64,000 nucleotides of DNA, from the NCBI GenBank assembly GCA_903642225.1, contig CAHJWI010000018.1, positions 1-64,000 of the forward strand, written 5' to 3'. Source of the DNA: Acidobacteriaceae bacterium (GTDB lineage: Bacteria > Acidobacteriota > Terriglobia > Terriglobales > Acidobacteriaceae). Made by a program: the position numbers and the translations under genes. Position 1 is the stretch's first letter. Each line of letters opens with the position of its first letter. A model generated the notes under the pieces. The model saw only the letters and a program-made list of their open reading frames with translations. It made no database searches and was not told where the DNA came from. Below, piece by piece: positions 1-64,000 of this stretch.

Positions 1-58
<58 letters not shown>

Positions 59-132
59 ATCAAATCATTGGTTTAGAGAGAATCAGAAAGACCGATTCAC
101 TCCCATTTACTCCCAATAAGAAAAATGGTTAC

Positions 133-1118
133 TTAGGCGCTCGCCCGCAAGGGCTTGAGCACCATCGTGACGACTTTCCCATTGGCTTTCCTCTTCGACT
201 CCGGCATCGCCTGTCCGTAGACCTTTATCGTCGTCTGGATGGAGGCGTGACGCATGAGTTCCTGCTGGACCTTCATCGGCGCTCCGGTCTCGTCCAGCCA
301 CGAACAATACGTGTGGCGGAACGTGTGCCAGCCGATTTCGGCGAACTTGCCTGCTGCTGTCTTGCGCAGCTCGTGAATGACAACCCGCTTGCCGTTCGCA
401 GTGAGTTCCCCTGCACGCACCGTTCGCCAGTCGCCACGCCGCATGTTGGACATGGAACAACGCAGCATCCGAAAGTGCGAAGATGGTGCTTCTGGATCTC
501 GGTCGAATAGTAGGGCTTGTTCGAAAGCGGATTCGGGAACATCCATCCTTCTTCCGTCTGCGGGCACTTCTCGCTCCACGCGAGCAGCACCTCCAACAAT
601 GAATCGTGAAATCGGCACATGATCGTGGGAGTATTCGGTCCTCACATTACTCACGCGCCCGTTCGCGATGCTCCGTTGAAGGAGGAGTTGACGGGGCTCA
701 ATATCGAGATCGCCCCACTGCACCCCGTGATTTTGCTCACGCGAAGTCTTAGGCATTACGCCACAACGACCATCGACCGGTACGGTTCTGGCAAACTCGC
801 CAGAATCGCGTGGAATGTATCACTGGTGAGGATCATGGGCCGCTTGCGCCGTTTGGTCGAACCTTTGACACGCACCATCCCGATCGGATCGCGGCGTTCG
901 TTAAAAAGCTCCCAACGCGCGGCGCACTCGAAGATGAGGTGCATCACGTCCGGATGTGCGCCTTCGTCTTGGGAGCCTTTGCCATGTCTTGAACCAACCC
1001 TCACTGCCATCGGTCTGAATTCCCCGGTGAGGTAGTCACCCCAACATGGCTTGATGTGAAGATCAATGTTCGAAATGTACGACTTCCGGGTGGAATAACG
1101 TTTCGGTACTTCGGTCAC
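133..1118 (-). pseudogene. tyrosine recombinase/integrase, broken by a stop and several frameshifts
   Basis: Translation in shifting frames recovers most of a phage-type tyrosine integrase. The amino end at about 756-1118 looks like the SAM-like core-binding region. The first catalytic arginine region (CLRLRVSKITG) follows an in-frame TAA near 756, and a frameshift leads into GVQWGDLD. A second shift precedes HDSLLEVLLAWSEKCP, and a third returns to the C-terminal part. That part holds the HTFRHTY box, LMRHAS and the tyrosine region QTTIKVYG. So the catalytic boxes survive as sequence but not as one reading frame. It faces the adjacent tRNA-fMet 3' end, the usual position for an integrase beside its attachment site. 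No functional protein is expected. Confidence 0.88.
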
Positions 1119-1144
1119 AGAGCCCTTTATGTGCCGCGTTGGAG

Positions 1145-1945
1145 TTAGTTGATCGTGGGCACCATGCCACCATCGACGCGCAGATTGGTTCCCGTGATGT
1201 AGTCAGCCAGCGGGCTCGCCAAAAAGGCAACGGCATTGGCAATGTCAACCGGAGAACCCAGCTTGCCGGCGGGCAACTTGTTGTGGGCAACGTAGAACGC
1301 TTCGAACGAAGCGAAGTCGTAGGTGTGCCCCATGGACTCCATCATCAGCTTGGCACCGTCCTCCAGGCCAGGGGTGCGGATGGGGCCGGGGCTGACAGTG
1401 TTGCTGGTAACGCCCGTGCCGCCGAGCTCTTTGGCGAGCGACACTGCTTGAGAAATGTTGGCCGCCTTCGTCGCGGCGTAGTTGGGAACGATGGCCTCCG
1501 GCATCGGTCCGAGAAAGCTTCCCAACAGGATCACTCGGCCCCACTGGCGTTCCTTCATTGCCGGTACCAGCTGCGTGACCAGGCGAACGACAGAGCCCAC
1601 GTTGGCGTTATACAAGTCGGTCCACTCCGCTGCCGTGGAGTCCAACCATTTTTTCATGGGGAAGGCGCCTGCGTTGTTCACCAGGATGTCGATGTGACCG
1701 AACGCCGCGAGCGCGGCCTGCACCACACTGGTAGCGTCTTCGGCGCTGGCCAGGTCGCCGATGGCAAAGGCCGCTTTACCGCCTGCATCTTCGATTTCCT
1801 TGACCACACGACGTGCCTCGGCCTCGCGCCGGCCATGAACGAACACGCTCACACCCTCACTTGCCAGTGTTTTGACGATCTGTTCCCCAATGCCACTTGT
1901 GCTGCCGGTGACTAACGCTGCCTTGCCCGAAAGTTTCAGATCCAT
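1145..1945 (-). CDS. SDR-family NAD(P)-dependent oxidoreductase
   Basis: This 266-residue protein is a classical short-chain dehydrogenase. The cofactor motif TGSTSGIG is at residues 13-20, NNAG at 90-93, and the catalytic triad is Ser143, Tyr156 (YAATK) and Lys160 with normal spacing. VDGG near the C-terminus is also typical. Length and motif order fit active reductases of the 3-oxoacyl-ACP-reductase-like group, but the substrate cannot be read from the sequence. The start has a good Shine-Dalgarno (GGGAGAAG). It is transcribed divergently from the TetR gene at 2024, and inverted repeats in the shared promoter suggest TetR control, for example in response to a reactive carbonyl or toxic compound. 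Confidence 0.93.
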   Translation of the reverse strand: MDLKLSGKAALVTGSTSGIGEQIVKTLASEGVSVFVHGRREAEARRVVKEIEDAGGKAAFAIGDLASAEDATSVVQAALAAFGHIDILVNNAGAFPMKKWLDSTAAEWTDLYNANVGSVVRLVTQLVPAMKERQWGRVILLGSFLGPMPEAIVPNYAATKAANISQAVSLAKELGGTGVTSNTVSPGPIRTPGLEDGAKLMMESMGHTYDFASFEAFYVAHNKLPAGKLGSPVDIANAVAFLASPLADYITGTNLRVDGGMVPTIN

Positions 1946-1969
1946 TTGCTTCTCCCTCTTTCATAGCAC

Positions 1970-2029
1970 TCATTACGAAACCCAGACTAGACCGCTTGCG
2001 CTGGGGTGTCAAGACGTTTCATAATGAAA
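1970..2029. promoter_or_regulatory. candidate TetR operator region in the divergent promoter
   Basis: The SDR/TetR intergenic region holds TCATTACGAAAC at 1970-1981 and GTTTCATAATGA at 2016-2027, which are inverted copies of each other with one mismatch. The second copy is also the core of a perfect palindrome, TTTCAT-A-ATGAAA, at 2017-2029. Such sites in the promoter of a TetR-type gene and its divergent neighbour are the usual autoregulatory operators of this family. The right-hand site overlaps the proposed TetR start codon, so binding would block transcription or early elongation. The functional role is inferred. Confidence 0.6.
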
Positions 2030-2647
2030 GGTATGGAACTCGCAGAGAACTTGGCGCGTCGGCCCGGCCGGCCACTCTCCTTCGACAGGGCTGCCGCGCT
2101 CCATCAGGCAATGCTGTTGTTCTGGGAAAACGGGTATGAAACGACGTCAGTTGCTGAACTGACAAAGGCGATGCAAATTACCGCGCCAAGCCTTTACACA
2201 GCCTTCGGGGATAAGGAACGCTTGTTTCTGGAGACGGTCGAGCACTACCAGACCGGGACTACAGGAACTGCTCTGGGTTTGATTCGCAAGGCGTCGACGG
2301 GGCGTGAGGCGGCAAGCAATCTCCTTCTGGAATCGGCCGTTGCATTCACGGGCAGAGACACTCCGCCGGGCTGCCTGCTTGCCAGTTCTGCAGCCACCGG
2401 TTCGGCTGCCGCAGCCGGTGTACGGGCTGCCCTTACCTCCATCCGACGCCAGATCGAGCTGGCTCTGCGTCGGAAAACAGCCTGCGACATGAAGGCCGGC
2501 AGACTGGCGCCGGAGACGGACGTGGCTGCGCTGGCCGCCTTCACTGTCGCCACGATCCAGGGCATGTCCGTTGCCGCGCGTGACGGTGCCGACCGCAAGA
2601 AACTTGAACGAATCGCTTACACGGCCCTTGCCGCGTGGCCGGGATAG
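2024..2647 (+). CDS. TetR/AcrR-family transcriptional regulator
   Basis: The N-terminal third is a TetR DNA-binding domain: a GRP basic patch, the helix ALHQAMLLFWENGYETTSV, and the recognition segment ITAPSLYTAFGDKERLF. The rest is a helical ligand-binding domain with a C-terminal stretch (AALAAFTVATIQGMSVAARDG) typical of the family. Three starts are possible: GTG 2006, ATG 2024 and ATG 2033. None has a well-spaced Shine-Dalgarno. I chose 2024, so the protein is about 207 residues. It is divergent from the SDR gene and lies 18 bases upstream of the medium-chain reductase, which it probably controls with the SDR. The inducer is unknown. Confidence 0.9.
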   Translation: MKGMELAENLARRPGRPLSFDRAAALHQAMLLFWENGYETTSVAELTKAMQITAPSLYTAFGDKERLFLETVEHYQTGTTGTALGLIRKASTGREAASNLLLESAVAFTGRDTPPGCLLASSAATGSAAAAGVRAALTSIRRQIELALRRKTACDMKAGRLAPETDVAALAAFTVATIQGMSVAARDGADRKKLERIAYTALAAWPG

Positions 2648-2665
2648 ATCGAGAGAAGGATCGCC

Positions 2666-3676
2666 ATGGAACAGAAACTCATCAGAAAAGTTCTCGTTCC
2701 GCGGCTGGGTGATGAGAGCGTCCTCGAAATCGTCGAAGCACCTGTCGAAAACCCAAGGACGGGCGAGGTGCAGGTCCAGGTGTTGCACTCGATCGTCTCC
2801 GGTTCCGACGTGAACATGCGCCGCGGCACCTATCCGTTTCAGAAAAAGCCGCCATTTACGCCGGGCTACAGCATGGTGGGGCGGGTGCTGACGAATGGGG
2901 CCGGTTGCCAAAAGTTTGCCGCGGGCAGCCTTGTTGCCTGCCTGACGGTGTACGGGGCACAGGCGGAGCGAATGAACGTGCCTGAAAAGTATCTGGTGCC
3001 TGTGCCGGAAGCGTTGGACCGTTCGCAGGCCGTCGCCCTCGTTCTGGATTGGATGACGGCTTATCGCATGCTCGAACGCAGCGCCAAGGTAAGGCAAGGG
3101 CAACGCATCTTCGTTCATGGATTGAGCGGTGGCGTTGGCACGGCGTTGCTCCGCCTGGCCGCGCTGAGAGGTGCGGAGGTCCATGGAACAGCGGCAGCCG
3201 GCAAGCACGATGAGTTGCGCAACAGCGGTGCCGTGCCCTACGACTACAAGCAGAAAGACTGGATCGCCGAGATGCAGCGACTGGGCGGGGTCGATGCCGT
3301 CTTCGATCCGCTTGGATACGAAAGCTTCGATGAAAGCTATTCCATCCTGCGCAGAGGCGGCCTGCTGGTCGGCTACGGGCAAAACCTGCCGGCTTTAACC
3401 CACACGCCTCAACGCCCGGCCTTCCCCATGATCGTCAAACTGTTCGCTCGCAACCTGGCTTTCTGGTCGGGAAAGCGAACGACATTCTTCGGGTTGCTCC
3501 GCGGATCTAAGGGCTTCAACTCGGATCTGGAGCAGCTCTTCCAGTGGCTCGGCGAAGGACGCATACAGGTGCCGATCAAGGCAGTGTTCGCGCTCCATGA
3601 CATTCAGGAGGCGCATCGCACCTATGCGAGGAATGCCAACATTGGTTCGATCGTCCTAAACGTCTCATCGGAGTGA
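2666..3676 (+). CDS. medium-chain (quinone oxidoreductase-like) reductase
   Basis: This 336-residue protein is a medium-chain dehydrogenase/reductase without the usual structural-zinc cysteines. An N-terminal GroES-like domain contains TPGYSMVGRV at residues 65-74. The Rossmann motif GLSGGVG is at 152-158, followed by an AVFDPLG segment and a C-terminal FALHDIQEAH segment typical of quinone oxidoreductase and VAT-1-like members. It probably reduces a quinone or an activated alkene or carbonyl with NADPH. The start follows AGAAGGA and lies just behind the TetR gene, so the two are likely one transcript. With the divergent SDR this resembles a small inducible detoxification locus. Confidence 0.88.
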   Translation: MEQKLIRKVLVPRLGDESVLEIVEAPVENPRTGEVQVQVLHSIVSGSDVNMRRGTYPFQKKPPFTPGYSMVGRVLTNGAGCQKFAAGSLVACLTVYGAQAERMNVPEKYLVPVPEALDRSQAVALVLDWMTAYRMLERSAKVRQGQRIFVHGLSGGVGTALLRLAALRGAEVHGTAAAGKHDELRNSGAVPYDYKQKDWIAEMQRLGGVDAVFDPLGYESFDESYSILRRGGLLVGYGQNLPALTHTPQRPAFPMIVKLFARNLAFWSGKRTTFFGLLRGSKGFNSDLEQLFQWLGEGRIQVPIKAVFALHDIQEAHRTYARNANIGSIVLNVSSE

Positions 3677-3730
3677 ATCGGCAGGTCCCGAAAGGCCTGC
3701 ATGCGAAGACGGTGGTACCAAGCGGTTAAC

Positions 3731-4212
3731 ATGCGGTTTGTCATAAACGGTAAGAGACTGAAGTCTACTTTGATCTAAGAACCTCTCTGCTCGATCTGCT
3801 TCGCGACCACTTGGAGTCTCATGGCTCGACGAAGGGCTGCAACCAAGGCGCGCGTGCGGTGCCTGCACTGTGCTCGTGGACGGCGAGCGATCCTGAGCTG
3901 CCTTGCACTCGCTGTGCAGTATTAGAATCGCGACATCACCACCATCGAGGGTTTGGCGGACGAGGGTCACTTACATCCGATTCAACAGGCGTTCATTGAG
4001 CACGACGCACTTTCACCGCGGTCACTGCACGCCCGGCCAGATCTGCTCCGCAATCGGCATGGTTGCTGAGCCAGGTAACCGGCGACCTTGGCTTAGATCT
4101 CGTCACACTTCACGTGATGAGTTTGCGAGAGCGCATGAGCGGCAACCTATGCAGCTGCGAGGCATACAACGGCATCGTCGATGCGATCACCAAGTATGTC
4201 GAGGCCCAATGA
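3731..4212 (+). pseudogene. decayed [2Fe-2S] subunit of a molybdenum aldehyde/xanthine-type oxidoreductase
   Basis: Reading across frames recovers the family plan. It starts MRFVINGKR and continues through an in-frame stop to LRTSLLDLLRDHL and KGCNQGA. After a two-base insertion at a GCGCG run come a GACTVLVDGER-type cluster loop and SCLALAVQ. Next are DITTIEGLADEG, HPIQQAFIEHDA, CTPGQICSAIGM and, last, RERMSGNLCSCEAYNGIVDAITK. The two Cys-rich boxes are hallmarks of the PaoA/YagT type of iron-sulfur subunit. At least three frameshifts and two stops make it nonfunctional. The original TGA overlaps the ATG of the next remnant (ATGA), preserving the old operon junction. Confidence 0.85.
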
Positions 4213-4540
4213 ATCCGTTCACTTTTGAGTGCGCCGCTGGAACGGCCGACGCCGCTCGTCTCGGCACTATGGTCGGCGCCAAATACCTGGGAGGTAGCAC
4301 TAACCTGGTTGATCTCATGCGTGAGACTTTGGAAAGTCCCTCATCACTGGTCGATGTGGCCAGCCTTTCGTGCGAGGTAGCAGAGACACCTGAGGCGGCT
4401 TGCGCATAGGTGCCGGTGTGCTTACTTCTCCCGTTGCGGATTCGCGTTGTGCGCGAGCGTTATCCGGTGCTGGCCCGAGCGATCCTTGCCGGTGCGTCCG
4501 GCCAGACTCGCAACATGGCGACCGTCGGAGGCAACACTCC
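4209..4540 (+). pseudogene. 5' fragment of the FAD-binding subunit of a molybdenum aldehyde oxidoreductase
   Basis: An open stretch from ATG 4209 reads like the start of PaoB/YagS-type FAD subunits: MNPFTFECA, then GAKYLGGSTNLVDLMRET and LVDVASL. It stops at about 4409. In the next frame GGLRIGAGV and, further on, RERYPVLARAILAGASGQT and NMATVGGN continue the same domain to about 4540, where similarity ends. The FAD loop (GGSTNL in place of the usual GGGTNL) and NMATVGGN are recognisable. The gene is both frameshifted and truncated, and the molybdopterin-binding large subunit is missing. No active enzyme can be made from this pair. Confidence 0.82.
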
Positions 4541-4677
4541 TATAGCGCACCCGCTTCACCTATTTATATAACGAAGAACGCTCTTGGACCGCCTATGCTC
4601 ACTTAGCTATAAGTGAAGAACTCCACCTGTTCGTGAGTTACTGTCTTGCAAGCAGCATACATCTATCATCGGACGCA

Positions 4678-5275
4678 TGAACTTACAACTTGACGGCAAG
4701 CGTGCGTTGGTGACAGGGAGTGGCAAGGACCTCGGGAGGCCATAGCGCGCTTTCTTACAGCAGAAGGGGCTACCTTTTTCGTTGTTGACAAACAGGAGTG
4801 AAGTACGACAAGTTGCAAAAGCATAAACAAACTGGGAGGCGAGACTTATCCAGTGACACGGGAGTTCGCGGACGACAGCGCAGCGGACCGTCTCGTCGCA
4901 GAAGCCGAGCAGATGGTTGGTGCTGTCGACATCCTTGTAGTTAACGCGCAGGGAGTATCTGGCCCGAAGGACACCCGGGCAAGCACTCAGCCTACCCCGC
5001 ATGAGCTTCTGCTTACAAGTAGAACGCACTAGTCGCATTCGCACTATGATACGTGTCCTGCCCAATGAGGCAGGCGCGATGGTGAGGCCGGTCATGAACA
5101 TTTCAAGCCTAGCCGATGCAATGCCGCCCCCTAACAGGAACGGGCTACTGCTCGCTTGCAAAGTCACTATGGATGCGATGACGGGCTGCCTCGCGGAGGC
5201 AGTCGCAGCAGAGGGCGCTACAGTAAACGCCATCCCGCCGGAACGATCCGCAGCGCAAAACTGGAAGCCGGTCGA
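4678..5275 (+). pseudogene. decayed SDR-family oxidoreductase
   Basis: From ATG 4678 the reading MNLQLDGKRALVTGSGKDLG gives a clear SDR cofactor loop, after which the frame is lost. Shifting frames gives AIARFLTAEGATFFVVD, then VGAVDILVVNAQG (NNAG degraded to VNAQ). An ORF at about 5080-5270 has NISSLADA and a CKVTMDAMTGCLAEAVAAEGATVNAI segment. In that last block the catalytic tyrosine of YxxxK appears lost while the lysine remains. Several stops and shifts and the degraded motifs show a pseudogene. It is unrelated to the intact SDR at 1145. Confidence 0.8.
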
Positions 5276-5280
5276 CAGTT

Positions 5281-5620
5281 GACCGCTTAGAGAGGACTAG
5301 GAGGTCCTAATACTTCGTGGAAGGAGATAGGCAGATTATCCTGCCGACCGTCGCGCAAATTCCCCCTGGCAGGGCTGGAGAACTTAATCGATTAGCCTGT
5401 GCAGACGCGTCCTAGTGTCTACATCACCGGGGTGAACCTGCGAAATTGAGGGGGCATGTCGCCAAGCCTTTGAACGGCATGAAAAGAACACTTAGCAGCA
5501 GCGTTTGCGAACCACACTTGGCCCGGATTGGCCTTGCCAAGCCGCACAGTCGGAAGTTCACGGGCTTCACCGTTTGAGTTGACCCGGTCGCCGTCTGGCG
5601 TGAGCCATATTCGTCCTTAC
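5281..5620. other. intergenic stretch with no recognisable gene
   Basis: About 340 bases between the SDR remnant and the membrane-protein gene. Only short ORFs with unremarkable composition are seen on either strand. I recognise no domain, RNA or repeat. Given the surroundings it is probably further decayed coding DNA. Confidence 0.5.
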
Positions 5621-6103
5621 TTACAATGAGATCGGAACTAAGACAACGGCAATGCACAGAGCAGCGAAGGCGATAAGAGCCATTCCCAGTCGCACGGCGA
5701 ACTTCTTCTCCGTTTGATTGCGCATTGCAAGAAGTACAAGGTCGTCTTGATGTTCTGGAAAGCTAATAATTGCGCGGTTTAGCGGTGTCTGTTTCCAAAT
5801 TGTCAGAACCAGTGCTCCGAGGCTGAGCAGGAAGCTGAAAGCTGTCGCTGCGGCCAGCCGCGCGTGGTGTTGCGCACAGAGACAGATAACAGTGACAAGG
5901 TTCACGACCAGCAGGCTAATCTTGTAAGGCGGCATGCTGCGTTCCATCAGCCCATCCAGAATGCTCCAGGTGGAGAGATAAGCCTTGCGGTTCAAGCGGC
6001 GCATCGTGGGCAGCACACCTATTTGGCAGAACAGGGCCATGCCAGCATAGGCACCGCACAGCAAGAGCGTCAATGTGAACAAGATAGTAGTTAAGGTTTG
6101 CAT
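5621..6103 (-). CDS. small four-helix membrane protein, DUF1772-like
   Basis: This 160-residue protein has four hydrophobic segments, near residues 5-25, 60-78, 84-105 and 138-158. The loop before the last helix is polar (TPLNRAIISFPEHQDDL...EKKFAVRLG). Arrangement and length resemble the DUF1772/anthrone-oxygenase-like membrane family, but I do not see a complete family signature. It is the only intact-looking gene in the decayed 3.7-8 kb stretch, and its start has only a weak ribosome-binding site. Function unknown. Confidence 0.6.
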   Translation of the reverse strand: MQTLTTILFTLTLLLCGAYAGMALFCQIGVLPTMRRLNRKAYLSTWSILDGLMERSMPPYKISLLVVNLVTVICLCAQHHARLAAATAFSFLLSLGALVLTIWKQTPLNRAIISFPEHQDDLVLLAMRNQTEKKFAVRLGMALIAFAALCIAVVLVPISL

Positions 6104-6745
6104 AGGCTCAGATACGTAAGTACCGCAACACTAGTTCCGTCATCACTTTCTCCGGCACCAACATTCTTGAGCAAGCAGGAACGATGGTGCATCAGATGGG
6201 TGCTGAAGTGACTATCCGGGCGACGACTTACCGAACAAGGGCAGAAGGCTTTTGACAGTCAACCCTGCAGATGGCGGACAAACGATAGTGTCGCGTGGGT
6301 TTGTGGGTTGGCTATCTTCCCAGTACCTCCTCAAGATTCGGGGGTGTGGCCATCAGTTCTTCAGGTTGCCTTACGTGACCGCCAATGCCGAGGACGCTAT
6401 CTACCGAATCTGCAAAGCAGCAATCTTCGCAGGCATCCACAGTGTGAGCAGACTCTAGAGGGACTGTAGCAGGGGCCATCTCGGCGCACATCTCGCAATG
6501 ACATGCGCCAGAAACAGTTCGGATGCAATCTAATCATCTTCTTCCTCTAGCTTTGGCAGGGTCATGAGCACTTAGTACAGAAGCGGATGCATTTCCAGAG
6601 CACCGTCACTGATCGGAAAACTGCATTGCATGTCGTCGTTTCGAAAGCGAAGCAATAGCCTTCCGTTGCCGCAATACCTGCGTGCTTGTAGCACGTACTC
6701 AGGTGCTTTCAGGAAGCGCTCCCCTGCAGCCATGGCGGTACCTTT
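6104..6745. other. non-coding or decayed stretch
   Basis: About 640 bases with only short ORFs. The largest (6252-6458, plus) has no family I recognise. A minus-strand reading at about 6572-6745 ends a 128-codon ORF whose upstream half belongs to the Fic remnant, while its last 60 codons match nothing I know. I treat the stretch as decayed coding DNA. Confidence 0.45.
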
Positions 6746-7080
6746 AAAGCCCGCGATGGCTTGCGTGCCAAACTGCACGTGAACGAGTCCGGCTCGTATA
6801 AAAGCGGCATGGAGGTCTCCGCTGCATGGAGAAACGATTCCAAGTTTCCGAGGCAATCTATGACGTCCTTCGCTGGCGGAGGACGTAAGCGGCGTTTCCT
6901 GAACGTGACCCGCCGATCTGACTCTTCCGAAACTCGCCGGGGTGAATGTGACTTCCACGGCCTTTGCCCAGCAATATTCGGGGTTTTCGCGGGCCGAGCG
7001 GAGTGCCAGTGAAAGCTATCACGCAGCCGCTTCAGTCCATGATTAAGGCCGGCAACGACCGCCCACAACGCAATCTGCTA
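6746..7080 (-). pseudogene. Fic/DOC-family protein, internal fragment with frameshifts
   Basis: Three minus-strand frames together give the central part of a Fic protein: GLNHGLKRLRDSF, then GEFRKSQIGGSRSGNAAYV, then a PPPAKDVIDCLGNLESFLH box, and MPLL continuing as IRAGLVHVQF. These blocks and their order are characteristic of the Fic family just before its active-site loop. The HPFxxGNGR loop itself is not found; the frame runs into unrelated sequence after VQF. The remnant therefore lacks the AMPylation motif and is broken by at least two shifts and stops. Confidence 0.7.
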
Positions 7081-7199
7081 CAGACCCCGTCTCACACTAT
7101 CTCCTCGCCGCCTGCCGCTATGCCCCAGCGTTCCCGACGTCACTGGCGCGAAAGGGTCGATCCTCTTGTGGCCGATGGCGTTTTCTGTACGACCGGCCA

Positions 7200-8010
7200 G
7201 CGTCGTCGTCCGTGGCTCTGTGCGTCGTTACCAAGCTCGTGTGCTCGCACCGCCAGCGTGTCCCTTAGCTCCTTCAAGCGCACCACGTCCGCATCCGGCA
7301 ACAGCCCCCGCTTCTCGGCCGCAACGCCTAGCATTCACTGCCCGCCAATGGCTAACGAAATTCTCATAGCTGCTGTCCACCAGCTCCTGCACTAACTTCA
7401 GCGAAGCCTCATCTTCTGGATGCCAGAAACCAATCCAGCTTCCGCAGCGGCGTATCGACCTATACCGGTTCCGAGCGCAGGTATCCATGACGGTCCTTTT
7501 TATTCCAGTTTTGGTGGTCGATTTTGCCGGACTCATCACCCATTTAATGCGCATCGCCGTACTCGAATAACGACGTGTCCGGAAAACGATTGTGTTGGGT
7601 GGTATGTCCGCAACTTCTCGATGGTCCGCGCGAAGTTATACACGTGACCGCCGCTGCCGACACCGTCCACCATAGCTCGACAAGATTGCCGCACTGAATC
7701 GCAGGCCGTTCGCCCCGTGCCGCGCGCGTAACGTCGCCTACAACGTCACCCTTGCCGTCCCTCCAAGGACTGGCCTTCACGCTCTAGTCGCTTTGCGCGG
7801 TCGGCCACAACGCGAACTCGTCATCGTACTTCGACAGCATCAGAACGTTTGTCGCGCCCGAAACCTTGATCAACCTCATCCATTGGTCCGGCTCAAAGTT
7901 CGCCGCTTAGAGATCTTCGGAATTGGCCGTGCCGTTGACCCACTCCTGGTTCAGAAAGGTGTTGGTGCTGAAGCGGTCGCATTCTGCACTAACAATGAAG
8001 GGCCAACCGA
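7200..8010 (-). pseudogene. GH29 alpha-L-fucosidase, multiply frameshifted
   Basis: Minus-strand readings in several frames follow a bacterial alpha-L-fucosidase in order. They give STNTFLNQEWVNGT, then ANFEPDQWMRLIKVSGATN and a degraded KYDDEFALWPT (normally KHHDGFALWPT). These are followed by SVKASPWRDGKGDVV, LVELW with the flanking GSGGHVYNFARTIEKLRTY, DTSLFEYGDA, GKIDHQNW, and FWHPEDEASLKLVQELVDS. The last block is LGVAAEKRGLLPDADVVRLKE. The N-terminal signal region and clean C-terminus are absent. It sits beside the amino-sugar genes, so the ancestor may have belonged to a host-glycan or fungal-glycan utilisation locus. Confidence 0.82.
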
Positions 8011-8080
8011 CAAGCCCATGACAAGTTTCACGCAACGACTGCCGTCAAGAACGTTGTCTCACACCTTGCATCCCTCATTT

Positions 8081-8983
8081 TCAATAACCCGTGCGCGCGC
8101 GCCACAATGCACCTTCCAGCGGATCGATCACCCCTGGTACGACCAACACCTCCGGAAACTCCTTTTGTACAAGCGCGATGAGTGCTATCCGGAGGGGAGC
8201 GACGTGCTCCAGGATGCTGCCGGTAAAGGCAATGCGTGCCTCACCGTCGCCCTGCACCACGCGCCGCAAAGCAAGGCAGGCAAGCTCACCCAACTCTCTT
8301 CCCTGCTCGCGCAACACTCGCGCAGCCACGACGTCACCCTCGTTGGCCGCCTCGAGCACGACGCCAGTCAGTCGCGTCACATCCGGCGTTGGATGCCCGT
8401 TGGCAAAGGCGATCAACATATCGACCGACGGCAGCTCAAACGCAGTCAGGATCCGCTCCATCAGGACGCTCGGCTCGCCACGATCCAGCGCCAAATATGC
8501 CGCGCGCAACGCCTCATGGCCGATCCGGTAGCCCGATCCCTGGTCGGCAAGAAACGGCCCCCATCCACCAAAGGTCGAGATCGCACCCGTGGCCGTTCGC
8601 ACGGCGACGTTGGAACCAGTGCCCGCCATCGCCAACACACCGGGGGCGCCGGGAAAGGCAGCATCCAGCGCAATCTCGATGTCGCCGACTAGGATCAGGC
8701 CGCCGCCGACTCGCGCCCGCAAAGCCTCTCGCAGCCAGTCCGCCACTAGCGGCACACGCTCACCCGCAGTGCCAAGACAGGTACGGGTGACGTCGGCCAA
8801 GGATACCCCTGCTGTCGCCTCCAGCGCGCTCAGCGCTCCCGCCAGCGCCGCTGCGGCGCTTTGCTCGTCCGTGCGCATGCGCTTGATCGTCGCCGAGCGC
8901 ACCCGCGCCAGCGTCCGCGTTTCGTCCGCCAAAACGTAGTCGGCCTTGGTGCCGCCAGAATCCACCGCAAGAAAAAAGCCCAT
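8081..8983 (-). CDS. N-acetylglucosamine kinase-like, BadF/BadG/BcrA/BcrD ATPase family
   Basis: This 300-residue protein has the actin-like ATPase fold of the eukaryote-type GlcNAc kinase group. The phosphate-1 loop DSGGTK is at residues 8-13, GDIEIALDAAF follows at 100-110, the adenosine-side motif GTGSN is at 121-125, then GGWGP at 139-143 and DQGSGY at 147-152. Length is normal. It probably phosphorylates GlcNAc (or a related amino sugar) at C6. It starts 19 bases after the isomerase/deaminase gene on the same strand, so the two form an operon opposite nagA. That context supports amino-sugar catabolism. Exact substrate inferred. Confidence 0.85.
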   Translation of the reverse strand: MGFFLAVDSGGTKADYVLADETRTLARVRSATIKRMRTDEQSAAAALAGALSALEATAGVSLADVTRTCLGTAGERVPLVADWLREALRARVGGGLILVGDIEIALDAAFPGAPGVLAMAGTGSNVAVRTATGAISTFGGWGPFLADQGSGYRIGHEALRAAYLALDRGEPSVLMERILTAFELPSVDMLIAFANGHPTPDVTRLTGVVLEAANEGDVVAARVLREQGRELGELACLALRRVVQGDGEARIAFTGSILEHVAPLRIALIALVQKEFPEVLVVPGVIDPLEGALWRARTGY

Positions 8984-9002
8984 GGACCGCCCCGCCTCTA
9001 CG

Positions 9003-10139
9003 TTACTCGGCCAGCACGGCCTTCGTCAGATTGCGTGGTTGGTCTACATCGATGCCCGCCTGCACTGCCATGAAGTACGAAAACATCTGCAGGGGAATCA
9101 CTTCTTCGATCACGAGCAACGGCTCGCTCATCTCGCGCACGGCAATTGACTGCGTCGCCAGCGCTATTACACGCTCGTCCCCCGCGTTATGGATTGCGAA
9201 GATATCCGCACCCTGTTTTCGCATATCCTGCATCAGCGCGATAACCTTCTCGTAGCGCTCCACAGACTCTTCGTCGGTGCGGTCCACAGTTGCCAGCATC
9301 ACTAGCGGCGTACCCTCGCCGACCAGCGCGTTTGGCCCATGCTTCAACTCGCCGCTGGGATAGCCCTCCGCATGCAGGTAGGCCGACTCTTTCAGCTTCA
9401 GTGCTCCCTCGCGCGCGATCGGGTAGTGCAAGCCGCGGCCCAGGAACAGCATACTTTGCGCGTCGGCATAGTGCCGCGCACAGCTTTCCGCGGCGGTCCG
9501 CCACCCGGCAAGCTGTTCGCGGATTGCACCGGGCAACTCCGCCAGCCGGGCCAGTCGCTCCGGCAACTCACCGGCTTTGATCGTGCCGTGCATCTCGCCC
9601 GCAACCAACGCGAGCAGGTAGAGATTCAACATCTGCGCTGTAAAGCTCTTGGTTGCCGGCACCGCACGCTCGCGACCCGCCTCGGTCGGCAGCGACACCG
9701 TCGCCTCCGTCGCCAGGCTCGACCCGGCGACGTTCGTGATCGCCATCGTCGAGTGGCCGTTCGCGGTCGCCCGACGCAGCGCTGCAAGCGTGTCTGCCGT
9801 CTCGCCCGACTGCGAAATCACCAGCACCGATGCGTCTTTCAACGCTTTCCTGGAGCGGTAGACGAACTCGCTCGCGTATTCCACGTCCACCGCCATGCCA
9901 GAAATCTCCTCCAGCAACAACTCGGCGACCATGCCTGCATGCCGGCTGGAGCCGCTCGCTAGGATCACCAATTCCCTACCGGCAATCTTCAGCCACTCCC
10001 GCGTCAGCTGCCATGGCTCCCCTGCAAAGCAGTCACCGGCGACGTACCTTGCGAGGGTGCGCTCCAGCATTTCGGGCTGCTCGTAAATCTCCCGCAACAT
10101 CCAGTTAGGATAGGGCGAGGGGGTCATCGTCTCGGACAT
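9003..10139 (-). CDS. SIS-domain GlmS-type amino-sugar isomerase/deaminase (NagB-II-like)
   Basis: This 378-residue protein carries two SIS domains like the isomerase half of glucosamine-6-phosphate synthase but has no N-terminal glutaminase domain. Diagnostic segments are ILASGSSRHA, VISQSGETADTLAAL, AVPATKSFTAQ, GRGLHYPIAREGALKLKESAYLHAEGYPSGELKHGP in consecutive order, and the C-terminal VDQPRNLTKAV. Stand-alone proteins of this type next to nagA commonly act as glucosamine-6-phosphate deaminases (NagB-II/AgaS group). The start has the ribosome site TAGGGAGA. About 40 bases upstream is the near-palindrome CCATATCTGG, a possible operator. It is divergent from nagA and forms an operon with the kinase gene. 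Confidence 0.85.
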   Translation of the reverse strand: MSETMTPSPYPNWMLREIYEQPEMLERTLARYVAGDCFAGEPWQLTREWLKIAGRELVILASGSSRHAGMVAELLLEEISGMAVDVEYASEFVYRSRKALKDASVLVISQSGETADTLAALRRATANGHSTMAITNVAGSSLATEATVSLPTEAGRERAVPATKSFTAQMLNLYLLALVAGEMHGTIKAGELPERLARLAELPGAIREQLAGWRTAAESCARHYADAQSMLFLGRGLHYPIAREGALKLKESAYLHAEGYPSGELKHGPNALVGEGTPLVMLATVDRTDEESVERYEKVIALMQDMRKQGADIFAIHNAGDERVIALATQSIAVREMSEPLLVIEEVIPLQMFSYFMAVQAGIDVDQPRNLTKAVLAE

Positions 10140-10617
10140 CGAACATCTCCCTAAGTGATCGTTTTACCCAGATATGGTCAGATTAGCGCGGAAGACCTGC
10201 TGAGAACACTGTCTGATGGTCGCTTAGCCTACTTTGGCTTGATCTGCAGGCAGTGCGAATACCGGCAACCCGGTCAACTCGCCGGTGCTGCTCAACGCTA
10301 CCGCCTCCACAAAGCCTGCGATATTCTCTAGCGTGGCATTGCTCAGCGGATATGTCACGCGCCACGTTTGCATCGTCGGGCGATGCACCACGTTCGATGC
10401 CGACGTTCTTCGAGCGGCAGGATCTCCTTGTCTAGAGGCTAAACATCCATAGCTCCAGACTGATCGTTTGCTTGCCAAATTGTCGAAGCGTAATGTCTCT
10501 CCTGTATACACACGCTCGGTTTCTGCTCAGGGCGAAGCTTCAACCTTGAAATCATGCACTGACAATGTCTTGCCCGCATTTTCTCATCTGGGGGATGAAG
10601 TTCTGACACACACGTTG
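10140..10617. other. divergent promoter region with an unrecognised minus-strand ORF
   Basis: About 480 bases between the isomerase gene and nagA. A minus-strand ORF (10224-10511, 95 codons, ending LPVFALPADQAKVG) looks protein-like but has no family I recognise, and it is too short to be an intact enzyme. The rest should contain the promoters of the two divergent amino-sugar transcripts. I cannot place -35 and -10 elements with confidence. Confidence 0.4.
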
Positions 10618-11778
10618 ATGGCTCAGAAGGTTTTGACACCGGACGGCTGGCTCAAAGACGCCGAAGTGCAGGTGGAGGATGGCGTTATAGTCTCGCTGGA
10701 CCAAGCCGAACCCCAAGCCGAAGCTTCGGGCGGAAGCGACATCCTTGTGCCCTGCTTTTTCGACATTCACTTTCATGGCGCGATGGGCCATGACCTGATG
10801 GCAGCAACCGCGCCAGAGCTTGCCATGATCGAACAATTTCTCGCCCGTCACGGCGTGGGCGCTTACCTGCCGACGACCGTCACCAGCCCGGTCGACGAGA
10901 CGCTGCGTGCACTGGAGCGCCTGGGAAACGCCGTGGAAGGGGGCGGGTCCCGGGAAACCACTGGAACCTGTACGGATCGTGCGATCCCCGTCGGCATCCA
11001 CCTGGAAGGTCCATTCGTCTCGCATGCCAAGCGGGGTGTTCACCCTCCAGCGAGCATCCTGGAGCCCTCGATTGCACTGTTCGACCGCTTTCAGGAGGCG
11101 GCCGACGGCAACATCCGCCTGCTCACGATTGCCCCTGAGCTGCCGCATGCGCTGGAGTTGATAGCCCACGCCAGTGCCGGTGGCGTTCGCATCAGCCTGG
11201 GGCACAGTGACGCAACCGCTGCACAGGCCAGGGAGGGTATAGCCGCAGGAGCGCGCAGTGCCACCCACACGTTCAATGCCATGCGAGCACTGGACCACCG
11301 CGAGCCGGGCATTCTTGGAACGGTGCTGGACGAACAGGATCTTTTTGCCGAGCTTATCTGCGACGGCATCCACGTCGACCCCGTGCTTGTACGTCTGTGG
11401 CTGCACATGAAGCGTGAGGCGCGAGGCATCCTTGTGACCGACGGCATGGCCGCGACCGGCATGCCAGACGGCACCTACCGCCTGGGCGATCTGTCTGTCG
11501 AGGTGCATGATGGCACCTGCATGGCCGGTGGGCGGCTGGCCGGCAGCGTGCTCACGATGGATCGCGCAGTCGATAACCTGCGGGCTTACACCAGATGCTC
11601 CCTGGAGACCGCGGCGCGGCTGGCCTCGGCAAACCCAGCCGCGCTGCTCGGCCTTCCAAGCCTGGGGCTCGCCGCGGTTGGACGACCCGCAAGTTTCAAC
11701 GTCTATTCCGCCGACGGCGCGCGTTGCGGCACCATCCTACGCGGAAGGCGAGTGTCCGGACCGGCTGATCTGAAATAG
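10618..11778 (+). CDS. nagA: N-acetylglucosamine-6-phosphate deacetylase
   Basis: This 386-residue amidohydrolase converts GlcNAc-6-phosphate to glucosamine-6-phosphate and acetate. From ATG 10618 the metal-site motif DIHFHG is at residues 49-54, the metal-binding glutamate lies in GIHLEGPF (Glu130), histidines in LGHSDA (His196) and THTFNAM (His217), and the catalytic aspartate in VTDGMAATG (Asp275). Length and order match NagA. The frame is open further upstream (TTG at 10468), but the family start corresponds to MAQKVLTPDG. With the divergent isomerase/deaminase and kinase it completes a GlcNAc breakdown route. A broken DeoR-type regulator follows. Confidence 0.93.
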   Translation: MAQKVLTPDGWLKDAEVQVEDGVIVSLDQAEPQAEASGGSDILVPCFFDIHFHGAMGHDLMAATAPELAMIEQFLARHGVGAYLPTTVTSPVDETLRALERLGNAVEGGGSRETTGTCTDRAIPVGIHLEGPFVSHAKRGVHPPASILEPSIALFDRFQEAADGNIRLLTIAPELPHALELIAHASAGGVRISLGHSDATAAQAREGIAAGARSATHTFNAMRALDHREPGILGTVLDEQDLFAELICDGIHVDPVLVRLWLHMKREARGILVTDGMAATGMPDGTYRLGDLSVEVHDGTCMAGGRLAGSVLTMDRAVDNLRAYTRCSLETAARLASANPAALLGLPSLGLAAVGRPASFNVYSADGARCGTILRGRRVSGPADLK

Positions 11779-11795
11779 TGAAGTCCAGCCAGTGT

Positions 11796-12180
11796 GACCA
11801 AGACCGACCTCGCGCAAAAAAAATAATGTGTTGCTGCGGCGGGCGACATCACCATCGAGGCACTGATCGCGCAGGTCGGCACCTCGGCTCCAAGCATTGG
11901 CCGCGACCTCACTAAGCTGGAGCAGCGTGCCCTGGTGCGGCGAACCCACGGCGTCGTCACCCTGGTCGAACCTCAGTTGTGCGAGCCGTTTCGCCACGAC
12001 ACCTCCTTTAAGCGCGAGAGTTGCGTTCTGCGATGCAAAGCGCCGCATCGGTCTTGCCACCGCCGAACGCATTCGCGAAAAGGAAACGGTCGGTCTGACC
12101 ACAGGAACGACCACCGCTCAGGTAGGCAGGGCGCTGAGACACCGGCGCGGTCAATCCGTCATCACCCTGCGCTGGTAAAC
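11796..12180 (+). pseudogene. DeoR-family transcriptional regulator, frameshifted remnant
   Basis: Downstream of nagA the reading is AAAGDITIEALIAQVGTSAPSIGRDLTKLEQRALVRRTHG in consecutive blocks, the winged helix of a DeoR repressor. It continues with EPQLCEPFRHDTSF. After a frameshift near 12030 come AKRRIGLATAERIREKETV, GLTTGTTTAQVGRAL and a final stop. This covers the DNA-binding domain and the start of the sugar-phosphate sensor domain; the rest of the sensor is lost. A run of eight A at about 11816-11824 shifts the frame ahead of the HTH. In related loci an intact DeoR gene beside nagA represses amino-sugar genes, so control here may be lost or provided elsewhere. Confidence 0.8.
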
Positions 12181-12997
12181 ATCGGCAGGCGTCGCGCTCA
12201 GAAGCAGCAAGGCTTCCGTAGTGTCCTGTACGTCGAATCGAATCAGCAGACTACACCCTCACTTCTATGTCGTCACTCATCCGGGCTGCAGGCGCGCATC
12301 CAGACGAAGTTGCAGAAGTATGATCCAATGCCGACGGCCTGCAAACGTGTAGCGACGCGGGTCCCGAGGTGAGAACCATTCACAGTGCGTCAGAGATGCA
12401 GCACCTGGACCGAAACCGCCCGGAGAACGGATCACTGATCGCGTTCTCGAAGAGGTCTATCTACGACGGCCGCCTCGTTACCTTCCCTGGTGTTGGCAAC
12501 GGTCTGGCTGCTATGACACAGCCTCTTAGGTTTGATTTCAGACGCAAGTAACATCCTTGTTACCGCGTCGAGGATCTTTGGTCGAGCAGCTTACCTGCCC
12601 TCTTAGCAACCAAACAACGAGGTGAGTTCCGAGGTGAGTGATGCACTGACGCTATAGTGCTGCGCCATCCAAGGCTTACCGTGGGTGGTACGTCGCAGAC
12701 ATTTGCGCCGTGCAGTGCTGTAAGCGCTGTGTATGAATGCTGACTTCTTGCAAGGCACGCGTCGCCTGAAGGCGACGCCCCCTGTGGCGGCTTTGTTATA
12801 CAGTTCGCAGCAGCATAGCCTCCTTTCGCATAATCGGCGTGGTGTGCCCACACGCGTTGTGCGAAGTCGGCCGTAACTAGCAATTGGCAAACACGGCAGT
12901 GGCGTACCACTGGCTGGCCTTGTGGCTGCCAACAAGCACGTTCGCATCGTTGTCCCACGTGAGACTGTTCCAGTCGTTGGCGAAGAAGGAGCAATGA
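12181..12997. other. intergenic stretch at the left edge of the polysaccharide cluster
   Basis: About 800 bases without a recognisable intact gene. A 60-codon plus-strand ORF (12369-12551) and a 114-codon minus ORF (12603-12947) have no known motifs, and the first part may be decayed DeoR sensor sequence. The stretch contains the hairpin at 12759-12778 and should hold the promoter of the epimerase gene. Confidence 0.5.
12759..12778. terminator. perfect hairpin GCGTCGCC-TGAA-GGCGACGC
   Basis: An eight-base-pair perfect GC-rich stem with a TGAA loop lies alone in the intergenic region about 220 bases before the epimerase gene. It lacks a T-tract on either side, so it is a terminator-like or attenuator-like structure rather than a textbook intrinsic terminator. 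It marks a plausible boundary between the amino-sugar locus and the polysaccharide cluster. Confidence 0.4.
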
Positions 12998-13954
12998 ATG
13001 GTGGAGAAGCAACTTAAGGGACGTTGCCTGGTGCTGGGTGGACGAGGATTCATTGGATCGCATCTGGTCGACACACTTCTCGCCAACGGGGTGCAAACCC
13101 GTGTCCTGGTCCGGCGACCGCCGGCTGATGCAGGGCCATCTGCGGCATACCGGAGTCACGATCTGCTTGAAATGTTTACCGGCGACTTCAATAATGAGAT
13201 GGATCTACTGACGGCGATGGACGACTGTGATTCATGCGTCCACCTGATCTCCACAACGCTTCCCAGCACCTCCAATCAGAACATGATGTACGACATACAG
13301 ACGAATCTGGTGGGAACGGTTCGGTTGCTGCAGTATGCGAAAAAGATCGGCCTTTCGAAGTTGGTTTTTGTCTCGTCAGGAGGAGCGGTCTACGGCGACG
13401 CGCTAACTCAATCGATCGACGAAGGGCACCCAACTAATCCCAGGTCGTCATACGGCATCACAAAGCTTGCTTCGGAGAAGTATTTGACTCTTCACGCAAG
13501 CGAGACATTTTCTACAATAATCCTGCGCTTTTCTAATCCTTATGGACCACGGCAAAGAACCACCATTAACCAAGGGGCGATCGCAGTCTTCCTCAATCAG
13601 GCAATGAGGAACGAAGAAATCAATATTTGGGGTGACGGCGAAGTCGTGCGTGACTATGTGTTTATCAGCGACTGCGTCGCGGCGATTGTGAAAGCTTTGC
13701 GATATGACGGCGATGAAACACTTTTTAACATCGGCTCTGGTTCAGGTCGCAGCTTGAACCAGGTTGTGGCGTGCCTTGAAGACTTTCTTGGCAGGCGGGT
13801 TGCCGTCAATTACATGGCGAGGCGATCTGTCGATCCTGCGCACAATGTGCTGAACATTGAACGCGCTCGTCAGCACCTTTCATGGCAAGCGCAGGTGTCG
13901 TTCGAAGAAGGACTGGCACTTACGGCAACGTGGTATCGACAAAACATGTTGTGA
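12998..13954 (+). CDS. NAD-dependent epimerase/dehydratase (sugar-nucleotide type)
   Basis: This 318-residue protein is an extended SDR of the UDP-glucose 4-epimerase/dTDP-sugar group. The N-terminal loop GGRGFIGSHL is at about residues 14-23, HLISTTLPS at about 82-90, the active-site serine block VFVSSGGAVYG at about 123-133, and YGITK at about 153-157. RDYVFISDCV and a C-terminal NIGSG box follow. It probably epimerises or dehydrates a nucleotide sugar for the polysaccharide. The ATG follows AGAAGGAG. It opens the polysaccharide cluster and is followed 65 bases later by a GT4 gene on the same strand. Confidence 0.9.
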   Translation: MVEKQLKGRCLVLGGRGFIGSHLVDTLLANGVQTRVLVRRPPADAGPSAAYRSHDLLEMFTGDFNNEMDLLTAMDDCDSCVHLISTTLPSTSNQNMMYDIQTNLVGTVRLLQYAKKIGLSKLVFVSSGGAVYGDALTQSIDEGHPTNPRSSYGITKLASEKYLTLHASETFSTIILRFSNPYGPRQRTTINQGAIAVFLNQAMRNEEINIWGDGEVVRDYVFISDCVAAIVKALRYDGDETLFNIGSGSGRSLNQVVACLEDFLGRRVAVNYMARRSVDPAHNVLNIERARQHLSWQAQVSFEEGLALTATWYRQNML

Positions 13955-14019
13955 GAGGCACTTGATGGGCGGTCTGAGGTCCTCGTCACGCATGAGATTT
14001 TGTTTCCGAAAGGACTATT

Positions 14020-15099
14020 TTGCTGATCGTTCATGTCCTCGATCACCATTGGCGTTATAACGGCATGGTGCATGCTGCTGTCGACCTTGCCTGCGAGCAG
14101 GTGCAGCAGAATCATCAGGTCGTAATTTGTTCCCTCACCAACCAAGGATCCTTTGCCGCGTTGCTTGCAGCACAGGGCGTGGAGCTCATCCAGCTCAGTC
14201 CGAAAGCCAATCCAATGATGAACCTTTTTGGACTATGGCGTGTGATGCGTCGAGTGAGGCCCGATGTGGTGCACGCTCACATGATCAGGTCGGCTCTGGT
14301 CGGGTTTTGCGCGGCCAAAATTCTTCGTGTGCCGTTTATCACCTGCGTGCAGAATTCCTTTTCAAAGTACGCGAAGCTGATGGGTTTGGGAGCGCTCGTT
14401 ATTACTGGCTGCAATGCCGTGGCGGAGGACATGGAGCAGCGAGGGATCCCTCGATACAAGCTGCGACCTATCCTGAACGGCACTATCGGCTCTGCTCGGA
14501 TACGGGAAAGTCACGAGGTGGCACCGACGTTTTCGTTTCAGCGTCCGGCCGTTGTGACCTTTTGCGGAATGCACTCTCGTAAAGGGGTACCCGACTTAAT
14601 TACGGGCTTCCAGATGGCTCGCAAATCTCACCCGGAGATGCATCTTTACCTCTTCGGCGAAGGGCCGGAACGCGACGATTTTGCACGACTGGTGAACTCA
14701 GATAATACCTCGCACATAACCTTTTGTGAGCCGGTTCCGAATGCGGCTCCATACCTGCGCGCCGCAGACGTCTTTGTTCTGGCCTCGCTTGCCGACCCTG
14801 CACCCCTGGTGATCTGTGAAGCACGGGAGGCGGGTCTAGCGGTGATCGGTACCCGCGTCGACGGCATTCCGGAACTACTTGAAGGAGGGCTCGCAGGGAT
14901 CTTGGTAAAGCCGCATGCACCTCATGAAATAGCGCGATGGCTAGTGGAACTGCTCCGGGATGAGGAAGCGTTGGAGCAGTGGCGACGTAAGAGCCAACTC
15001 AGGGTCGACCGCCTAACCGTGCGACGAGTTGCCGAGCAATCAGTCGAGGTGTATCGCGAAGTTTGCGGAGAGCCTGTTTTTGCGATTGTTGCTCCGTAG
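14020..15099 (+). CDS. GT4-family glycosyltransferase
   Basis: This 359-residue GT-B transferase starts at a TTG preceded by GAAAGGA at ideal spacing. The N-terminal domain begins IVHVLDHHWRYNGMVHAAVDLA and includes DVVHAHMIRSALVGF. The C-terminal donor-binding domain has FCGMHSRKGVPDLI, YLFGEGPERDDF and FVLASLADPAPLVICEAREAG, the EX7E-like element of family GT4. No signal peptide or membrane anchor is seen, so it acts on the cytoplasmic face with undecaprenyl-linked acceptors. It resembles the GT4 at 20167 (same start VIxHVxxxxxYxxGxVHxAVDLAC and HAHM), suggesting an old duplication. Confidence 0.92.
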   Translation: MLIVHVLDHHWRYNGMVHAAVDLACEQVQQNHQVVICSLTNQGSFAALLAAQGVELIQLSPKANPMMNLFGLWRVMRRVRPDVVHAHMIRSALVGFCAAKILRVPFITCVQNSFSKYAKLMGLGALVITGCNAVAEDMEQRGIPRYKLRPILNGTIGSARIRESHEVAPTFSFQRPAVVTFCGMHSRKGVPDLITGFQMARKSHPEMHLYLFGEGPERDDFARLVNSDNTSHITFCEPVPNAAPYLRAADVFVLASLADPAPLVICEAREAGLAVIGTRVDGIPELLEGGLAGILVKPHAPHEIARWLVELLRDEEALEQWRRKSQLRVDRLTVRRVAEQSVEVYREVCGEPVFAIVAP

Positions 15100-15617
15100 C
15101 GTCGCGGCTTGGCTGTGAAGCCGTAAACACAATCCCCCTCACGGCTCCTGTCTGCGTACTTGCACCTGAGTACAGGTGTTCTGCTTAGCTTAGGTATTGC
15201 CCTTGACTCGTGGCTTCTTCGGGCAGCCCAGCGAGTGACGTTCGGGCTTTCAGCGGCAGAAGTGTATGCGTGGAGATGGCTGAATTCCATAATGTTTAGG
15301 TGAATTGTTACCGTCTCTCTCGATTAATGACAAAAGTTCCTGATTGTGGAAGATTTCCCCGCAAGGTTGGGAAATTCGGGCTATTGCCTATCCTGTAGCA
15401 TCAGGATGACCTGAGTAGACAGGCTTGTTCCCGCCTCATTCGCCACAGAGAAATGCTCCGCTAGCGAAGCCATGCCGTGAGAACAATGGCGTGTACCTTT
15501 GTGCCTCAATGCACACGATTTTCAGCGAACCGCGTCGCGGTTGCAGCGCAGTGTGAATACGGTGGAGCGCAGCGGGGCACGTGAGACAGGCCATGTTCTT
15601 AGAGGAAAGAGAGATGT
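15100..15617. other. intergenic regulatory stretch before the GH16 gene
   Basis: About 520 bases without a convincing gene. It contains the palindrome AACCGCG-T-CGCGGTT at 15528-15542, about 75 bases before the GH16 start, which could be an operator. No RNA gene or repeat is recognised elsewhere in it. Confidence 0.5.
15528..15542. promoter_or_regulatory. perfect palindrome AACCGCG-T-CGCGGTT upstream of the GH16 gene
   Basis: A perfect seven-base inverted repeat with one central base in the long leader region of the secreted GH16 protein. Position and symmetry fit a dimeric-regulator operator. No regulator gene is adjacent, so the binding partner is unknown. Confidence 0.35.
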
Positions 15618-17435
15618 ATGACCAACACGAGCTTGCTGAAAAGATCCTGTCGTTTATTGCGGCTTCTACGTCTCGGAGTAGTACTTTGCGTCGTTCCCGT
15701 CCTCTTTCCCGCGAATTCCATCTTTGCGGATGCGGGTTACGTAATGTTGAACGGGGGTGCGACGCAGGGCAATGCGCTTACCCTTGCTTACGGCAATTCA
15801 GTTAATGGTGGGAGTCTAGTCACTTACTGGCAGAATGGTCAGGTGCAGATCAGCGTGCTAGCTTCGACCAATAATCACTATGAGCTGGTGGAGAGTGTGG
15901 GCCACCGGTGCGTGACGGCGACGGGTACCGCTGTAACGGTTTCGACGTGCGTGGCGAGCCCGAGCCAATTAATGACGCTGACCCCTCAAGGTGCGGGATA
16001 CATTGTGCAGGCATCAACCGGAAACTGCCTTGCATCGCAAGCGAGTTTTTCGCCGGTGCAAGCGGAGCCGTGCAGCGGAGCGACGACGCAGAACTGGGCG
16101 TTCAGCGGAGCAACACCGCTGGTTGTGGGAGGAACACCGACGGCAACACCGACGACCCCCCCGACAACCACAACGACTGTGACCACACCTACCAGTGGGG
16201 GTACAACGCTGGGATCTTGGTCGATGCTGAACGAAGGTGCAACGCAGGGTAACAGCATGGTACTGATGTATGGCATTTCGCGAGATGGAGGCGGACTGAC
16301 AACCTATTGGCCGCAAGGCAACGGCGGCATCAATGTGGTAGCGATGGCGAACAGCCAATACGAACTTGTAGAGAACACTGGCTTTCGTTGTGTGACGGTT
16401 GTTGGTTCAAGCGTGAACGTTGCAGGATGCACGGGTGCAACGGGTCAATTGTTTACCTTGAGTCCACAAACAGATGGCTCCTACAGCGTGCAGGCGACGG
16501 GGACGGGACAGTGCCTGGAGGCACCGGCCGCGTTTGCCACGGTGGCGGCATTGCCGTGCAATGTTGCTCTGAACGAACGCTGGCTCTTCAGTGGGAAAGC
16601 GTCATTGTCTTCTGTGCTGTCGACAACAACGACGACCACGCCTGTTGCTACATCTCCGGCGACCACGCCCGCGACACCAACTGTACCGACTCCTTCGTCG
16701 ACCGTTCCAGCCGGGTATCACCTGACCTTCGATGACGAGTTTACGACGTTGAACCTTTCAGACCAGAGCGGCACAGGAGCGAAGTGGTACACGCATACGG
16801 TGCAGTGCTGCCTGTACGACACCTCCGCTCCGGCGACACCGACCTATATGGCGGGAGCGACGGCACCTGCCGGACAGAACCCGTATTCACTAGCGAGCGG
16901 CGGAGGCCTGGACATACGACTTCAGAAGACAAATGGCTCCTGGTATTCTGGCGTGCTTGCAACGGTGGACAGCAATGGCCAGGGGTTTGCGCAGCAGTAT
17001 GGATATTTTGAAATGAAGGCGAAATTCCCTGAAGGGCTTGGAACATGGCCAGCGTTCTGGCTGTTGAACCAGGCCGCGCTGACGGCACACGCCTCCCCCG
17101 GAGAGATCGACATTGTGGAGTCTTACATGCAGTTTCCGACATACATCAACACGACCCTGCACGACTGGACTCCGCCTGCGACGGCACCAGGGTACAAGCA
17201 GGCCGCGGTTGCGAACCTATCGAGCGGTTTCCATACGATAGGTATGTTGTGGACTGCGACTACGATGACGTTCTACTGCGACGGTGCGGCGTTATACTCG
17301 CTGCCAACGCCTCCTATCATGAACCAGCCATACTACCCCATCGTCGACTTGGGGCTTGGGGGTGGCTGGCCGACGGCGCAGACGCCACAGCAATCGGACA
17401 TGATCGTGCAGTACATCCGCGTCTACGCTCCCTAG
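15618..17435 (+). CDS. secreted GH16 endo-glycanase with two ricin-type lectin domains
   Basis: This 605-residue protein has a signal peptide (basic start, hydrophobic stretch to about residue 37). Two related lectin-like domains of about 125 residues follow (roughly 40-165 and 200-330). Each starts with MLNxGATQGN and ends with a QxW-type NWAFSG or RWLFSG motif, as in ricin-type beta-trefoils. Thr/Pro-rich linkers separate the parts. The C-terminal GH16 domain (about 365-605) holds the catalytic motif EIDIVE with Glu496 as nucleophile, Asp498 and Glu501 as acid/base. GH16 enzymes cut beta-1,3/1,4-glucans and galactans. In this cluster it may trim the polymer or free it from cells. The two lectin modules look duplicated. 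Confidence 0.9.
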   Translation: MTNTSLLKRSCRLLRLLRLGVVLCVVPVLFPANSIFADAGYVMLNGGATQGNALTLAYGNSVNGGSLVTYWQNGQVQISVLASTNNHYELVESVGHRCVTATGTAVTVSTCVASPSQLMTLTPQGAGYIVQASTGNCLASQASFSPVQAEPCSGATTQNWAFSGATPLVVGGTPTATPTTPPTTTTTVTTPTSGGTTLGSWSMLNEGATQGNSMVLMYGISRDGGGLTTYWPQGNGGINVVAMANSQYELVENTGFRCVTVVGSSVNVAGCTGATGQLFTLSPQTDGSYSVQATGTGQCLEAPAAFATVAALPCNVALNERWLFSGKASLSSVLSTTTTTTPVATSPATTPATPTVPTPSSTVPAGYHLTFDDEFTTLNLSDQSGTGAKWYTHTVQCCLYDTSAPATPTYMAGATAPAGQNPYSLASGGGLDIRLQKTNGSWYSGVLATVDSNGQGFAQQYGYFEMKAKFPEGLGTWPAFWLLNQAALTAHASPGEIDIVESYMQFPTYINTTLHDWTPPATAPGYKQAAVANLSSGFHTIGMLWTATTMTFYCDGAALYSLPTPPIMNQPYYPIVDLGLGGGWPTAQTPQQSDMIVQYIRVYAP

Positions 17436-17492
17436 GCGATCGCTTTAGCGCAGGACTCCTCGTGTCGCATCCTGCGTCAACCGCTGCACCAT

Positions 17493-18545
17493 CTATTGGG
17501 TGCGGCACGAGGCTGTCATTTTCGACGGCAGGTGAGTCACAACCGATTGCGCGACTGAGGGCGGTGAAACAGCGGCCAAGGAGGGCTGGCAGGCGTCTTG
17601 GTAATGAAGTATGCGCGTGCGCCTCTTGCTTCGTCCCCAGCTCAAGCTTTCCACGATACGCTTGCCATTTTGCTGCAAGTGGTACATAACGCGATCGCGG
17701 ATAGAGAGAGGCTTGGGCCGGAGTGCCTCCAATGCAGGAAACTTGTCGATCGCCGCCTGGTAGGGGTCGCAGTCCGCCTGCGTCCAAGGGGGAAATGATC
17801 CATGCCATGGTTTTGGGCTGGACATGAAGTGCTTGATACGTGGTTTGATCTTGGTCTCGATCCGGGAGTTCCTTAAAAACACAGGGTAGTTCCAGGCGAG
17901 GGACATAGGAAGCCTGCGGTGCTTGCCCGCCAGATTGAGGGCATCCTGGTCTGGAAAACGCGAGCCATGACCGAGACGCACAAAATGGTTCCAAGCCTCA
18001 AGTCCGGTCGTCTCCCAACCTTTGGCCTTGATGCGAAGCGCGCCGCTGTTGAAGTACTTAAGCTGTTCAGCTTTCGTGAAACCAATTGAGTGAAGGTGTC
18101 GACGTAGATCATTGCTAAGGGGCGTATCATCTGCCAAAAGAAATGTCATCGGGTCGTTGGCAGCTAGAAAGCATCCGTCGGGTACGTCTATATCGATCAG
18201 CGGGTCAAGCGAATCGAGTATGTGAATGTCGCCATCGAGATATAGATAGTCGGTGTAATGTGCGGGGGCGAAGCGGTTGAGAAACAGTCGCGCCATCATA
18301 GAAGACGCCCCTTCTATGATCTTGGGATCGAGAGCGATAAGAGTGATGCCCTCGGACGCGCACATGGGCTGCACCAGATCGAACACGGCTTGAACCACGC
18401 CGATACAATAAATCGTCACATCTGCTTTGTGCTTGCTGCTATGAAGCCGGGCCTGCATTGCGCTGACGAAGGTAGGAAAAAGGTACGTTGAATCCGTGGT
18501 GTACACGATGCAACAAGTAGGTTTGGAGCTTAGGAGCTCACTCAT
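17493..18545 (-). CDS. GT8-like glycosyltransferase
   Basis: This 350-residue protein has the GT-A plan of family GT8. The N-terminus is CCIVYTTDSTYLFPTFVSAM, the metal-binding DxD is the DGD of LYLDGDIHI (Asp104, Asp106), and YFNSGALRIK and FPDQDALN boxes follow as in glycogenin/LPS galactosyltransferase relatives. The usual C-terminal HxxGxxKPW element appears as HFMSSPKPWHG. It likely adds a hexose to the lipid-linked repeat unit. Its ATG overlaps the TGA of the flippase gene (ATGA), so translation is coupled. The C-terminal 50 residues are basic and of unknown role. Confidence 0.88.
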   Translation of the reverse strand: MSELLSSKPTCCIVYTTDSTYLFPTFVSAMQARLHSSKHKADVTIYCIGVVQAVFDLVQPMCASEGITLIALDPKIIEGASSMMARLFLNRFAPAHYTDYLYLDGDIHILDSLDPLIDIDVPDGCFLAANDPMTFLLADDTPLSNDLRRHLHSIGFTKAEQLKYFNSGALRIKAKGWETTGLEAWNHFVRLGHGSRFPDQDALNLAGKHRRLPMSLAWNYPVFLRNSRIETKIKPRIKHFMSSPKPWHGSFPPWTQADCDPYQAAIDKFPALEALRPKPLSIRDRVMYHLQQNGKRIVESLSWGRSKRRTRILHYQDACQPSLAAVSPPSVAQSVVTHLPSKMTASCRTQ

Positions 18546-20170
18546 GAGATTACCTCGGTTGGTGCGTGGTCTCGGATACGGAGCAAAGACTTCAACTTAA
18601 GAGCGGCAATTGCTTCAATGCCATGCGGAACGCCGACGGCAAACCACAGCGTAAAAAGTGTCGCGCCGTAGGCAATACATGCAACGAAGATTGCAAATAA
18701 GGTTCCGATTGCGAGTCCGAACGTTTCCGTGGAGCGGGTGCAGAACGGAAGGATCGCGAAGAGAACACCAGCCATAACAGCCACGCTGATGATGCTGCGC
18801 CAAGCTGTAAAAAGCTGTTTCCCGATGGAGATGCCCAGCAACCGCCGAACGATAACCATACAGAAGCAGACAGTCGCCACTTCAGAGATGCTACGGGCGA
18901 CGATGACTCCCATAAACCCAAACCGCAATGCGCCGATAACCACGAGCGGGAGTTTGATCGAAATCTCAAATAAATTGCGTTTGAAAAAGATGTTGGTTTT
19001 GCCGAAGGCCATAACCAGGGCACCCAACGGAGCTGCAAACAGCGTGGGGATCAAACTGAGTGCAAGCCAGCGCAGGTAGAGTGCAGATCCCATCCATTTT
19101 TGTCCAAAGACAAGGCGGACGAACGGGTCGGCAATAAGGCTCTCGCCGACAAGGATAGGTAATGCCAGAGTAATAATTGCGCCGGCACTAGTTTGATAAC
19201 TGCGAGCGAGTCGCGGCGGGTCTGGACGTAAAACTGTGAAGGCCGATAACAGGGGCCGCATGATAGGCGTAAGCAGAGCGGCAAGGGGAACGTTGGAGGT
19301 GTCGTTCGCTGCTGTGAAGAGGCCGAGTGCGGAACGCGACGTGAGCTTGCCAAGCATCAGCCTGTCTGCCTGCCAGTTGATGGATCCGACGATTTGAGCT
19401 GCCGTTATCCAACCAAGGAAGCCGGAAAACGAGGGTAATTCGGCAAGACTGAGCCGCGGACGATATGGCGCGAGGATGTACGAGATGAGGGTGGACGTTA
19501 CAGGTGCAACCAAGGTGCCCGCGGCGACGGCCCAGTAACTGTGCGTAAGCAGGGCGAGGCTGATCGCCGTGAAGAATGCGGCCAGCTTGCCGAAAAACTC
19601 CATGGTGAAGTCCGGGACAAAGTTGAAGTTTTTCGAGAAGTCAGCCAGCCGCGGGCTGACCATACCGCGGCTGGCCGGAGCGATGCTGAGCGCACAGACG
19701 AGTGGAACGAGGTGCATATCGCCGTAAAAGCGCGCGAACGGCCAGCTCACAAGACAGACGATAACGCTTAATAAGAGTCCGCGAATGAGTCCGAGGGTGA
19801 AGGCGGTGTTGTAGTGGGCGGGCTGGATCACAGACAGGCGTATTAGAGCCTGGCTAACGGGTAATTCCAGCGCTGCCTCCACGATGTAGATCACCGTCAT
19901 GGCGATCGCGATCAGGCCGAAGTCCTTTGGGTGGAGAATGTGCGCCAGCATCACCATTGTGATCAGGTCGATGATGCGCGAGATGACACGTGCACCTACT
20001 GTCCATGTGCCGCTGGTGGCAATCTGGGCGCCGATCACACTGTCTTTTACGTCGGTCGTAAGGCGGGAACCATCTTCGCCTCCGTGCTCTGAAGCAAGAA
20101 GTGCTTCAGCTTCTAAGACTTCTTTGGAAGACTCCTTCGCGTCTCTTGGAGCAGTAGTGGACAGCGTCAT
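18542..20170 (-). CDS. Wzx-type lipid-linked repeat-unit flippase
   Basis: This 542-residue protein has 12 or more hydrophobic segments and resembles the polysaccharide-transport/MATE-like superfamily (WzxC/RfbX group). Typical signs are the conserved start ATSGTWTVGARVISRIIDLITM and AHILHPKDFGLIAIA, followed by paired helices throughout. It would flip undecaprenyl-diphosphate-linked repeat units across the inner membrane. The first 45 residues are acidic and cytosolic. Both ends overlap neighbours by ATGA (GT8 downstream, GT4 upstream), so this is the middle of a tightly coupled operon. Substrate specificity cannot be read from sequence. Confidence 0.92.
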   Translation of the reverse strand: MTLSTTAPRDAKESSKEVLEAEALLASEHGGEDGSRLTTDVKDSVIGAQIATSGTWTVGARVISRIIDLITMVMLAHILHPKDFGLIAIAMTVIYIVEAALELPVSQALIRLSVIQPAHYNTAFTLGLIRGLLLSVIVCLVSWPFARFYGDMHLVPLVCALSIAPASRGMVSPRLADFSKNFNFVPDFTMEFFGKLAAFFTAISLALLTHSYWAVAAGTLVAPVTSTLISYILAPYRPRLSLAELPSFSGFLGWITAAQIVGSINWQADRLMLGKLTSRSALGLFTAANDTSNVPLAALLTPIMRPLLSAFTVLRPDPPRLARSYQTSAGAIITLALPILVGESLIADPFVRLVFGQKWMGSALYLRWLALSLIPTLFAAPLGALVMAFGKTNIFFKRNLFEISIKLPLVVIGALRFGFMGVIVARSISEVATVCFCMVIVRRLLGISIGKQLFTAWRSIISVAVMAGVLFAILPFCTRSTETFGLAIGTLFAIFVACIAYGATLFTLWFAVGVPHGIEAIAALKLKSLLRIRDHAPTEVIS

Positions 20171-21354
20171 GCGGAGTGTTCTCCTCGTGCCTCTCGGTAG
20201 ACGCGGGCGTAGTCCTCGAGGAGGCGGTTGACATGGAAGACATTTGCTCCTCTCAGTGAGGCGCGTCGAAGGTCGTTTCGTTCCTGGGGATCTTCCATGA
20301 GTGGTCGCAGCACGGCGGCTAGTATTTCAGGCCGCCCAGGCGGCACAAGCCGTCCAGCGCGGCCGAACTCCAGCATCTCTTTATTACCGCCGACGTCGGT
20401 TGCCACAATAGCACAACCGGCCGACCTAGCCTCTCCAATGACAAGGCTGCATGGATCTGCGTAGGAGGCGAGCACCATGATGTCTGCTTGCTGAAGCACG
20501 CGGGCGGGGGCCGGAGTGAAACCTAAAAAGATGATGCGATCGGCCAGACCCACATCCGCCGCCTGTTTCTCTAGAACTTCGCGGTCCGGTCCCTCTCCCG
20601 CAATGTACAGCTTCCAATCCGGCAAGTCGCGGAAGAGCATGGTGCAGGCATTGATAAGGTCGAAGACGCCTTTGCGCCGGTGGAGAGCATTAACGGCGAC
20701 GATTGCGGGTGACTGCAGGTTGATGTCACGCCCATCGTCCATGAACGCGTCGCGTGGTGAGTTTGCCGGAGCATTCATGATGGCGACGAGGCGGTCAGGG
20801 CGGTACCCTTGTTTGAGCAGGCTGTCGCGCTCCGCCTGACTCACTGCGATAACACGCCTGCCCAGTCTCATAATGCTGGAATGCTTGTCGAAGGAATTGT
20901 GAACGATGGTGACCATTGGCACGCCGGAAACCCAGGAGGCGAACGCGCCGATGAGCGCACTACTCATCATATGCGCATTCAGGACGTGCGGCTTGTGCTT
21001 GCGGGCGAACCGGGCAAGAGTCCACGCTGCTCGCAACATCGAGATGGGCTTACCCTGATCATGGTTGAGCGTGATGTGCTGAACACCGTACTGCTCCAGA
21101 AGCGGCACAAAGGTTCCACCGGCGCTGATAAATGTGACACGGTGGCCGGCCGCGGCCTGAACGCAAGCCAAGTCGACCGCAACGTGCACATTGCCATTGG
21201 CATAGCCGCAATGTTTAATGACGTGAACAATGTGGTGAGCGACGACGGCCTGCGGCGCCGTAGGCTGGGCAGCTTCAGAGCCGCGCACCGGTTTAGCTGC
21301 CACCGGTGTTGGGCAAAGCTCAGGGATGGGCGGACATTGCGTCATCGAGGGCAT
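20167..21354 (-). CDS. GT4-family glycosyltransferase
   Basis: This 395-residue GT-B enzyme has an N-terminal domain with HVIKHCGYANGNVHVAVDLACVQ, HVLNAHMMSSALIGAFA and MVTIVHNSFDKHS. Its donor-binding domain has ALHRRKGVFDLI, YIAGEGPDREVLE, IIFLGF, and VLASYADPCSLVIGEARSAGCAIVATDVGGNKEML. The pattern and order fit GT4. A tail of 40 residues precedes the family start, so a shorter start is possible, and no clear Shine-Dalgarno supports ATG 21354. The stop overlaps the flippase start (ATGA). It is related to the GT4 at 14020 on the other strand. Confidence 0.92.
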   Translation of the reverse strand: MPSMTQCPPIPELCPTPVAAKPVRGSEAAQPTAPQAVVAHHIVHVIKHCGYANGNVHVAVDLACVQAAAGHRVTFISAGGTFVPLLEQYGVQHITLNHDQGKPISMLRAAWTLARFARKHKPHVLNAHMMSSALIGAFASWVSGVPMVTIVHNSFDKHSSIMRLGRRVIAVSQAERDSLLKQGYRPDRLVAIMNAPANSPRDAFMDDGRDINLQSPAIVAVNALHRRKGVFDLINACTMLFRDLPDWKLYIAGEGPDREVLEKQAADVGLADRIIFLGFTPAPARVLQQADIMVLASYADPCSLVIGEARSAGCAIVATDVGGNKEMLEFGRAGRLVPPGRPEILAAVLRPLMEDPQERNDLRRASLRGANVFHVNRLLEDYARVYREARGEHSA

Positions 21355-21496
21355 GGAGGATCTCGTAGAACGTAGGTGTTAGGCTGCGTGAAACCGCCGC
21401 TGCATGCTGGCTTGCAGCGCAGGTTTGGAGCGATATGTCTTGCCTGCAGAATTGGCGTTGGCTAAGTGCCTGTTTCCTTTATAGGAGCTTCACAGG

Positions 21497-22951
21497 CTAA
21501 TAGGCACCTTCAGAAAGCAATATTGTCTTTAGCGTACACACAAGGATGTAAGTATCCAGTGAAAGTGACCAATTGCGTACATAGTAGCCGTCCATCCGTA
21601 TGCGGAGCTCATAGGTCGTATTGTTGCGTCCACTGATCTGCCACAAACCAGTCAAACCGGGAGTGACCTGCCGATACTGATCGAAGTGGACACCATACTT
21701 CTCCACTTCTGATTCGACGATGGGTCGTGGTCCGATAAGGCTCATATCACCGCAAAGGATATTCCAGAACTGCGGCAGTTCATCTAGGCTGGTTTTGCGC
21801 ATGAATCGCCCGATGCGAGTCACCCGGGGGTCAACCTTCAGCTTATGGTCGCGCTCCCACTCTTCACGCAGAGCCTGGTTGGAATTAAGGTGCGTTTGTA
21901 ATACCCGATCCGCACCAACGACCATCGAGCGGAACTTCCAAACACTGAACGGTTCGCCACCCTTGCCAATGCGTCGATGACCGTAGAAGACAGGCCCTGG
22001 TGAAGAGAGTCGTACAGCAAAGTAAAGAATAAGGATGAGAGGCAACAGCAGCAACGAAGCGACAGACACTATGATTAAGTCGAAAGAGCGTTTCATCAGG
22101 CGAGGCAGAGTGCGTGCAAGCCGCTGGCTGAGTTTGAGTGTGAGTATTCCGCACACATCAAAGGCCGCGACGGAAAGGCTACGAATGCCGAACAGATCCG
22201 GGATGATGAGAACATTTTGATAGGTCTGAATGTGCTCATCGTAAACAGCCTGTAAGCGATCGCTACCGGCTGTGGGCATCGCGACCACCGCATAGCAGCC
22301 CGGATTTTCAGCTGCGAGGCGCTTTGCGTGAGACATATTGCCTTTAAAAACACTGGCCGGGGTCGCAATATCCTCGGTTCGCTGTGGGTCATCGCTCAAG
22401 TAAGCAATTGGACGGAGCCCCAAGCGGCGGTGTCCGAGCAGCAGGTGAAGCATCATTTGACCGGCATCCTGCTCACCCAGAATCACCGTAGGAATTCCCC
22501 ACCACGGCTGTCGCGAGCACGCCCCACGCAGCAAGCGTCGCATGAGCGGCACAAAGATGATTGTTAAACCCCACGCTAAAGCGAACACAATGCGCGACGC
22601 AAGATTGCCCTCGCGAAGGAAGAAATTGGTCCCAATCAGGATAAGGAATCCGATGGTGGAGGCACGCATGATGAGACGGAATTCTTCGATGGGCGACATA
22701 GCCACGCCTGGGTAGAGACCACAATATGCAAAGGTCAAGAAGAAGATAAGGATCGACGGAGCGAAGCCGAGATAGTCATGTGGTGTGAATTTCGCGTGGA
22801 AGATGTACCGCGTGAACACTGCAAGGGCTCCCGCAACTAGCAATGAGATGAGGTCGGCGAACAGGACCGTGCCGTGGGTGAGCCATCGGCATATCTTCTC
22901 ATTGGCTTGAGAACGCGTTTGCGGCAATGCGAGGACGACGGATGTGCTCAT
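21497..22951 (-). CDS. WbaP-type polyprenyl-phosphate sugar-1-phosphate transferase
   Basis: This 484-residue protein starts repeat-unit synthesis by transferring a sugar-1-phosphate to undecaprenyl phosphate. The N-terminal half has four membrane helices (about 28-140) and a CoA-binding-like domain (about 150-260). The C-terminal catalytic domain begins LMKRSFDLIIV near 286. It has KFRSM at 339-343, the catalytic DELPQ at 390-394, SLIGPRP at 404-410, and the closing GLTGLWQISGRN. Such five-helix polyisoprenyl-phosphate hexose-1-phosphate transferases usually use UDP-glucose or UDP-galactose. The ATG follows CTGGAG. It heads the downstream part of the minus-strand assembly operon. Confidence 0.94.
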   Translation of the reverse strand: MSTSVVLALPQTRSQANEKICRWLTHGTVLFADLISLLVAGALAVFTRYIFHAKFTPHDYLGFAPSILIFFLTFAYCGLYPGVAMSPIEEFRLIMRASTIGFLILIGTNFFLREGNLASRIVFALAWGLTIIFVPLMRRLLRGACSRQPWWGIPTVILGEQDAGQMMLHLLLGHRRLGLRPIAYLSDDPQRTEDIATPASVFKGNMSHAKRLAAENPGCYAVVAMPTAGSDRLQAVYDEHIQTYQNVLIIPDLFGIRSLSVAAFDVCGILTLKLSQRLARTLPRLMKRSFDLIIVSVASLLLLPLILILYFAVRLSSPGPVFYGHRRIGKGGEPFSVWKFRSMVVGADRVLQTHLNSNQALREEWERDHKLKVDPRVTRIGRFMRKTSLDELPQFWNILCGDMSLIGPRPIVESEVEKYGVHFDQYRQVTPGLTGLWQISGRNNTTYELRIRMDGYYVRNWSLSLDTYILVCTLKTILLSEGAY

Positions 22952-22995
22952 GACACAGGCTCCAGAAGGGACAAGGTAGGAAAAGCAGAAAAAGT

Positions 22996-24216
22996 TCAGG
23001 CGGTACGGGCGACAGATATCTGACCTGGTTGACGCTTTACAGCAAGGGTCTTAAGATCAAGCCCCTGCAGCGTACGTTCGAAGGATTTACGGAAGTTCGC
23101 TTTTGAAAATAGGCTTGCCCTTGCTCGCAGGTCGGCGTCCACAAACTCGGCTTCGCGATGTTCGAACGCGAGTATGGCTTGTTGCAGACCATCGGCGGTG
23201 GCATCTTCGTAAAGAACAGCTGTGTCGCGCGTCATGGAGTCGAGAACACCACCGACACCACGTGCAATCACGGGGCAACCGCAGGCTATAGCCTCCACCG
23301 GAACGATGCCAAAATCCTCGACTCCAGGAAACAGCAATGCACGCGCCTTTCGAAAGTGTTCCGCAAGGCTGTCGTCGTCAGCGAAACCGATAAATTCGAC
23401 ATCGGCGTGGAGCGATGTTGCCAATCCCTGAAGCGCAAGCAATTCTGGCCCTTTGCCAACGATGCGTAGCTTGCGGCCAAGCGCCGCGCACGCTTGTATG
23501 GCATGGTCAACCCGTTTGTACGGAACAAGCGCAGACACTACAAGGTAGAAATCCTGCGGTTCACGCTTGACTGCTAGAAAGCGTTCCGTGTCGACCGGTG
23601 GAGGCAACACTTGGGCGTCACGACCATAAATGCGCTTTACCCGCTCCGCAATGAAGCTGGAGTTTGCAATGAAAAGATCCACGCGGCCTGAGGTGCGTGC
23701 GTCATACAGACGTAGAAGTTTGACTAAGGGCTTGAAGAAGCATCGTGAGGCCAACCAACCGACTCTATCCGGCCCAAAGTAATCGTCAAACCGATCCCAC
23801 GCATAACGCATAGGTGTATGGATGTAACACACATGTACCGGCCTATTCCGGAATGGCCGTTTTACCATCGCCTTCGCGACGGCATGCGAAGTGGAAATCA
23901 CCAGGTCTGCGTCACGGGCTTTAGTAATTTCGGCAAACAGAGGAAACAGAGGCAGGTAGTTCCGGTATTTTTGAGCAGCAAATGGCATTCTTTGCAGCGG
24001 GCTAGTATGAATCTCTCGTTTAGCGATGAGCGGGCTGACACTCCCGGAGAGATGCAGCAGCGTCCAGAGGGGTGCGTCCGGGAAGCGCTCGCAAAACATT
24101 TCAAGCACCTTTTCACCCCCGCGCATGCCGGTAAGCCAGTCGTGCACCAGGACAACTCGGCGATTTGGCACTTCCGTTGAGTGAACGGCTGCAGGATTCG
24201 GATTTGTTGCGATCAT
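22996..24216 (-). CDS. GT4-family glycosyltransferase (mannosyltransferase-like)
   Basis: This 406-residue GT-B enzyme opens RRVVLVHDWLTGMRGGEKVLE, a start typical of GT4 enzymes in exopolysaccharide loci. It has VISTSHAVAKAM, CYIHTPMRYAWDRFDDYFG, FIANSSFIAERVKRIYGRDA, and VLPPPVDTERF. The donor site follows with LVVSALVPYKRVDHAI, RIVGKGPE, and LLFPGVEDFGIVPVEAIACGCPVIARGVGG. The EDFG...E element is the GT4 acid pair. Its ATG shares one base with the stop of the upstream gene (TAATG), so the two are translationally coupled. Sugar donor unknown; the closest remembered relatives are mannosyltransferases. Confidence 0.93.
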   Translation of the reverse strand: MIATNPNPAAVHSTEVPNRRVVLVHDWLTGMRGGEKVLEMFCERFPDAPLWTLLHLSGSVSPLIAKREIHTSPLQRMPFAAQKYRNYLPLFPLFAEITKARDADLVISTSHAVAKAMVKRPFRNRPVHVCYIHTPMRYAWDRFDDYFGPDRVGWLASRCFFKPLVKLLRLYDARTSGRVDLFIANSSFIAERVKRIYGRDAQVLPPPVDTERFLAVKREPQDFYLVVSALVPYKRVDHAIQACAALGRKLRIVGKGPELLALQGLATSLHADVEFIGFADDDSLAEHFRKARALLFPGVEDFGIVPVEAIACGCPVIARGVGGVLDSMTRDTAVLYEDATADGLQQAILAFEHREAEFVDADLRARASLFSKANFRKSFERTLQGLDLKTLAVKRQPGQISVARTA

Positions 24217-25373
24217 TATCGGATTCCCTCCGCAACGACGGGAGCCATCAGCGAGTTACGCTCAAGCATGGTTTGAATCAGGTTGTAGGTTCGCGACGCG
24301 GCATGATCCCATGAAAAGCGTTCTGCCTGTCGAAGTGAAGCCTCATAGGAATTGGACGAGATTGGCTGCTTGTTCAAGCCAAGTAAAAGAGCAAGTGCAA
24401 TATCGCCTGGATCGTGTGGATCCACGTAAGTTACCGCGTCGCCTCCAACCTCCGGCAAGGACGACGTCGATGCAGCGATACACCTTCGTCCGCAGGCCAT
24501 TGCTTCAAGCAGCGGAAGCCCGAATCCCTCGGCAAACGATGGGAATATAAATAGACTCGCCCCGGTGTAGAGACCGGCCAAGTGCTCCTCTGGAACATAG
24601 TCCGTGTAATGCACACGCGGCAGATCGTGGGGAAGATCCTGCCTTTTGTAGATCGCCTCACTGGCTTTCGGCCCTGCCAGCACAAGCCACACGTCATCGG
24701 GCAGTTGAGCGTGGATTGCTTCCCAGGCTTTCAGCAGGCCCCGCAAGTTTTTTCGCGATTCTATGGATGAAAGGCTTAATACATACCTGGTCGTAGGTAG
24801 CGCGAGAGCGTCCGCGGCCGCGGCGGTAGCTTCACCTGATGCGGGACGCAACATGTGCGACCCGTTATGGACAACCGTGATATCGTCCGGGTTCCTGCCG
24901 AACAATTCCACGATTCGATTCTTTGTAAATTCCGAAACTGCAATCAAGCTCATCGCATTCTGCGCCAGTCGCCGCATGACGATGCCGTACCAACGGGCGT
25001 AAGCCGCGCTGTACCACTCCGGGTGCTCCACTGGAAACAGGTCGTGAAATGTGACAATCTGGTTTGGATAACTTACCGGTCCCGAGGCATTCGGGCTCCA
25101 GAGCAGGCGACCGTGGCATGCGACGGGAAGTGCAGTTTGCTCCCAAAGGTGACCCACCGCACCTCGTCCGTTCCGGGGTGTGAGGATTTGTGCATCAATC
25201 GGCAAACGCTTGACAATTTCATGGGCGTACCGCTGGACGCCGGTAATCCGCTGGGATCGAAAACGCCCATTCACTACGAGTCCTGTATTTTGTATCACTG
25301 GGGCAAATGGGATAAGCAACGGAAGGTCCTCTCTGTAGTCGGCGATCTGGAGCGGCACGGATTGTCTCGACAT
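24216..25373 (-). CDS. GT4-family glycosyltransferase
   Basis: This protein of about 385 residues has the GT4 order RITGVQRYAHEIVKRL, IVTFHDLFPVEHPEWYS, LIAVSEFTKNRIVELFG and VVHNGSHML. Then come LSLSSIESRKNLRGLLKAW, DYVPEEHLAGLYTGASLFIFPSFAEGFGLPLLEAMACG and LPEVGGDAVTYVDP. PSFAEGFGLPLLEA is the donor-binding signature of this family. I place the start at ATG 25373; the frame is also open from TTG 25385 (four codons longer), and neither has a strong ribosome site. Its stop overlaps the next start (TAATG). Cytoplasmic, adds one sugar of the repeat unit. Confidence 0.9.
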   Translation of the reverse strand: MSRQSVPLQIADYREDLPLLIPFAPVIQNTGLVVNGRFRSQRITGVQRYAHEIVKRLPIDAQILTPRNGRGAVGHLWEQTALPVACHGRLLWSPNASGPVSYPNQIVTFHDLFPVEHPEWYSAAYARWYGIVMRRLAQNAMSLIAVSEFTKNRIVELFGRNPDDITVVHNGSHMLRPASGEATAAAADALALPTTRYVLSLSSIESRKNLRGLLKAWEAIHAQLPDDVWLVLAGPKASEAIYKRQDLPHDLPRVHYTDYVPEEHLAGLYTGASLFIFPSFAEGFGLPLLEAMACGRRCIAASTSSLPEVGGDAVTYVDPHDPGDIALALLLGLNKQPISSNSYEASLRQAERFSWDHAASRTYNLIQTMLERNSLMAPVVAEGIR

Positions 25374-25406
25374 ATACTCACGCAAAACGGTTCGAAAGTA
25401 CGTTAT

Positions 25407-26657
25407 TCACACTGGCCGTGATCGAACCCTAGTGAAGCGACCCTTGAGCTTTAAGAAAGGACGTTCAAGGAATTCATAGGTGCAACTTGCACATGCAATC
25501 GTCAAAGCTAAGGCAAGTGCCGCACTGATCGTCTCCACAAGGTAAGGAGACATGGAATGGAGAGCGAGTCTATTCACAAGGCCATGAATCACTTCACCCA
25601 TGAACAGCAAGCAGGCGACATGGAAGACGTAGAGCCCGTATGAGATTTTGCCGAGATAAAGCAGCAAGGCAGGCATAGGTCTCGCATTCCAGCCTGCGAC
25701 GCCGTTGAACATGAGCATGGTGCCGCACAACACCAACAGGTAGCCAACCATCAGGGCTGCTGCGCCAGGTGACTGCGTACGCACGATGTGGCATCCGGCC
25801 GAAGCCGTAAGCCAGCACACGGCACCCAAAAACAAGAAGGCAACCCTTTTTCGATCAGACAGACGACGCCTTTCTGGAAACGAGAAGCAAGCGGTCAGTG
25901 CACCGGCAGCCAGGAACAGCGCCTGAACCAGCGTGTTGGGCCAGGTGGCCGTGACCTGAGCACCTGATATGTGGCCGAAGTAAAAAAGTGTAAGCATGGA
26001 AAGCAGACCCATAACCAGGGAGACGGCGACGATTGAACGGCGTCCGAAGCGGGCGAAACCCGGCCAAACTAGATAAAACTGCTCCTCCACAGAAACGCTC
26101 CATAAAGGCTGGATGGCGATGCTGCTCCAACCGTGAAGAACGGCGGCCCAATTACCAACGAAAAAACCCGCGGCTAAAACACGTGGGACGCTGACGTGCA
26201 GCACGGGGACGAATTGAGAAAGAATTACGACCAATGCAAGAAAGAAGAAGTACAGCGGCCAGATGCGAAGACAGCGACGCATATAGAACTGGCCAATATG
26301 GATGCTCCCAGTGTCTTCACGCTCGATCAAGAGCAAACGCGTAATCAAGAATGAGCTTAGGAAGAAGAAAAGGCATACCCCAAAATCAAGGGCCTGAGCT
26401 ACTTCTTGTGGTCTGATTGAACTGAGCAACGAGGCATGGGTCGACACGTTTGCAGAGATCGCAGGAACTGCGCCCAGCTTTTTTGCGTCAAGATCGTTTT
26501 TCACGCCACCGAGTGCATTGGTGAAATGACGGCAGAAAACGAGCAAGAAGGCCGCGAAGCGTAGTGCATCTAGTTCAGGCGCATAGAAACGCGTGTGAGT
26601 CTGGCCACTTGTGCCGACAGGGGCATCCGCATCGACTAAATAGGTTGAGGTAGCCAC
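25407..26657 (-). CDS. acyltransferase-3 family membrane O-acyltransferase
   Basis: This 416-residue protein has about ten hydrophobic segments and the acyltransferase-3 signatures: an N-terminal ELDALRFAAFLLVFCRHF with the conserved arginine and histidine, the DFGVCLFFFLSSFLITRLLL block, RRCLRIWPLYFF, and SVEEQFYLVWP. Such integral membrane enzymes O-acylate extracytoplasmic sugars. It would add acetyl or another short acyl group to the polymer or repeat unit. The start is GTG after AGGAGA. It lies in the minus-strand operon between the Wzc-type gene and the GT4 genes. A second family member sits at 33684. Confidence 0.92.
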   Translation of the reverse strand: MATSTYLVDADAPVGTSGQTHTRFYAPELDALRFAAFLLVFCRHFTNALGGVKNDLDAKKLGAVPAISANVSTHASLLSSIRPQEVAQALDFGVCLFFFLSSFLITRLLLIEREDTGSIHIGQFYMRRCLRIWPLYFFFLALVVILSQFVPVLHVSVPRVLAAGFFVGNWAAVLHGWSSIAIQPLWSVSVEEQFYLVWPGFARFGRRSIVAVSLVMGLLSMLTLFYFGHISGAQVTATWPNTLVQALFLAAGALTACFSFPERRRLSDRKRVAFLFLGAVCWLTASAGCHIVRTQSPGAAALMVGYLLVLCGTMLMFNGVAGWNARPMPALLLYLGKISYGLYVFHVACLLFMGEVIHGLVNRLALHSMSPYLVETISAALALALTIACASCTYEFLERPFLKLKGRFTRVRSRPV

Positions 26658-26777
26658 AGACTTCTCCTGCCCGCCCGGTGCGGGAACACTGCACTAAAAA
26701 TGACCACTCACGGCTTCTATTCCGCTTGCGCGGGGCCTACCTCGCGCTTGCGACTAAACGTAGAAGGACACTTGCCT

Positions 26778-28964
26778 CTACTTGGTTACCATGTGGTCCA
26801 TGGTTCTGTAATAGCTCTGGTATAGACCGTAGCTATGGCTCAAACGCGGGTGAACCTGATTCAGTACAATCCCGAGTGTCTTACCAACTCTGCGGAGCGT
26901 GTTAAGCACACCACTTACCTGTTGCTGGCGGGTGTTGCCCGCATGGCAAACCACGAGCACGCCGTCAACAAGGTGTGCCAGTTGAATCGGCTCAGCGAAG
27001 CAGAGCATGGGCGGTGCGTCGATAAATACCAGGTCGTACTCTTTGTAGGCGCTCTTCAGAATGGTTTCGACAGCCCGACCCACCTGGTCACACACTGCAT
27101 TGCTGTCGTTCCCGCCGACGATGATATCGAGTAGTGGATTCTCCACGACCGTCCTGCGTATCACGTTCAGCGAAAGCTTGTGGGTAATTGCATCGGCAAG
27201 TCCTACTTCATGCTGCATGTTGAAGTAACTGTGCTGCGTTGGGCAGCGCAAATCAGCGTCAATAAGCAGTGTGCGATACCCCTGCTGTGCATGCATTGCT
27301 GCAAGGTGAGCAATGCAGGAGGATTTGCCTTCTCCCTGCACCGCGCTTGTCACCATGATGGAGCGGAGAGGCCGGTTGCGGTGATTAATCAGGATGGTGC
27401 TCAGAACCGACCGAGCGGCTTCCTCATAGAAACTGGCGGAGCCAAACCACTGCTTGTTCGACTTGACCAGAGCTTGCTTTGAGCTTTCCCTTGCTTGACC
27501 GGGAGAAAGGTCTGCGAAGTGCGCGACCCGCGGCAGAATTCCGACAACCTCCTGCCCCAAAACTCGCTGTACCTGGTCGGGATCACGAAGGCTCTTGTCG
27601 CTAAGGTCGCTCAGTAACACAGCGATGATGGAGAGCACGAGTGAAAAGAAGAAGCTGAGTCCGATCAACACTGTCTTGTTAGGAAACACCGGGTGGAGTT
27701 GCGGCCGCGCTGGGTCGGTAATTCGAATCCCGTTACCCTGGAAAGCCCCATTAATGCCTGCCTCCTTCACTGTGCGGTAGAGTTCAGCGTACAGCGACCT
27801 ATTTGCTTCCGCTTCCCGCTTCAATTCCTGGTAGTGCATGGAGCTTGTATTAAGTACGTCGAATTGCCCTTTGGCTTCAAGCAACGACTGGTGCAGCATC
27901 TGTTCGCGCTTGTCGGCTTCTTCGTATTCCACCTCGATGCGTTTACCCACTTGGGCCTGGGCTGCGGTGAGCTGTCGCGTGAGCTCGGCCAGGTCAGTTG
28001 CAGCACGCTTGTACTCCGCGTTGCTGGTTCCGTATACGAGCTTTACAGATTCCATCTTCTGTTGCGCTGTCCGAACGTTCTCTTCCATGTGCGCAAGCGC
28101 CGTGGCCTGGAGTGACACCTCAATAGCGGCAGTGGAACCGGACTTGATGGCCTTGTACTCTACTTGCTTGCGTACCCTGTCGTTTTGTGCCTCTGTGTAC
28201 TCCGCGTTCAGTTGCGTGATGCGACTACTCAGAAGGCTGGTCTTTTCTTCCGGGTTAATCACCCCCAATTGCTTCTCGTAATAGGCGAGGGCGAGCACGG
28301 AGTCATCCATGTTGCGCTTTAATGCGCTCATCTGATTTTCGACAAACGCAGATTCCTCAAGTGCAGAGCGTGCTCTCGTTTCGCGACCGCTTACGATATA
28401 AGACTGCGCGATAGCGTTTGCCACGGCCGCAGCCTTCATTGTGTCGGGCGAACGATATGTGACGTTGATCAGAAAGCTGTTTGCAGGATGTGTCACCTTC
28501 AGATCTTTGAGGAAAACGGGCGCATCTTCCGGTCGCACGCCGTCGGGCAAAACGCCGGTCGACTTCGCCGGGTTAAGATGTAACGTCTTCACCACTGGAC
28601 GAAGCACGGTGTCAGACTGGATGACCTGTAATTCCGTGTTGAAGTATTGATCAGCTTCGACGCTGCTGGTATTACCTGGGTTCTGTCCTATGACAGTCGA
28701 TGGTGTTTTCAGGTCGATTGCGATACGCGCCGTCGCTTCATATTCCGGCTTAAGCTTGTACGCCAAAAGAACAGACGCCCCTGTAACAAGTAGGACCGCG
28801 ATTACTATTTTCCACCAGGCTTTGCGTATGAGCCAGAAGTAATAGCTAACGCTGAAGGTCGGTTCCGGAACGGCACGCGGTTGGAAATCATGGAGCGCGG
28901 TCAGTTCATGCGCGCGCTGAGAAGGAAGCCGAATTACCGGAGGAGATGGATCCACAGCAGTCAT
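26778..28964 (-). CDS. Wzc-type polysaccharide co-polymerase/BY-kinase
   Basis: This protein of about 728 residues has an N-terminal Wzz domain bounded by membrane helices near residues 50-70 and 430-450. A long coiled-coil stretch lies between them. The C-terminal kinase domain has Walker A SAVQGEGKSS at about 540-549, Walker A-prime IDADLR at about 568-573 and Walker B FIDAPP at about 647-652. The tail has a short tyrosine cluster, YGLYQSYY (Tyr712, 715, 718, 719). BY-kinases autophosphorylate such clusters to control chain length and export. I place the start at ATG 28964 after AAGGG; TTG 28994 adds ten residues. It lies downstream of the Wza-type gene, as usual for these pairs. Confidence 0.93.
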   Translation of the reverse strand: MTAVDPSPPVIRLPSQRAHELTALHDFQPRAVPEPTFSVSYYFWLIRKAWWKIVIAVLLVTGASVLLAYKLKPEYEATARIAIDLKTPSTVIGQNPGNTSSVEADQYFNTELQVIQSDTVLRPVVKTLHLNPAKSTGVLPDGVRPEDAPVFLKDLKVTHPANSFLINVTYRSPDTMKAAAVANAIAQSYIVSGRETRARSALEESAFVENQMSALKRNMDDSVLALAYYEKQLGVINPEEKTSLLSSRITQLNAEYTEAQNDRVRKQVEYKAIKSGSTAAIEVSLQATALAHMEENVRTAQQKMESVKLVYGTSNAEYKRAATDLAELTRQLTAAQAQVGKRIEVEYEEADKREQMLHQSLLEAKGQFDVLNTSSMHYQELKREAEANRSLYAELYRTVKEAGINGAFQGNGIRITDPARPQLHPVFPNKTVLIGLSFFFSLVLSIIAVLLSDLSDKSLRDPDQVQRVLGQEVVGILPRVAHFADLSPGQARESSKQALVKSNKQWFGSASFYEEAARSVLSTILINHRNRPLRSIMVTSAVQGEGKSSCIAHLAAMHAQQGYRTLLIDADLRCPTQHSYFNMQHEVGLADAITHKLSLNVIRRTVVENPLLDIIVGGNDSNAVCDQVGRAVETILKSAYKEYDLVFIDAPPMLCFAEPIQLAHLVDGVLVVCHAGNTRQQQVSGVLNTLRRVGKTLGIVLNQVHPRLSHSYGLYQSYYRTMDHMVTK

Positions 28965-29049
28965 AAGAACCCTTTTTGGGGAAAGCGTGCGCAAAGTGAT
29001 GCATTAGTTAGCTTGAACGGCAAGGCTGTTACGGCGGTGGCGAATACAT

Positions 29050-30075
29050 CTATCGCACAACAAGGAGACCGGCTTCGGCAGTCTGCCCGAAACCCGCGAG
29101 CTGACCCAAGAATTTACTGGTCATCTTTTTTCCATCCGCTGTTGGGATATACAGGATGTCATCCGAGAGGAGCGCCACATCCGGTGCGTGGCGTGTCATG
29201 ATCTGCCGAAGCGGAACAGCGACTTCGTCCCGTTCTGTCCCGGTTCCACGCTTTCGGTAAATATAAGCAGTCTTGCTGCTGTATGTCTCAAGCCCGGAGC
29301 TTAACGCGACGGCCTTCATCACCGTGGTATCCGAATCACTCTGCATCGGGTAGGCACCGGGTCGACGTACGTTACCTGCGACAAAAATTTTGTTCGCCTC
29401 AGGAACACGTATCTCTTCGCCACCACGAAGTGCCATGCTGGCCTGCGGTTCGGTGCCGTTGATTACATCTCTTACCGCCACGGTATGCACCTGCATCGCA
29501 CCGCCCGCTTGGGACCGCTCCGAAATGATGATGCTCGTGCCCGCGGTTGGACTCAGGCCGCCGGCTTTGGCCAATGCTTCGATCAATGTCGTTCGACCGG
29601 TGGCCTGATAGTTGATTGGGTGATTTACCGCTCCTACAATGCTTATTGGCCGGCTTCGATACTCAACGACGGAAACGTTGACGATAGGTTCCGCAAGGAT
29701 ATTTTCTTTCAGCAACACAGCCGTAAGTGTGTGAGCAATCTGAAGCGGTGTGAGTCCAGCGACTGCCAAGGGTTGATGGAGGAGTGGTAGCGCAAGATTC
29801 CCATTAAAGCCGACTCTGAAGTTGCGACTTAGCTCAGGGCAGTAGGCTACAGCGATCTCGACCAAATCGTCTGCTCCTACACGTTCGGCAGCGTCCGCAT
29901 CAGATCCAGCCGAATCAGAGACAGATGAGGCCAGAGCAGAGCTTGATTCTTCCTTGGTTTTGACATTACCGATTCGAGCCTGGCAATACGAAATCGGGGC
30001 GCAGATGAAACTGAGTTGCAGTGCTGCAGTCATTGCTACGATTGAGATACCGAGCTTGCTCGATGCATTCGTCAT
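29050..30075 (-). CDS. Wza-type polysaccharide export protein
   Basis: This 341-residue protein has a hydrophobic export signal (about 8-30), then the polysaccharide-export domain (DDLVEIAVAYCPELSRNFRV...GNLALPLL...AEPIVNVSVVEY). Two SLBB-like segments follow, one starting ISIVGAVNHP and one starting IFVAGNVRRPGAYPM. I see no clear lipobox, unlike classical Wza lipoproteins. The frame is open to 30243, but ATG 30075 has a strong AAGGAGA site and a signal peptide directly after it, so I choose it. A GC-rich hairpin abuts that ribosome site. It would form the outer-membrane or periplasmic export channel with the Wzc-type kinase encoded next. Confidence 0.9.
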   Translation of the reverse strand: MTNASSKLGISIVAMTAALQLSFICAPISYCQARIGNVKTKEESSSALASSVSDSAGSDADAAERVGADDLVEIAVAYCPELSRNFRVGFNGNLALPLLHQPLAVAGLTPLQIAHTLTAVLLKENILAEPIVNVSVVEYRSRPISIVGAVNHPINYQATGRTTLIEALAKAGGLSPTAGTSIIISERSQAGGAMQVHTVAVRDVINGTEPQASMALRGGEEIRVPEANKIFVAGNVRRPGAYPMQSDSDTTVMKAVALSSGLETYSSKTAYIYRKRGTGTERDEVAVPLRQIMTRHAPDVALLSDDILYIPTADGKKMTSKFLGQLAGFGQTAEAGLLVVR

Positions 30076-30081
30076 CGTTCG

Positions 30082-30107
30082 TCTCCTTGGGAACCGAGAT
30101 GGTTCCC
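30082..30107 (-). promoter_or_regulatory. hairpin GGGAACC-loop-GGTTCCC abutting the Shine-Dalgarno of the export gene
   Basis: On the minus strand a perfect seven-base-pair stem with a five-base loop (30089-30107) ends directly at the AAGGAG ribosome site (about 30082-30088) of the Wza-type gene. Its last bases touch the Shine-Dalgarno. Such an element could control translation or stop upstream transcription at the head of the export operon. There is no T-run, so a simple terminator is less likely. Function inferred from position. Confidence 0.5.
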
Positions 30108-30291
30108 TTACGCGGCATGTTGAAGCCGAAAGAGCCTTACGTTGAGGGCTTTCTCTTCGAACACACTCCGAGTATGTAGGCTGCGAACATTGCCGGTGTC
30201 GCTTAATGACATCATTCTGCCTGTAGCCTATGTCCGCTACCACTCGCTCTTCTGATATACACCGCCAAAGCCGCGCAGAGTCGTACGATAA

Positions 30292-31179
30292 CTACAAACC
30301 AAGAATCCGCATTGGGTGCAACCCACCGAGGAGGAGTTCCCGCCACGCCTGAACATTTCCACTCAACCTGCCCCGCCGGTCGATCGTGGGTTCTGGACGC
30401 ACACTGTAGACGAGATTTTTGAGCGAGCGGCTTGTCATGCTGGCAATTGCGTATGTCCAGCCCACAGAGCCTTTGCGGGCCAAATAAACGGGATTAGCAA
30501 CTTGTGAATAGCCCAGCCTGCGTCCAGACTGCCGGCCCGACTTGACACCCAGGTGCACTCCGTAGGCTTGATCCACGCGTATGATGGTGCCGAATTTAGC
30601 CAGTTGCCGCGAGAACTCCACGTCTTCGTACCAACCGTATAGTGGCAGCATTTCATCGAAGCGAAGGGTATGCGCATGGATTGGGCTGAGCCGAAGCGTC
30701 ATGTTGCAGCCGTATACGTTGAAAACCGGCTTGAAAGTCGGTTTTCCTGATCCTACTGGTGCTGATTGGAGCAGGACTCGAGCCTGCTGGAGGTCGAAAC
30801 CTGGGCCATTGATCCCATCGGCCAGCACGTGGCCGGTGGCGGCCATGACGCATGGATGGGCGGATAAGACAGCTTCGATTGTGCCCAGATAGTCTGGGGC
30901 CATCCAGAAGTCATCGTCGAGGAAGGTGACCAGATCGTACCCGTCAAGTTGGGACAGGCTAGTGTTGCGTTGTGTCGTCAGCCCAGGTGCGCTCTGGAGA
31001 AAGCGCACCTCGGGAAAGGAAGTGGGTGCATCACCGACGTCTTGTGGAGCGGGGTAAGTTACGAGGATCAGGTCCGGCACGCGCCGCTGCATCCGTAGCT
31101 GGGACAACGTCTCCGCAAGTACGGCTGGCCGCCCTCTAGTAGCGATCGCAACTGCGAGACGAGTTGAAGAGGTGGCCAT
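30292..31179 (-). CDS. GT2-family glycosyltransferase
   Basis: This 295-residue GT-A transferase starts at ATG 31179, which follows AGAAGGA; the frame is open to 31425 but without family sequence. It has LAVAIATRGRPAVLAETL at the N-terminus, LDGYDLVTFLDDDFWMAPDYL with the LDDD metal motif, GCNMTLRLSPIH, and GWYEDVEFSRQLAKFG with the ED catalytic-base region. These are GT2 signatures. It probably adds one sugar to the repeat unit. It lies upstream of the export genes on the same strand, separated by about 215 bases that probably include a promoter. Confidence 0.9.
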   Translation of the reverse strand: MATSSTRLAVAIATRGRPAVLAETLSQLRMQRRVPDLILVTYPAPQDVGDAPTSFPEVRFLQSAPGLTTQRNTSLSQLDGYDLVTFLDDDFWMAPDYLGTIEAVLSAHPCVMAATGHVLADGINGPGFDLQQARVLLQSAPVGSGKPTFKPVFNVYGCNMTLRLSPIHAHTLRFDEMLPLYGWYEDVEFSRQLAKFGTIIRVDQAYGVHLGVKSGRQSGRRLGYSQVANPVYLARKGSVGWTYAIASMTSRSLKNLVYSVRPEPTIDRRGRLSGNVQAWRELLLGGLHPMRILGL

Positions 31180-31889
31180 GGGGATGTCCTTCTTGTTGAG
31201 CATCATCAAGGTCACCGCATCAACGTTGGTCCGGTTTACGTCAACATGATCGTGCTGCATAGCTATCCGTCCAAGTGTTGATGGAACGCGTGTGCGCCTT
31301 GAGGAGCCCTTGCGAGGGTTCTGCGACAGGTGAACCAGCCAGCAAGGCTCGGGCAACGGATAGGCCGTCGCCTGATTCGCCCAGGAGCACTCTGGATTTG
31401 TGGCATCGTTTTCCGAAGACGTCATAGGTCGCGGGAAACAGCATTGTGCTGCAACACGGGTCGTCTCTTTGAACTTCAGGCAATCGTTTCATTTTTACAG
31501 TTGACTTCTTGCTCGTTCTATCGTTTCTCTTATGGAAGCGGGTACACCCGCTGACGATACACTGCCAGGTAGTTATGTTAGTGACTTATTTCCATGTTTG
31601 CCGATGTTGCCGGACATAGCCGACCAGTTCGGTAATGCCGACACGGCGAATGTAACCTGAGACCCAGTCGCTGGCGTTTCGCGGCTAGGCTCTCTTTTCA
31701 AACGATCGATTGCCGCTGTTCTCTCTTCCTGCTCCATGGTCGAAATCGTGTTGACTCTCTCACGTGCCAAATTGCTGGCAGGGCCTCGGGCGCTCTGCTC
31801 CGCTGCTTGCGTACACAGAAGTCATGGCAGAACGCGCAGCGGCTTTGATCTTGCATTCAACTACCGATGATCGAGGCGAGCATTCGCGC
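31180..31889. other. divergent intergenic region between the two arms of the cluster
   Basis: About 700 bases between the GT2 start (minus) and the GMC start (plus). No convincing gene is present. It contains the near-perfect 16-base palindrome AGCGGGTACACCCGCT at 31537-31552 and must hold the promoters of both arms, but I cannot assign -35 and -10 boxes with confidence. Confidence 0.5.
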
Positions 31890-33515
31890 ATGCTATTCAG
31901 TGATCTAAGGCGAATCCGGGACAAGACAGACTTGCAGTGCTGCGTCTGTATTGTGGGTGCTGGTCCTGCAGGTATTACGCTGGCCACGGAACTCGCGAAC
32001 ACCTCTCTTCAGGTGATCGTGGTGGAGAGCGGCAGCAAAACAAAGGAAGACGAGTTCACAACCGGTCTAAACGAGATTGAAAGTATTGGCGCGCCGCGTG
32101 TCATGAGATCTCAAATGGTGCGCAACAGGGTCATCGGTGGGTCCTCGCACAGCTGGTACGGCCGTTGCGCTCCGCTGGACGCAATCGACTACGAGGCCCG
32201 GCCATGGGTGCCGTACTCGGGCTGGCCCGTTTCCTTTGAGGAGATAGCACCCTATGTTGAGCGGTCCACCGTGCATCTCGGCCTAGGCCCAGCGCTCTAC
32301 ACGGACGGCCTGCCACAAAACTCAGACTTGGCACACTACGTAGACGGAACGCGATTGCCAGATGGTTCACTTGGGCCGGACTTGCGCGTGGTGACGTGGC
32401 AATTCAGTTCTCGTTCATCGTTGCACAACGATTATGTCCGCTTTGGCCTCCGCTTGCGATCCTTGCGGGCTAACAATCTACGGGTGTTAACGCAGGCCAC
32501 TGTCACACAGATTCTGGCGACAGACGATGGAGGCCATGTTACGGGTGTTGAGGTGTCGACCCCAGAGGGCAAGACGCACACCATTCGCACCCAGCGCGTC
32601 GTTCTTTGTGGCGGAGGCATTGAAAACGCGCGGATGCTGCTTGCCTCAAATCGTGTTGATGGAAGTGGTTTGGGCAATCGTCGTGGACTCGTGGGCCGCT
32701 TCTTTATGGACCACCCTCGGACGACGGCTGGCACATTTACGCCGGAGGCCGCGCCCGCGGTGCAGCGGGAACTAGGGTTGTTTCGTGCCCCGACCGGGGT
32801 TCGAGTGCAGTGTGGCCTGTCACTGTCGTTGGAAGTACAGCGGCGTGAGGGCCTGCTAAACTGCGCCGCGTGGACTACTCAGCACGTTGCGGACGACGAC
32901 GCGTGGCGATCGTTGCGGAAGGTAAGCCTTGGCAACGGAGACCACAAGCTTGAAGCCGCATTGGTTCTCTGTAAAAACGCAAATCAGATCGCATTGGATC
33001 TTTGGGGTAAGTTGTTTTTTGGAAAGGCTTTGACGCGCCGCTTGAAGCAACTGGACTTGGACATAACCGTGGAGCAGGCGCCTGACGCTGACAGCCGCAT
33101 CAGGCTGTCAAGTCGACGCGACGCTTTGAACGTGCCACTTTCACAAATTGACTGGAAAATAAGCGAGTTAGAGCGTCGCAGTGTCGTCCGGCTGAGCCAC
33201 GCAACGAATGCCACGTTGGCACGTGCAGGACTGCCCCAAGCCGAACTGGTGGACTGGATTCAGCATGATCGACCGGAGGATGCGGTCTTCTCCGATCCAG
33301 CACATCCGATCGGCTCCACTCGCATGGCAGTGCGAGAAGAGGATGGTGTTGTGGATCGCAATGGCAAAGTCTTCGGTGTGGATAACTTGTACATCGCCGG
33401 TAGTTCTGTATTTCCGACGGGCGGCCATGCAAATCCAACTTTAACCATTATCGCCCTTACTCTACGCCTTGCGGATCACCTGATGCATCTTGCGCCGAGT
33501 AGCCCGCCTTTATAA
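31890..33515 (+). CDS. GMC-family FAD oxidoreductase
   Basis: This protein of about 541 residues is a choline-dehydrogenase-like flavoprotein. The FAD loop GAGPAG is at residues 23-28, VIGGSSHSWYGRCAPLD is the family block that follows, and CGGGIENARMLLAS lies in the middle. The C-terminal FPTGGHANPTLT holds the catalytic His513 and Asn515 pair. I choose ATG 31890 because the FAD fold begins directly after it; ATG 31824 and 31764 are in frame. GMC proteins oxidise alcohol groups of sugars and related compounds. In this cluster it may oxidise a sugar hydroxyl of the polymer precursor. No signal peptide is seen, so it should be cytosolic. Confidence 0.87.
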   Translation: MLFSDLRRIRDKTDLQCCVCIVGAGPAGITLATELANTSLQVIVVESGSKTKEDEFTTGLNEIESIGAPRVMRSQMVRNRVIGGSSHSWYGRCAPLDAIDYEARPWVPYSGWPVSFEEIAPYVERSTVHLGLGPALYTDGLPQNSDLAHYVDGTRLPDGSLGPDLRVVTWQFSSRSSLHNDYVRFGLRLRSLRANNLRVLTQATVTQILATDDGGHVTGVEVSTPEGKTHTIRTQRVVLCGGGIENARMLLASNRVDGSGLGNRRGLVGRFFMDHPRTTAGTFTPEAAPAVQRELGLFRAPTGVRVQCGLSLSLEVQRREGLLNCAAWTTQHVADDDAWRSLRKVSLGNGDHKLEAALVLCKNANQIALDLWGKLFFGKALTRRLKQLDLDITVEQAPDADSRIRLSSRRDALNVPLSQIDWKISELERRSVVRLSHATNATLARAGLPQAELVDWIQHDRPEDAVFSDPAHPIGSTRMAVREEDGVVDRNGKVFGVDNLYIAGSSVFPTGGHANPTLTIIALTLRLADHLMHLAPSSPPL

Positions 33516-33683
33516 GCCCTGTTGTCGATGGACGACATGTAGGCGATAGGGCGCAACGAATTAGCCTTCTTGCTATATGTTGCGGGTAGACGAAAGGAGG
33601 CCGTGGAAGCCTCTCGTCCGCAAACGGATCGTGCAGCAATGGCCGCGGTAGATGCCAGCGGGAACGACCAAGGAGACTCCAGA

Positions 33684-34886
33684 ATGCCAGAACGGTATGA
33701 GGAACTGGACTCACTTCGCGGATTGGCAGCGATGACGGTCTTCTGCTATCACTGCATTTTTTTATTAGCGATCTGTCCGGCGTGGCTGGCGTGGACGATA
33801 CGCACTCCGCTGGGGCTGCTCCTTTACGGTGGCCATCAGGCGGTCATTCTTTTCTTCGTTCTAAGTGGCTTTGTCCTACACCTTCCCTACACGCGGCAGG
33901 GCTATCGCGCCTCGTATCCCTCGTTCATCGTGAAGCGAATCTGCCGGATTTACCTTCCCTACCTGGGAGCCCTGCTCTTTTTTGTTCTTGCATACGTACT
34001 CTTCTTCAACGCAAACCGACCCGCTGGCCTCTCTGAACTCTACGGTTGGCGACCCTTGAGTCTTGGCCAGGGACTTACCCTTTTTCGCGATCATGTGCTG
34101 TTCGTTGGCTTCTATCACCGTGATTACTGGAATGGAGCGACGTGGACACTTGCGGAAGAAATGCGGATCTCGTTCATCTTCGTGTTGCTGGCAATGATGG
34201 TCGTCCGGCTACGGACTCGGACGTCTTTGCTTCTCGCCCTTGGCTGTTCAGCAATGGTGTCGCTGGCAATTCGCGTCGTGCATCACCGTACGCCTTTTGA
34301 GCCGTTCCACTATGCAAGCCTCTTCGTGCTGGGCGCGGTACTTGCCGCCAACCGTCTGGCTCTGCTGGGCAGATGGAGTCGCATAGGTCGGCCGCTGCAA
34401 TCGGCCCTAGTTGCCGTTGCGGTTTTGACTTCGAGCTATGCTCTCGTTTTAATGGAAAAGTTTCCGCGCATAGTAACGGAAGAAGCTTCCGACTGGCTGA
34501 TTGCGCTTTCCGTCTCGGTGTTTCTATTGGCTGCACTCGCCGGCACATGGTTCACTCGAGTTCTCCGCCAAAGATTCATGCTGCACCTAGGTAAGACGTC
34601 TTATGGAATCTACCTTCTGCACCTACCTGTGATCTTTGTGTTCGTAAGTCTTCTCTGGACGCGCGTGCCACCGCTTGTCGTCTTCGCGCTTTCTCTGCCA
34701 GTGACCCTGGTGCTCGCGCACGTTTTTCACGTGTATCTCGAGCAGCCATCCATGGCACTTGGAAAGCGGCTTGCGCGCTTGCTGGATCGTCGTTCCGGCG
34801 TGGGATCAACGACTGTTCTGCCGGGCGATGGGCCTTTGGAAGCAGCTGGTTCGATGCCTTTGATCGGGTATCGCGGTAATGTATGA
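33684..34886 (+). CDS. acyltransferase-3 family membrane O-acyltransferase
   Basis: This 400-residue protein starts at ATG 33684, seven bases after AAGGAGA; the frame is open from 33570 but without a ribosome site. It has YEELDSLRGLAAMTVFCYHCIF with the conserved Arg and His, HQAVILFFVLSGFVLHLPY, KRICRIYLPYLGALLF, WTLAEEMRISFIF, and HLGKTSYGIYLLHLPVIF. These are diagnostic of acyltransferase-3 membrane proteins such as OafA-type O-acetylases. Around ten membrane helices are visible. With the family member at 25407 and the hexapeptide enzyme at 42428 it suggests a heavily acylated polymer. It is followed 48 bases later by the polymerase-like gene. Confidence 0.92.
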   Translation: MPERYEELDSLRGLAAMTVFCYHCIFLLAICPAWLAWTIRTPLGLLLYGGHQAVILFFVLSGFVLHLPYTRQGYRASYPSFIVKRICRIYLPYLGALLFFVLAYVLFFNANRPAGLSELYGWRPLSLGQGLTLFRDHVLFVGFYHRDYWNGATWTLAEEMRISFIFVLLAMMVVRLRTRTSLLLALGCSAMVSLAIRVVHHRTPFEPFHYASLFVLGAVLAANRLALLGRWSRIGRPLQSALVAVAVLTSSYALVLMEKFPRIVTEEASDWLIALSVSVFLLAALAGTWFTRVLRQRFMLHLGKTSYGIYLLHLPVIFVFVSLLWTRVPPLVVFALSLPVTLVLAHVFHVYLEQPSMALGKRLARLLDRRSGVGSTTVLPGDGPLEAAGSMPLIGYRGNV

Positions 34887-34934
34887 ACACGGTACTTTGC
34901 AATTCTTTGTAGTAGTTCTCATGAGGTCTTTTTC

Positions 34935-36335
34935 TTGCCGACGCTAAGTACTATCCCTTTGGTTCTGCTGATGGTCCTACTCTGGCAGCTTACAGGCGGC
35001 CAGCTCTTAGCAATTGTGGCTTTTTGCTCGGTCTTCTCAGCCGCGTCCGCCTTGAATTTCGGTGCGATGGGTGTCGCGCCGTGGCTTTTCGTCCTGGCTG
35101 CAGGCTTGATGGTGAAGCTGCTGAAAGGGCATCCGGCATACAAAGTCGCGTCCGGAATAAACCGGTTATCGTTCTGCCTGGTCATGATGTTTCTGCTGTA
35201 CGCCAGTTGGACAAGTGTGGCTTATCCCTTGCTGTTTCAGGGTACGCCGGTGATTCGCACAGTCTCCGAGGAGCCACTTGCGTGGGGTCTGTCCAATTTC
35301 TCCCAGCTCTGCTACCTGCTCGCCGCCGCTGTGCTCTACCTCCTGGCGCTCGGCTCAACCCGTTCAGAACTGCGCGATATCTTGAAGTGGTATGTGAGGG
35401 GCTGCACCGTCGCTTGTTTATTCGCAATGTACCAACTGGCAAACGCGATCACGCACGTTCCCTTCCCATCTGAGATGCTCTACTCCAATAAAGCCCACGT
35501 TATTTATGGCGCTTATCAAATCAACGGTATGTGGCGGCTGAACGGAACGTTCTGCGAGGCTTCCGAGATGGCGGGATTCGTCATCGTCGGTGTCGCGCTT
35601 GTGGGCTGGCAAATCGTGACACGTCCTTTCCGTGTAAGCCGCCTGCTCAATCTGCTGCTCATGGTCGCGTCCCTGCTGCTGACGGTGTCAAGCGTTGGGT
35701 ATCTCTGTCTGGGCTATGTCGCCGTTTTTGGCAGCATTCTTGCTCTGTACTACGTGGTGCGGCAGGGTAGCTTGTCGATAGCCAGGGTTGCCTTCGGCCT
35801 TCTTCTGTTCATGGGCGGCACAGCTCTGTTTACGCTGCAACCGGCGGCACGTGAGGCTGCCACTAAACTCGTTTCATCAACTCTGCTGGACAAGCAAAAT
35901 ACCGAGTCTTACCGTAACCGGACAGAAACCCACGTCGTCGCGCTCGAGACTTTATCCAAGACCTACTACATGGGTGCAGGGTGGGGTAGTGCGCGTGCTT
36001 CAGGACTGATTTATATTCTGCTTGCGACTGTCGGCATACCCGGCGTGCTGCTGTTCTTCGTGTTTATCGGTTCGCTGGCTATTCCACTCTTCCACAAACG
36101 AAGTACTACGACGCCTTCCAGTCTAGAGACTGCTCGCGACGATCAGTTTGAACAATCATTGTTTGCGGTGTCCGCTCTTCTGCTGGCGATGCTGGTCGCC
36201 GGTGCTGAGCCGGTCGACCCGGTACTCTGGATATTATTCGGTATCGCGACGGTCGCCCATGACCCCCATGCAAAACGCAGGTCACATTTGTCAGCCGCCA
36301 GCCGCCTGTTTTTCGCGCAACCGATTGCAACCTGA
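34935..36335 (+). CDS. O-antigen ligase/Wzy-like polymerase
   Basis: This 466-residue integral membrane protein has about eleven hydrophobic segments and a large periplasmic loop (about 300-350) containing NTESYRNRTETHVVALETLSKTYYMGAGWGSARASG in consecutive blocks. This resembles the Wzy_C loop of O-antigen ligases and polymerases, including the GxGxGS-like GAGWGS. It would polymerise flipped repeat units in the periplasm. The start is TTG eight bases after ATGAGG; no in-frame ATG lies near. Wzy proteins vary strongly, so the assignment rests on topology, the loop and its place among Wzx, Wzc and Wza genes. Confidence 0.82.
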   Translation: MPTLSTIPLVLLMVLLWQLTGGQLLAIVAFCSVFSAASALNFGAMGVAPWLFVLAAGLMVKLLKGHPAYKVASGINRLSFCLVMMFLLYASWTSVAYPLLFQGTPVIRTVSEEPLAWGLSNFSQLCYLLAAAVLYLLALGSTRSELRDILKWYVRGCTVACLFAMYQLANAITHVPFPSEMLYSNKAHVIYGAYQINGMWRLNGTFCEASEMAGFVIVGVALVGWQIVTRPFRVSRLLNLLLMVASLLLTVSSVGYLCLGYVAVFGSILALYYVVRQGSLSIARVAFGLLLFMGGTALFTLQPAAREAATKLVSSTLLDKQNTESYRNRTETHVVALETLSKTYYMGAGWGSARASGLIYILLATVGIPGVLLFFVFIGSLAIPLFHKRSTTTPSSLETARDDQFEQSLFAVSALLLAMLVAGAEPVDPVLWILFGIATVAHDPHAKRRSHLSAASRLFFAQPIAT

Positions 36336-36451
36336 TCGCTTTCCAGAAGTCCTCCGGCCGCATGATCCGTCTTCCACGAGCACAGCCTTCGGCCTGACAG
36401 CTTCAGCCTTAATAAGTTCTATCTATTCCATGAGAACTGGAGAGTGACGCC

Positions 36452-38032
36452 ATGCCAGTAGAATTAGCAGAGCAGCAAGCGTCAATGGTTGTAGATGCGA
36501 CCGGCGAAGACATCCGGTCCAGATGGGCGCGTTACGCATTCGCCGCATTTCTGGCGGGATACACGGGCCTGCTGGCGTGGTTCTGCCGCACCAAGTTCAT
36601 GGCCTTCGATGAGCTGCTTTCGTTCTACACCGATCGCGCACCGAGTGTGGCTCGCATGGTCGCGATACAGCGAGAATTCCCAGTGTCGCTCGATCCTTTG
36701 CTGTTCCATCTTGCCGCACACGGGGCGTTGCAGTTCGGGCTAGCTCCATTCTTTGCCGTTCGGCTGCCCTCCCTTATCGGTGCCGTTGTGATGGTGGTGT
36801 GCATTCACCGTTTCACGCGCCGTTTGAGCGACAGAGTGACAGCGGCGCTGGTCGTCGTAGGCCTGCTCATTAGCAATCAGTTCCACATGGTGGAAGCAAG
36901 GCCTTACGGGGTCCTGTTGGGCCTGGCAGCCCTGTCCCTGGTGCTTTGGCAGAATGCACTCCGCGGCGAGCATCGCAAAGCGTCTTTGCTAGGATTGTCT
37001 CTAAGTCTGGGTGCTGCTATCAGCAGTCATTACTTCGGCATTCTTCTAGTCCTACCATTTGCGATTGCAGAATGCCTGCGTGCGATGCGAAGACGAACAT
37101 TCGACCTGGGGCTTAGCGCAGCTATTTTGGCTAGTCTCGTCTTCGTGGCAGGGTGGTTGCCGTTTTTAGCAGGCGCACATCAGTACAAGTCAAACTATTA
37201 CATCAAGGTGCAAGCAAGCGATCTTGCACGTGCGTACACGTCAGTGTTTCAAAGCTTTATCGGTGCACACGCACCCGCACTGGAATGGCTGACCTGCGCA
37301 ATAGTGCTGGTCGCCGTCGTTCTAGGAGCCCGCAAAGGGTATCTGCGGGCGATGCAAACACAAAGCGCTCCGTCCTCTCAGGGTTTACACACGGAATGGA
37401 CGTGCGTGCTGCTGTTCGCTCTGTTGCCGGTGGCCGGTGTGCTGCTGGCCTGGGCAGCATCGGGAGCGTTTGAAATTCGGTATGTTGTGGAGTTCTCGCT
37501 GGGCATAGCGATCTGCCTGGCTGCGGGCCTGGTCGCCATCGTGCGCAACCGTTCTCTGCTTACGGGTCTCGTGTTCGCAGGCTGCATGCTCACAGTGGTG
37601 TCCCTGGCAAAACGGGTACAGCAGGACAGACTCGACCGTGCGTTGCTCCAGCGTGTCGCAGACCAAACCGCTGGCAGCCCGACATTACTGACGGATAAGG
37701 AGGAGTATCTGTGGATACATGCGAGCCAGGATCAAAGCGCAGCAGCGGCAAACGCCCTGTGGGTTGCTGACATACGCCGCGAGATCGCTGCTACGGGCAG
37801 TGACAATATCGATCGCACAGTGCTGAATCTGAACGCCATCGCAGCTCTACCTGTACTGTCGTACGGTGATGCCCTTCGCCATCCGCCAACGTTGCAGATA
37901 ATCGTGAATGACCGAAGCGAGCCAAAAAACTGGCTGCCCTCAGCGCTCGCCGGGTCTGGCCGGAAAACCACGCCCGTGCAGCGGATAGGGACGGATCAGG
38001 TATATCAAGTCGAAGCCTCTGGAACTCCCTAG
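36452..38032 (+). CDS. GT39/ArnT-like membrane glycosyltransferase
   Basis: This 526-residue protein has an N-terminal membrane helix followed by the acidic loop FDELLSFYTDRAPSVARMV. Next comes DPLLFHLAAHGALQFG, and multiple further helices lead to a soluble C-terminal domain (about 400-526). This is the plan of GT-C enzymes such as the PMT/ArnT group, where the first periplasmic loop carries the catalytic acid (here the FDE motif). Such enzymes add a sugar from a polyprenyl-phosphate donor outside the membrane. The ATG follows GGAGAG. It is the last gene of the plus-strand arm; sugar and acceptor are unknown. Confidence 0.78.
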   Translation: MPVELAEQQASMVVDATGEDIRSRWARYAFAAFLAGYTGLLAWFCRTKFMAFDELLSFYTDRAPSVARMVAIQREFPVSLDPLLFHLAAHGALQFGLAPFFAVRLPSLIGAVVMVVCIHRFTRRLSDRVTAALVVVGLLISNQFHMVEARPYGVLLGLAALSLVLWQNALRGEHRKASLLGLSLSLGAAISSHYFGILLVLPFAIAECLRAMRRRTFDLGLSAAILASLVFVAGWLPFLAGAHQYKSNYYIKVQASDLARAYTSVFQSFIGAHAPALEWLTCAIVLVAVVLGARKGYLRAMQTQSAPSSQGLHTEWTCVLLFALLPVAGVLLAWAASGAFEIRYVVEFSLGIAICLAAGLVAIVRNRSLLTGLVFAGCMLTVVSLAKRVQQDRLDRALLQRVADQTAGSPTLLTDKEEYLWIHASQDQSAAAANALWVADIRREIAATGSDNIDRTVLNLNAIAALPVLSYGDALRHPPTLQIIVNDRSEPKNWLPSALAGSGRKTTPVQRIGTDQVYQVEASGTP

Positions 38033-38139
38033 CTTGTGCTGTGCGCCCTCGCGAGTCGGTCACGTTCGTGGAGCAACTTCAAAGCAGAGCTCGTCCCGCG
38101 CTGTGAAGGGACGGCCAGAGCTGCTGTTCTCGGCCAATG

Positions 38140-38778
38140 TCAGGCGATCGCGAGCACCGCACTGCAGATAGCGACCGCGGTACGCGCGGTGTGGCTGATG
38201 GAGATAGAGCAGCCTGGATGAAGAGGCCGGCCGATGCTGTCGCGCCCAATCTCAATCGCTCTAAGATGACCTGTGGGTGCGCCCTTGACACCGGCTTTCA
38301 GGATGGCTTCCTTGGCTGCCCATGTGCCGCACAGGGACGACCGTACGTCGGACTGGCGTACACAGTAGCTGATCTCTGCCGCTGTGAAATTATCCTGATA
38401 GAACGGGTGCTCGCGATAGTCAATGGCTTCTGGCAGGTTGTCGACCTCCTCGATGTCGATGCCCACAACGGGAGCACCGGTTGCCGCGCCAAGACTGACG
38501 ATCGAAGCCGGCTCCCCGATCTTGATCGCATTGGCAGATGACTGCGCTGCCGCCTCGACGAGCGCAACTCCATCGCCGCTCGCCATCAGTTCACGCACAG
38601 AAAATGGGACGGTCGAACTGATGACCGCCAGGCGCAGGGTCAACTGCTGCTGGCGTGCCCAGGACGAGAACGCAGCTCGCTGCACGGAGCGCAGGCGAAG
38701 GGGTGTATCGGCCGCCAATGTTTCGCCGGTCAATCGCGACAAATATGTAACAACCTGATCAGTCCCTGCCGTTTCCAT
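38140..38778 (-). CDS. carrier-domain-like/4'-phosphopantetheinyl transferase fusion
   Basis: This 212-residue protein has two parts. Residues about 1-70 resemble an acyl carrier protein: VVTYLSRLTGETLAADTPLRLRSVQ, then PFSVRELM, with Ser31 of RSVQ at the place of the DSL serine. Residues about 100-212 are a PPTase with GIDIEEV (Asp108, Glu110), F...AEISYC, the signature WAAKEA at 153-158 and SISHT at 193-197. PPTases attach the phosphopantetheine arm to carrier proteins, so this may modify its own N-terminal domain. The ATG follows AGGAGG, 22 bases behind the E2 gene, in an operon E1-E2-PPTase. The carrier identity of the N-terminus is inferred from pattern only. Confidence 0.8.
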   Translation of the reverse strand: METAGTDQVVTYLSRLTGETLAADTPLRLRSVQRAAFSSWARQQQLTLRLAVISSTVPFSVRELMASGDGVALVEAAAQSSANAIKIGEPASIVSLGAATGAPVVGIDIEEVDNLPEAIDYREHPFYQDNFTAAEISYCVRQSDVRSSLCGTWAAKEAILKAGVKGAPTGHLRAIEIGRDSIGRPLHPGCSISISHTARTAVAICSAVLAIA

Positions 38779-38800
38779 GCCGAGCCTCCTGTTTCAACTC

Positions 38801-40204
38801 TTACCAGCCGCTCCAGCAGCTCCCGCAACATAGGACTTCTTCGCCATTGAGTCCTACGACCTTCAGCAATCCTTTGTCCTTACTGGACTTCACGGCTTCC
38901 TTGGCGGAACGGCCACAGAAGGAGCACACAGTCGCTGACACGACCGCGAACTCATCCGTCGCGAAGCTGAGCAACCGGTCACGCAGATCGTTAAGGAAAG
39001 CCATCACTTCCCTGCCTTCGGTGACGCGGTGATCGAAGCCGGCGAACAGCCGGTAACCCGCTAACGAGCTGGAGGTGATGCCGACGATGCAGCTCTGTCC
39101 GCGAGGCAGAAGTGGCAGTACAAAATCCAACTGACCGCCGGAAAGATCCGTCACCGTGAAGGTAGCGCGTGTCAGTTCCTGGGCGGTCAGCTCGTTGTTG
39201 ACGTATCGTCCAACTGCGTCGGCAATGGTCTGCGCAAGTTCCGGCAGACCCGCACGGTCCGCGTGTTCAATACCGTAGACCATGAGTCGGCCGCCATCAT
39301 CGATCGCCAGACCTGCGTGAATGGATGCATGCTGAAAGATCTGGCCGTCTGCGTAGAAAGAGTTCAGCCGGGGGTACTTATGCATCAGGCGTGCAGACTC
39401 GTAGAGCACAAAATCAGTGATTTTGCCTGCAAGAAAATCACCGGGCTTGCGCCGCACCAGCAAGGGTCCCAGGTCGACCCCGAGCACAGAAAGCATGGTC
39501 TGGCCCGCGCCTTGGCTCAGCGTCTCTATTTCCGCGCGCTTGCGCTGCCCAACGGGAGAACCGGGCAGTGTGCCAACAGGCACCTTTGCAGCTGGCGGTG
39601 CCGCCAGTGGAGCCGTTGGTGCTGGCGGAGAGCTGAGCTCCGCCAGCTGGTTCTGACATGCAACGTGCGCAAGCACGTCCGCTGATGTCACGAAGTCTGC
39701 ATCGAACTGCGCCGGTGACAGCGCGTGTTTGGTAAGCAGGGTCAAGGCGGCGATCGAGAAACGTGCCTCGTTTTGACGCGGCTTCACAGGGCGAGGCGAA
39801 GGTGTTGCGAGGGAAGTAGGTCCGTTATCTTGTACGGGAGAGGGCGCTGGGGCGGATGGAGGCTCGACCATCGCCGCTGCAACCTGCTGCGGTACGTCCG
39901 CAAGAGTCGCAGGGCCTGCAACAGGTGCGGGTACATCAACACGCTGACCCCGTACCGCGAACTCTTCTGGAGAGACAATCCGGGCAATGGTTACGCCAAA
40001 GAAGACGGTCTGCCCGGCGGCTAACTCGTGAACCACGATGCCATCGCCCGGTGAGACATGCTCCTCCGTTGCTTTGGAGTTTTCGATTTCAAAGAGGGGC
40101 TCATCCTTGACGACAGACGTGCCACTTTCTACAAAGACCATGGTCACCACCGCGGACTCGTCATTTGCGGTGTCCCGCTCCAGCATCATGTCTAAGGTAT
40201 TCAT
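38801..40204 (-). CDS. lipoyl E2-like acyltransferase with C-terminal zinc-ribbon-like tail
   Basis: This 467-residue protein opens with a lipoyl domain (about 1-80; lipoyl-lysine Lys44 in ENSKAT). A Pro/Ala-rich linker follows, then a weak peripheral-subunit-binding-like stretch (about 145-180) and a catalytic-like domain (about 230-415). The E2 active-site motif appears as DHRVTEG (His392) instead of DHRxxDG, so the second acidic residue is Glu for Asp. The last 45 residues carry CxxC at 427-430 and CCGSC at 459-463, a zinc-ribbon-like tail not usual for E2. It shares an ATGA overlap with the E1 gene and precedes the PPTase gene. It probably takes an acyl group from E1; the acceptor may not be CoA. 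Confidence 0.85.
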   Translation of the reverse strand: MNTLDMMLERDTANDESAVVTMVFVESGTSVVKDEPLFEIENSKATEEHVSPGDGIVVHELAAGQTVFFGVTIARIVSPEEFAVRGQRVDVPAPVAGPATLADVPQQVAAAMVEPPSAPAPSPVQDNGPTSLATPSPRPVKPRQNEARFSIAALTLLTKHALSPAQFDADFVTSADVLAHVACQNQLAELSSPPAPTAPLAAPPAAKVPVGTLPGSPVGQRKRAEIETLSQGAGQTMLSVLGVDLGPLLVRRKPGDFLAGKITDFVLYESARLMHKYPRLNSFYADGQIFQHASIHAGLAIDDGGRLMVYGIEHADRAGLPELAQTIADAVGRYVNNELTAQELTRATFTVTDLSGGQLDFVLPLLPRGQSCIVGITSSSLAGYRLFAGFDHRVTEGREVMAFLNDLRDRLLSFATDEFAVVSATVCSFCGRSAKEAVKSSKDKGLLKVVGLNGEEVLCCGSCWSGW

Positions 40205-42270
40205 GCTGCACGCTCCATCAGGGCAGAAATTGCACTGCAGACGTCTTGTATGCTCGGCAAGGCAACCGCCTCAAGCGACGCTGCCGATGGGATGGGCATG
40301 GGCTTACCACTGACCCTGCTCGCCACAAAGGTAGGCCCCAGCACTTCTTGTAGCTGCGCAATGACCTCGGCACCGACACTGCCGTATCGTGACCCCTCTT
40401 CGACGACCACCAGTCGTCCGGTTCGTCGAACTGAATCCAAAATGGGGTTGAGATTGACCGGAGATAGGCTTACCGGAACCAGGAGCTCGGGAATCGCATC
40501 GGCCTTATCGAAAATGTCCATCAATCCATCCGCAACAAAACGAGCCATGCCGCCATAGGCAAGCAGCGTAACGCTGGCACGAGCGTGCTCTGCATGGACG
40601 CGGAGTGTTGGCAGCAACGTGCCGTCAGTCTCGGTCGTGAAGCCTGCAGGCGGGGTGAACGTGCGCGCCGTGTAGTCACTTTTGTTTTCCAGCAGGATCA
40701 CTGGGCAGCGGAGATCCTGAATCCCGGCGAGCAGCGTCTCTGCCTGTCCCAGTGAATTCAGACTGGCTGTGCACACGTTATCTACCCCAATTAAAAATCG
40801 CTCCAGCGATTGCGAGTGGGTTGGCCCATAGCCGCGTCGACCCCCCATGGGCGTCCGCAGAATCACGGGGCAACTGAACTTCTGGTTGTACATGTTAAAC
40901 ATCTTCGAGGCGTTATTAATGATCTGGTCGAAGGCATAGGTGATGAAGTCGCCGAACATGATCTCCACAAACGCGCGACGCCCCGTAACGGCAAGGCCAA
41001 TGCCGATTCCCGCGATGGCGGCCTCGCTGATCGGTGTGGTGCGCACCCTCGCTCCGAAAGCAGTGCTCATGCCCTTTGAGAGTTTGAACGCTCCACCGTA
41101 TGGATCTTCGATGTCCTCACCAATGAAGAACGCGTCCTGATCGCGCTGAAGCCAGGATGTATAGAAACCATTGAGCTGTTGAGCGGTACGGCGATCTTCC
41201 TTTGGATTGCCTTCGACAGGTTGCCAGCACACTGGCTCGTCCGCGGCATGCCGGGGCAGCTGGTCAACAAAGTAGTGCTGCGGATCGAGTGGAGGCTTCG
41301 TCAGGGCGAGGGCAATCGCGTCAGCAGCCTCGGCCGCGAACTCCTTGTAGAGGGTGTCGTAGTTCTGGTACTCGCGAACGGCAATCGTCGCTGGATCATG
41401 ATCACGAAACCACGCCACCTCATCAGGATTGCGCGTGTCGTCTCCCTTGGAGTGAGGGTTTAGCCGGTACGTGCCGAGGGTGACAAAGGTGGGCAGGCTC
41501 TGAGACCTTGCCCTGTCCATGGCCTCGCCCAGAATCCGATCAAAGTGTACAAGGTCCCATGTGTCGGCAGACACAGTGTTCACGCCAAATCCGCGTGCCC
41601 GTTCCGCAATCTGGCCGGCTACGGAGTTCGCCTGCGGCGTGGACTGGCTGTAGAAATTGTTTTCACACACGATGACATGCGGCAGGCTCCAGAGCGAGTC
41701 CAGATTCAGTGTCTCGTAGACTATTCCCTCACCCAGCGTGCCTTCGCCCAGGTACGAGACCACTACGTCCGCGTTACCCTTTGTCTTGCGGTCGAGCGCT
41801 ATGCCCGCAGCCACTGGCAGCAGCCCACCCTGCTGTCCATTCGACAGGAAGTTCTTTGCCCACAGGTGCTGGCTGCTGCCGATGCCGGCGCAAATTCCGT
41901 CTGCGTTGCCGACCAGTTCGTCGATGAGGCCGCGCCAATCGCGAGTGGCCGCAATAAAGTGGCCGTGACACCGATGATTCGACGTCACGAAATCGTTTCT
42001 GCGCAGATGCTTCGCCAGAATCGCGCCAGAAAACTCCTGGCCGATGCACGTGTGAATTGTGCCGTGCAGTTTGCCCTGGCCAAATAAGTCGTAGAGCGCA
42101 TTCTCCACCGCTCGAATTCTTAACGCCACTTCAATCTCAGGCCGATTCGTGCTTGCACGAAGAAAGCGATGCGTGGCTTCCAAGCCGCTGATCGCACTGG
42201 CGCAGGCCGAGCTAATCGCCGGCGCAAAGTTGTGTTGCGTGTGCTCTGTCTCCAAGCCGCTGAAAGCCAT
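40201..42270 (-). CDS. fused E1 alpha-beta 2-oxo acid dehydrogenase
   Basis: This 689-residue thiamine-diphosphate enzyme joins both E1 chains. The alpha half (about 35-340) has LHGTIHTCIGQEFSGAI, SNHRCHGHFIA (98-107), and the ThDP site GEGTLGEG at 175-182 ending in ENN at 203-205. GEG replaces the usual GDG. The beta half (about 385-689) begins GEDIEDPYGGAFKLSKGM. It contains PISEAAIAGIGIGLAVTGRRAFVEIMFGDF, ILRTPMGGRRGYGPTHSQSLE, and VVEEGSRYGSVGAEV. Fused forms exist but are less common than separate subunits. The ATG follows AAGGAGA. It would decarboxylate a 2-oxo acid and load the acyl group on the E2 lipoyl arm. No E3 gene is present. Confidence 0.92.
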   Translation of the reverse strand: MAFSGLETEHTQHNFAPAISSACASAISGLEATHRFLRASTNRPEIEVALRIRAVENALYDLFGQGKLHGTIHTCIGQEFSGAILAKHLRRNDFVTSNHRCHGHFIAATRDWRGLIDELVGNADGICAGIGSSQHLWAKNFLSNGQQGGLLPVAAGIALDRKTKGNADVVVSYLGEGTLGEGIVYETLNLDSLWSLPHVIVCENNFYSQSTPQANSVAGQIAERARGFGVNTVSADTWDLVHFDRILGEAMDRARSQSLPTFVTLGTYRLNPHSKGDDTRNPDEVAWFRDHDPATIAVREYQNYDTLYKEFAAEAADAIALALTKPPLDPQHYFVDQLPRHAADEPVCWQPVEGNPKEDRRTAQQLNGFYTSWLQRDQDAFFIGEDIEDPYGGAFKLSKGMSTAFGARVRTTPISEAAIAGIGIGLAVTGRRAFVEIMFGDFITYAFDQIINNASKMFNMYNQKFSCPVILRTPMGGRRGYGPTHSQSLERFLIGVDNVCTASLNSLGQAETLLAGIQDLRCPVILLENKSDYTARTFTPPAGFTTETDGTLLPTLRVHAEHARASVTLLAYGGMARFVADGLMDIFDKADAIPELLVPVSLSPVNLNPILDSVRRTGRLVVVEEGSRYGSVGAEVIAQLQEVLGPTFVASRVSGKPMPIPSAASLEAVALPSIQDVCSAISALMERAA

Positions 42271-42427
42271 GCCGTCTCCTTCACCCCGTTTTGCCCCAAG
42301 CTAACATGCTACGAAGTGTTTCAAGTGGGTTGTGGCCTTTAGTCCGCCACTTTCGTACCCTGTAATTCGGTCACTGCTGTTACTAATACGTTTGCGGGGG
42401 TCATACGCCCCGCCAAAGGACTACTGA

Positions 42428-42919
42428 TTGAGTGATTACGCCTATCGTCTGACGAACGCCCTGCTTGGTAGCGAAGTAGTCCCTGCATTCCTCCGTACCA
42501 AAGCAATGCGAGCTTTGGGCTTTCGCATGTCCACCGAAGCGACGATCTGGGCCGGAGCAAACCTGCGTTCCAAACGGATCACCATCGGCTCTGGCGTCTT
42601 TATCAACGTTGGATTTTACCACGATGGATACGACGAATTGTTGATAGAAGACAATGTTCGTATCGGACCCTATGTACGTATCCTCACCGCCACTCACGAG
42701 ATTGGACCGTCACAGCAACGGGGGTTGATTGAGGTTCTTGGCAAGCCGGTCTCCATTCGCGACGGCTGCTGGATCGGTGCGGGTGTAACCATCCTGCCGG
42801 GTGTTACCGTTGGCCGGGGGTGCGTACTTACCACCAACTCCGTCATTTTCGAGGACACAGAACCAGACGGGATGTATGCGGGAAATCCCGCACGGCGGGT
42901 CCGCGATCTTGATCCTTAG
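42428..42919 (+). CDS. left-handed beta-helix (hexapeptide) O-acetyltransferase
   Basis: This 163-residue protein starts at TTG seven bases after AAAGGA. Hexapeptide repeats run through the protein (IWAGANLRSKRITIGSGVFINVG, LLIEDNVRIGPYVRILTATH, VSIRDGCWIGAGVTILPGVTVGRGCVL). The active-site histidine is in TATHEIG, and the closing motif is GMYAGNPARRVRDL. These are signatures of the NodL/WcaF/maltose acetyltransferase group, which use acetyl-CoA. It would acetylate a cytosolic sugar of the repeat unit. It is divergent from the E1-E2-PPTase operon with 157 bases between starts. Confidence 0.93.
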   Translation: MSDYAYRLTNALLGSEVVPAFLRTKAMRALGFRMSTEATIWAGANLRSKRITIGSGVFINVGFYHDGYDELLIEDNVRIGPYVRILTATHEIGPSQQRGLIEVLGKPVSIRDGCWIGAGVTILPGVTVGRGCVLTTNSVIFEDTEPDGMYAGNPARRVRDLDP

Positions 42920-42962
42920 AGCCGGGGAACGACTCCTCCCTCCCAAAATCCGACACCCTGCA

Positions 42963-43466
42963 CTACAGGGCGAGCAGAGTTTCTCGTTCAGCCGACCCCT
43001 GGTGGACCGTCACACCTTCGCAACCGACGTTGAAAGTAACCGACTGCGCGATGACACACCGCGCGTGGGCCGACTCATGCATCGACGCAAGCAGGGCTTC
43101 GGTTACATGGGGCTGCACCGTCACCCGGGGACGCAGCGTAACCCCGGAAAAACGAGCTGTCCCGTCTGCATTGGCCTCCATCGTGCCTTCGGCGGTGTCC
43201 ACGTATTCCTCAACAGCGATTCCCGCCTCTGAGCACAGGTGTAAAAACCAGAGTTGATGGCACGCAGAGATGGCACCCACCAGTAATTCCTCCGGGTTCC
43301 AGCGCTTTGGGTCGCCTCGGAACGCCGGATCGGACGATCCGGCAACAGGCGGTTTTGCCGCTGAAGAAAGCTCGAAAGAACGTTCGTAGCTGCGGTATCC
43401 GGCAGTACCAACTCCGGTGTTTCCGGTCCAGCGAACGACTGTTTTGTAGTTGTGGTTTCGTGCCAT
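42963..43466 (-). CDS. OsmC-family peroxiredoxin
   Basis: This protein of about 167 residues has the OsmC plan: an N-terminal beta region, PEELLVGAISACHQLWFLHL with the peroxidatic Cys69, and ARCVIAQSVTFNVG with the resolving Cys137. OsmC proteins reduce organic hydroperoxides in the cytosol. I choose ATG 43466, which has GGAG nine bases upstream; ATG 43502 adds twelve residues with no ribosome site. It is convergent with the hexapeptide gene (44 bases apart) and probably not part of the polysaccharide pathway. Confidence 0.9.
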   Translation of the reverse strand: MARNHNYKTVVRWTGNTGVGTAGYRSYERSFELSSAAKPPVAGSSDPAFRGDPKRWNPEELLVGAISACHQLWFLHLCSEAGIAVEEYVDTAEGTMEANADGTARFSGVTLRPRVTVQPHVTEALLASMHESAHARCVIAQSVTFNVGCEGVTVHQGSAERETLLAL

Positions 43467-43785
43467 GAGGACCTGCTCCGTCACCTCCGGCGTTTTGTTC
43501 ATCGCGGTAGGCTAGCGATAGTCTGTCTGGTTCTTCTACACGGTGTGCTGTCGTTTGGCCACATTCCGCTTTCAGGCGACACCGGCCCGGCAAGAAGACC
43601 GTATCGCTACAAAGTTATGAGGCGGGCATTCGGAATCGTCCGGCGATCCGCTCCACGAGAGAAGGCCGGAGAAGTTACTCCGTGCCTCCGGTTCCAGACT
43701 TACGCAGGTTGAACTTCACCCCCTCAACATACTGAGTACCCGCGTTCGGTCCGGTTATAGACTCAACTCACACGAGAGGACCAAG

Positions 43786-44895
43786 TTGGATCGATCGAAG
43801 CTTCACACGGCTCATCCGGAGCAGCGGAGTTTGGACGCAGATCCGCACATTCCAACGACTGATCACCAGAAGTTGCGAGTGACCTCTGCCAGGAACGCTG
43901 GGCGGGAAGAGGCAGCACCGGCCAGAACCTCTGTACTGAGTGGCACCATCTTCCACGAGTCATGGTGGATGGAGATCGCCTCGGAGGGCTCGTGGTCGCA
44001 GGTAACGGCGTATTCCGGCGGCCTCTTAGTTGGACGTCTCCCCTTTCAGATCTCGAAAGGCAGGTTCGGCATGACGATCCTGGATATGCCGCCGCTGGTC
44101 CATGTTCTTGGGCCGATAGTAGCCCCACAGTTTTCCGTTGGCAACTGCCCCGGCGTACTGAAGGGAATGTCCATCGTCGACCAGCTGATCGCACAACTGC
44201 CAAGAGCCGCGCACGTTTCATTCCGGCTGCATGGAGGTATGACGCACACGCTCGGATTCGAAGCAGCCGGATTCACAAACAAAGCAGGTTTCACCGTAGA
44301 GATCAAACCGGACACGCAGACCGTCCTTTGGCGTCAGATGCGCGACAAAACCAGAAATGTTATTCGCCGAGCGGAGGAACGCCTCGACGTAGACACAGAG
44401 GCAAGCCCTGAGGTGTTTCTCGACTTCTACCAGGACAACCTGCACAGGGTGAAGCGAAAAAACTTCTATTCCCGTAGCGTTTGTTCTCGTCTCCTTGAAG
44501 AGTGTCTACGGCGCGGTGTAGGCAGAATCTTGTTGGCACGGGACAAGCGTGGCGAGGCACAATCGGCCATTTTCACCGTCTGGGATCACGAGACAGAGTT
44601 CTACTTCCTGTCGACACGCCGGCCCGACTCCGTCAACGGAGCAGCTTCCCTGCTGGTATGGAAGGCGTTGCAGCATGCAAGTGAGAACGGTCTGAAGTTC
44701 GATATGGACGGTCTGCACATTGTGAACGATAGCTGCCCGAACCTGCTGCTACTCACTGGTTTTGGTGGGATCATCACACCGCGTTATCAAGTTCATCGAT
44801 CCTCGCTCACAGTTCAGCTTGCATCCAGCCTGCGCGAATCTTACGTCCAGGGTTTGACCCGTATCAGGCGCAAACCAAGGCACTTCACAGGCTGA
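43786..44895 (+). CDS. FemAB/GNAT-type acyl- or aminoacyltransferase (BioF2-like)
   Basis: This 369-residue protein starts at TTG five bases after GAGAGGA. It shows the double-GNAT fold of the BioF2/FemAB-like family: SGTIFHESWWMEIAS, LPFQISKGRFGMTILDMPPLVHVLGPIV, and RQMRDKTRNVIRRAEERLDV. Then come FYQDNLHRVKRKNFYSRSVCSRLLE, AIFTVWDHETEFYFLSTRRP, and ASLLVWKALQHASENGLKFDMDG. Family members in polysaccharide loci are thought to acylate or aminoacylate sugar residues; this is family knowledge, not shown here. No signal peptide. It is the last gene of the polysaccharide region. Confidence 0.75.
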   Translation: MDRSKLHTAHPEQRSLDADPHIPTTDHQKLRVTSARNAGREEAAPARTSVLSGTIFHESWWMEIASEGSWSQVTAYSGGLLVGRLPFQISKGRFGMTILDMPPLVHVLGPIVAPQFSVGNCPGVLKGMSIVDQLIAQLPRAAHVSFRLHGGMTHTLGFEAAGFTNKAGFTVEIKPDTQTVLWRQMRDKTRNVIRRAEERLDVDTEASPEVFLDFYQDNLHRVKRKNFYSRSVCSRLLEECLRRGVGRILLARDKRGEAQSAIFTVWDHETEFYFLSTRRPDSVNGAASLLVWKALQHASENGLKFDMDGLHIVNDSCPNLLLLTGFGGIITPRYQVHRSSLTVQLASSLRESYVQGLTRIRRKPRHFTG

Positions 44896-45215
44896 ACGCC
44901 GAAACCTAAACCAGCGCCGGAGCCCGGTGGTGCAGGCCTCGCAGGTACAAGTCGTGCGTGGTCACACCCACGTCGGCCAGCTACTCGCACATCGTCTAGC
45001 CTTCCCGAAAGCTTGCTTCGCCGCTGGGCAACAATCCGGCTCACGCCCACACGCGCAATGAGCACCATCGCGGTCAAAGGGTTCGGTGTGGCGGGCCATT
45101 CACTAAAGTGGACCGGCAAGAACGAAGTACGAGGCTCAACCGATGTGCACCTTAACTACACTGCATGGATGCGCTACTATGGCCGTGTCCGTATACCATC
45201 CGACAGAGGACTCAC
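44896..45215. other. intergenic stretch before the alpha-mannosidase gene
   Basis: About 320 bases with no convincing gene on either strand; small ORFs lack family features. It carries the leader of the GH38 gene, whose ribosome site AGAGGA is at 45205-45210. No hairpin or repeat stood out. Confidence 0.5.
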
Positions 45216-48200
45216 TTGATTCCGGTTCCCGTTCAGCTTCGTCGACCGCTTCAGATCATGCTGTGCAGCCTCGCATTAGCAGCTACCAGCTTCGCGCAAC
45301 ACGCTCCCGTACCGCCCAACCCACTCGCACCTGCGCAGATGTCGGTGTTGAACCGGCTGGAGCAGCTAAACCAACTTCCGGATGGTGCATGGAAATTCCA
45401 TGAGGGAGACGTTGCACATGGTGAGTCGCCCACTCTGGATGACAGCAACTGGCAGACAGTGCAGGCGAAAAGCAACGCTGGCAAGGAAGCCGTTTGGTAC
45501 CGCCGCGTCATCGAGATTCCGCCGGAGCTCCACGGTTACAACCTGACCGGCACCGACGTGACCTTCCGCTTTCGCGCCGGCGCCAATGGCCCCGTGCCAC
45601 AGATCATCTATTTCGACGGACGTCGTGTCGCGATGGGTGACGACCTGGAGCAGGTGCAGCTCTTTCATGACGCGAAGCCCGGTCAAAAGATCCTGGTTGC
45701 CGTCAAGCTACTGCCCACCGTCGACAACAAAGCCTTCGATCACGTTGAGATGAAGATCACATTTGCGCCCAACCGGCCCAATCCTGAGGACCTGCGGGAG
45801 GAATTTGCCAGCACCGCTTACCTTTTGCGCGCACTGAGCAGCAGCGCAGATGCGCAGAACGCTTCCGTGCTCGACAAGGCAATAAAGCAGGTCGACCTGA
45901 ACGCCTTGGATTCTCACAAGCAGGCCGCCTTCGACGCGTCCCTCCGCGGGGCGCACCTCACGCTTGATGCTCTCCGTCCGCTGCTACAGACAGCAACCTT
46001 TCACCTGACCGGCAACTCGCATATCGACGCCGCCTGGCTCTGGCCCTGGACCGAAACCGTGGATGCGGTCAAGCGCACTTTCGGCACAGCCGCGCAGCTC
46101 ATGAGCGAATACCCCACTTACACCTACACGCAATCCGCCTCCGTCTACAACCAGTGGATGGCCGACAAATATCCCTCGCTCAACGCCCAGATCAAACAGC
46201 GTATCCAGGAAGGTCGCTGGGAGCTTGTCGGCGGCATGTGGCTAGAGCCGGATTTGAACATGCCAGATGGCGAGTCGCTGGTGCGCCAGATCTTGATCGG
46301 TCAGCAGACATTTCAAAAGCTCTACGGCAAGACAACACGTATCGGCTGGAACCCGGATTCGTTTGGCTACAATTGGCAGTTGCCGCAGATCTATAAGCGT
46401 TCGGGCATCGATTATTTCGTGACGCAGAAGATGACCTGGAACGATACCAACCAGTTGCCGCTGAAACTGTTCTGGTGGCAGTCGCCGGATGGCAGCAAGG
46501 TGCTGACGTACTTTCCGCACGACTACGCGAACGACAACGTGAATCCAGTACGTTTGTCGCGCGACTTCATGCAGGCACGTGAGCGCAATCCAGGCACCTC
46601 AACCATGCTTGACCTGTTCGGCGTGGGCGACCATGGCGGCGGTCCAACGCGATCCATGCTGGACGAAGGCCTGGACTGGATGAAGCCGGGCCGCATCATT
46701 GCGCACGAGGAGTTCGGTACCGCGCAGCCCTTCTTCTCTAAGGTGGAGCAGCAGATCGCGCCTGAATCACCGACGTGGGATTACAAGACACTGGCCAGCG
46801 GCAACACATCGCTGCCCACGCCGCCGGCCGGTCAGATCAGCGTTCCCACGTGGAAGAGTGAACTCTACTTTGAATATCACCGTGGCGTCTTTACTACCCA
46901 GGCCAACCACAAGCGCAACATGCGCGACAGCGAAGAGTGGGTGCTGAACGCGGAGAAGTACGCGTCGCTTGCGTGGCTAAGCGGCAAAGCGTACCCGGCC
47001 CCGCGCTTGACCGACGCCTGGAAGCATGTGCTCTTCAATCAGTTTCACGACCTTGCAGCCGGCTCAGGCATCGGCGTAATCTACCGCGACGCGCAAAAGG
47101 ATTACGACCAGGTGCTCTGGTCAACAAACGAGATTACCCAGAACGCGCTTAACAGCCTTGACGCACAGATCGACACACGCGTGAAGAACGGGGTGCCGGT
47201 CGTGGTGGTCAACCCACTGGCTGAACAACGCGGCGGCCCGGCCGAGGTCCACGTTCAGTTTCCTTCCGGCGATGTGAACGAGGTAACGGTGCAGGACGGC
47301 GATGGCCACACCCTTCCTTCGCAGGTGGTCGATCGCAACGCAGCGACTCATAGCGCCACGCTACTGGTGAGCGTGGACCATGTACCTTCAATGGGGTACA
47401 GGGTTCTGAACGTGCGGCAGAAGTCGCCGAAGTTCGACACCGACCTGATAAGCAAGGGCACCACCCTTGAGAACAGCCGCCTCCGCATTGTCATCGATCC
47501 GCAGACTGGCTGCATCACCTCATTTGTCGACAAAAGAACTGGCTTCGACAGCATCGCTTCTGGCGGCTGCGGGAATGAACTGCAGGCGTTCAAAGACACC
47601 CCGCAGGAGTACGACGCCTGGAACGTGGATCCCGGTACGTATGACGTTGCACCAACCACGTTGCACGCCGTGGATTCCGTTACGATGACAGAGGCGGGAC
47701 CACTACGTTCGGTAGTGCGGGTATCTCGCCACTGGCAAAGTTCCAGCTTTACGCAGGACCTTGTGCTCTTCGCGGGTGCAGACCAGGTGGAAGTCAAGAA
47801 CGACATTGATTGGCATGAGACGCACATCCTGCTGAAAGCTGCGTTCCCCCTTGCCGCCACAAGCCCCATGGCGACATACGAAATCCCGTACGGCACCATC
47901 GAGCGGCCAACCACCCGCAGCAACAGCGTCGAAAAGGCACAATTTGAGGTGCCTGCCATGCGCTGGGCCGATCTGGGCGACGGCCAGCACGGCTTCAGCC
48001 TGATCAATAACTCCAAGTACGGCTACGACGCCGTGGGCAACCAACTTCGGCTCACATTACTTCGCTCGCCCGTCTGGCCCGATCCTGACGCAGACCGTGG
48101 ACGGCACCAGTTCACGTATGCACTGTATCCACATGCCGGCACGTGGAAGGAAGCAGGCACGGTCGGTCGCGGATACCAGTTCAACTACGGCCTCAAAACG

Positions 48201-48521
48201 ATGCAAGTATCGGAGCACGAGGGCCTCGGCAAGCCGGAGCAATCGTTCCTGTCAGTCGACGCGAGCAACGTGATGGTCACTGCAGTCAAGAAGGCCGAAG
48301 ACGCGGACGCGCTGATTGTGCGCTTTTACGAGTGGGCAGGCAAAGGGGGCAACATCACACTGACACTACCGGCTGGAGCCACGGCGGCTACGTTGACCAA
48401 CTTGATGGAACACCCCGAAGGCCAGCCATTGCGCGTCGCTGAGAATAAGGTGGAGGTGCCGGTTAGCCCGTACCAGATCCAGACCGTGCGCATCAGCTAT
48501 GCTCCATCCGCAGCACGTTAG
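45216..48521 (+). CDS. secreted GH38 alpha-mannosidase
   Basis: This protein of about 1101 residues starts at TTG 45216, five bases after AGAGGA; the start 51 bases upstream lacks a site and would spoil the signal peptide. A signal peptide (residues about 1-27, ending TSFAQ) precedes a beta-sandwich region (to about 240). The GH38 catalytic domain follows, with GNSHIDAAWLWPW near 265 (metal His and Asp) and IGWNPDSFGYNW near 380, whose aspartate is the nucleophile. HDYANDNVNP and GVGDHGGGPT come next, then the C-terminal beta domains. It would release alpha-mannose from outside glycans. The CBM9-like gene follows two bases later. Confidence 0.93.
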   Translation: MIPVPVQLRRPLQIMLCSLALAATSFAQHAPVPPNPLAPAQMSVLNRLEQLNQLPDGAWKFHEGDVAHGESPTLDDSNWQTVQAKSNAGKEAVWYRRVIEIPPELHGYNLTGTDVTFRFRAGANGPVPQIIYFDGRRVAMGDDLEQVQLFHDAKPGQKILVAVKLLPTVDNKAFDHVEMKITFAPNRPNPEDLREEFASTAYLLRALSSSADAQNASVLDKAIKQVDLNALDSHKQAAFDASLRGAHLTLDALRPLLQTATFHLTGNSHIDAAWLWPWTETVDAVKRTFGTAAQLMSEYPTYTYTQSASVYNQWMADKYPSLNAQIKQRIQEGRWELVGGMWLEPDLNMPDGESLVRQILIGQQTFQKLYGKTTRIGWNPDSFGYNWQLPQIYKRSGIDYFVTQKMTWNDTNQLPLKLFWWQSPDGSKVLTYFPHDYANDNVNPVRLSRDFMQARERNPGTSTMLDLFGVGDHGGGPTRSMLDEGLDWMKPGRIIAHEEFGTAQPFFSKVEQQIAPESPTWDYKTLASGNTSLPTPPAGQISVPTWKSELYFEYHRGVFTTQANHKRNMRDSEEWVLNAEKYASLAWLSGKAYPAPRLTDAWKHVLFNQFHDLAAGSGIGVIYRDAQKDYDQVLWSTNEITQNALNSLDAQIDTRVKNGVPVVVVNPLAEQRGGPAEVHVQFPSGDVNEVTVQDGDGHTLPSQVVDRNAATHSATLLVSVDHVPSMGYRVLNVRQKSPKFDTDLISKGTTLENSRLRIVIDPQTGCITSFVDKRTGFDSIASGGCGNELQAFKDTPQEYDAWNVDPGTYDVAPTTLHAVDSVTMTEAGPLRSVVRVSRHWQSSSFTQDLVLFAGADQVEVKNDIDWHETHILLKAAFPLAATSPMATYEIPYGTIERPTTRSNSVEKAQFEVPAMRWADLGDGQHGFSLINNSKYGYDAVGNQLRLTLLRSPVWPDPDADRGRHQFTYALYPHAGTWKEAGTVGRGYQFNYGLKTMQVSEHEGLGKPEQSFLSVDASNVMVTAVKKAEDADALIVRFYEWAGKGGNITLTLPAGATAATLTNLMEHPEGQPLRVAENKVEVPVSPYQIQTVRISYAPSAAR

Positions 48522-48523
48522 TC

Positions 48524-49330
48524 GTGGAGATTCTGCGCACGCGCACGGCAGTCGCACGAAGGTCAGTCCCGTTGGGCAGCTCCGTGCTTGCGATGGAACT
48601 TCTGCTTGTTGCACCTACCTTATGGTCGGGCCAGGTGCAACCAGCGGGGTTGCCCCTGGCCTACCGCTGCGACTACACGCCTCGACCCATCGTGATTGAC
48701 GGCAAGCTGGACGATGAGCAGTGGCAGCGGGCACCCTGGACAGCAGACTTCGTCGATATCGAAGGCCCGGTCAGGCCCAGGCCCCGTTTCCGCACGCGCA
48801 GCAAGATGCTCTGGGACGAGAAATATCTGTACATCGCAGCGGAGTTGGAAGAGCCAGACGTGCACGCTACCCTCACCCGGCATGACTCGGTCATCTTCCA
48901 CGATGATGATTTCGAGGTTTTCGTGAAGCCAGTTCCGGAGTCGGCGAGTTACTACGAATTCGAAATGAACGCACTTAACACAGGTTGGGACCTGTTTTTA
49001 AGTAAGCCCTACAAACTTGGCGGGAAGGCCGACGATAGTTGGAATATTCCCGGTCTGAAGACTGCGGTTGCCGTCCAGGGTACGCTCAATTCACCGAACG
49101 ATAACGACCGTGGCTGGACGCTGGAGATTGCCTATCCCCTGAATGCCTTCGAAGCCCGGCAAAGCGTGCCGCGCCCGACGGCCGGGACCACATGGCGTAT
49201 CAACTTCAGCCGTGTGGAATGGAAGGCCGGTCAAGCTAGAGAAGACAATTGGGTCTGGTCGCCACAGGGCTTGGTCGACATGCATGTACCGGAACACTGG
49301 GGCTATCTTCGTTTTGTCAAAGACCGCTAG
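48524..49330 (+). CDS. secreted CBM9-like carbohydrate-binding protein
   Basis: This 268-residue protein has a hydrophobic export region (about 15-42) and one family-9-like carbohydrate-binding domain. The domain has PIVIDGKLDDEQWQRAPWTADFVDIEG, KMLWDEKYLYIAAELEEPDVHATL, HDDDFEVFVKPVPES, and GWTLEIAYPLNAF. The closing segment TTWRINFSRVEW is typical of the DOMON/CBM9-like group. It starts at GTG two bases after the stop of the alpha-mannosidase gene, so both are co-translated. No catalytic residues are seen. It probably binds the same or a linked glycan. Confidence 0.88.
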   Translation: MEILRTRTAVARRSVPLGSSVLAMELLLVAPTLWSGQVQPAGLPLAYRCDYTPRPIVIDGKLDDEQWQRAPWTADFVDIEGPVRPRPRFRTRSKMLWDEKYLYIAAELEEPDVHATLTRHDSVIFHDDDFEVFVKPVPESASYYEFEMNALNTGWDLFLSKPYKLGGKADDSWNIPGLKTAVAVQGTLNSPNDNDRGWTLEIAYPLNAFEARQSVPRPTAGTTWRINFSRVEWKAGQAREDNWVWSPQGLVDMHVPEHWGYLRFVKDR

Positions 49331-50063
49331 CCACGCGTCTGCATCAACGAAACGCAACACAAAGGCCGGGGTGCTATCCGGCCTGTTCTGCTTACCTCCA
49401 TCACGCTAGAACACTGATGCGAGTGCAGTTGTAAAACGCGCGACAGACTGCACTTTCGTGATCCTCCAGCACCGCAGAAGAGGGGTCTTCGTCAGCATGA
49501 AAGGTCATGGGCTGACCCGGAGAGCAGTATCAGAACGACTGGCTTGGCTGTCGCCTGCACGTGGCGGATCAGAGCACGCTACGTAGCAGCCTGTGCGGTC
49601 GCCGCCAGTGAACCAACCAGGTGAGTGCCCAGAACTTCGCCCTGAAGATTAGCGACAGGCCTGCGAACACGGCCACTGCGTCCGCGCCGCTTGCTGCAAG
49701 GTCTGCTGCTACAGCAGATCTGTTGCCAGCGGCTCCCTACGCCAGAGTGACGCCTTAGTGCTCGCCAGTCTGCGGCATTCCAAGCGTAAGGGCATGCGGC
49801 TGTAGGTCGGTGCAGTGCAACGTCACTTGGTCCGTGTTGCTATTTGCGCCCGCATGCACCTCCGCTGTTTTCCATCAAGGCGCAACGTGAAGCGGTCATG
49901 CCTGGTGCAATCCCAGCAGCGCTCAATCTTCATTTGCAAGACAGAATCGCCAGGCGCAGGTGGTTTTGAAAGCCGCTGTAACGTGCTGCGAAATGGGCAT
50001 AGTTGATCCACTTCGCGTATCCAACGCGATCCAGGTCCATGTCTGCGCCTCTCGTGGACGTCG
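49331..50063. other. non-coding or fully decayed stretch
   Basis: About 730 bases with only short ORFs in all frames, none recognised. It lies between the CBM9-like gene and a probable rhamnosidase remnant, so it may be the rest of a decayed glycosidase gene. No RNA gene or repeat is seen. Confidence 0.45.
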
Positions 50064-50560
50064 TCAACAGTGCGGCCTCACGTGTAAGAGTATGCGATGA
50101 AAAGCTGGCAAGGTCACGGTTGCAGTCGTGTTTGCAGGAATGGACATCGTGAGCCGCACCTCGCTGCCGGAGAGGTAGGCCCAGTCCGTCGTTACTTTCC
50201 CAGAGCTGAGTCGTACTCGGCGTGGGCGTGAATGAGAACCTTGTTCCAACACCTTGAAAACTACGACCCGTCGGTTGAGGGCGAAGCCATGATCCACGAT
50301 ATGCGCTCCCTCAACAAAATGATCTGCTGCTGCAGACGTTTCCTTCGCTGGCGGCCTCGAGTCGGCAAACCACGCCAGATCCATGCGCAGGCATTCGGAA
50401 GGCAACGTGTCCACCATCAATGGCCCACACCTCGAAGTCAGGGAACACATCGGCGGATCCTGGATCTTGCAGTGTGCCCGACATGCATAACGGGCTGGCC
50501 TGGGTACCCAAAACCGTCGTCGCCTTCTGGGTTCCTGTAAGGTTTGAGCATTCCTCAAAT
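50064..50560 (-). pseudogene. C-terminal remnant of a glycoside hydrolase, probably GH78 alpha-L-rhamnosidase
   Basis: The minus strand ends with GKVTTDWAYLSGSEVRLTMSI-PANTTATVTLPA in consecutive blocks. This is the closing beta-sandwich pattern of many GH78 alpha-L-rhamnosidases (verb-like core PxNTTATVxLP). Upstream the frame gives only uncertain matches and changes register, and no catalytic domain or start exists. The family assignment rests on this C-terminal block alone, so other glycosidases with the same sandwich are possible. It borders the mannosidase locus, in keeping with a former glycan-degradation cluster. Confidence 0.45.
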
Positions 50561-50599
50561 CCCCCCAAACAGCAAACCACTTAGCCAAGGAGAATTAAA

Positions 50600-51178
50600 G
50601 TGAGAACACTTAAGATCATGGAACATATTTCGCTGGATGGCGTCATCCAGAACTCCAAAGATGACAGTGACTTTCCCTACAGCAACTGGAGCGCGCCCTA
50701 CCGTACCCCCGCTGGCAGAGACGCACTCCTCGCCGCGCATGGCGAGGGCTTTGATCTGCTGCTCGGCCGTCACACCTACGATCTTTGGTCAGATTACTGG
50801 CCGAACGCACCGAGTAGCTCCATGGCGGACCGCCTGAATGCTGCGACCAAGTACATCGCCACCCACCGGCCGGAAAGTCTTGAGTGGAGTCCGTTCAAAG
50901 CCCTGGGACCAGACATCATCGAGGACGTTCGCCGCCTCAAGTCGCAGGACGGCCCGGACCTCATTCTCTGGGGTAGCTCCACGCTGACATCAGCGCTGCT
51001 CGAACATGGCCTTGCGGATGAAGTCCTGCTGGTCGTCTACCCGGTCCTGTTGGGCACGGGTAAACGCTTCTTTATGGAGGGAGCCCCTCCGCGTTCATTC
51101 AAGCTCGTCAGCAGCGAAGCAATGTCTTCAGGTGTCATTCTCAACGCCTATCAATTGGTTGGGCCGCTACAAACCTGA
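50600..51178 (+). CDS. dihydrofolate-reductase/RibD C-terminal family protein
   Basis: This 192-residue protein opens MRTLKIMEHISLDGVIQ, the family start, and has FDLLLGRHTYDLWSDYWP and ATKYIATHRPESLEWSPF. Next come LILWGSSTLTSALLEHGLADEVLLVVYPVLLGTGKRFF and an aromatic C-terminal strand. This matches the DHFR-like/RibD_C family often called YyaP/YwjB-like, which binds NADPH. The start is GTG seven bases after AAGGAG. The substrate is unknown. It stands alone between the glycosidase remnant and the beta-barrel gene, which is convergent 43 bases away. Confidence 0.92.
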   Translation: MRTLKIMEHISLDGVIQNSKDDSDFPYSNWSAPYRTPAGRDALLAAHGEGFDLLLGRHTYDLWSDYWPNAPSSSMADRLNAATKYIATHRPESLEWSPFKALGPDIIEDVRRLKSQDGPDLILWGSSTLTSALLEHGLADEVLLVVYPVLLGTGKRFFMEGAPPRSFKLVSSEAMSSGVILNAYQLVGPLQT

Positions 51179-51220
51179 GGAGGCTGCAGGAAGCCGTCCG
51201 GGTACTTACAGCAACGAAAT

Positions 51221-51793
51221 CTAGTGCACTCGGAAAGATGCTCCGGTGCTGATTCCCCACGGATGTAACCCACTGAAGGTGAAGTTCGGCCAGCTCTGAT
51301 ACTCAAAACTGATCGCGCGAACAGTAAGTCGGCTAGTGCGGACTGGAATGTCGACACCCCCGCCGAAAGCAATGACGAAGTAACTGCCTTCAGCGTACTC
51401 ATACGGAAAGTGGAACTTGCCTTCGCCAATGAGCACCTTACCGTAAGGCTTCGCGTGTGAAACCGGATAAGTGTACGTGGGCCCGATCAGAAAGGTAGTT
51501 TCGTGGGTACCCACCTCCTCGCCTAGGCGCAAAATGCGTCCCTCGAATTCAGCTCCCCACTTTTCAGTAATCTGATAGTCGGCATAGATAGAAGCACCGC
51601 CAAGGCGACGTTTGCTGTAGTCAGATTGGAAGCTGGAGTAACCGCTACCGATAGAAACTTTCGCATGACCGGGTCCATACCCGGCCGGTAAAGCCTGCGC
51701 ATGAAGCGCACGGGCCGGAGGTAGACATGAAAGAAGCACAAAGAGGCGAACCAGGTTGACGCAACCTGCGTGAGCACGAATCAAGCGGGCCAT
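51221..51793 (-). CDS. predicted outer-membrane beta-barrel protein
   Basis: This 190-residue protein has a signal peptide (about 1-33, ending ALHAQA), followed by alternating amphipathic strands rich in Gly, Tyr and Phe. Examples are KVSIGSGYSSFQSDY, GASIYADYQITEKWGAEFEG, FLIGPTYTYPV, GKVLIGEGKFHFPYE and FVIAFGGGVDIP. It ends in a strand before the stop (STGASFRVH). This is the plan of small eight-stranded OmpA/OMP_b-brl-like barrels. Its ATG shares one base with the stop of the giant gene upstream (TAATG), so the two proteins are made from one transcript by coupled translation. A partner role is inferred, not shown. Confidence 0.82.
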   Translation of the reverse strand: MARLIRAHAGCVNLVRLFVLLSCLPPARALHAQALPAGYGPGHAKVSIGSGYSSFQSDYSKRRLGGASIYADYQITEKWGAEFEGRILRLGEEVGTHETTFLIGPTYTYPVSHAKPYGKVLIGEGKFHFPYEYAEGSYFVIAFGGGVDIPVRTSRLTVRAISFEYQSWPNFTFSGLHPWGISTGASFRVH

Positions 51794-54700
51794 TAACGCG
51801 TCACCGTAAGCGCCATTGGTGCAGATTGAGTGACTGCCGTGTTGCTTCCGATGGCTGTTACAGAAAAGGAGTACGCGCCTGCAGGGGTTCCGTTGACGTC
51901 AAGATTACCGCAACCGGTCAAACCGACGGATGCCAGCAGTAGCAAAGCCGCCACAAGGCTCTCAGCCCACCGAAGATGTCCGCGGCGCCGGTAGAGCAGT
52001 AAGCTGAGCACGCAGCCGAATGGCAGCATGCACACTTTAAGCCTGGAGGTACCCGTCTGGTTCCAAGCCTGGGTTGCCGCCCCGCCGGCAATTAGTGGCG
52101 ACCCGGTGTCGATGGTCAGGGTAAGCGTTTGGGTGTCCCCCGACGCCAAAGCCTGATGATCTGTGCTGAAGGTGCAGGTCGCAGCCTGCGGCAGACCCAC
52201 GCATCCCAGCGACAGGTTATCTGCGAAGCCGTTGGCAGAAGTCAGAACGACGTGGATGGTCGCGTGCTGCTTGCTCGACAGACTCATCGTATTGGGATCA
52301 AGCGTCACGGTGAACGTCGGTCTTTCTGTTACGGTGAGCGGGGCCGGAGCCGAGGTAGAGCCGGTGTAGAGGGTGTCTCCGGCGTAAACGGCCGTGATGC
52401 TGTAAGTTCCGCTATCCGGAGTAAGCGTCAATGAGGCGACGCCGGAGGCATTCAGCGCAGCGGTGCCGAGAGTTTTGCCACCAGAGGTGAAGACCACGGT
52501 GCCTGACGGCTGAACCGCCGCGTTCCCCTGGACGGTTGCGGTGAGGGTAGCGGATTGGCCATGGAGCAGCGTTGGCGTGGAAACGATGAGCCTATTCGTG
52601 TCGGGATAAAGGTTGACCTGTAGAGCCAACGGTTGCGACAGAGAGTTCGTATCCTCTCCATCGCCGTCGTACGCGGCGACCAGGGTATGCAGACCGGCGG
52701 ATAGACCCAGCACCGGGATAGATGCCGTCCCGCTGGAAGAGAGCATGGCCGTACCGAGCACGGAGGAGCCAGCCCGGACTGTGACCGTGCCGGTGGGTGG
52801 CACGCCCGCGTTGCCGTTCGTCACAGCAACCAGCAACGTGAATGCGTCCTGTGCAAACACCGGGTTGCTACTTGGCGTAAGGGTCACGACCGTGTTTTGT
52901 AAGACCGGCAGAGAGAGCGGATTTGAAGTGCTGGTGAGATGGTTTGCGTCACCCTTATAAATGGCGAGCAGGATGTGCACACCCGGTGTAAGGCTAGTAA
53001 CGGAGAGTGTGGCAACACCGCCTGCACCAACAGTCGCAGTCCCAAGCAGGGTCGAACCATCAAGAAACTGCACCATGCCGGTGGGCGAGTTACCGTTATT
53101 TGCAACGGTGGCGGTCAGAGTGACAGGTGACGTGGAACCTTTAGAACCACCAATGCCGGTGGCATAGACAAGGTGATCCGTGCTGGCGGCGAGGCTGGTA
53201 AAAGTGTTTACGGTTTGCACGGTCTGGACGATAGCGAAGCTGGCACTGCTGCCGTTCACCTTGTCGCCGGAGTAGGCGGCTGTAATGCTGTGGTCACCCG
53301 CGGCAAGTGTCGAAGTGGTGAAGGTGGCCGATCCGGTACCGGAGACCGGAAGGCTTGCAAGCATCACTGCTCCATCATTAAAAGTCACGGTTCCCGTCAA
53401 AGGCAGCGCCGGTGCTCCCGCAAGACTGGCCACCGAAGCGGTGAACGTCACGGACCCACCACCCAGCGCGGGATTATTGTTTGACACCACATTGGTGAAT
53501 GTCGGCTGCAGAACAATCTGCGAAAGCACCGCAGATATGGCCGCAACGTGGTTTTGGTCATCGGCATAGTGTGCGGTCAGGCTGTGGGTGCCGGCCGCCA
53601 GGGTAGACGTGGTGAACGAGCCAACACCGTTACTGCCGAGCACCGCTGTTCCCAGGGAGGTAGAACCGTCAAAGATGGTGGCGATGCCGCCAGGAGATCC
53701 GCCGGCACCAGCAACAGCAACGGTCAAATTGATGCTATCGCCGGTGGAGGCGGGGTTCTTGCTGGAGTCAAGTGTCACCATACTGTTTGCCGGCTGCACT
53801 ACCTGCAGCAGGTTGGCGGAAAGCGCCGGCTCATGGGTGGCATCGCCGGCAAAGGATGCCGAGAGCGTGTGGGCTCCGGGGGTAAGTGCAGCCGTAACCA
53901 GAGTGCCCTGACCATTGCTATCCAGGGCAACGCGACCGATCGGTGTAGCACCGTCCAGCAGCGTGACCACTGGAGCCGACTGAGAGCTGATGCCAGTCAG
54001 TGCGAGGGAGAAAGTGAGCGTGTCGCCCACGGTCGCGAGCGAATTACTTGAGGTAAGTGTGAGCCCTGTAACCTCCTGCACGGTCACTGTGAAGGCAGAG
54101 GATTGTGCAGGCAGGTGGGCCGCATCGCCCACGTATTGCGCCACGACATTATGCTGACCCGCAAGCAGAGCGGCAGTCGCAAAGCTTCCGCGTCCAGTGG
54201 CATCCAGCTGCACGGTGGTCAGCGGGGTAGAACCGTCGAACAGTGCAACAGTACCATCGGGTCGACCGTAGGCGGAAGTGACGGCAACAGTAAAGGTGAC
54301 GGTGTCGCCAGTCAGGGATTGCTGTTTGTCCGCCAGCAGCGCAACGGTGGACATGGCCTGCGAAACAACCTGAGCGAGGGGCTGCGATCGTGCAGCATTG
54401 TGGGTAGTGTCGCCACCATATTGGGCGACAAGCGCGTGTATACCAGCCGGCAGACTGCTGGTGCTGAAGGAAGCAGTACCGTCGGAGAGCGTAAGTGTTT
54501 GCAAAATGGCTGTGCCGTCGCTGATGACGACAGCACCCGCAGGTTGGTTGCCGGAGCCCGTCACCGACACCGAGAACAGGACAGCATCACCGACAATGGC
54601 GGGGTTCTTGCTCGAAGCGAGGGTCACTGCCGTGCCAGCCTGTTGTACCGTAACGACCACTGCCGTCGAAGTACTGGGCAGGAACTTGGCCGTGCCGGCG

Positions 54701-57700
54701 AAGCTGGCAGACAACGAGTGGCTGTTCAGACCGAGCGAGGTGGTGACATAGCTGCCGAGACCGCTGGAGTTGAGTGGCACCGTCGCGATGGGCGTCGTAC
54801 CGTCCAGGATGGTGGCGGTCAAGCCTGGCGCGCCGCCAAGGCCAGACACAGCCACCGATAGCGTGACGGGGTCGTGGAGGAAGGCGTCCGTTGTATTCGC
54901 GATGAGTGTGGTTGTGGTCGCAGTCTGCTGCACCTGTTCGATGAGCGCGGCAGACGTGCTGGCGACACTGTTGATGTCTCCGGCGTAGGCGGCAGTAAGA
55001 GTGTGAGAGCCGCTGGACAGCGTAGAGATGCTGAAGACGATGACGCCGTTCGAGGAAAGCGTGCCGCTGGCCACGATCGATGCCCCGTCGTGAACAGAGA
55101 CGGTACCGCCAACAGGATGACCCGCGCCCGCAACCGCTACAGTAAAGTCGATGCTGTCACCAACCGCCGCGGGATTGCGGCTGCTCGTCAGGTTGGTCGT
55201 AGTCCCGGCCTGGGTGACAACCTGCGACAGAGTCGCAGAGGTACTGCTGCCGTGCGTGGTATCGCCGCCGTAAGTAGCAAGAAGTGTATGGGTCCCAACC
55301 GAGAAGGAGCTGACCGTAAGGGAGGCCTGCCCAGCAGCGTCAAGTGTGGCAACACCCAGTGTGTTCGCGCCGTAGCTGAAGGTGACATTCCCGGTCGGGT
55401 GGACGCCGGTCCCGGTCACGGTCACATAAAGGGTGACGGTCGCATGAATCACGGACGGGTTAGACCCCGAGCTGAGCACGCTTGTGCTTGAAGCCTGGGT
55501 CACTGTAATGCTGAGCGGGCCACCGCTGCTGCCGGTGTGGTTGCCGTCACCACCGTACGCTGCCGTAATGGTATGCGCACCGGCAGAAAGCGAGGATGTA
55601 GTGAAGGTACCTGCCCCAGCGGCATCCAGAGTGATGGTCCCCAAGGCAGAGCCGTCACTCTTCAGCACAACAGAACCGCCGGGCTGTGCGCCTGTACCGC
55701 TGACAATAACGGCAAAGGTAACCGACTCACCAGCTACAGAAGAGGTGCTGCCGGACAGCATGGTTTGGCTGGTTCCAAGATTGACGGTTTCAGCAACAGC
55801 GTTCGAAGCAGCCGTGCTGAAGTTCGTGTCACCGGAGTACACAGCCGTGATGGTGTGCACACCGGGTATCAGGGTACTGATAGTCAGGCTTGAGATCTCG
55901 GCTGCGCTGACCTGTGTTGTGCTGAGAACTGTCGATCCGTCATACCAGGTGACAGTGCCGGTCGGGGTTCCCTGGTTGGCCAGCAGTATAGCCGTGAAGG
56001 TAACGGGCTGGCCGCCCAGCGACGGGCTGATGTTAGCGGAAATCTGCAGGGTGACAGTTCCCTTTTGCACGGTCAGCGTTTCGGCGTCGGAAGAGGAAGC
56101 CGCGTCGTTTGTGTCTCCCAAGTACACCGCTTTTATGCGGTGCGAGCCAATGGCAAGAGATGCCACGCTAAAGCTTGCGATACCCGTTTGCGATAGCGCA
56201 ACCGTACCAAGCGGTGAACTGCCGTCATAGAAGGTGACCGAACCCGCAGGGACTGTACCTGTTCCACTGACACTCGCAACAAGAGTCAGCGACGCGTTGA
56301 CCGACACGGTAGACCCAGGCAGTGTGAGCAGCGTCTGCGTAGTAGCCTGGTTCACGGTTACCGGCAGCACCGACGACGCACCGGCGCTGTTATTGGCGTC
56401 ACCGGCATACGTGGCTTTTACGGCGTGTACACCAATCGGCAGGTTTGAGACGGCAATCGAGCCGACACCAGCCGCGTTCAAATGTGCCGAGCCCAATATG
56501 GCAGTCCCGTCGTAAAAAGTGATAAGGCCCGTGGGTACAACGCCTGCACCACTTACACCCGCGGTAAAGGTGATGGTGGCTCCGGCGCTGGCCGGGTTCC
56601 TGTCAGCATTCAGCCCCACCGAAGTAACGGGCTGGATGACCTGAGGCAACCCGGCGGACGTGCTTGTGCCGTTGTTGCTGTCGCCGGGAAACACAGCCGT
56701 AATGTTGTGTTGACCCGGAATCAGGCTGCTGTAATTGAACACCGCCAGACCGGCCGCATTCAGGGTCGCACTACCAATAAGCGTGGTGCCGTCATAGAAA
56801 AGAACCACGCCGCCAGGCGTTGCCGCATTGCTGGACACCTGCGCCGCGAACTGCACGGAACTTCCCTGCTGTGCGGTCAGTGCAGAGGAAGTCAGTGTCG
56901 TAGTCGTCGTCGTTTTCTGCACCTGTTGGGTAAAAGGTTGGGAGGTGCTGGTCAGGTCGTTTGTGTCACCTGCATAAACGGCCGATATCGTGTAACCGCC
57001 GACCTCCGCAAAGTTGACAACCAGCGAGGTGTTGCCGGATCCATCGAGCGTTCCGACGCCGAGAGCCGTTGAAGCTTGATAGAAGGTGACCGCGCCGGCG
57101 GGTGTCGCACCATTGCCGCTCACGGCAGCACGCAGCGTTACCGGCAGGCCCACGACTGACGGCGTACCGGAAGAGCTGAGGACGGTGCTGGTCGTCGCCT
57201 GGCTCACGTTCAGGGATAGCGTTGACGTGGCGGACAAATTCTGTGCGTCTCCGCCAAAGCTCACGGTCAGCACGTGTGCGCCGGCTGCAAACGTGTTGTT
57301 GCTCACGCTTGCAACGCCAGTGGCGTCGAGTGTGCCGGTGCCAATGTATGTTGTGCCGTCTTTGAAAGTCACCTGGCCGCTCGGCACCGCGCCTGTGCTG
57401 GCAATTTTACCGGTCAACACCAGGGTCTTGCCCGCGACCGCGGGCAGCGGAGCAGCGGTCAGAGTGGCGGTCGTGGTTGCGAGAACCACTTGCTGGACAT
57501 ATGCCACGGACGTGCTGGAGCCATAGTCCGTCGCGCCGTTATAGGTCGCGGTAATGGTGTGCGTACCGACGGTGAGGGTCGATGTGGTGTACGTGGCGGT
57601 ATTGCCGCTCAACGTTACCGCGCCACCCAGGATATTTCCGCCATCCCGGAAAGTGACGGTACCGTTAAGCGGCGCAGAGGGAGGTGTAAGCGCCGGACTG

Positions 57701-60501
57701 ACGGTCGCGGTAAAGACAACCGCAGCGCCTGCATCGGCAGTCGCACTGGCCGAAGCCAGGGTCGTGACCGTTGTAATGGCCTCTATTTGCTGAGACACAG
57801 AGTTGGAACTTGACGCGAAATCGTTGCCGTCGCCGGCATAGTTTGCCACGATCGAGTGGGTACCAACAGAAAGGGACGAAAGGGTAAGGCTTGCGCTCCC
57901 GGCTGCGTTCAGGCTGGCCGTGCCAACTATTGCTCCGCCGGTGCTCGTGTCCTTAAATGTAATGCTGCCGGTTGGAATGCCGCCCGTGTTGCTTGTGGCT
58001 GCGGCTGTAAGTGTGACGGGAGCGCTGAAGGCGGTGTCGCCGTTCAACGTCGACAGCATCAGGCTTGTGCCGACCTTGGTGATCGTCTCCGTTACAACGT
58101 TGGAAACGTTGCCGAGGTTCGCCGGATCACCCAGGTAAGCGGCCGTGATGGAGTGTGTACCCACTTGCAGCGTACTCACGGATGCGCTAAGCGTGCTGAC
58201 CTTGGTGCCGGCGACAGGCACCAGGGTGCCGGAGATCAGATTGGCGCTGCCGTCCAAAAACTGCACGGTGCCGGTGGGTTGGGTCGTTGTTCCGGTCGCA
58301 CTCACCGTAAAGGTGGCGGCCGAGCCATAGGTAATGGTGGCGTTATCCACGATCAGCGCAACAGTAGTGCCGTTCTTGATCTGCTCCACCAGAACGTCAG
58401 AGGTCGATGGAGCGTGGTTCGTATCTCCGCCGAAAACCGCAGTAATGTTATGGCTGCCAAGCGTCAGCGTTGATGTCGGTAAGGTCGCAACGCCAAAGCC
58501 GTCGAGCGAGCCGCTCCCCAGCGGCGCCGTGCCGTCATAGAACATTACGGCGCCCGTCGGTGTTGGTGAGGCACCACTCACCGTTGCTGCAAAGGTAACG
58601 CTCGCACCCGCGGCAGATGGGTTCTGGTTACTGGTCAGCACCACCTTGGAAGGGTCCAGTGTCAGAACCTGGCCTGACAGGGTCAGCACCTGTGGCGCAT
58701 TCGGAGAATTGGACACCAGGTTGATGGTGCCCAGGACCGGATCGCCGACGACCGTCGGTGCAAAGTCCGCGCCCACACTGCACTGCAGCGCGGTGTCGAG
58801 AGCCGAGGTGAGTGAGCAGGTGGTCGATGCCACGTCGACTTGCGCATTTGCAATGGCAGCGAACGCAGAAAAGGTAAGCGCGTCATTCCCATCGTTTTCA
58901 ATGGTCCGTGTCTGCGGCGGAGAGACACGATTCACCCGAATGGGCGCGTAGCCCAACCGCTGGTTCTCACTACTCACGCGACGCACCCGGTTGTGAAACA
59001 CGTCGGTGATCAACAGGTTTCCCTCTCCATCCACAACCATGGCATAGGGTCCGTCAAGCCCGGCCGACGTCGCGTCGCCACCGTCTCCGGTAAAGCTCTC
59101 CGCGTCGGAACCGGCTACGGTCTGAATCACCGAAGTCGCAACGTTAATTTTGCGGATACGGTTATTGCCCGAATCGGAAATGTAAAGATTGCCGGCTGGA
59201 TCAAAGGAAAGGCTCGCGGGCGCTTTGAGCTTTGCGCTCACAGCAGGTCCGCCATCTCCGGAAAAAGCCGAGGCACTGGTACCGTCGCCGGCAATGGTGG
59301 TGATGACGCCTCCATGCACCAGGCGCACGCAATTGTTGAAGAGGTCGGCGATATACACGTCGCCGTTCGGGGCAACCGTAACGCCGGAAGGTCCGCGCAG
59401 CTGACTCGACGAAGCTGCGCCACCATCACCGGAAAACCCCGGGGTACCATCGCCGGCAAATTGGGTAATGATGCCGGACCCTAGATCCACCGCGCGGATG
59501 GCATTATTGCCGCTGTCGACGATGTAAAGGTGACCGACGCCATCCAGAGCAATACCGGTCGGCGTGTTCAGCGTAGCGGACGTGGCCTGGCCGTTGTTGC
59601 CGCTTAAGCCACCCTGCACGCCGCCCATGCCGGCAACCGTCACGATGGCATGCGTAATCGCATCCACCCGTCGAATGACATGGTTGCCCGTGTCGACGAT
59701 GTACAGGTCGCCCCGGCCGTTGACGGCGATGGAACGCGGTTCGGTAATCTTGGCCGCCGTCGCGGGACCGTTGTCGCCGAAAAACCCCGGGCTGCCTGTG
59801 CCCACGACGGTCGTGATGATGCCGGACCCAGCGTCCACCCGGCGTATGCGGTTGTTACCGGAATCTGCGACAAACAGGTTCTGGGCACCATCCACGGCAA
59901 TACCGTACGGCAGGTAGATTGACGCGGATGTCGCCGGTACGTTGTCGCCCAGATAAAACCAGAAGTCGTCACCGGCGACGGTTTGGATCTGCCCTGGACT
60001 AAACAGAGCGAGTGGTCCCTTGCCGGTCGCCAGCAGGTCGCTTGATCCCATTTCCACACCGGCAGAATCCAGCAATATAACGGCACCGAATCGCTGGCCC
60101 GGGTAGCGCGGGGTAAAGTCAACGGTCAGCGTGCAGCTGACTCCGTTGTTTAGCACCGTACCGGGGCTGCACCCGTTCCCACTATTCAGGGTGAAATCCT
60201 GGTTCGCGATGCCGCCTGTCAACACCAAAATCGAGCCAACCGTGCCGCCACTGGTTGCAATCGTTACAGACGTACCCATCGTACTGCTGCCCACCTTCGT
60301 GGTTCCAGGCACCACCACTGTCGACCCGCTCAATGCCAGAGCCGCCCCAAACGATACCAAAACAGCAGCCGTCACCTGCAAGCGGCCAAAGAGCCTCCGC
60401 CGTAGAGGCCTCGAACGGCTTGGGCGAAAACGGCGCGTGTAGTGCAGCAGAGTGCGGAGCGTCGGCAGAATCAATGCAGCGAAAGGTGCAAGTCCAGGCA
60501 T
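51793..60501 (-). CDS. giant exported NHL/Ig-like repeat protein with C-terminal membrane tail
   Basis: About 2902 residues, in order: a basic start and hydrophobic export segment (LQVTAAVLVSFGAALALSG); an ASPM-like beta domain; six NHL blades (each with NxLYIADSGNNxIRxVD-like cores and GDGTxGFSGDGGxA loops); a second beta domain; 22 bacterial Ig-like repeats of about 96 residues (see the repeat entry); and a Cys-containing beta domain. Near the end are two hydrophobic helices separated by RRRGHLRW, then LTGC, a lipobox-like motif, about 40 residues before the stop. I choose ATG 60501 (GAGGA site); GTG 60552 is in frame. Probably a surface adhesin or matrix protein; ligand unknown. Its stop overlaps the next start (TAATG). 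Confidence 0.88.
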   Translation of the reverse strand: MPGLAPFAALILPTLRTLLHYTRRFRPSRSRPLRRRLFGRLQVTAAVLVSFGAALALSGSTVVVPGTTKVGSSTMGTSVTIATSGGTVGSILVLTGGIANQDFTLNSGNGCSPGTVLNNGVSCTLTVDFTPRYPGQRFGAVILLDSAGVEMGSSDLLATGKGPLALFSPGQIQTVAGDDFWFYLGDNVPATSASIYLPYGIAVDGAQNLFVADSGNNRIRRVDAGSGIITTVVGTGSPGFFGDNGPATAAKITEPRSIAVNGRGDLYIVDTGNHVIRRVDAITHAIVTVAGMGGVQGGLSGNNGQATSATLNTPTGIALDGVGHLYIVDSGNNAIRAVDLGSGIITQFAGDGTPGFSGDGGAASSSQLRGPSGVTVAPNGDVYIADLFNNCVRLVHGGVITTIAGDGTSASAFSGDGGPAVSAKLKAPASLSFDPAGNLYISDSGNNRIRKINVATSVIQTVAGSDAESFTGDGGDATSAGLDGPYAMVVDGEGNLLITDVFHNRVRRVSSENQRLGYAPIRVNRVSPPQTRTIENDGNDALTFSAFAAIANAQVDVASTTCSLTSALDTALQCSVGADFAPTVVGDPVLGTINLVSNSPNAPQVLTLSGQVLTLDPSKVVLTSNQNPSAAGASVTFAATVSGASPTPTGAVMFYDGTAPLGSGSLDGFGVATLPTSTLTLGSHNITAVFGGDTNHAPSTSDVLVEQIKNGTTVALIVDNATITYGSAATFTVSATGTTTQPTGTVQFLDGSANLISGTLVPVAGTKVSTLSASVSTLQVGTHSITAAYLGDPANLGNVSNVVTETITKVGTSLMLSTLNGDTAFSAPVTLTAAATSNTGGIPTGSITFKDTSTGGAIVGTASLNAAGSASLTLSSLSVGTHSIVANYAGDGNDFASSSNSVSQQIEAITTVTTLASASATADAGAAVVFTATVSPALTPPSAPLNGTVTFRDGGNILGGAVTLSGNTATYTTSTLTVGTHTITATYNGATDYGSSTSVAYVQQVVLATTTATLTAAPLPAVAGKTLVLTGKIASTGAVPSGQVTFKDGTTYIGTGTLDATGVASVSNNTFAAGAHVLTVSFGGDAQNLSATSTLSLNVSQATTSTVLSSSGTPSVVGLPVTLRAAVSGNGATPAGAVTFYQASTALGVGTLDGSGNTSLVVNFAEVGGYTISAVYAGDTNDLTSTSQPFTQQVQKTTTTTTLTSSALTAQQGSSVQFAAQVSSNAATPGGVVLFYDGTTLIGSATLNAAGLAVFNYSSLIPGQHNITAVFPGDSNNGTSTSAGLPQVIQPVTSVGLNADRNPASAGATITFTAGVSGAGVVPTGLITFYDGTAILGSAHLNAAGVGSIAVSNLPIGVHAVKATYAGDANNSAGASSVLPVTVNQATTQTLLTLPGSTVSVNASLTLVASVSGTGTVPAGSVTFYDGSSPLGTVALSQTGIASFSVASLAIGSHRIKAVYLGDTNDAASSSDAETLTVQKGTVTLQISANISPSLGGQPVTFTAILLANQGTPTGTVTWYDGSTVLSTTQVSAAEISSLTISTLIPGVHTITAVYSGDTNFSTAASNAVAETVNLGTSQTMLSGSTSSVAGESVTFAVIVSGTGAQPGGSVVLKSDGSALGTITLDAAGAGTFTTSSLSAGAHTITAAYGGDGNHTGSSGGPLSITVTQASSTSVLSSGSNPSVIHATVTLYVTVTGTGVHPTGNVTFSYGANTLGVATLDAAGQASLTVSSFSVGTHTLLATYGGDTTHGSSTSATLSQVVTQAGTTTNLTSSRNPAAVGDSIDFTVAVAGAGHPVGGTVSVHDGASIVASGTLSSNGVIVFSISTLSSGSHTLTAAYAGDINSVASTSAALIEQVQQTATTTTLIANTTDAFLHDPVTLSVAVSGLGGAPGLTATILDGTTPIATVPLNSSGLGSYVTTSLGLNSHSLSASFAGTAKFLPSTSTAVVVTVQQAGTAVTLASSKNPAIVGDAVLFSVSVTGSGNQPAGAVVISDGTAILQTLTLSDGTASFSTSSLPAGIHALVAQYGGDTTHNAARSQPLAQVVSQAMSTVALLADKQQSLTGDTVTFTVAVTSAYGRPDGTVALFDGSTPLTTVQLDATGRGSFATAALLAGQHNVVAQYVGDAAHLPAQSSAFTVTVQEVTGLTLTSSNSLATVGDTLTFSLALTGISSQSAPVVTLLDGATPIGRVALDSNGQGTLVTAALTPGAHTLSASFAGDATHEPALSANLLQVVQPANSMVTLDSSKNPASTGDSINLTVAVAGAGGSPGGIATIFDGSTSLGTAVLGSNGVGSFTTSTLAAGTHSLTAHYADDQNHVAAISAVLSQIVLQPTFTNVVSNNNPALGGGSVTFTASVASLAGAPALPLTGTVTFNDGAVMLASLPVSGTGSATFTTSTLAAGDHSITAAYSGDKVNGSSASFAIVQTVQTVNTFTSLAASTDHLVYATGIGGSKGSTSPVTLTATVANNGNSPTGMVQFLDGSTLLGTATVGAGGVATLSVTSLTPGVHILLAIYKGDANHLTSTSNPLSLPVLQNTVVTLTPSSNPVFAQDAFTLLVAVTNGNAGVPPTGTVTVRAGSSVLGTAMLSSSGTASIPVLGLSAGLHTLVAAYDGDGEDTNSLSQPLALQVNLYPDTNRLIVSTPTLLHGQSATLTATVQGNAAVQPSGTVVFTSGGKTLGTAALNASGVASLTLTPDSGTYSITAVYAGDTLYTGSTSAPAPLTVTERPTFTVTLDPNTMSLSSKQHATIHVVLTSANGFADNLSLGCVGLPQAATCTFSTDHQALASGDTQTLTLTIDTGSPLIAGGAATQAWNQTGTSRLKVCMLPFGCVLSLLLYRRRGHLRWAESLVAALLLLASVGLTGCGNLDVNGTPAGAYSFSVTAIGSNTAVTQSAPMALTVTR
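52320..58660 (-). repeat. 22 tandem Ig-like protein repeats
   Basis: Within the giant gene a unit of about 288 bases (95-100 residues) is repeated 22 times. Each unit reads roughly TxxTxLxSSxNPxxxGxxVTFTxxVxGxGxxPTG, then VTFYDGxxxLGxxxLxxxGxAxFxTSxLxxGxHxITAxYxGDxNxxxSTSxxxxxxVxxx. The GxHxITAxYxGD core is in nearly every copy. Copies differ at the DNA level and no two adjacent ones look identical by eye, so the array is old and diverged rather than a recent slippage product. The two repeats next to the C-terminal domain are the most divergent. Confidence 0.9.
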
Positions 60502-60892
60502 GGCTTTCCTCGTGAGAAAGTGTGGGTGAAACGCCTGGGCTGGGTGCGTCACTAAGCGGACGCTTTCTACGGGTCGAACTACCAGTGGTGCAAAGTTGTG
60601 GCCCCAGCATACACATTTACTGCCCCATCAACGCTCTTCCAACGTTGTATTGACAAACCCATTCTGTGTATGGAAAACATCCGGTGTCCTTAGGCTTTGT
60701 AGGAAGCAGTGTGGGAACGGCCCAATGGTCAAACGCCGCACGACTTTACGCGCACTGCCGACATTCAGTATTTATCTGCAATGTTCCCGTACGCAACGGC
60801 ACATCAGATTCAAGTCAGCCCTACACGACGGCTGTATCCTATGAAAGTGCATTTGAAGATCAGCAATCTACCATCCACGTCGGACTCGTTTT
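60502..60892. promoter_or_regulatory. divergent promoter region of the giant gene and the sigma factor
   Basis: About 390 bases between the minus-strand giant gene and the plus-strand sigma factor. It contains a plus-strand TTGACA at 60650-60655 without a good -10 partner, and on the minus strand TTGGAA with TAAATG at 17 bases spacing. Neither promoter is certain. Because the sigma factor is adjacent, an ECF-type promoter for both genes is possible but I cannot identify one. Confidence 0.45.
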
Positions 60893-61447
60893 ATGGATAG
60901 TCCCGTTCCAAGGTCGAGGGAGATCGATACCGATTCGGATCTCGTGGGTCGCATACGGGGTCGCGACGACACCGCAATGACGGCGCTTTTCGCCCGCCAT
61001 TCCAGGTTGGTGTATTCGGTAGCCTTCAGAGTGCTCCGGCATCCTGATCTGGCTGAGGACGTACTACAAGAAGTATTTATGCAGCTATGGAATAACCCGC
61101 TTGAGGCAGTTAAAGCAGATCGCAGCCTGTCTGCTTTTCTCGCTGTCATGACCCGCAACAAATGCATCGACCATCTTCGCAGGCAGAAAGTGACCGTAAA
61201 CACCGACGACGTTCAGCTCGCTTCCACCTTCAACCTGGTCGAGTCGTCGGAGCAGCGAGTTCTCTTGGAGCGAGTCCGTCGAGAAACACTCGAAATGCCG
61301 ATAGAACAACGCTCGTGCCTGGAAATGGCCTTTTTTGAAGGTTTGACACACACCGAGATTGCTGAACGGACGGGTGAGCCACTGGGAACGATCAAGACGC
61401 GTATACGAGCAGCGCTCCAGCGACTGGAAAGGAGTTTCAACACATGA
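60893..61447 (+). CDS. ECF-type RNA polymerase sigma factor (SigK-like)
   Basis: This 184-residue sigma-70 protein has region 2 (ALFARHSRLVYSVAFRVLRHPDLAEDVLQEVFMQLW, about 30-66) including the DLAEDVLQE core. RNKCIDHLRRQK follows, and the region-4 helix-turn-helix is LTHTEIAERTGEPLGTIKTRIRAALQRLE (about 150-178). There is no region 1 or 3, as in ECF factors. The anti-sigma gene overlaps its end by four bases (ATGA), the usual pairing. The ribosome site is weak. It lies next to the giant surface protein, so it may respond to an envelope signal and control surface genes. Confidence 0.95.
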   Translation: MDSPVPRSREIDTDSDLVGRIRGRDDTAMTALFARHSRLVYSVAFRVLRHPDLAEDVLQEVFMQLWNNPLEAVKADRSLSAFLAVMTRNKCIDHLRRQKVTVNTDDVQLASTFNLVESSEQRVLLERVRRETLEMPIEQRSCLEMAFFEGLTHTEIAERTGEPLGTIKTRIRAALQRLERSFNT

Positions 61448-62529
61448 GCAATCAGACCTCAATCGACGATGACAATCTCGCCCTCTATGCACTGGGACTC
61501 CTTTCGCCATTAGAGCAGGCGTCTATGGAAGTTCGGCTCGCTTCTGACCAGCAGAATCGGCTTCACTTGTCGAAGATCCAGACAGCCCTGGGCATCTTTG
61601 CCGAAGCGGCGGTCGAAATGAAAGAGGTACCCGACCGCAGCCTGAACCGTCTCATGACAGAGATCGCGAAGCAGAGCAAACCCGCGCCGAAGCTGGTCCA
61701 GGCGACACACGGTCCCGGTAAAACTGCAAAGCCGTCATGGGCGCGGAACGTCCTACCCTGGGCCGGCTGGGCACTCGCCGCAGGGCTTGTGTGTGCCGTA
61801 GGGTTGTCACTGCATCCCCGCCAGGTCGCCTTGAACAATGAGGTTGCAGAGCTGAAGTATGAAGTCAATCTTCAGACCGATCGAGCAGCCCGTGCCGAAG
61901 CCCAGCGAACCGCTATTCAGCACGTGGCAGAACTGCAAACCCAGCATGCCGCGAGTGCCGACGTAAAGGTGTCGGAAGCCGACCAGCGCGCGGCCGCTCT
62001 CCGCAGCGAGGCCGACCGCGCCCTTGCAAAGGCAAGCACCGCCGCCGAACGAGCAGAGAACCTCGCCCTCACCGCCAATCAAACCGCAAAAGAGCGCGAT
62101 GCACTCGCAAGCAGCTTACAAGTCCAAACGCAGCGCGGAGCGGAGCTCGCGTCAGAGTCAGCAGATGCACAGCTAATTCTCAATGCACTCAAGGACCCGA
62201 CCGCTCTGAGCGTCTCCTTGAAAGTGCCCAAACAGAAGCGGACACCATCCGGTCGTGGCACGTACGTGGCAAGCAGCGGCGCTCTCATCTTCGTCGGAAA
62301 CGACCTGCCCAGGCTGTCCGGCAACCGTGTGTATGAACTGTGGCTCATGCCATCCAGCGGCGCCTCCCCGATTCCTGCGGGAACCTTCGTACCAGACGCA
62401 GATGGTCGAGCGCGGATCGTCTCACCGCGGTTCCGTCCAGGCGTTGCAGCGAACGGTTTTGCCGTCACAGCAGAAAAAGCCGGAGGCTCTGCAACTCCCA
62501 CGCTGCCAATCCTCCTCACGGGCTCCTAA
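61444..62529 (+). CDS. RskA-type anti-sigma factor with coiled coil
   Basis: This 361-residue protein has an N-terminal sigma-binding domain (LALYALGLLSPLEQASMEVRLASD, about 10-35). A single membrane helix follows (VLPWAGWALAAGLVCAVGL, about 102-120), then a long periplasmic Ala/Glu-rich coiled coil (about 130-240). The C-terminal RskA-like domain (about 258-361) has TYVASSGALIFVGNDLP, RVYELWLMPSSGASPIPAGTF and an Ala/Gly-rich end. It would hold the sigma factor until the periplasmic part is cut by site-1/site-2-type proteases. The coiled coil is longer than in most relatives I know. It overlaps the sigma gene by ATGA. Confidence 0.92.
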   Translation: MSNQTSIDDDNLALYALGLLSPLEQASMEVRLASDQQNRLHLSKIQTALGIFAEAAVEMKEVPDRSLNRLMTEIAKQSKPAPKLVQATHGPGKTAKPSWARNVLPWAGWALAAGLVCAVGLSLHPRQVALNNEVAELKYEVNLQTDRAARAEAQRTAIQHVAELQTQHAASADVKVSEADQRAAALRSEADRALAKASTAAERAENLALTANQTAKERDALASSLQVQTQRGAELASESADAQLILNALKDPTALSVSLKVPKQKRTPSGRGTYVASSGALIFVGNDLPRLSGNRVYELWLMPSSGASPIPAGTFVPDADGRARIVSPRFRPGVAANGFAVTAEKAGGSATPTLPILLTGS

Positions 62530-62565
62530 GCTTCACCCTTGTACGGATGTCGGCCTTGGCTGGCG

Positions 62566-62600
62566 GCACCAACGCTGACCTACGATGACAGCGTTGGTGC
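62566..62600. terminator. bidirectional hairpin between convergent genes
   Basis: A perfect twelve-base-pair stem (GCACCAACGCTG / CAGCGTTGGTGC) with an 11-base loop lies 36 bases after the anti-sigma stop and 20 bases before the GH89 stop. It is equally strong on both strands and sits between convergent genes, so a bidirectional terminator is the best explanation. There is only a T-poor tail, so it may depend on other factors. Confidence 0.7.
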
Positions 62601-62620
62601 TTGTGGTTCGGATCGAACCT

Positions 62621-64000
62621 TTATCGCGTCTCCTCAGGCGCAAGATGCAGAGCCTTTGCGGCGGCCAGGCTTACCTGGTAAGCGTCGCCATTGGGTTCGG
62701 AACTAAAGCTGAGTTGAGAGTGATTCCACCGATCGCCGAAGGCGTACCAATCGATCGGCTCAGGTGGCTTTCCCGATGCCATCGAGGCATCAAGCGAATC
62801 GAAAAACAGCTTCCATCGCGGAGCATAGTAACTACTGACAAGGCCTGACCAGTCCTTGTTGCCGTACTCATGCAAATCCTGGCTAGCCACACGATCACCC
62901 CAGGTCGTCAAAATCGAATGGGCATCAAGCTCCAGAGGTGCAAGCGCCTGGGGCGACGTCGCCCACGCTGGTACGTAGCTCAACCAGCGCCCAAGCAGGA
63001 AGTAAGGACTGGTTGCCAACAGCTGATCTTCCATCTCCATCGAGCGCAGCCACTCGGCGCTGCGTGCCTGAAACGCAGCCCGGTCCCTGGCTTCGTAGGC
63101 CGCTCGAATCAGCGGCAGCTGGCGCCGCGCATCGTTGACCAGCACTTGCCGAGTCACGTCGACAAGGTCGTACCTGTATGCCGCGGAGAAGCGAAGCGCA
63201 GGTGCAACCTGCAGCAGTTCCGTCAGTGCCGGCCTAAGATCGTCAGCGTTGTAGCGCAGCACATCCGGAGCCCAGTGGCCGGTCCTGGTCGCGGTCAGCG
63301 AAGGTTGCGCGTTAAAGATCGATTCGTGTGCTGCATCCCGTTCGCCATGTTCTTTATTGCCATCAGCACGGTAGCCATAAACGGTCTGCTGAATAATCTG
63401 CCATGCCCTCAGCGCGTGCGAGTCCGCCGCTCCGTACCGACGGGCAGCATAGTCCACAGTCCACTGCTGCAGATCAACGGCTTCGGAGCGCCACGCCATC
63501 TCGGTGTACAAATCATAGGCAAACGGATTGGTGTCCAGGCCTTCGGTAAACAGCGCCGTGCCGGACAGATGGCTCTCGGCCGCAGTGCGCATGGGCGGCA
63601 TGCGATGCGCGTAGTCATACAGCGGCGCGCCCATCGTGGTGCGTCCCCCAAACTCCCACAAACCGCCAAAAAGCCAGCGTGCGCCTCTGAAGTCACGCTC
63701 GCGATCCTCACGCGGAATGCGGCCCTGCTCAATATCGGCGACAAGGATCTTGCTGCGGTCAACGGCCTCGATCAGCTCAGGTCGAGGGTTATCCTGCCAC
63801 GCCATCATGAACCACAGCGCGTCCGGATGAGCCAGGTTCAGAGCTTTCTGAATGGCGCGTGCACCCTCACCCACAGGCACGTCGCCAGACTGGCCGCCCT
63901 CCTGAAACGTCTCCATGTCGTACATGCTGGAACTCCCGAAGATCTCCTGCTGACTGCGGTAGAACGCGGCCGCAAGCCGGCCAAAAGCAGGGTCGCGGGG
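62621..64000 (-). CDS. GH89 alpha-N-acetylglucosaminidase, start outside window
   Basis: The frame stays open to the window edge (no stop before 64000), so this is the C-terminal 460 residues of a longer protein. It reads DPAFGRLAAAFYRSQQEIFG, then YDMETFQEGG, WFMMAWQDNPRPELIEAVD, and KILVADIEQG. WLFGGLWEFGGRTTMGAPLYDYAHRMPP, DTNPFAYDLYTEMAWRSEAVDLQQW and a helical C-terminal domain follow. This matches the GH89/NAGLU family, with the conserved glutamates in the ETFQEGG and the NPFAYDLYTEMAW segments. It would remove terminal alpha-GlcNAc from glycans. It converges with the anti-sigma gene and adds to the glycan-degrading set of the window. Confidence 0.92.
   Translation of the reverse strand, partial: PRDPAFGRLAAAFYRSQQEIFGSSSMYDMETFQEGGQSGDVPVGEGARAIQKALNLAHPDALWFMMAWQDNPRPELIEAVDRSKILVADIEQGRIPREDRERDFRGARWLFGGLWEFGGRTTMGAPLYDYAHRMPPMRTAAESHLSGTALFTEGLDTNPFAYDLYTEMAWRSEAVDLQQWTVDYAARRYGAADSHALRAWQIIQQTVYGYRADGNKEHGERDAAHESIFNAQPSLTATRTGHWAPDVLRYNADDLRPALTELLQVAPALRFSAAYRYDLVDVTRQVLVNDARRQLPLIRAAYEARDRAAFQARSAEWLRSMEMEDQLLATSPYFLLGRWLSYVPAWATSPQALAPLELDAHSILTTWGDRVASQDLHEYGNKDWSGLVSSYYAPRWKLFFDSLDASMASGKPPEPIDWYAFGDRWNHSQLSFSSEPNGDAYQVSLAAAKALHLAPEETR

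Follow-up and report, generated by a model that had tools for sequence, protein, structure and literature searches.

The closest described systems are glycolyl-ACP systems of natural-product pathways. NapB/NapD of the naphthyridinomycin pathway form one such system, renieramycin probably uses a glycolyl unit, and for the quinocarcin type of glycolyl unit, work by Peng from 2012 is said to name a ketose phosphate as the donor. According to excerpts from a published account (PMC6335953), the scleric acid proteins SclQ1-4/SclP and the quinocarcin proteins QncN/L/M place a glycolyl unit on ACP, the donor reported for this kind of system is a ketose phosphate and not a 2-oxo acid, and E1, E2, ACP and PPTase occur together in the scleric acid cluster. 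In the pepteridine pathway of Photorhabdus, passages of PMC5384830 propose that an E2-like protein, an E2-T-C fusion working with an E1, primes a carrier and not CoA; a keto acid donor, a condensation domain and a pterin acceptor set this system apart from the one analysed here. A parallel among surface polymers is Dlt (DltA/C/B/D), in which, according to passages of PMC11035591, a carrier-bound acyl group passes through an acyltransferase to a surface polymer.

Here we describe a three-gene E1/E2/PPTase module on the minus strand of the window (the whole 64,000-nucleotide Acidobacteriaceae stretch that was analysed), where it lies within a Wzx/Wzy exopolysaccharide cluster (Table 1). The open-licence literature yielded no report of an E1/E2/carrier-PPTase set in polysaccharide clusters, in keeping with the first-pass annotation of this DNA, which knew of no such E1/E2 system in that setting. 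Its label of an undescribed system is too strong because, going by the excerpts on scleric acid, E1, E2, ACP and PPTase have been described there as a set. The coordinates and strand first noted for the three genes are correct. All three ORFs are intact and indeed coupled: the E1 and E2 genes share 4 bp (ATGA), and 22 bp separate the E2 stop from the start of the PPTase gene. A promoter scan of positions 37900-43600 found none, against 1.8 expected, and no NRPS families were detected among the window proteins scanned. Because the module sits in an exopolysaccharide cluster with no NRPS family among the scanned proteins, we did not file it as a member of the glycolyl-ACP type and only liken it to that type in its working. 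In the excerpts, the Qnc and Scl systems share with it E1 alpha and beta parts, a lipoyl E2 and an ACP, the last putative in the window, with a clustered PPTase in scl as well. In scl, the ACP and the PPTase are separate proteins and the acyl group passes to a nonribosomal peptide, whereas the PPTase of the window has an ACP-like domain fused to it and the cluster makes polysaccharide. In addition, the window E1 is fused and the E2 carries a CxxC/CxxC tail.

Table 1. Coordinates of the module and of the surrounding exopolysaccharide genes in the window.
Feature	Position	Strand	Evidence
Fused E1 alpha-beta, 689 aa, ThDP-dependent	40201..42270	-	PF00676 4.6e-43, PF02779, PF02780
E2, 467 aa	38801..40204	-	PF00364 4e-6, PF00198 1.3e-22
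Lipoyl-lysine codon, K44 in ENSKA	40073..40075	-	K44 invariant in 16/16 E2s
E2 CxxC...CxxC tail (CSFC, CGSC)	38807..38932	-	zinc-ribbon-like by sequence
Carrier-like domain + AcpS-type PPTase, 212 aa	38140..38778	-	PF01648 9.5e-11
N-terminal carrier-like domain, about residues 1-70	38569..38778	-	homologous to relatives' ACP domains; window copy divergent
Putative phosphopantetheine serine S31 (carrier-like domain)	38686-38688		
Hexapeptide acyltransferase (WcaF/maltose acetyltransferase-like), soluble, divergent neighbour of E1	42428..42919	+	PF00132 2.2e-13; NCBIfam below cut-off
Acyltransferase-3, possible alternative receiver	33570..34886	+	PF01757 1.7e-32
Second acyltransferase-3 of the cluster	25407..26657	-	PF01757 2.6e-27
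Exopolysaccharide cluster core, glycosyltransferases included	18542..38032	.	Pfam
Flippase (cluster core)	18542-20170		Pfam
Sugar transferase (cluster core)	21497-22951		Pfam
Wzc-like (cluster core)	26778-28994		Pfam
Wza-like (cluster core)	29050-30243		Pfam
Wzy-like (cluster core)	34935-36335		assigned by eye, without Pfam match

The fused E1 alpha-beta recognised at the outset is borne out: PF00676, PF02779 and PF02780 all score above gathering in a single 689-aa ORF (Pfam), with the alpha part at about residues 52-293 and the beta part at about 365-676. Signatures of the E1 family include HTCIGQE, NHRxHGH, HSKGDD, PYGGAFK, IMFGDF and RGYGPTHSQ. RenH/RenI of renieramycin likewise comprise a fused E1 (38% identity over 95%) and a lipoyl E2. 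The renieramycin locus (L037) belongs to a natural-product cluster. Across the 22.9 kb examined it gave no match to the carrier-PPTase, and its E2, unlike that of the window, is without the CxxC tail. Phylogenetic analysis separated the family and natural-product E1s (18 rows) from seven other E1s with 100/100 support, and a second tree of 19 rows, L146 included, split from the same seven again at 100/100; both trees were built without QncN, NapB and SclQ, and the seven other E1s include no PDH or BCKDH of known structure. The clade of the window E1 contains RenH and a Lentzea E1. In the 19-row tree it also takes in the E1 of a Streptomyces MbtH-ACP-E1a-E1b-E2 set, whose ACP, E1 and E2 resemble those of scleric acid and quinocarcin. 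The inner placement of L146 is unsure because of its long branch (2.96; fork support 84/75 in the 19-row tree). Among 150 genomes of the Lentzea order, an E1 search gave 11 matches, only that of Lentzea being at family strength (951 versus at most 467 bits); six of the ten weaker ones served as tree outgroup, L135 and L139 being left out.

This kinship bears on the substrate. The 2-oxo acid named by the first-pass annotation is possible and is not favoured, as the E1 groups with the quinocarcin/scleric-acid kind of cluster, whose donor, in the excerpts of PMC6335953, is a ketose phosphate. Were a 2-oxo acid (pyruvate or branched) to enter the same carrier-loading route, the donor would be acetyl- or other acyl-ACP. 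Consistent with such a feed, E1 and E2 belong to 2-oxo acid dehydrogenase superfamilies, two relatives (L046, L047) have adjoining E3-like genes, and the pepteridine E1 and E2-T-C fusion are proposed, in passages of PMC5384830, to prime the carrier from alpha-keto acids. We regard it as unlikely, if a serious contender, since the trees place the window E1 among natural-product E1s of the kind that forms glycolyl units and away from the seven others tested, and since plain acetylation could draw more simply on acetyl-CoA.

The E2 is composed, in order, of a lipoyl domain (about residues 1-78), a linker, an acyltransferase catalytic domain and, as first described, a zinc-ribbon-like tail, the last with CSFC...CGSC pairs; its PF00364 and PF00198 matches both score above gathering. 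The lipoyl E2 and its DHRVTEG motif were confirmed as well, but the motif is not unusual. Its sixth position is E in nine, T in four and D in three of the 16 E2s of alignment A6, most of whose rows came from a scan pattern permitting only E, D or T there; the six rows found without that pattern have E in three, D in two and T in one. Because all three residues occur, E at this place is ordinary for the family, and the change was rejected as a mark of special chemistry. The CxxC/CxxC tail is present in 15 of the 16 loci with a carrier-PPTase versus one of the six without (Fisher P 0.0017 for 21 loci, with L051 left out and kinship ignored).

The third protein has the features of an AcpS-type PPTase: PF01648 covers residues 105-186 of 212 above gathering, and the conserved D, E and K are present. 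Residues D108, K156, E157, K161 and H196 are identical in 14 of 14 members. The N-terminus, first called carrier-like, is so at the family level. In L046 it matches PF00550 (2.6e-7; the only one of the 14 members to do so), the carrier domain profile matches ACP chains (its top two rows and several further down being designed repeat proteins and no carriers), and one serine is invariant across the relatives. The L052 domain, from Silvibacterium bohemicum S15, is modelled with an ACP fold in which that serine, S34 there, opens helix 2. Sequence, profile and fold matches thus support the extra domain in the relatives as a probable acyl carrier protein. Weak matches to 4PPT_N occur in 5/14 members (best 0.0021), in the PPTase half in the three shown. 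The window's own carrier-like domain is the least clear copy in the family: it has no Pfam match and is not among the six PF00550 matches of the genome, its model has low confidence (no block mean above 71), and it is about five residues short before the serine compared with relatives.

The window copy might accordingly be read as decaying or changed in function, with a dead carrier and only E1/E2 or only the PPTase acting. Besides the shortened carrier loop, such a reading would accommodate the absence of a C-terminal hydrophobic helix (membrane tail) from the carrier-PPTase, the GEG in place of GDG in the Mg/ThDP motif of E1, and the long terminal E1 branch (1.72 versus a median of 0.59). 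It is improbable, as the ORFs are intact and coupled and the lipoyl lysine, the E2 DH...G, the PPTase residues and the carrier serine are all kept. Moreover, the carrier takes this form in L038 as well; the two full-length proteins share 40% identity across 202 residues, a point in favour of a subtype that is being maintained.

We counted 22 loci of the window's E2 family (L033 is the same locus as L041, and L034 the same as L052). The PPTase gene directly follows E2 in 16 of them, this order spans several phyla, and the 4-bp E1/E2 overlap recurs in 11 of the 14 loci measured. The E1/E2/carrier-PPTase neighbourhood is therefore conserved in other genomes, as had been supposed, and a chance neighbourhood was rejected. 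The same counts weigh against an ordinary 2-oxo acid dehydrogenase complex that yields acyl-CoA beside an unrelated PPTase gene. The module does share the E1 and E2 superfamilies and the lipoyl arm with PDH and BCKDH complexes, and both its domain content and the Pyr_redox_dim proteins of the genome would suit an ordinary complex. This explanation is quite improbable given that the relatives' PPTase has its own carrier domain, that E1 has family-specific residues and that the window genome holds another E2 and a separate AcpS-like match apart from the module; with the carrier-PPTase conserved and the E1 group separate, it was rejected as the main reading. It is extremely improbable that the ThDP enzyme adds a two-carbon unit to a keto sugar through a C-C bond to give a branched-chain sugar, as ThDP enzymes do in some sugar pathways (avilamycin, yersiniose), since the lipoyl E2, carrier and PPTase would be unneeded and yet are conserved.

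Because few genomes per sampled set carry the fused gene, the carrier-PPTase is rare and patchy. Matches of >190 bits over both domains were found in 3 of 396 phylum genomes, the window's included; 205 of the 396 passed a looser limit, the further ones listed having little or no match outside the PPTase half. The fused gene occurs in 5/398 family genomes, again including the window's, and in 1/115, 1/109 and 1/98 genomes around three relatives, each time in the seed genome alone. When the 396 phylum genomes were searched with an E2 profile, 20 had a match at 1e-60. Four of these, namely the window's genome, G008, G455 and G600, have matches of 279-467 bits; those in the other 16 reached only 206-221 bits and were taken for ordinary E2s. 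An IMG/VR scan with the window E2 found no relative.

That the module has no E3 is true of the window, where no E3 gene adjoins it, unlike in PDH and BCKDH complexes, and three Pyr_redox_dim proteins are encoded elsewhere in the genome. It does not hold for L046 and L047, in which an E3-like gene lies beside the module.

The polysaccharide setting is a repeated one, with 9 of the 16 carrier-PPTase loci lying in polysaccharide clusters; in five (L033, L034, L042, L043, L051) the examined stretch contains no polysaccharide genes. A hexapeptide acyltransferase is found nearby in all nine polysaccharide-type loci and adjoins the module in seven, the window included (a rough P of 0.0005, from hand-made gene counts and a question posed after the data were seen). 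These hexapeptide proteins resemble at least two kinds. Since no NCBIfam model reached its cut-off for the E1, E2, hexapeptide or E3-like proteins, the NCBIfam names are taken as resemblances. Hexapeptide enzymes are common in polysaccharide clusters; many use acetyl-CoA, and LpxA and LpxD use acyl-ACP. The membrane acyltransferases first proposed as receivers are possible and not favoured, because the soluble hexapeptide enzyme tracks the module and the acyltransferase-3 genes do not. An MBOAT gene stands by the module in two E2-family loci, L045 and L035, with an SGNH-like partner that is weak or assigned by eye; L045 is the only one of the 16 carrier-PPTase loci with MBOAT and a weakly SGNH-like gene, and L035 is without a carrier-PPTase. 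The window ORFs gave no MBOAT match, the hexapeptide enzyme and acyltransferase-3 being present instead, so that no Dlt-like MBOAT and SGNH pair stands beside the carrier. In Dlt, the ligase DltA loads D-alanine, whereas in this module the loading would fall to a dehydrogenase pair.

From the observed gene content, domains, conservation, neighbourhoods and E1 kinship we infer a substrate, an acceptor, a direction of flow and some role for the zinc ribbon. Our preferred reading, to which we give an even chance, is that the three genes together charge a carrier for the acylation of sugars, with a glycolyl (or other short acyl) group most likely derived from a ketose phosphate. On its ThDP, E1 would build a C2 intermediate (or another short one), most likely derived from a ketose phosphate and leading to a glycolyl group, and would acylate the lipoyl arm of E2. 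The acyl group would then be transferred by the catalytic domain of E2 to the thiol of a phosphopantetheine arm on the carrier domain, not to CoA, this arm having been installed by the PPTase to which the carrier is fused. The final acylation, of a sugar in the polymer or in a precursor of it, would fall to a dedicated acyltransferase, which in polysaccharide clusters would usually be the hexapeptide enzyme next to the module, and the dihydrolipoyl arm would be reoxidised by the general E3 of the cell or, in L046 and L047, by the adjoining E3-like protein. The route initially proposed, from a 2-oxo acid through lipoyl and carrier to polymer, thus keeps its conserved unit, the relatives' carrier domain and the polysaccharide setting, and is revised in its donor and receivers.

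More tentatively, and with somewhat less than an even chance, the module may represent a new acyl-donor class for bacterial surface polysaccharides with a spread of about eight phyla. Short acyl groups (glycolyl) would be taken directly from ketose phosphates of central metabolism, with neither CoA nor ATP needed, by an E1 resembling transketolases and dehydrogenases, a lipoyl E2 with a zinc ribbon, and a carrier-PPTase that activates itself and often has a membrane tail, and would be handed to exchangeable acyltransferases (hexapeptide, MBOAT/SGNH).

The usual view of polymer acylation is that acetyl-CoA and donors like it supply the acyl groups. If this reading is true, a dehydrogenase that charges carriers in polysaccharide loci would add a way for central sugar phosphates to reach the chemistry of the cell surface. 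Unusual acyl groups (hydroxyacetyl) would then be expected in polysaccharides that are so far uncharacterised, and the donor would be directly testable with three small proteins. The module links polysaccharide clusters to an E1/E2 type known in natural-product pathways.

The module genes of the window lie close together: E1 and E2 overlap by ATGA, and the PPTase gene starts 22 bp past E2, its start preceded by AGGAGG. They belong to a Wzx/Wzy-type exopolysaccharide cluster with a flippase, a sugar transferase, Wzc-like and Wza-like proteins, glycosyltransferases and two acyltransferase-3 proteins. The window E1 has GEG, versus GDG, in its Mg/ThDP motif, the sole case among 18 aligned family E1s. 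Elsewhere in the window, the large Ig-like/NHL protein is likely a surface protein.

Features of the module and other genes in the window and in related loci
Feature	Location	Strand	Remarks
E1 alpha-beta	window 40201-42270	-	689 aa; Pfam E1_dh, Transket_pyr, Transketolase_C
E1 GEG motif	window 41740-41748	-	residues 175-177
E2	window 38801-40204	-	467 aa; Pfam Biotin_lipoyl, 2-oxoacid_dh
PPTase gene	window 38140-38778	-	212 aa; Pfam ACPS
Hexapeptide acyltransferase	window 42428-42919	divergent from E1	157 bp gap to E1
OsmC-like protein	window 42963-43502	-	adjoins hexapeptide acyltransferase
Alpha-mannosidase (GH38), CBM9 protein, alpha-N-acetylglucosaminidase	window 45165-49330 and 62621-63925		near cluster
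Beta-barrel-like ORF	window 51221-51793		190 aa; outer-membrane type, below gathering; after Ig-like protein
Ig-like/NHL protein	window 51793-60552	-	2919 aa; 22 Big_3_5 stretches, NHL repeats
ECF sigma factor, then anti-sigma gene	window 60893-62529	+	RskA_C
FkbH-domain protein	L039 6364-8055		TIGR01686, 1.8e-74; directly before E1
Second ORF pair	L044 15116-16893		weak E1-profile match; same polysaccharide cluster
Two E2 copies	L130 7717-9132 and 10530-11864	-	one module
Lipoyl-synthase-like gene (by eye)	L131 10552-11607		directly 3' of E2; NRPS genes in same cluster

When E2 was searched against the proteins of 298 genomes from the order, 282 gave some match, yet besides the window only four reached E 1.1e-40 or better (next 4.9e-20). 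The genome_contigs collection (84,980 species) was scanned with a six-row E2 alignment and a single peptide pattern, FDH[QR][LV]x[EDT]GR[TEM], so that members lacking the pattern are missed. Seventeen of the resulting 44 loci fall into the fused-E1 family (L038-L053, L056); L040, L041 and L052 are the same loci as L035, L033 and L034, recovered earlier by the order-level search. No E1 match in the other 27 exceeds 214 bits, whereas every whole fused family E1 scores at least 755. Together with the window, L036 (G008), L130 and L131 (both from the phylum search) and the renieramycin locus L037, the family comprises 22 loci. A PPTase gene directly follows E2 in 16 (window, L036, L033/L041, L034/L052, L049, L130, L038, L039, L042-L047, L050, L051) and is not found next to E2 in six (L035/L040, L048, L053, L056, L037, L131); contig ends cut L038, L042, L051 and L053. 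The E1/E2/PPTase module claimed in the first-pass annotation is real and conserved, not an artefact. Going by titles and tree labels, the carrier-PPTase loci come from Acidobacteriota, Pseudomonadota, Armatimonadota, Planctomycetota, Verrucomicrobiota, Bdellovibrionota and Chlorobiota; a further one, L042 (Bacteroidales), falls to Bacteroidota.

The lipoyl K44 is common to all 16 aligned E2 rows. Among the carrier-PPTase loci, 15 of 16 encode an E2 with a CxxC...CxxC tail (L045 does not); among the six others, L131 alone does. We suggest that this tail may be a docking point for the carrier-PPTase, a role that L131 and L045 do not fit. The E2 copies of L130 are separated by what reads as an ABC-transporter ATPase; the second has FDARIVSG where the DHxxxxG motif is expected and, judging from this sequence, may be catalytically dead.

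Nine of the 16 carrier-PPTase loci (window, L036, L038, L044, L046, L047, L049, L050, L130) sit among polysaccharide genes. They were assigned by Pfam, NCBIfam and reading, in large part by eye, and for L049 mainly so. Each of the nine has a hexapeptide acyltransferase (Pfam) within the examined stretch. It adjoins the module in seven, with an E3-like gene standing between in L046, and lies farther away in L047 and L130; 2.0 adjacencies would be expected (P about 0.0005, gene counts made by hand). Pairwise identity among the nine enzymes is 19-34%, and their resemblances point to two or more kinds, EpsC/CysE-like and WcaF/WbbJ-like; therefore, the hexapeptide partner is not one inherited gene.

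Other neighbours vary. In L045 an MBOAT gene precedes E1 and a weakly SGNH-like gene follows; an MBOAT gene is likewise present in L035, which lacks the carrier-PPTase. In L046 and L047 the PPTase is directly followed by an FAD oxidoreductase with an E3-like CX4C motif, that of L046 scoring under every scan cut-off. By eye, the cluster around L048, which has no fused gene, is O-antigen-like. Three further loci without it, L037, L056 and L131, contain NRPS genes (annotated names and reading), and carriers are at hand there. No telling neighbours were seen in the examined stretches of L033, L034, L042, L043 and L051; that of L053 is too short to judge.

The best plasmid-collection match of the window E1 is RenH of the renieramycin plasmid (38% identity over 95%). 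In the phylogenetic tree a 100/100 branch divides 18 fused E1s, from polysaccharide and NRPS loci together, from seven other E1s, of which four are fused actinobacterial proteins and three were joined from split genes. RenH and a Lentzea E1 cluster with those of L046/L047/L050 (98/96), and the polysaccharide label requires four changes on the tree. The 100/100 branch persisted when the tree was extended by a Streptomyces MbtH-ACP-E1a-E1b-E2 set, encoded in an NRPS/PKS region of a plasmid; the E1 of this set forms a long branch of unsure inner placement. The second ORF pair of L044 is possibly a split transketolase.

Comparable sets are described for natural products. The scleric acid study lists SclQ1 (ACP), SclQ2, SclQ3, SclQ4 and SclP (PPTase); its authors relate SclQ1-4 to QncN/QncL/QncM, stated there as shown to direct glycolyl unit biosynthesis and attachment, and for scl propose a ketose phosphate as source and SclQ1 as loading site (PMC6335953). 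For pepteridine, carrier priming from keto acids has been proposed (PMC5384830). The module had initially been considered a candidate for an undescribed system. Its predicted enzymology is of a known kind, a dehydrogenase/transketolase loading an ACP; what differs is the fused form with a zinc-ribbon-like tail, in polysaccharide loci, for which we found no description in the open-licence literature, a weak absence with most subscription journals outside that scope.

From the genes, domains, conservation and kinship of the module we infer its chemistry. Most likely, E1 would form a ThDP-bound C2 unit and pass it to the lipoyl arm by oxidative transfer; E2 would hand the acyl group to the carrier, kept holo by the fused PPTase, and an acyltransferase would place it on a sugar. 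In the window, the first candidate for the receiver is the hexapeptide enzyme, with the two acyltransferase-3 proteins second.
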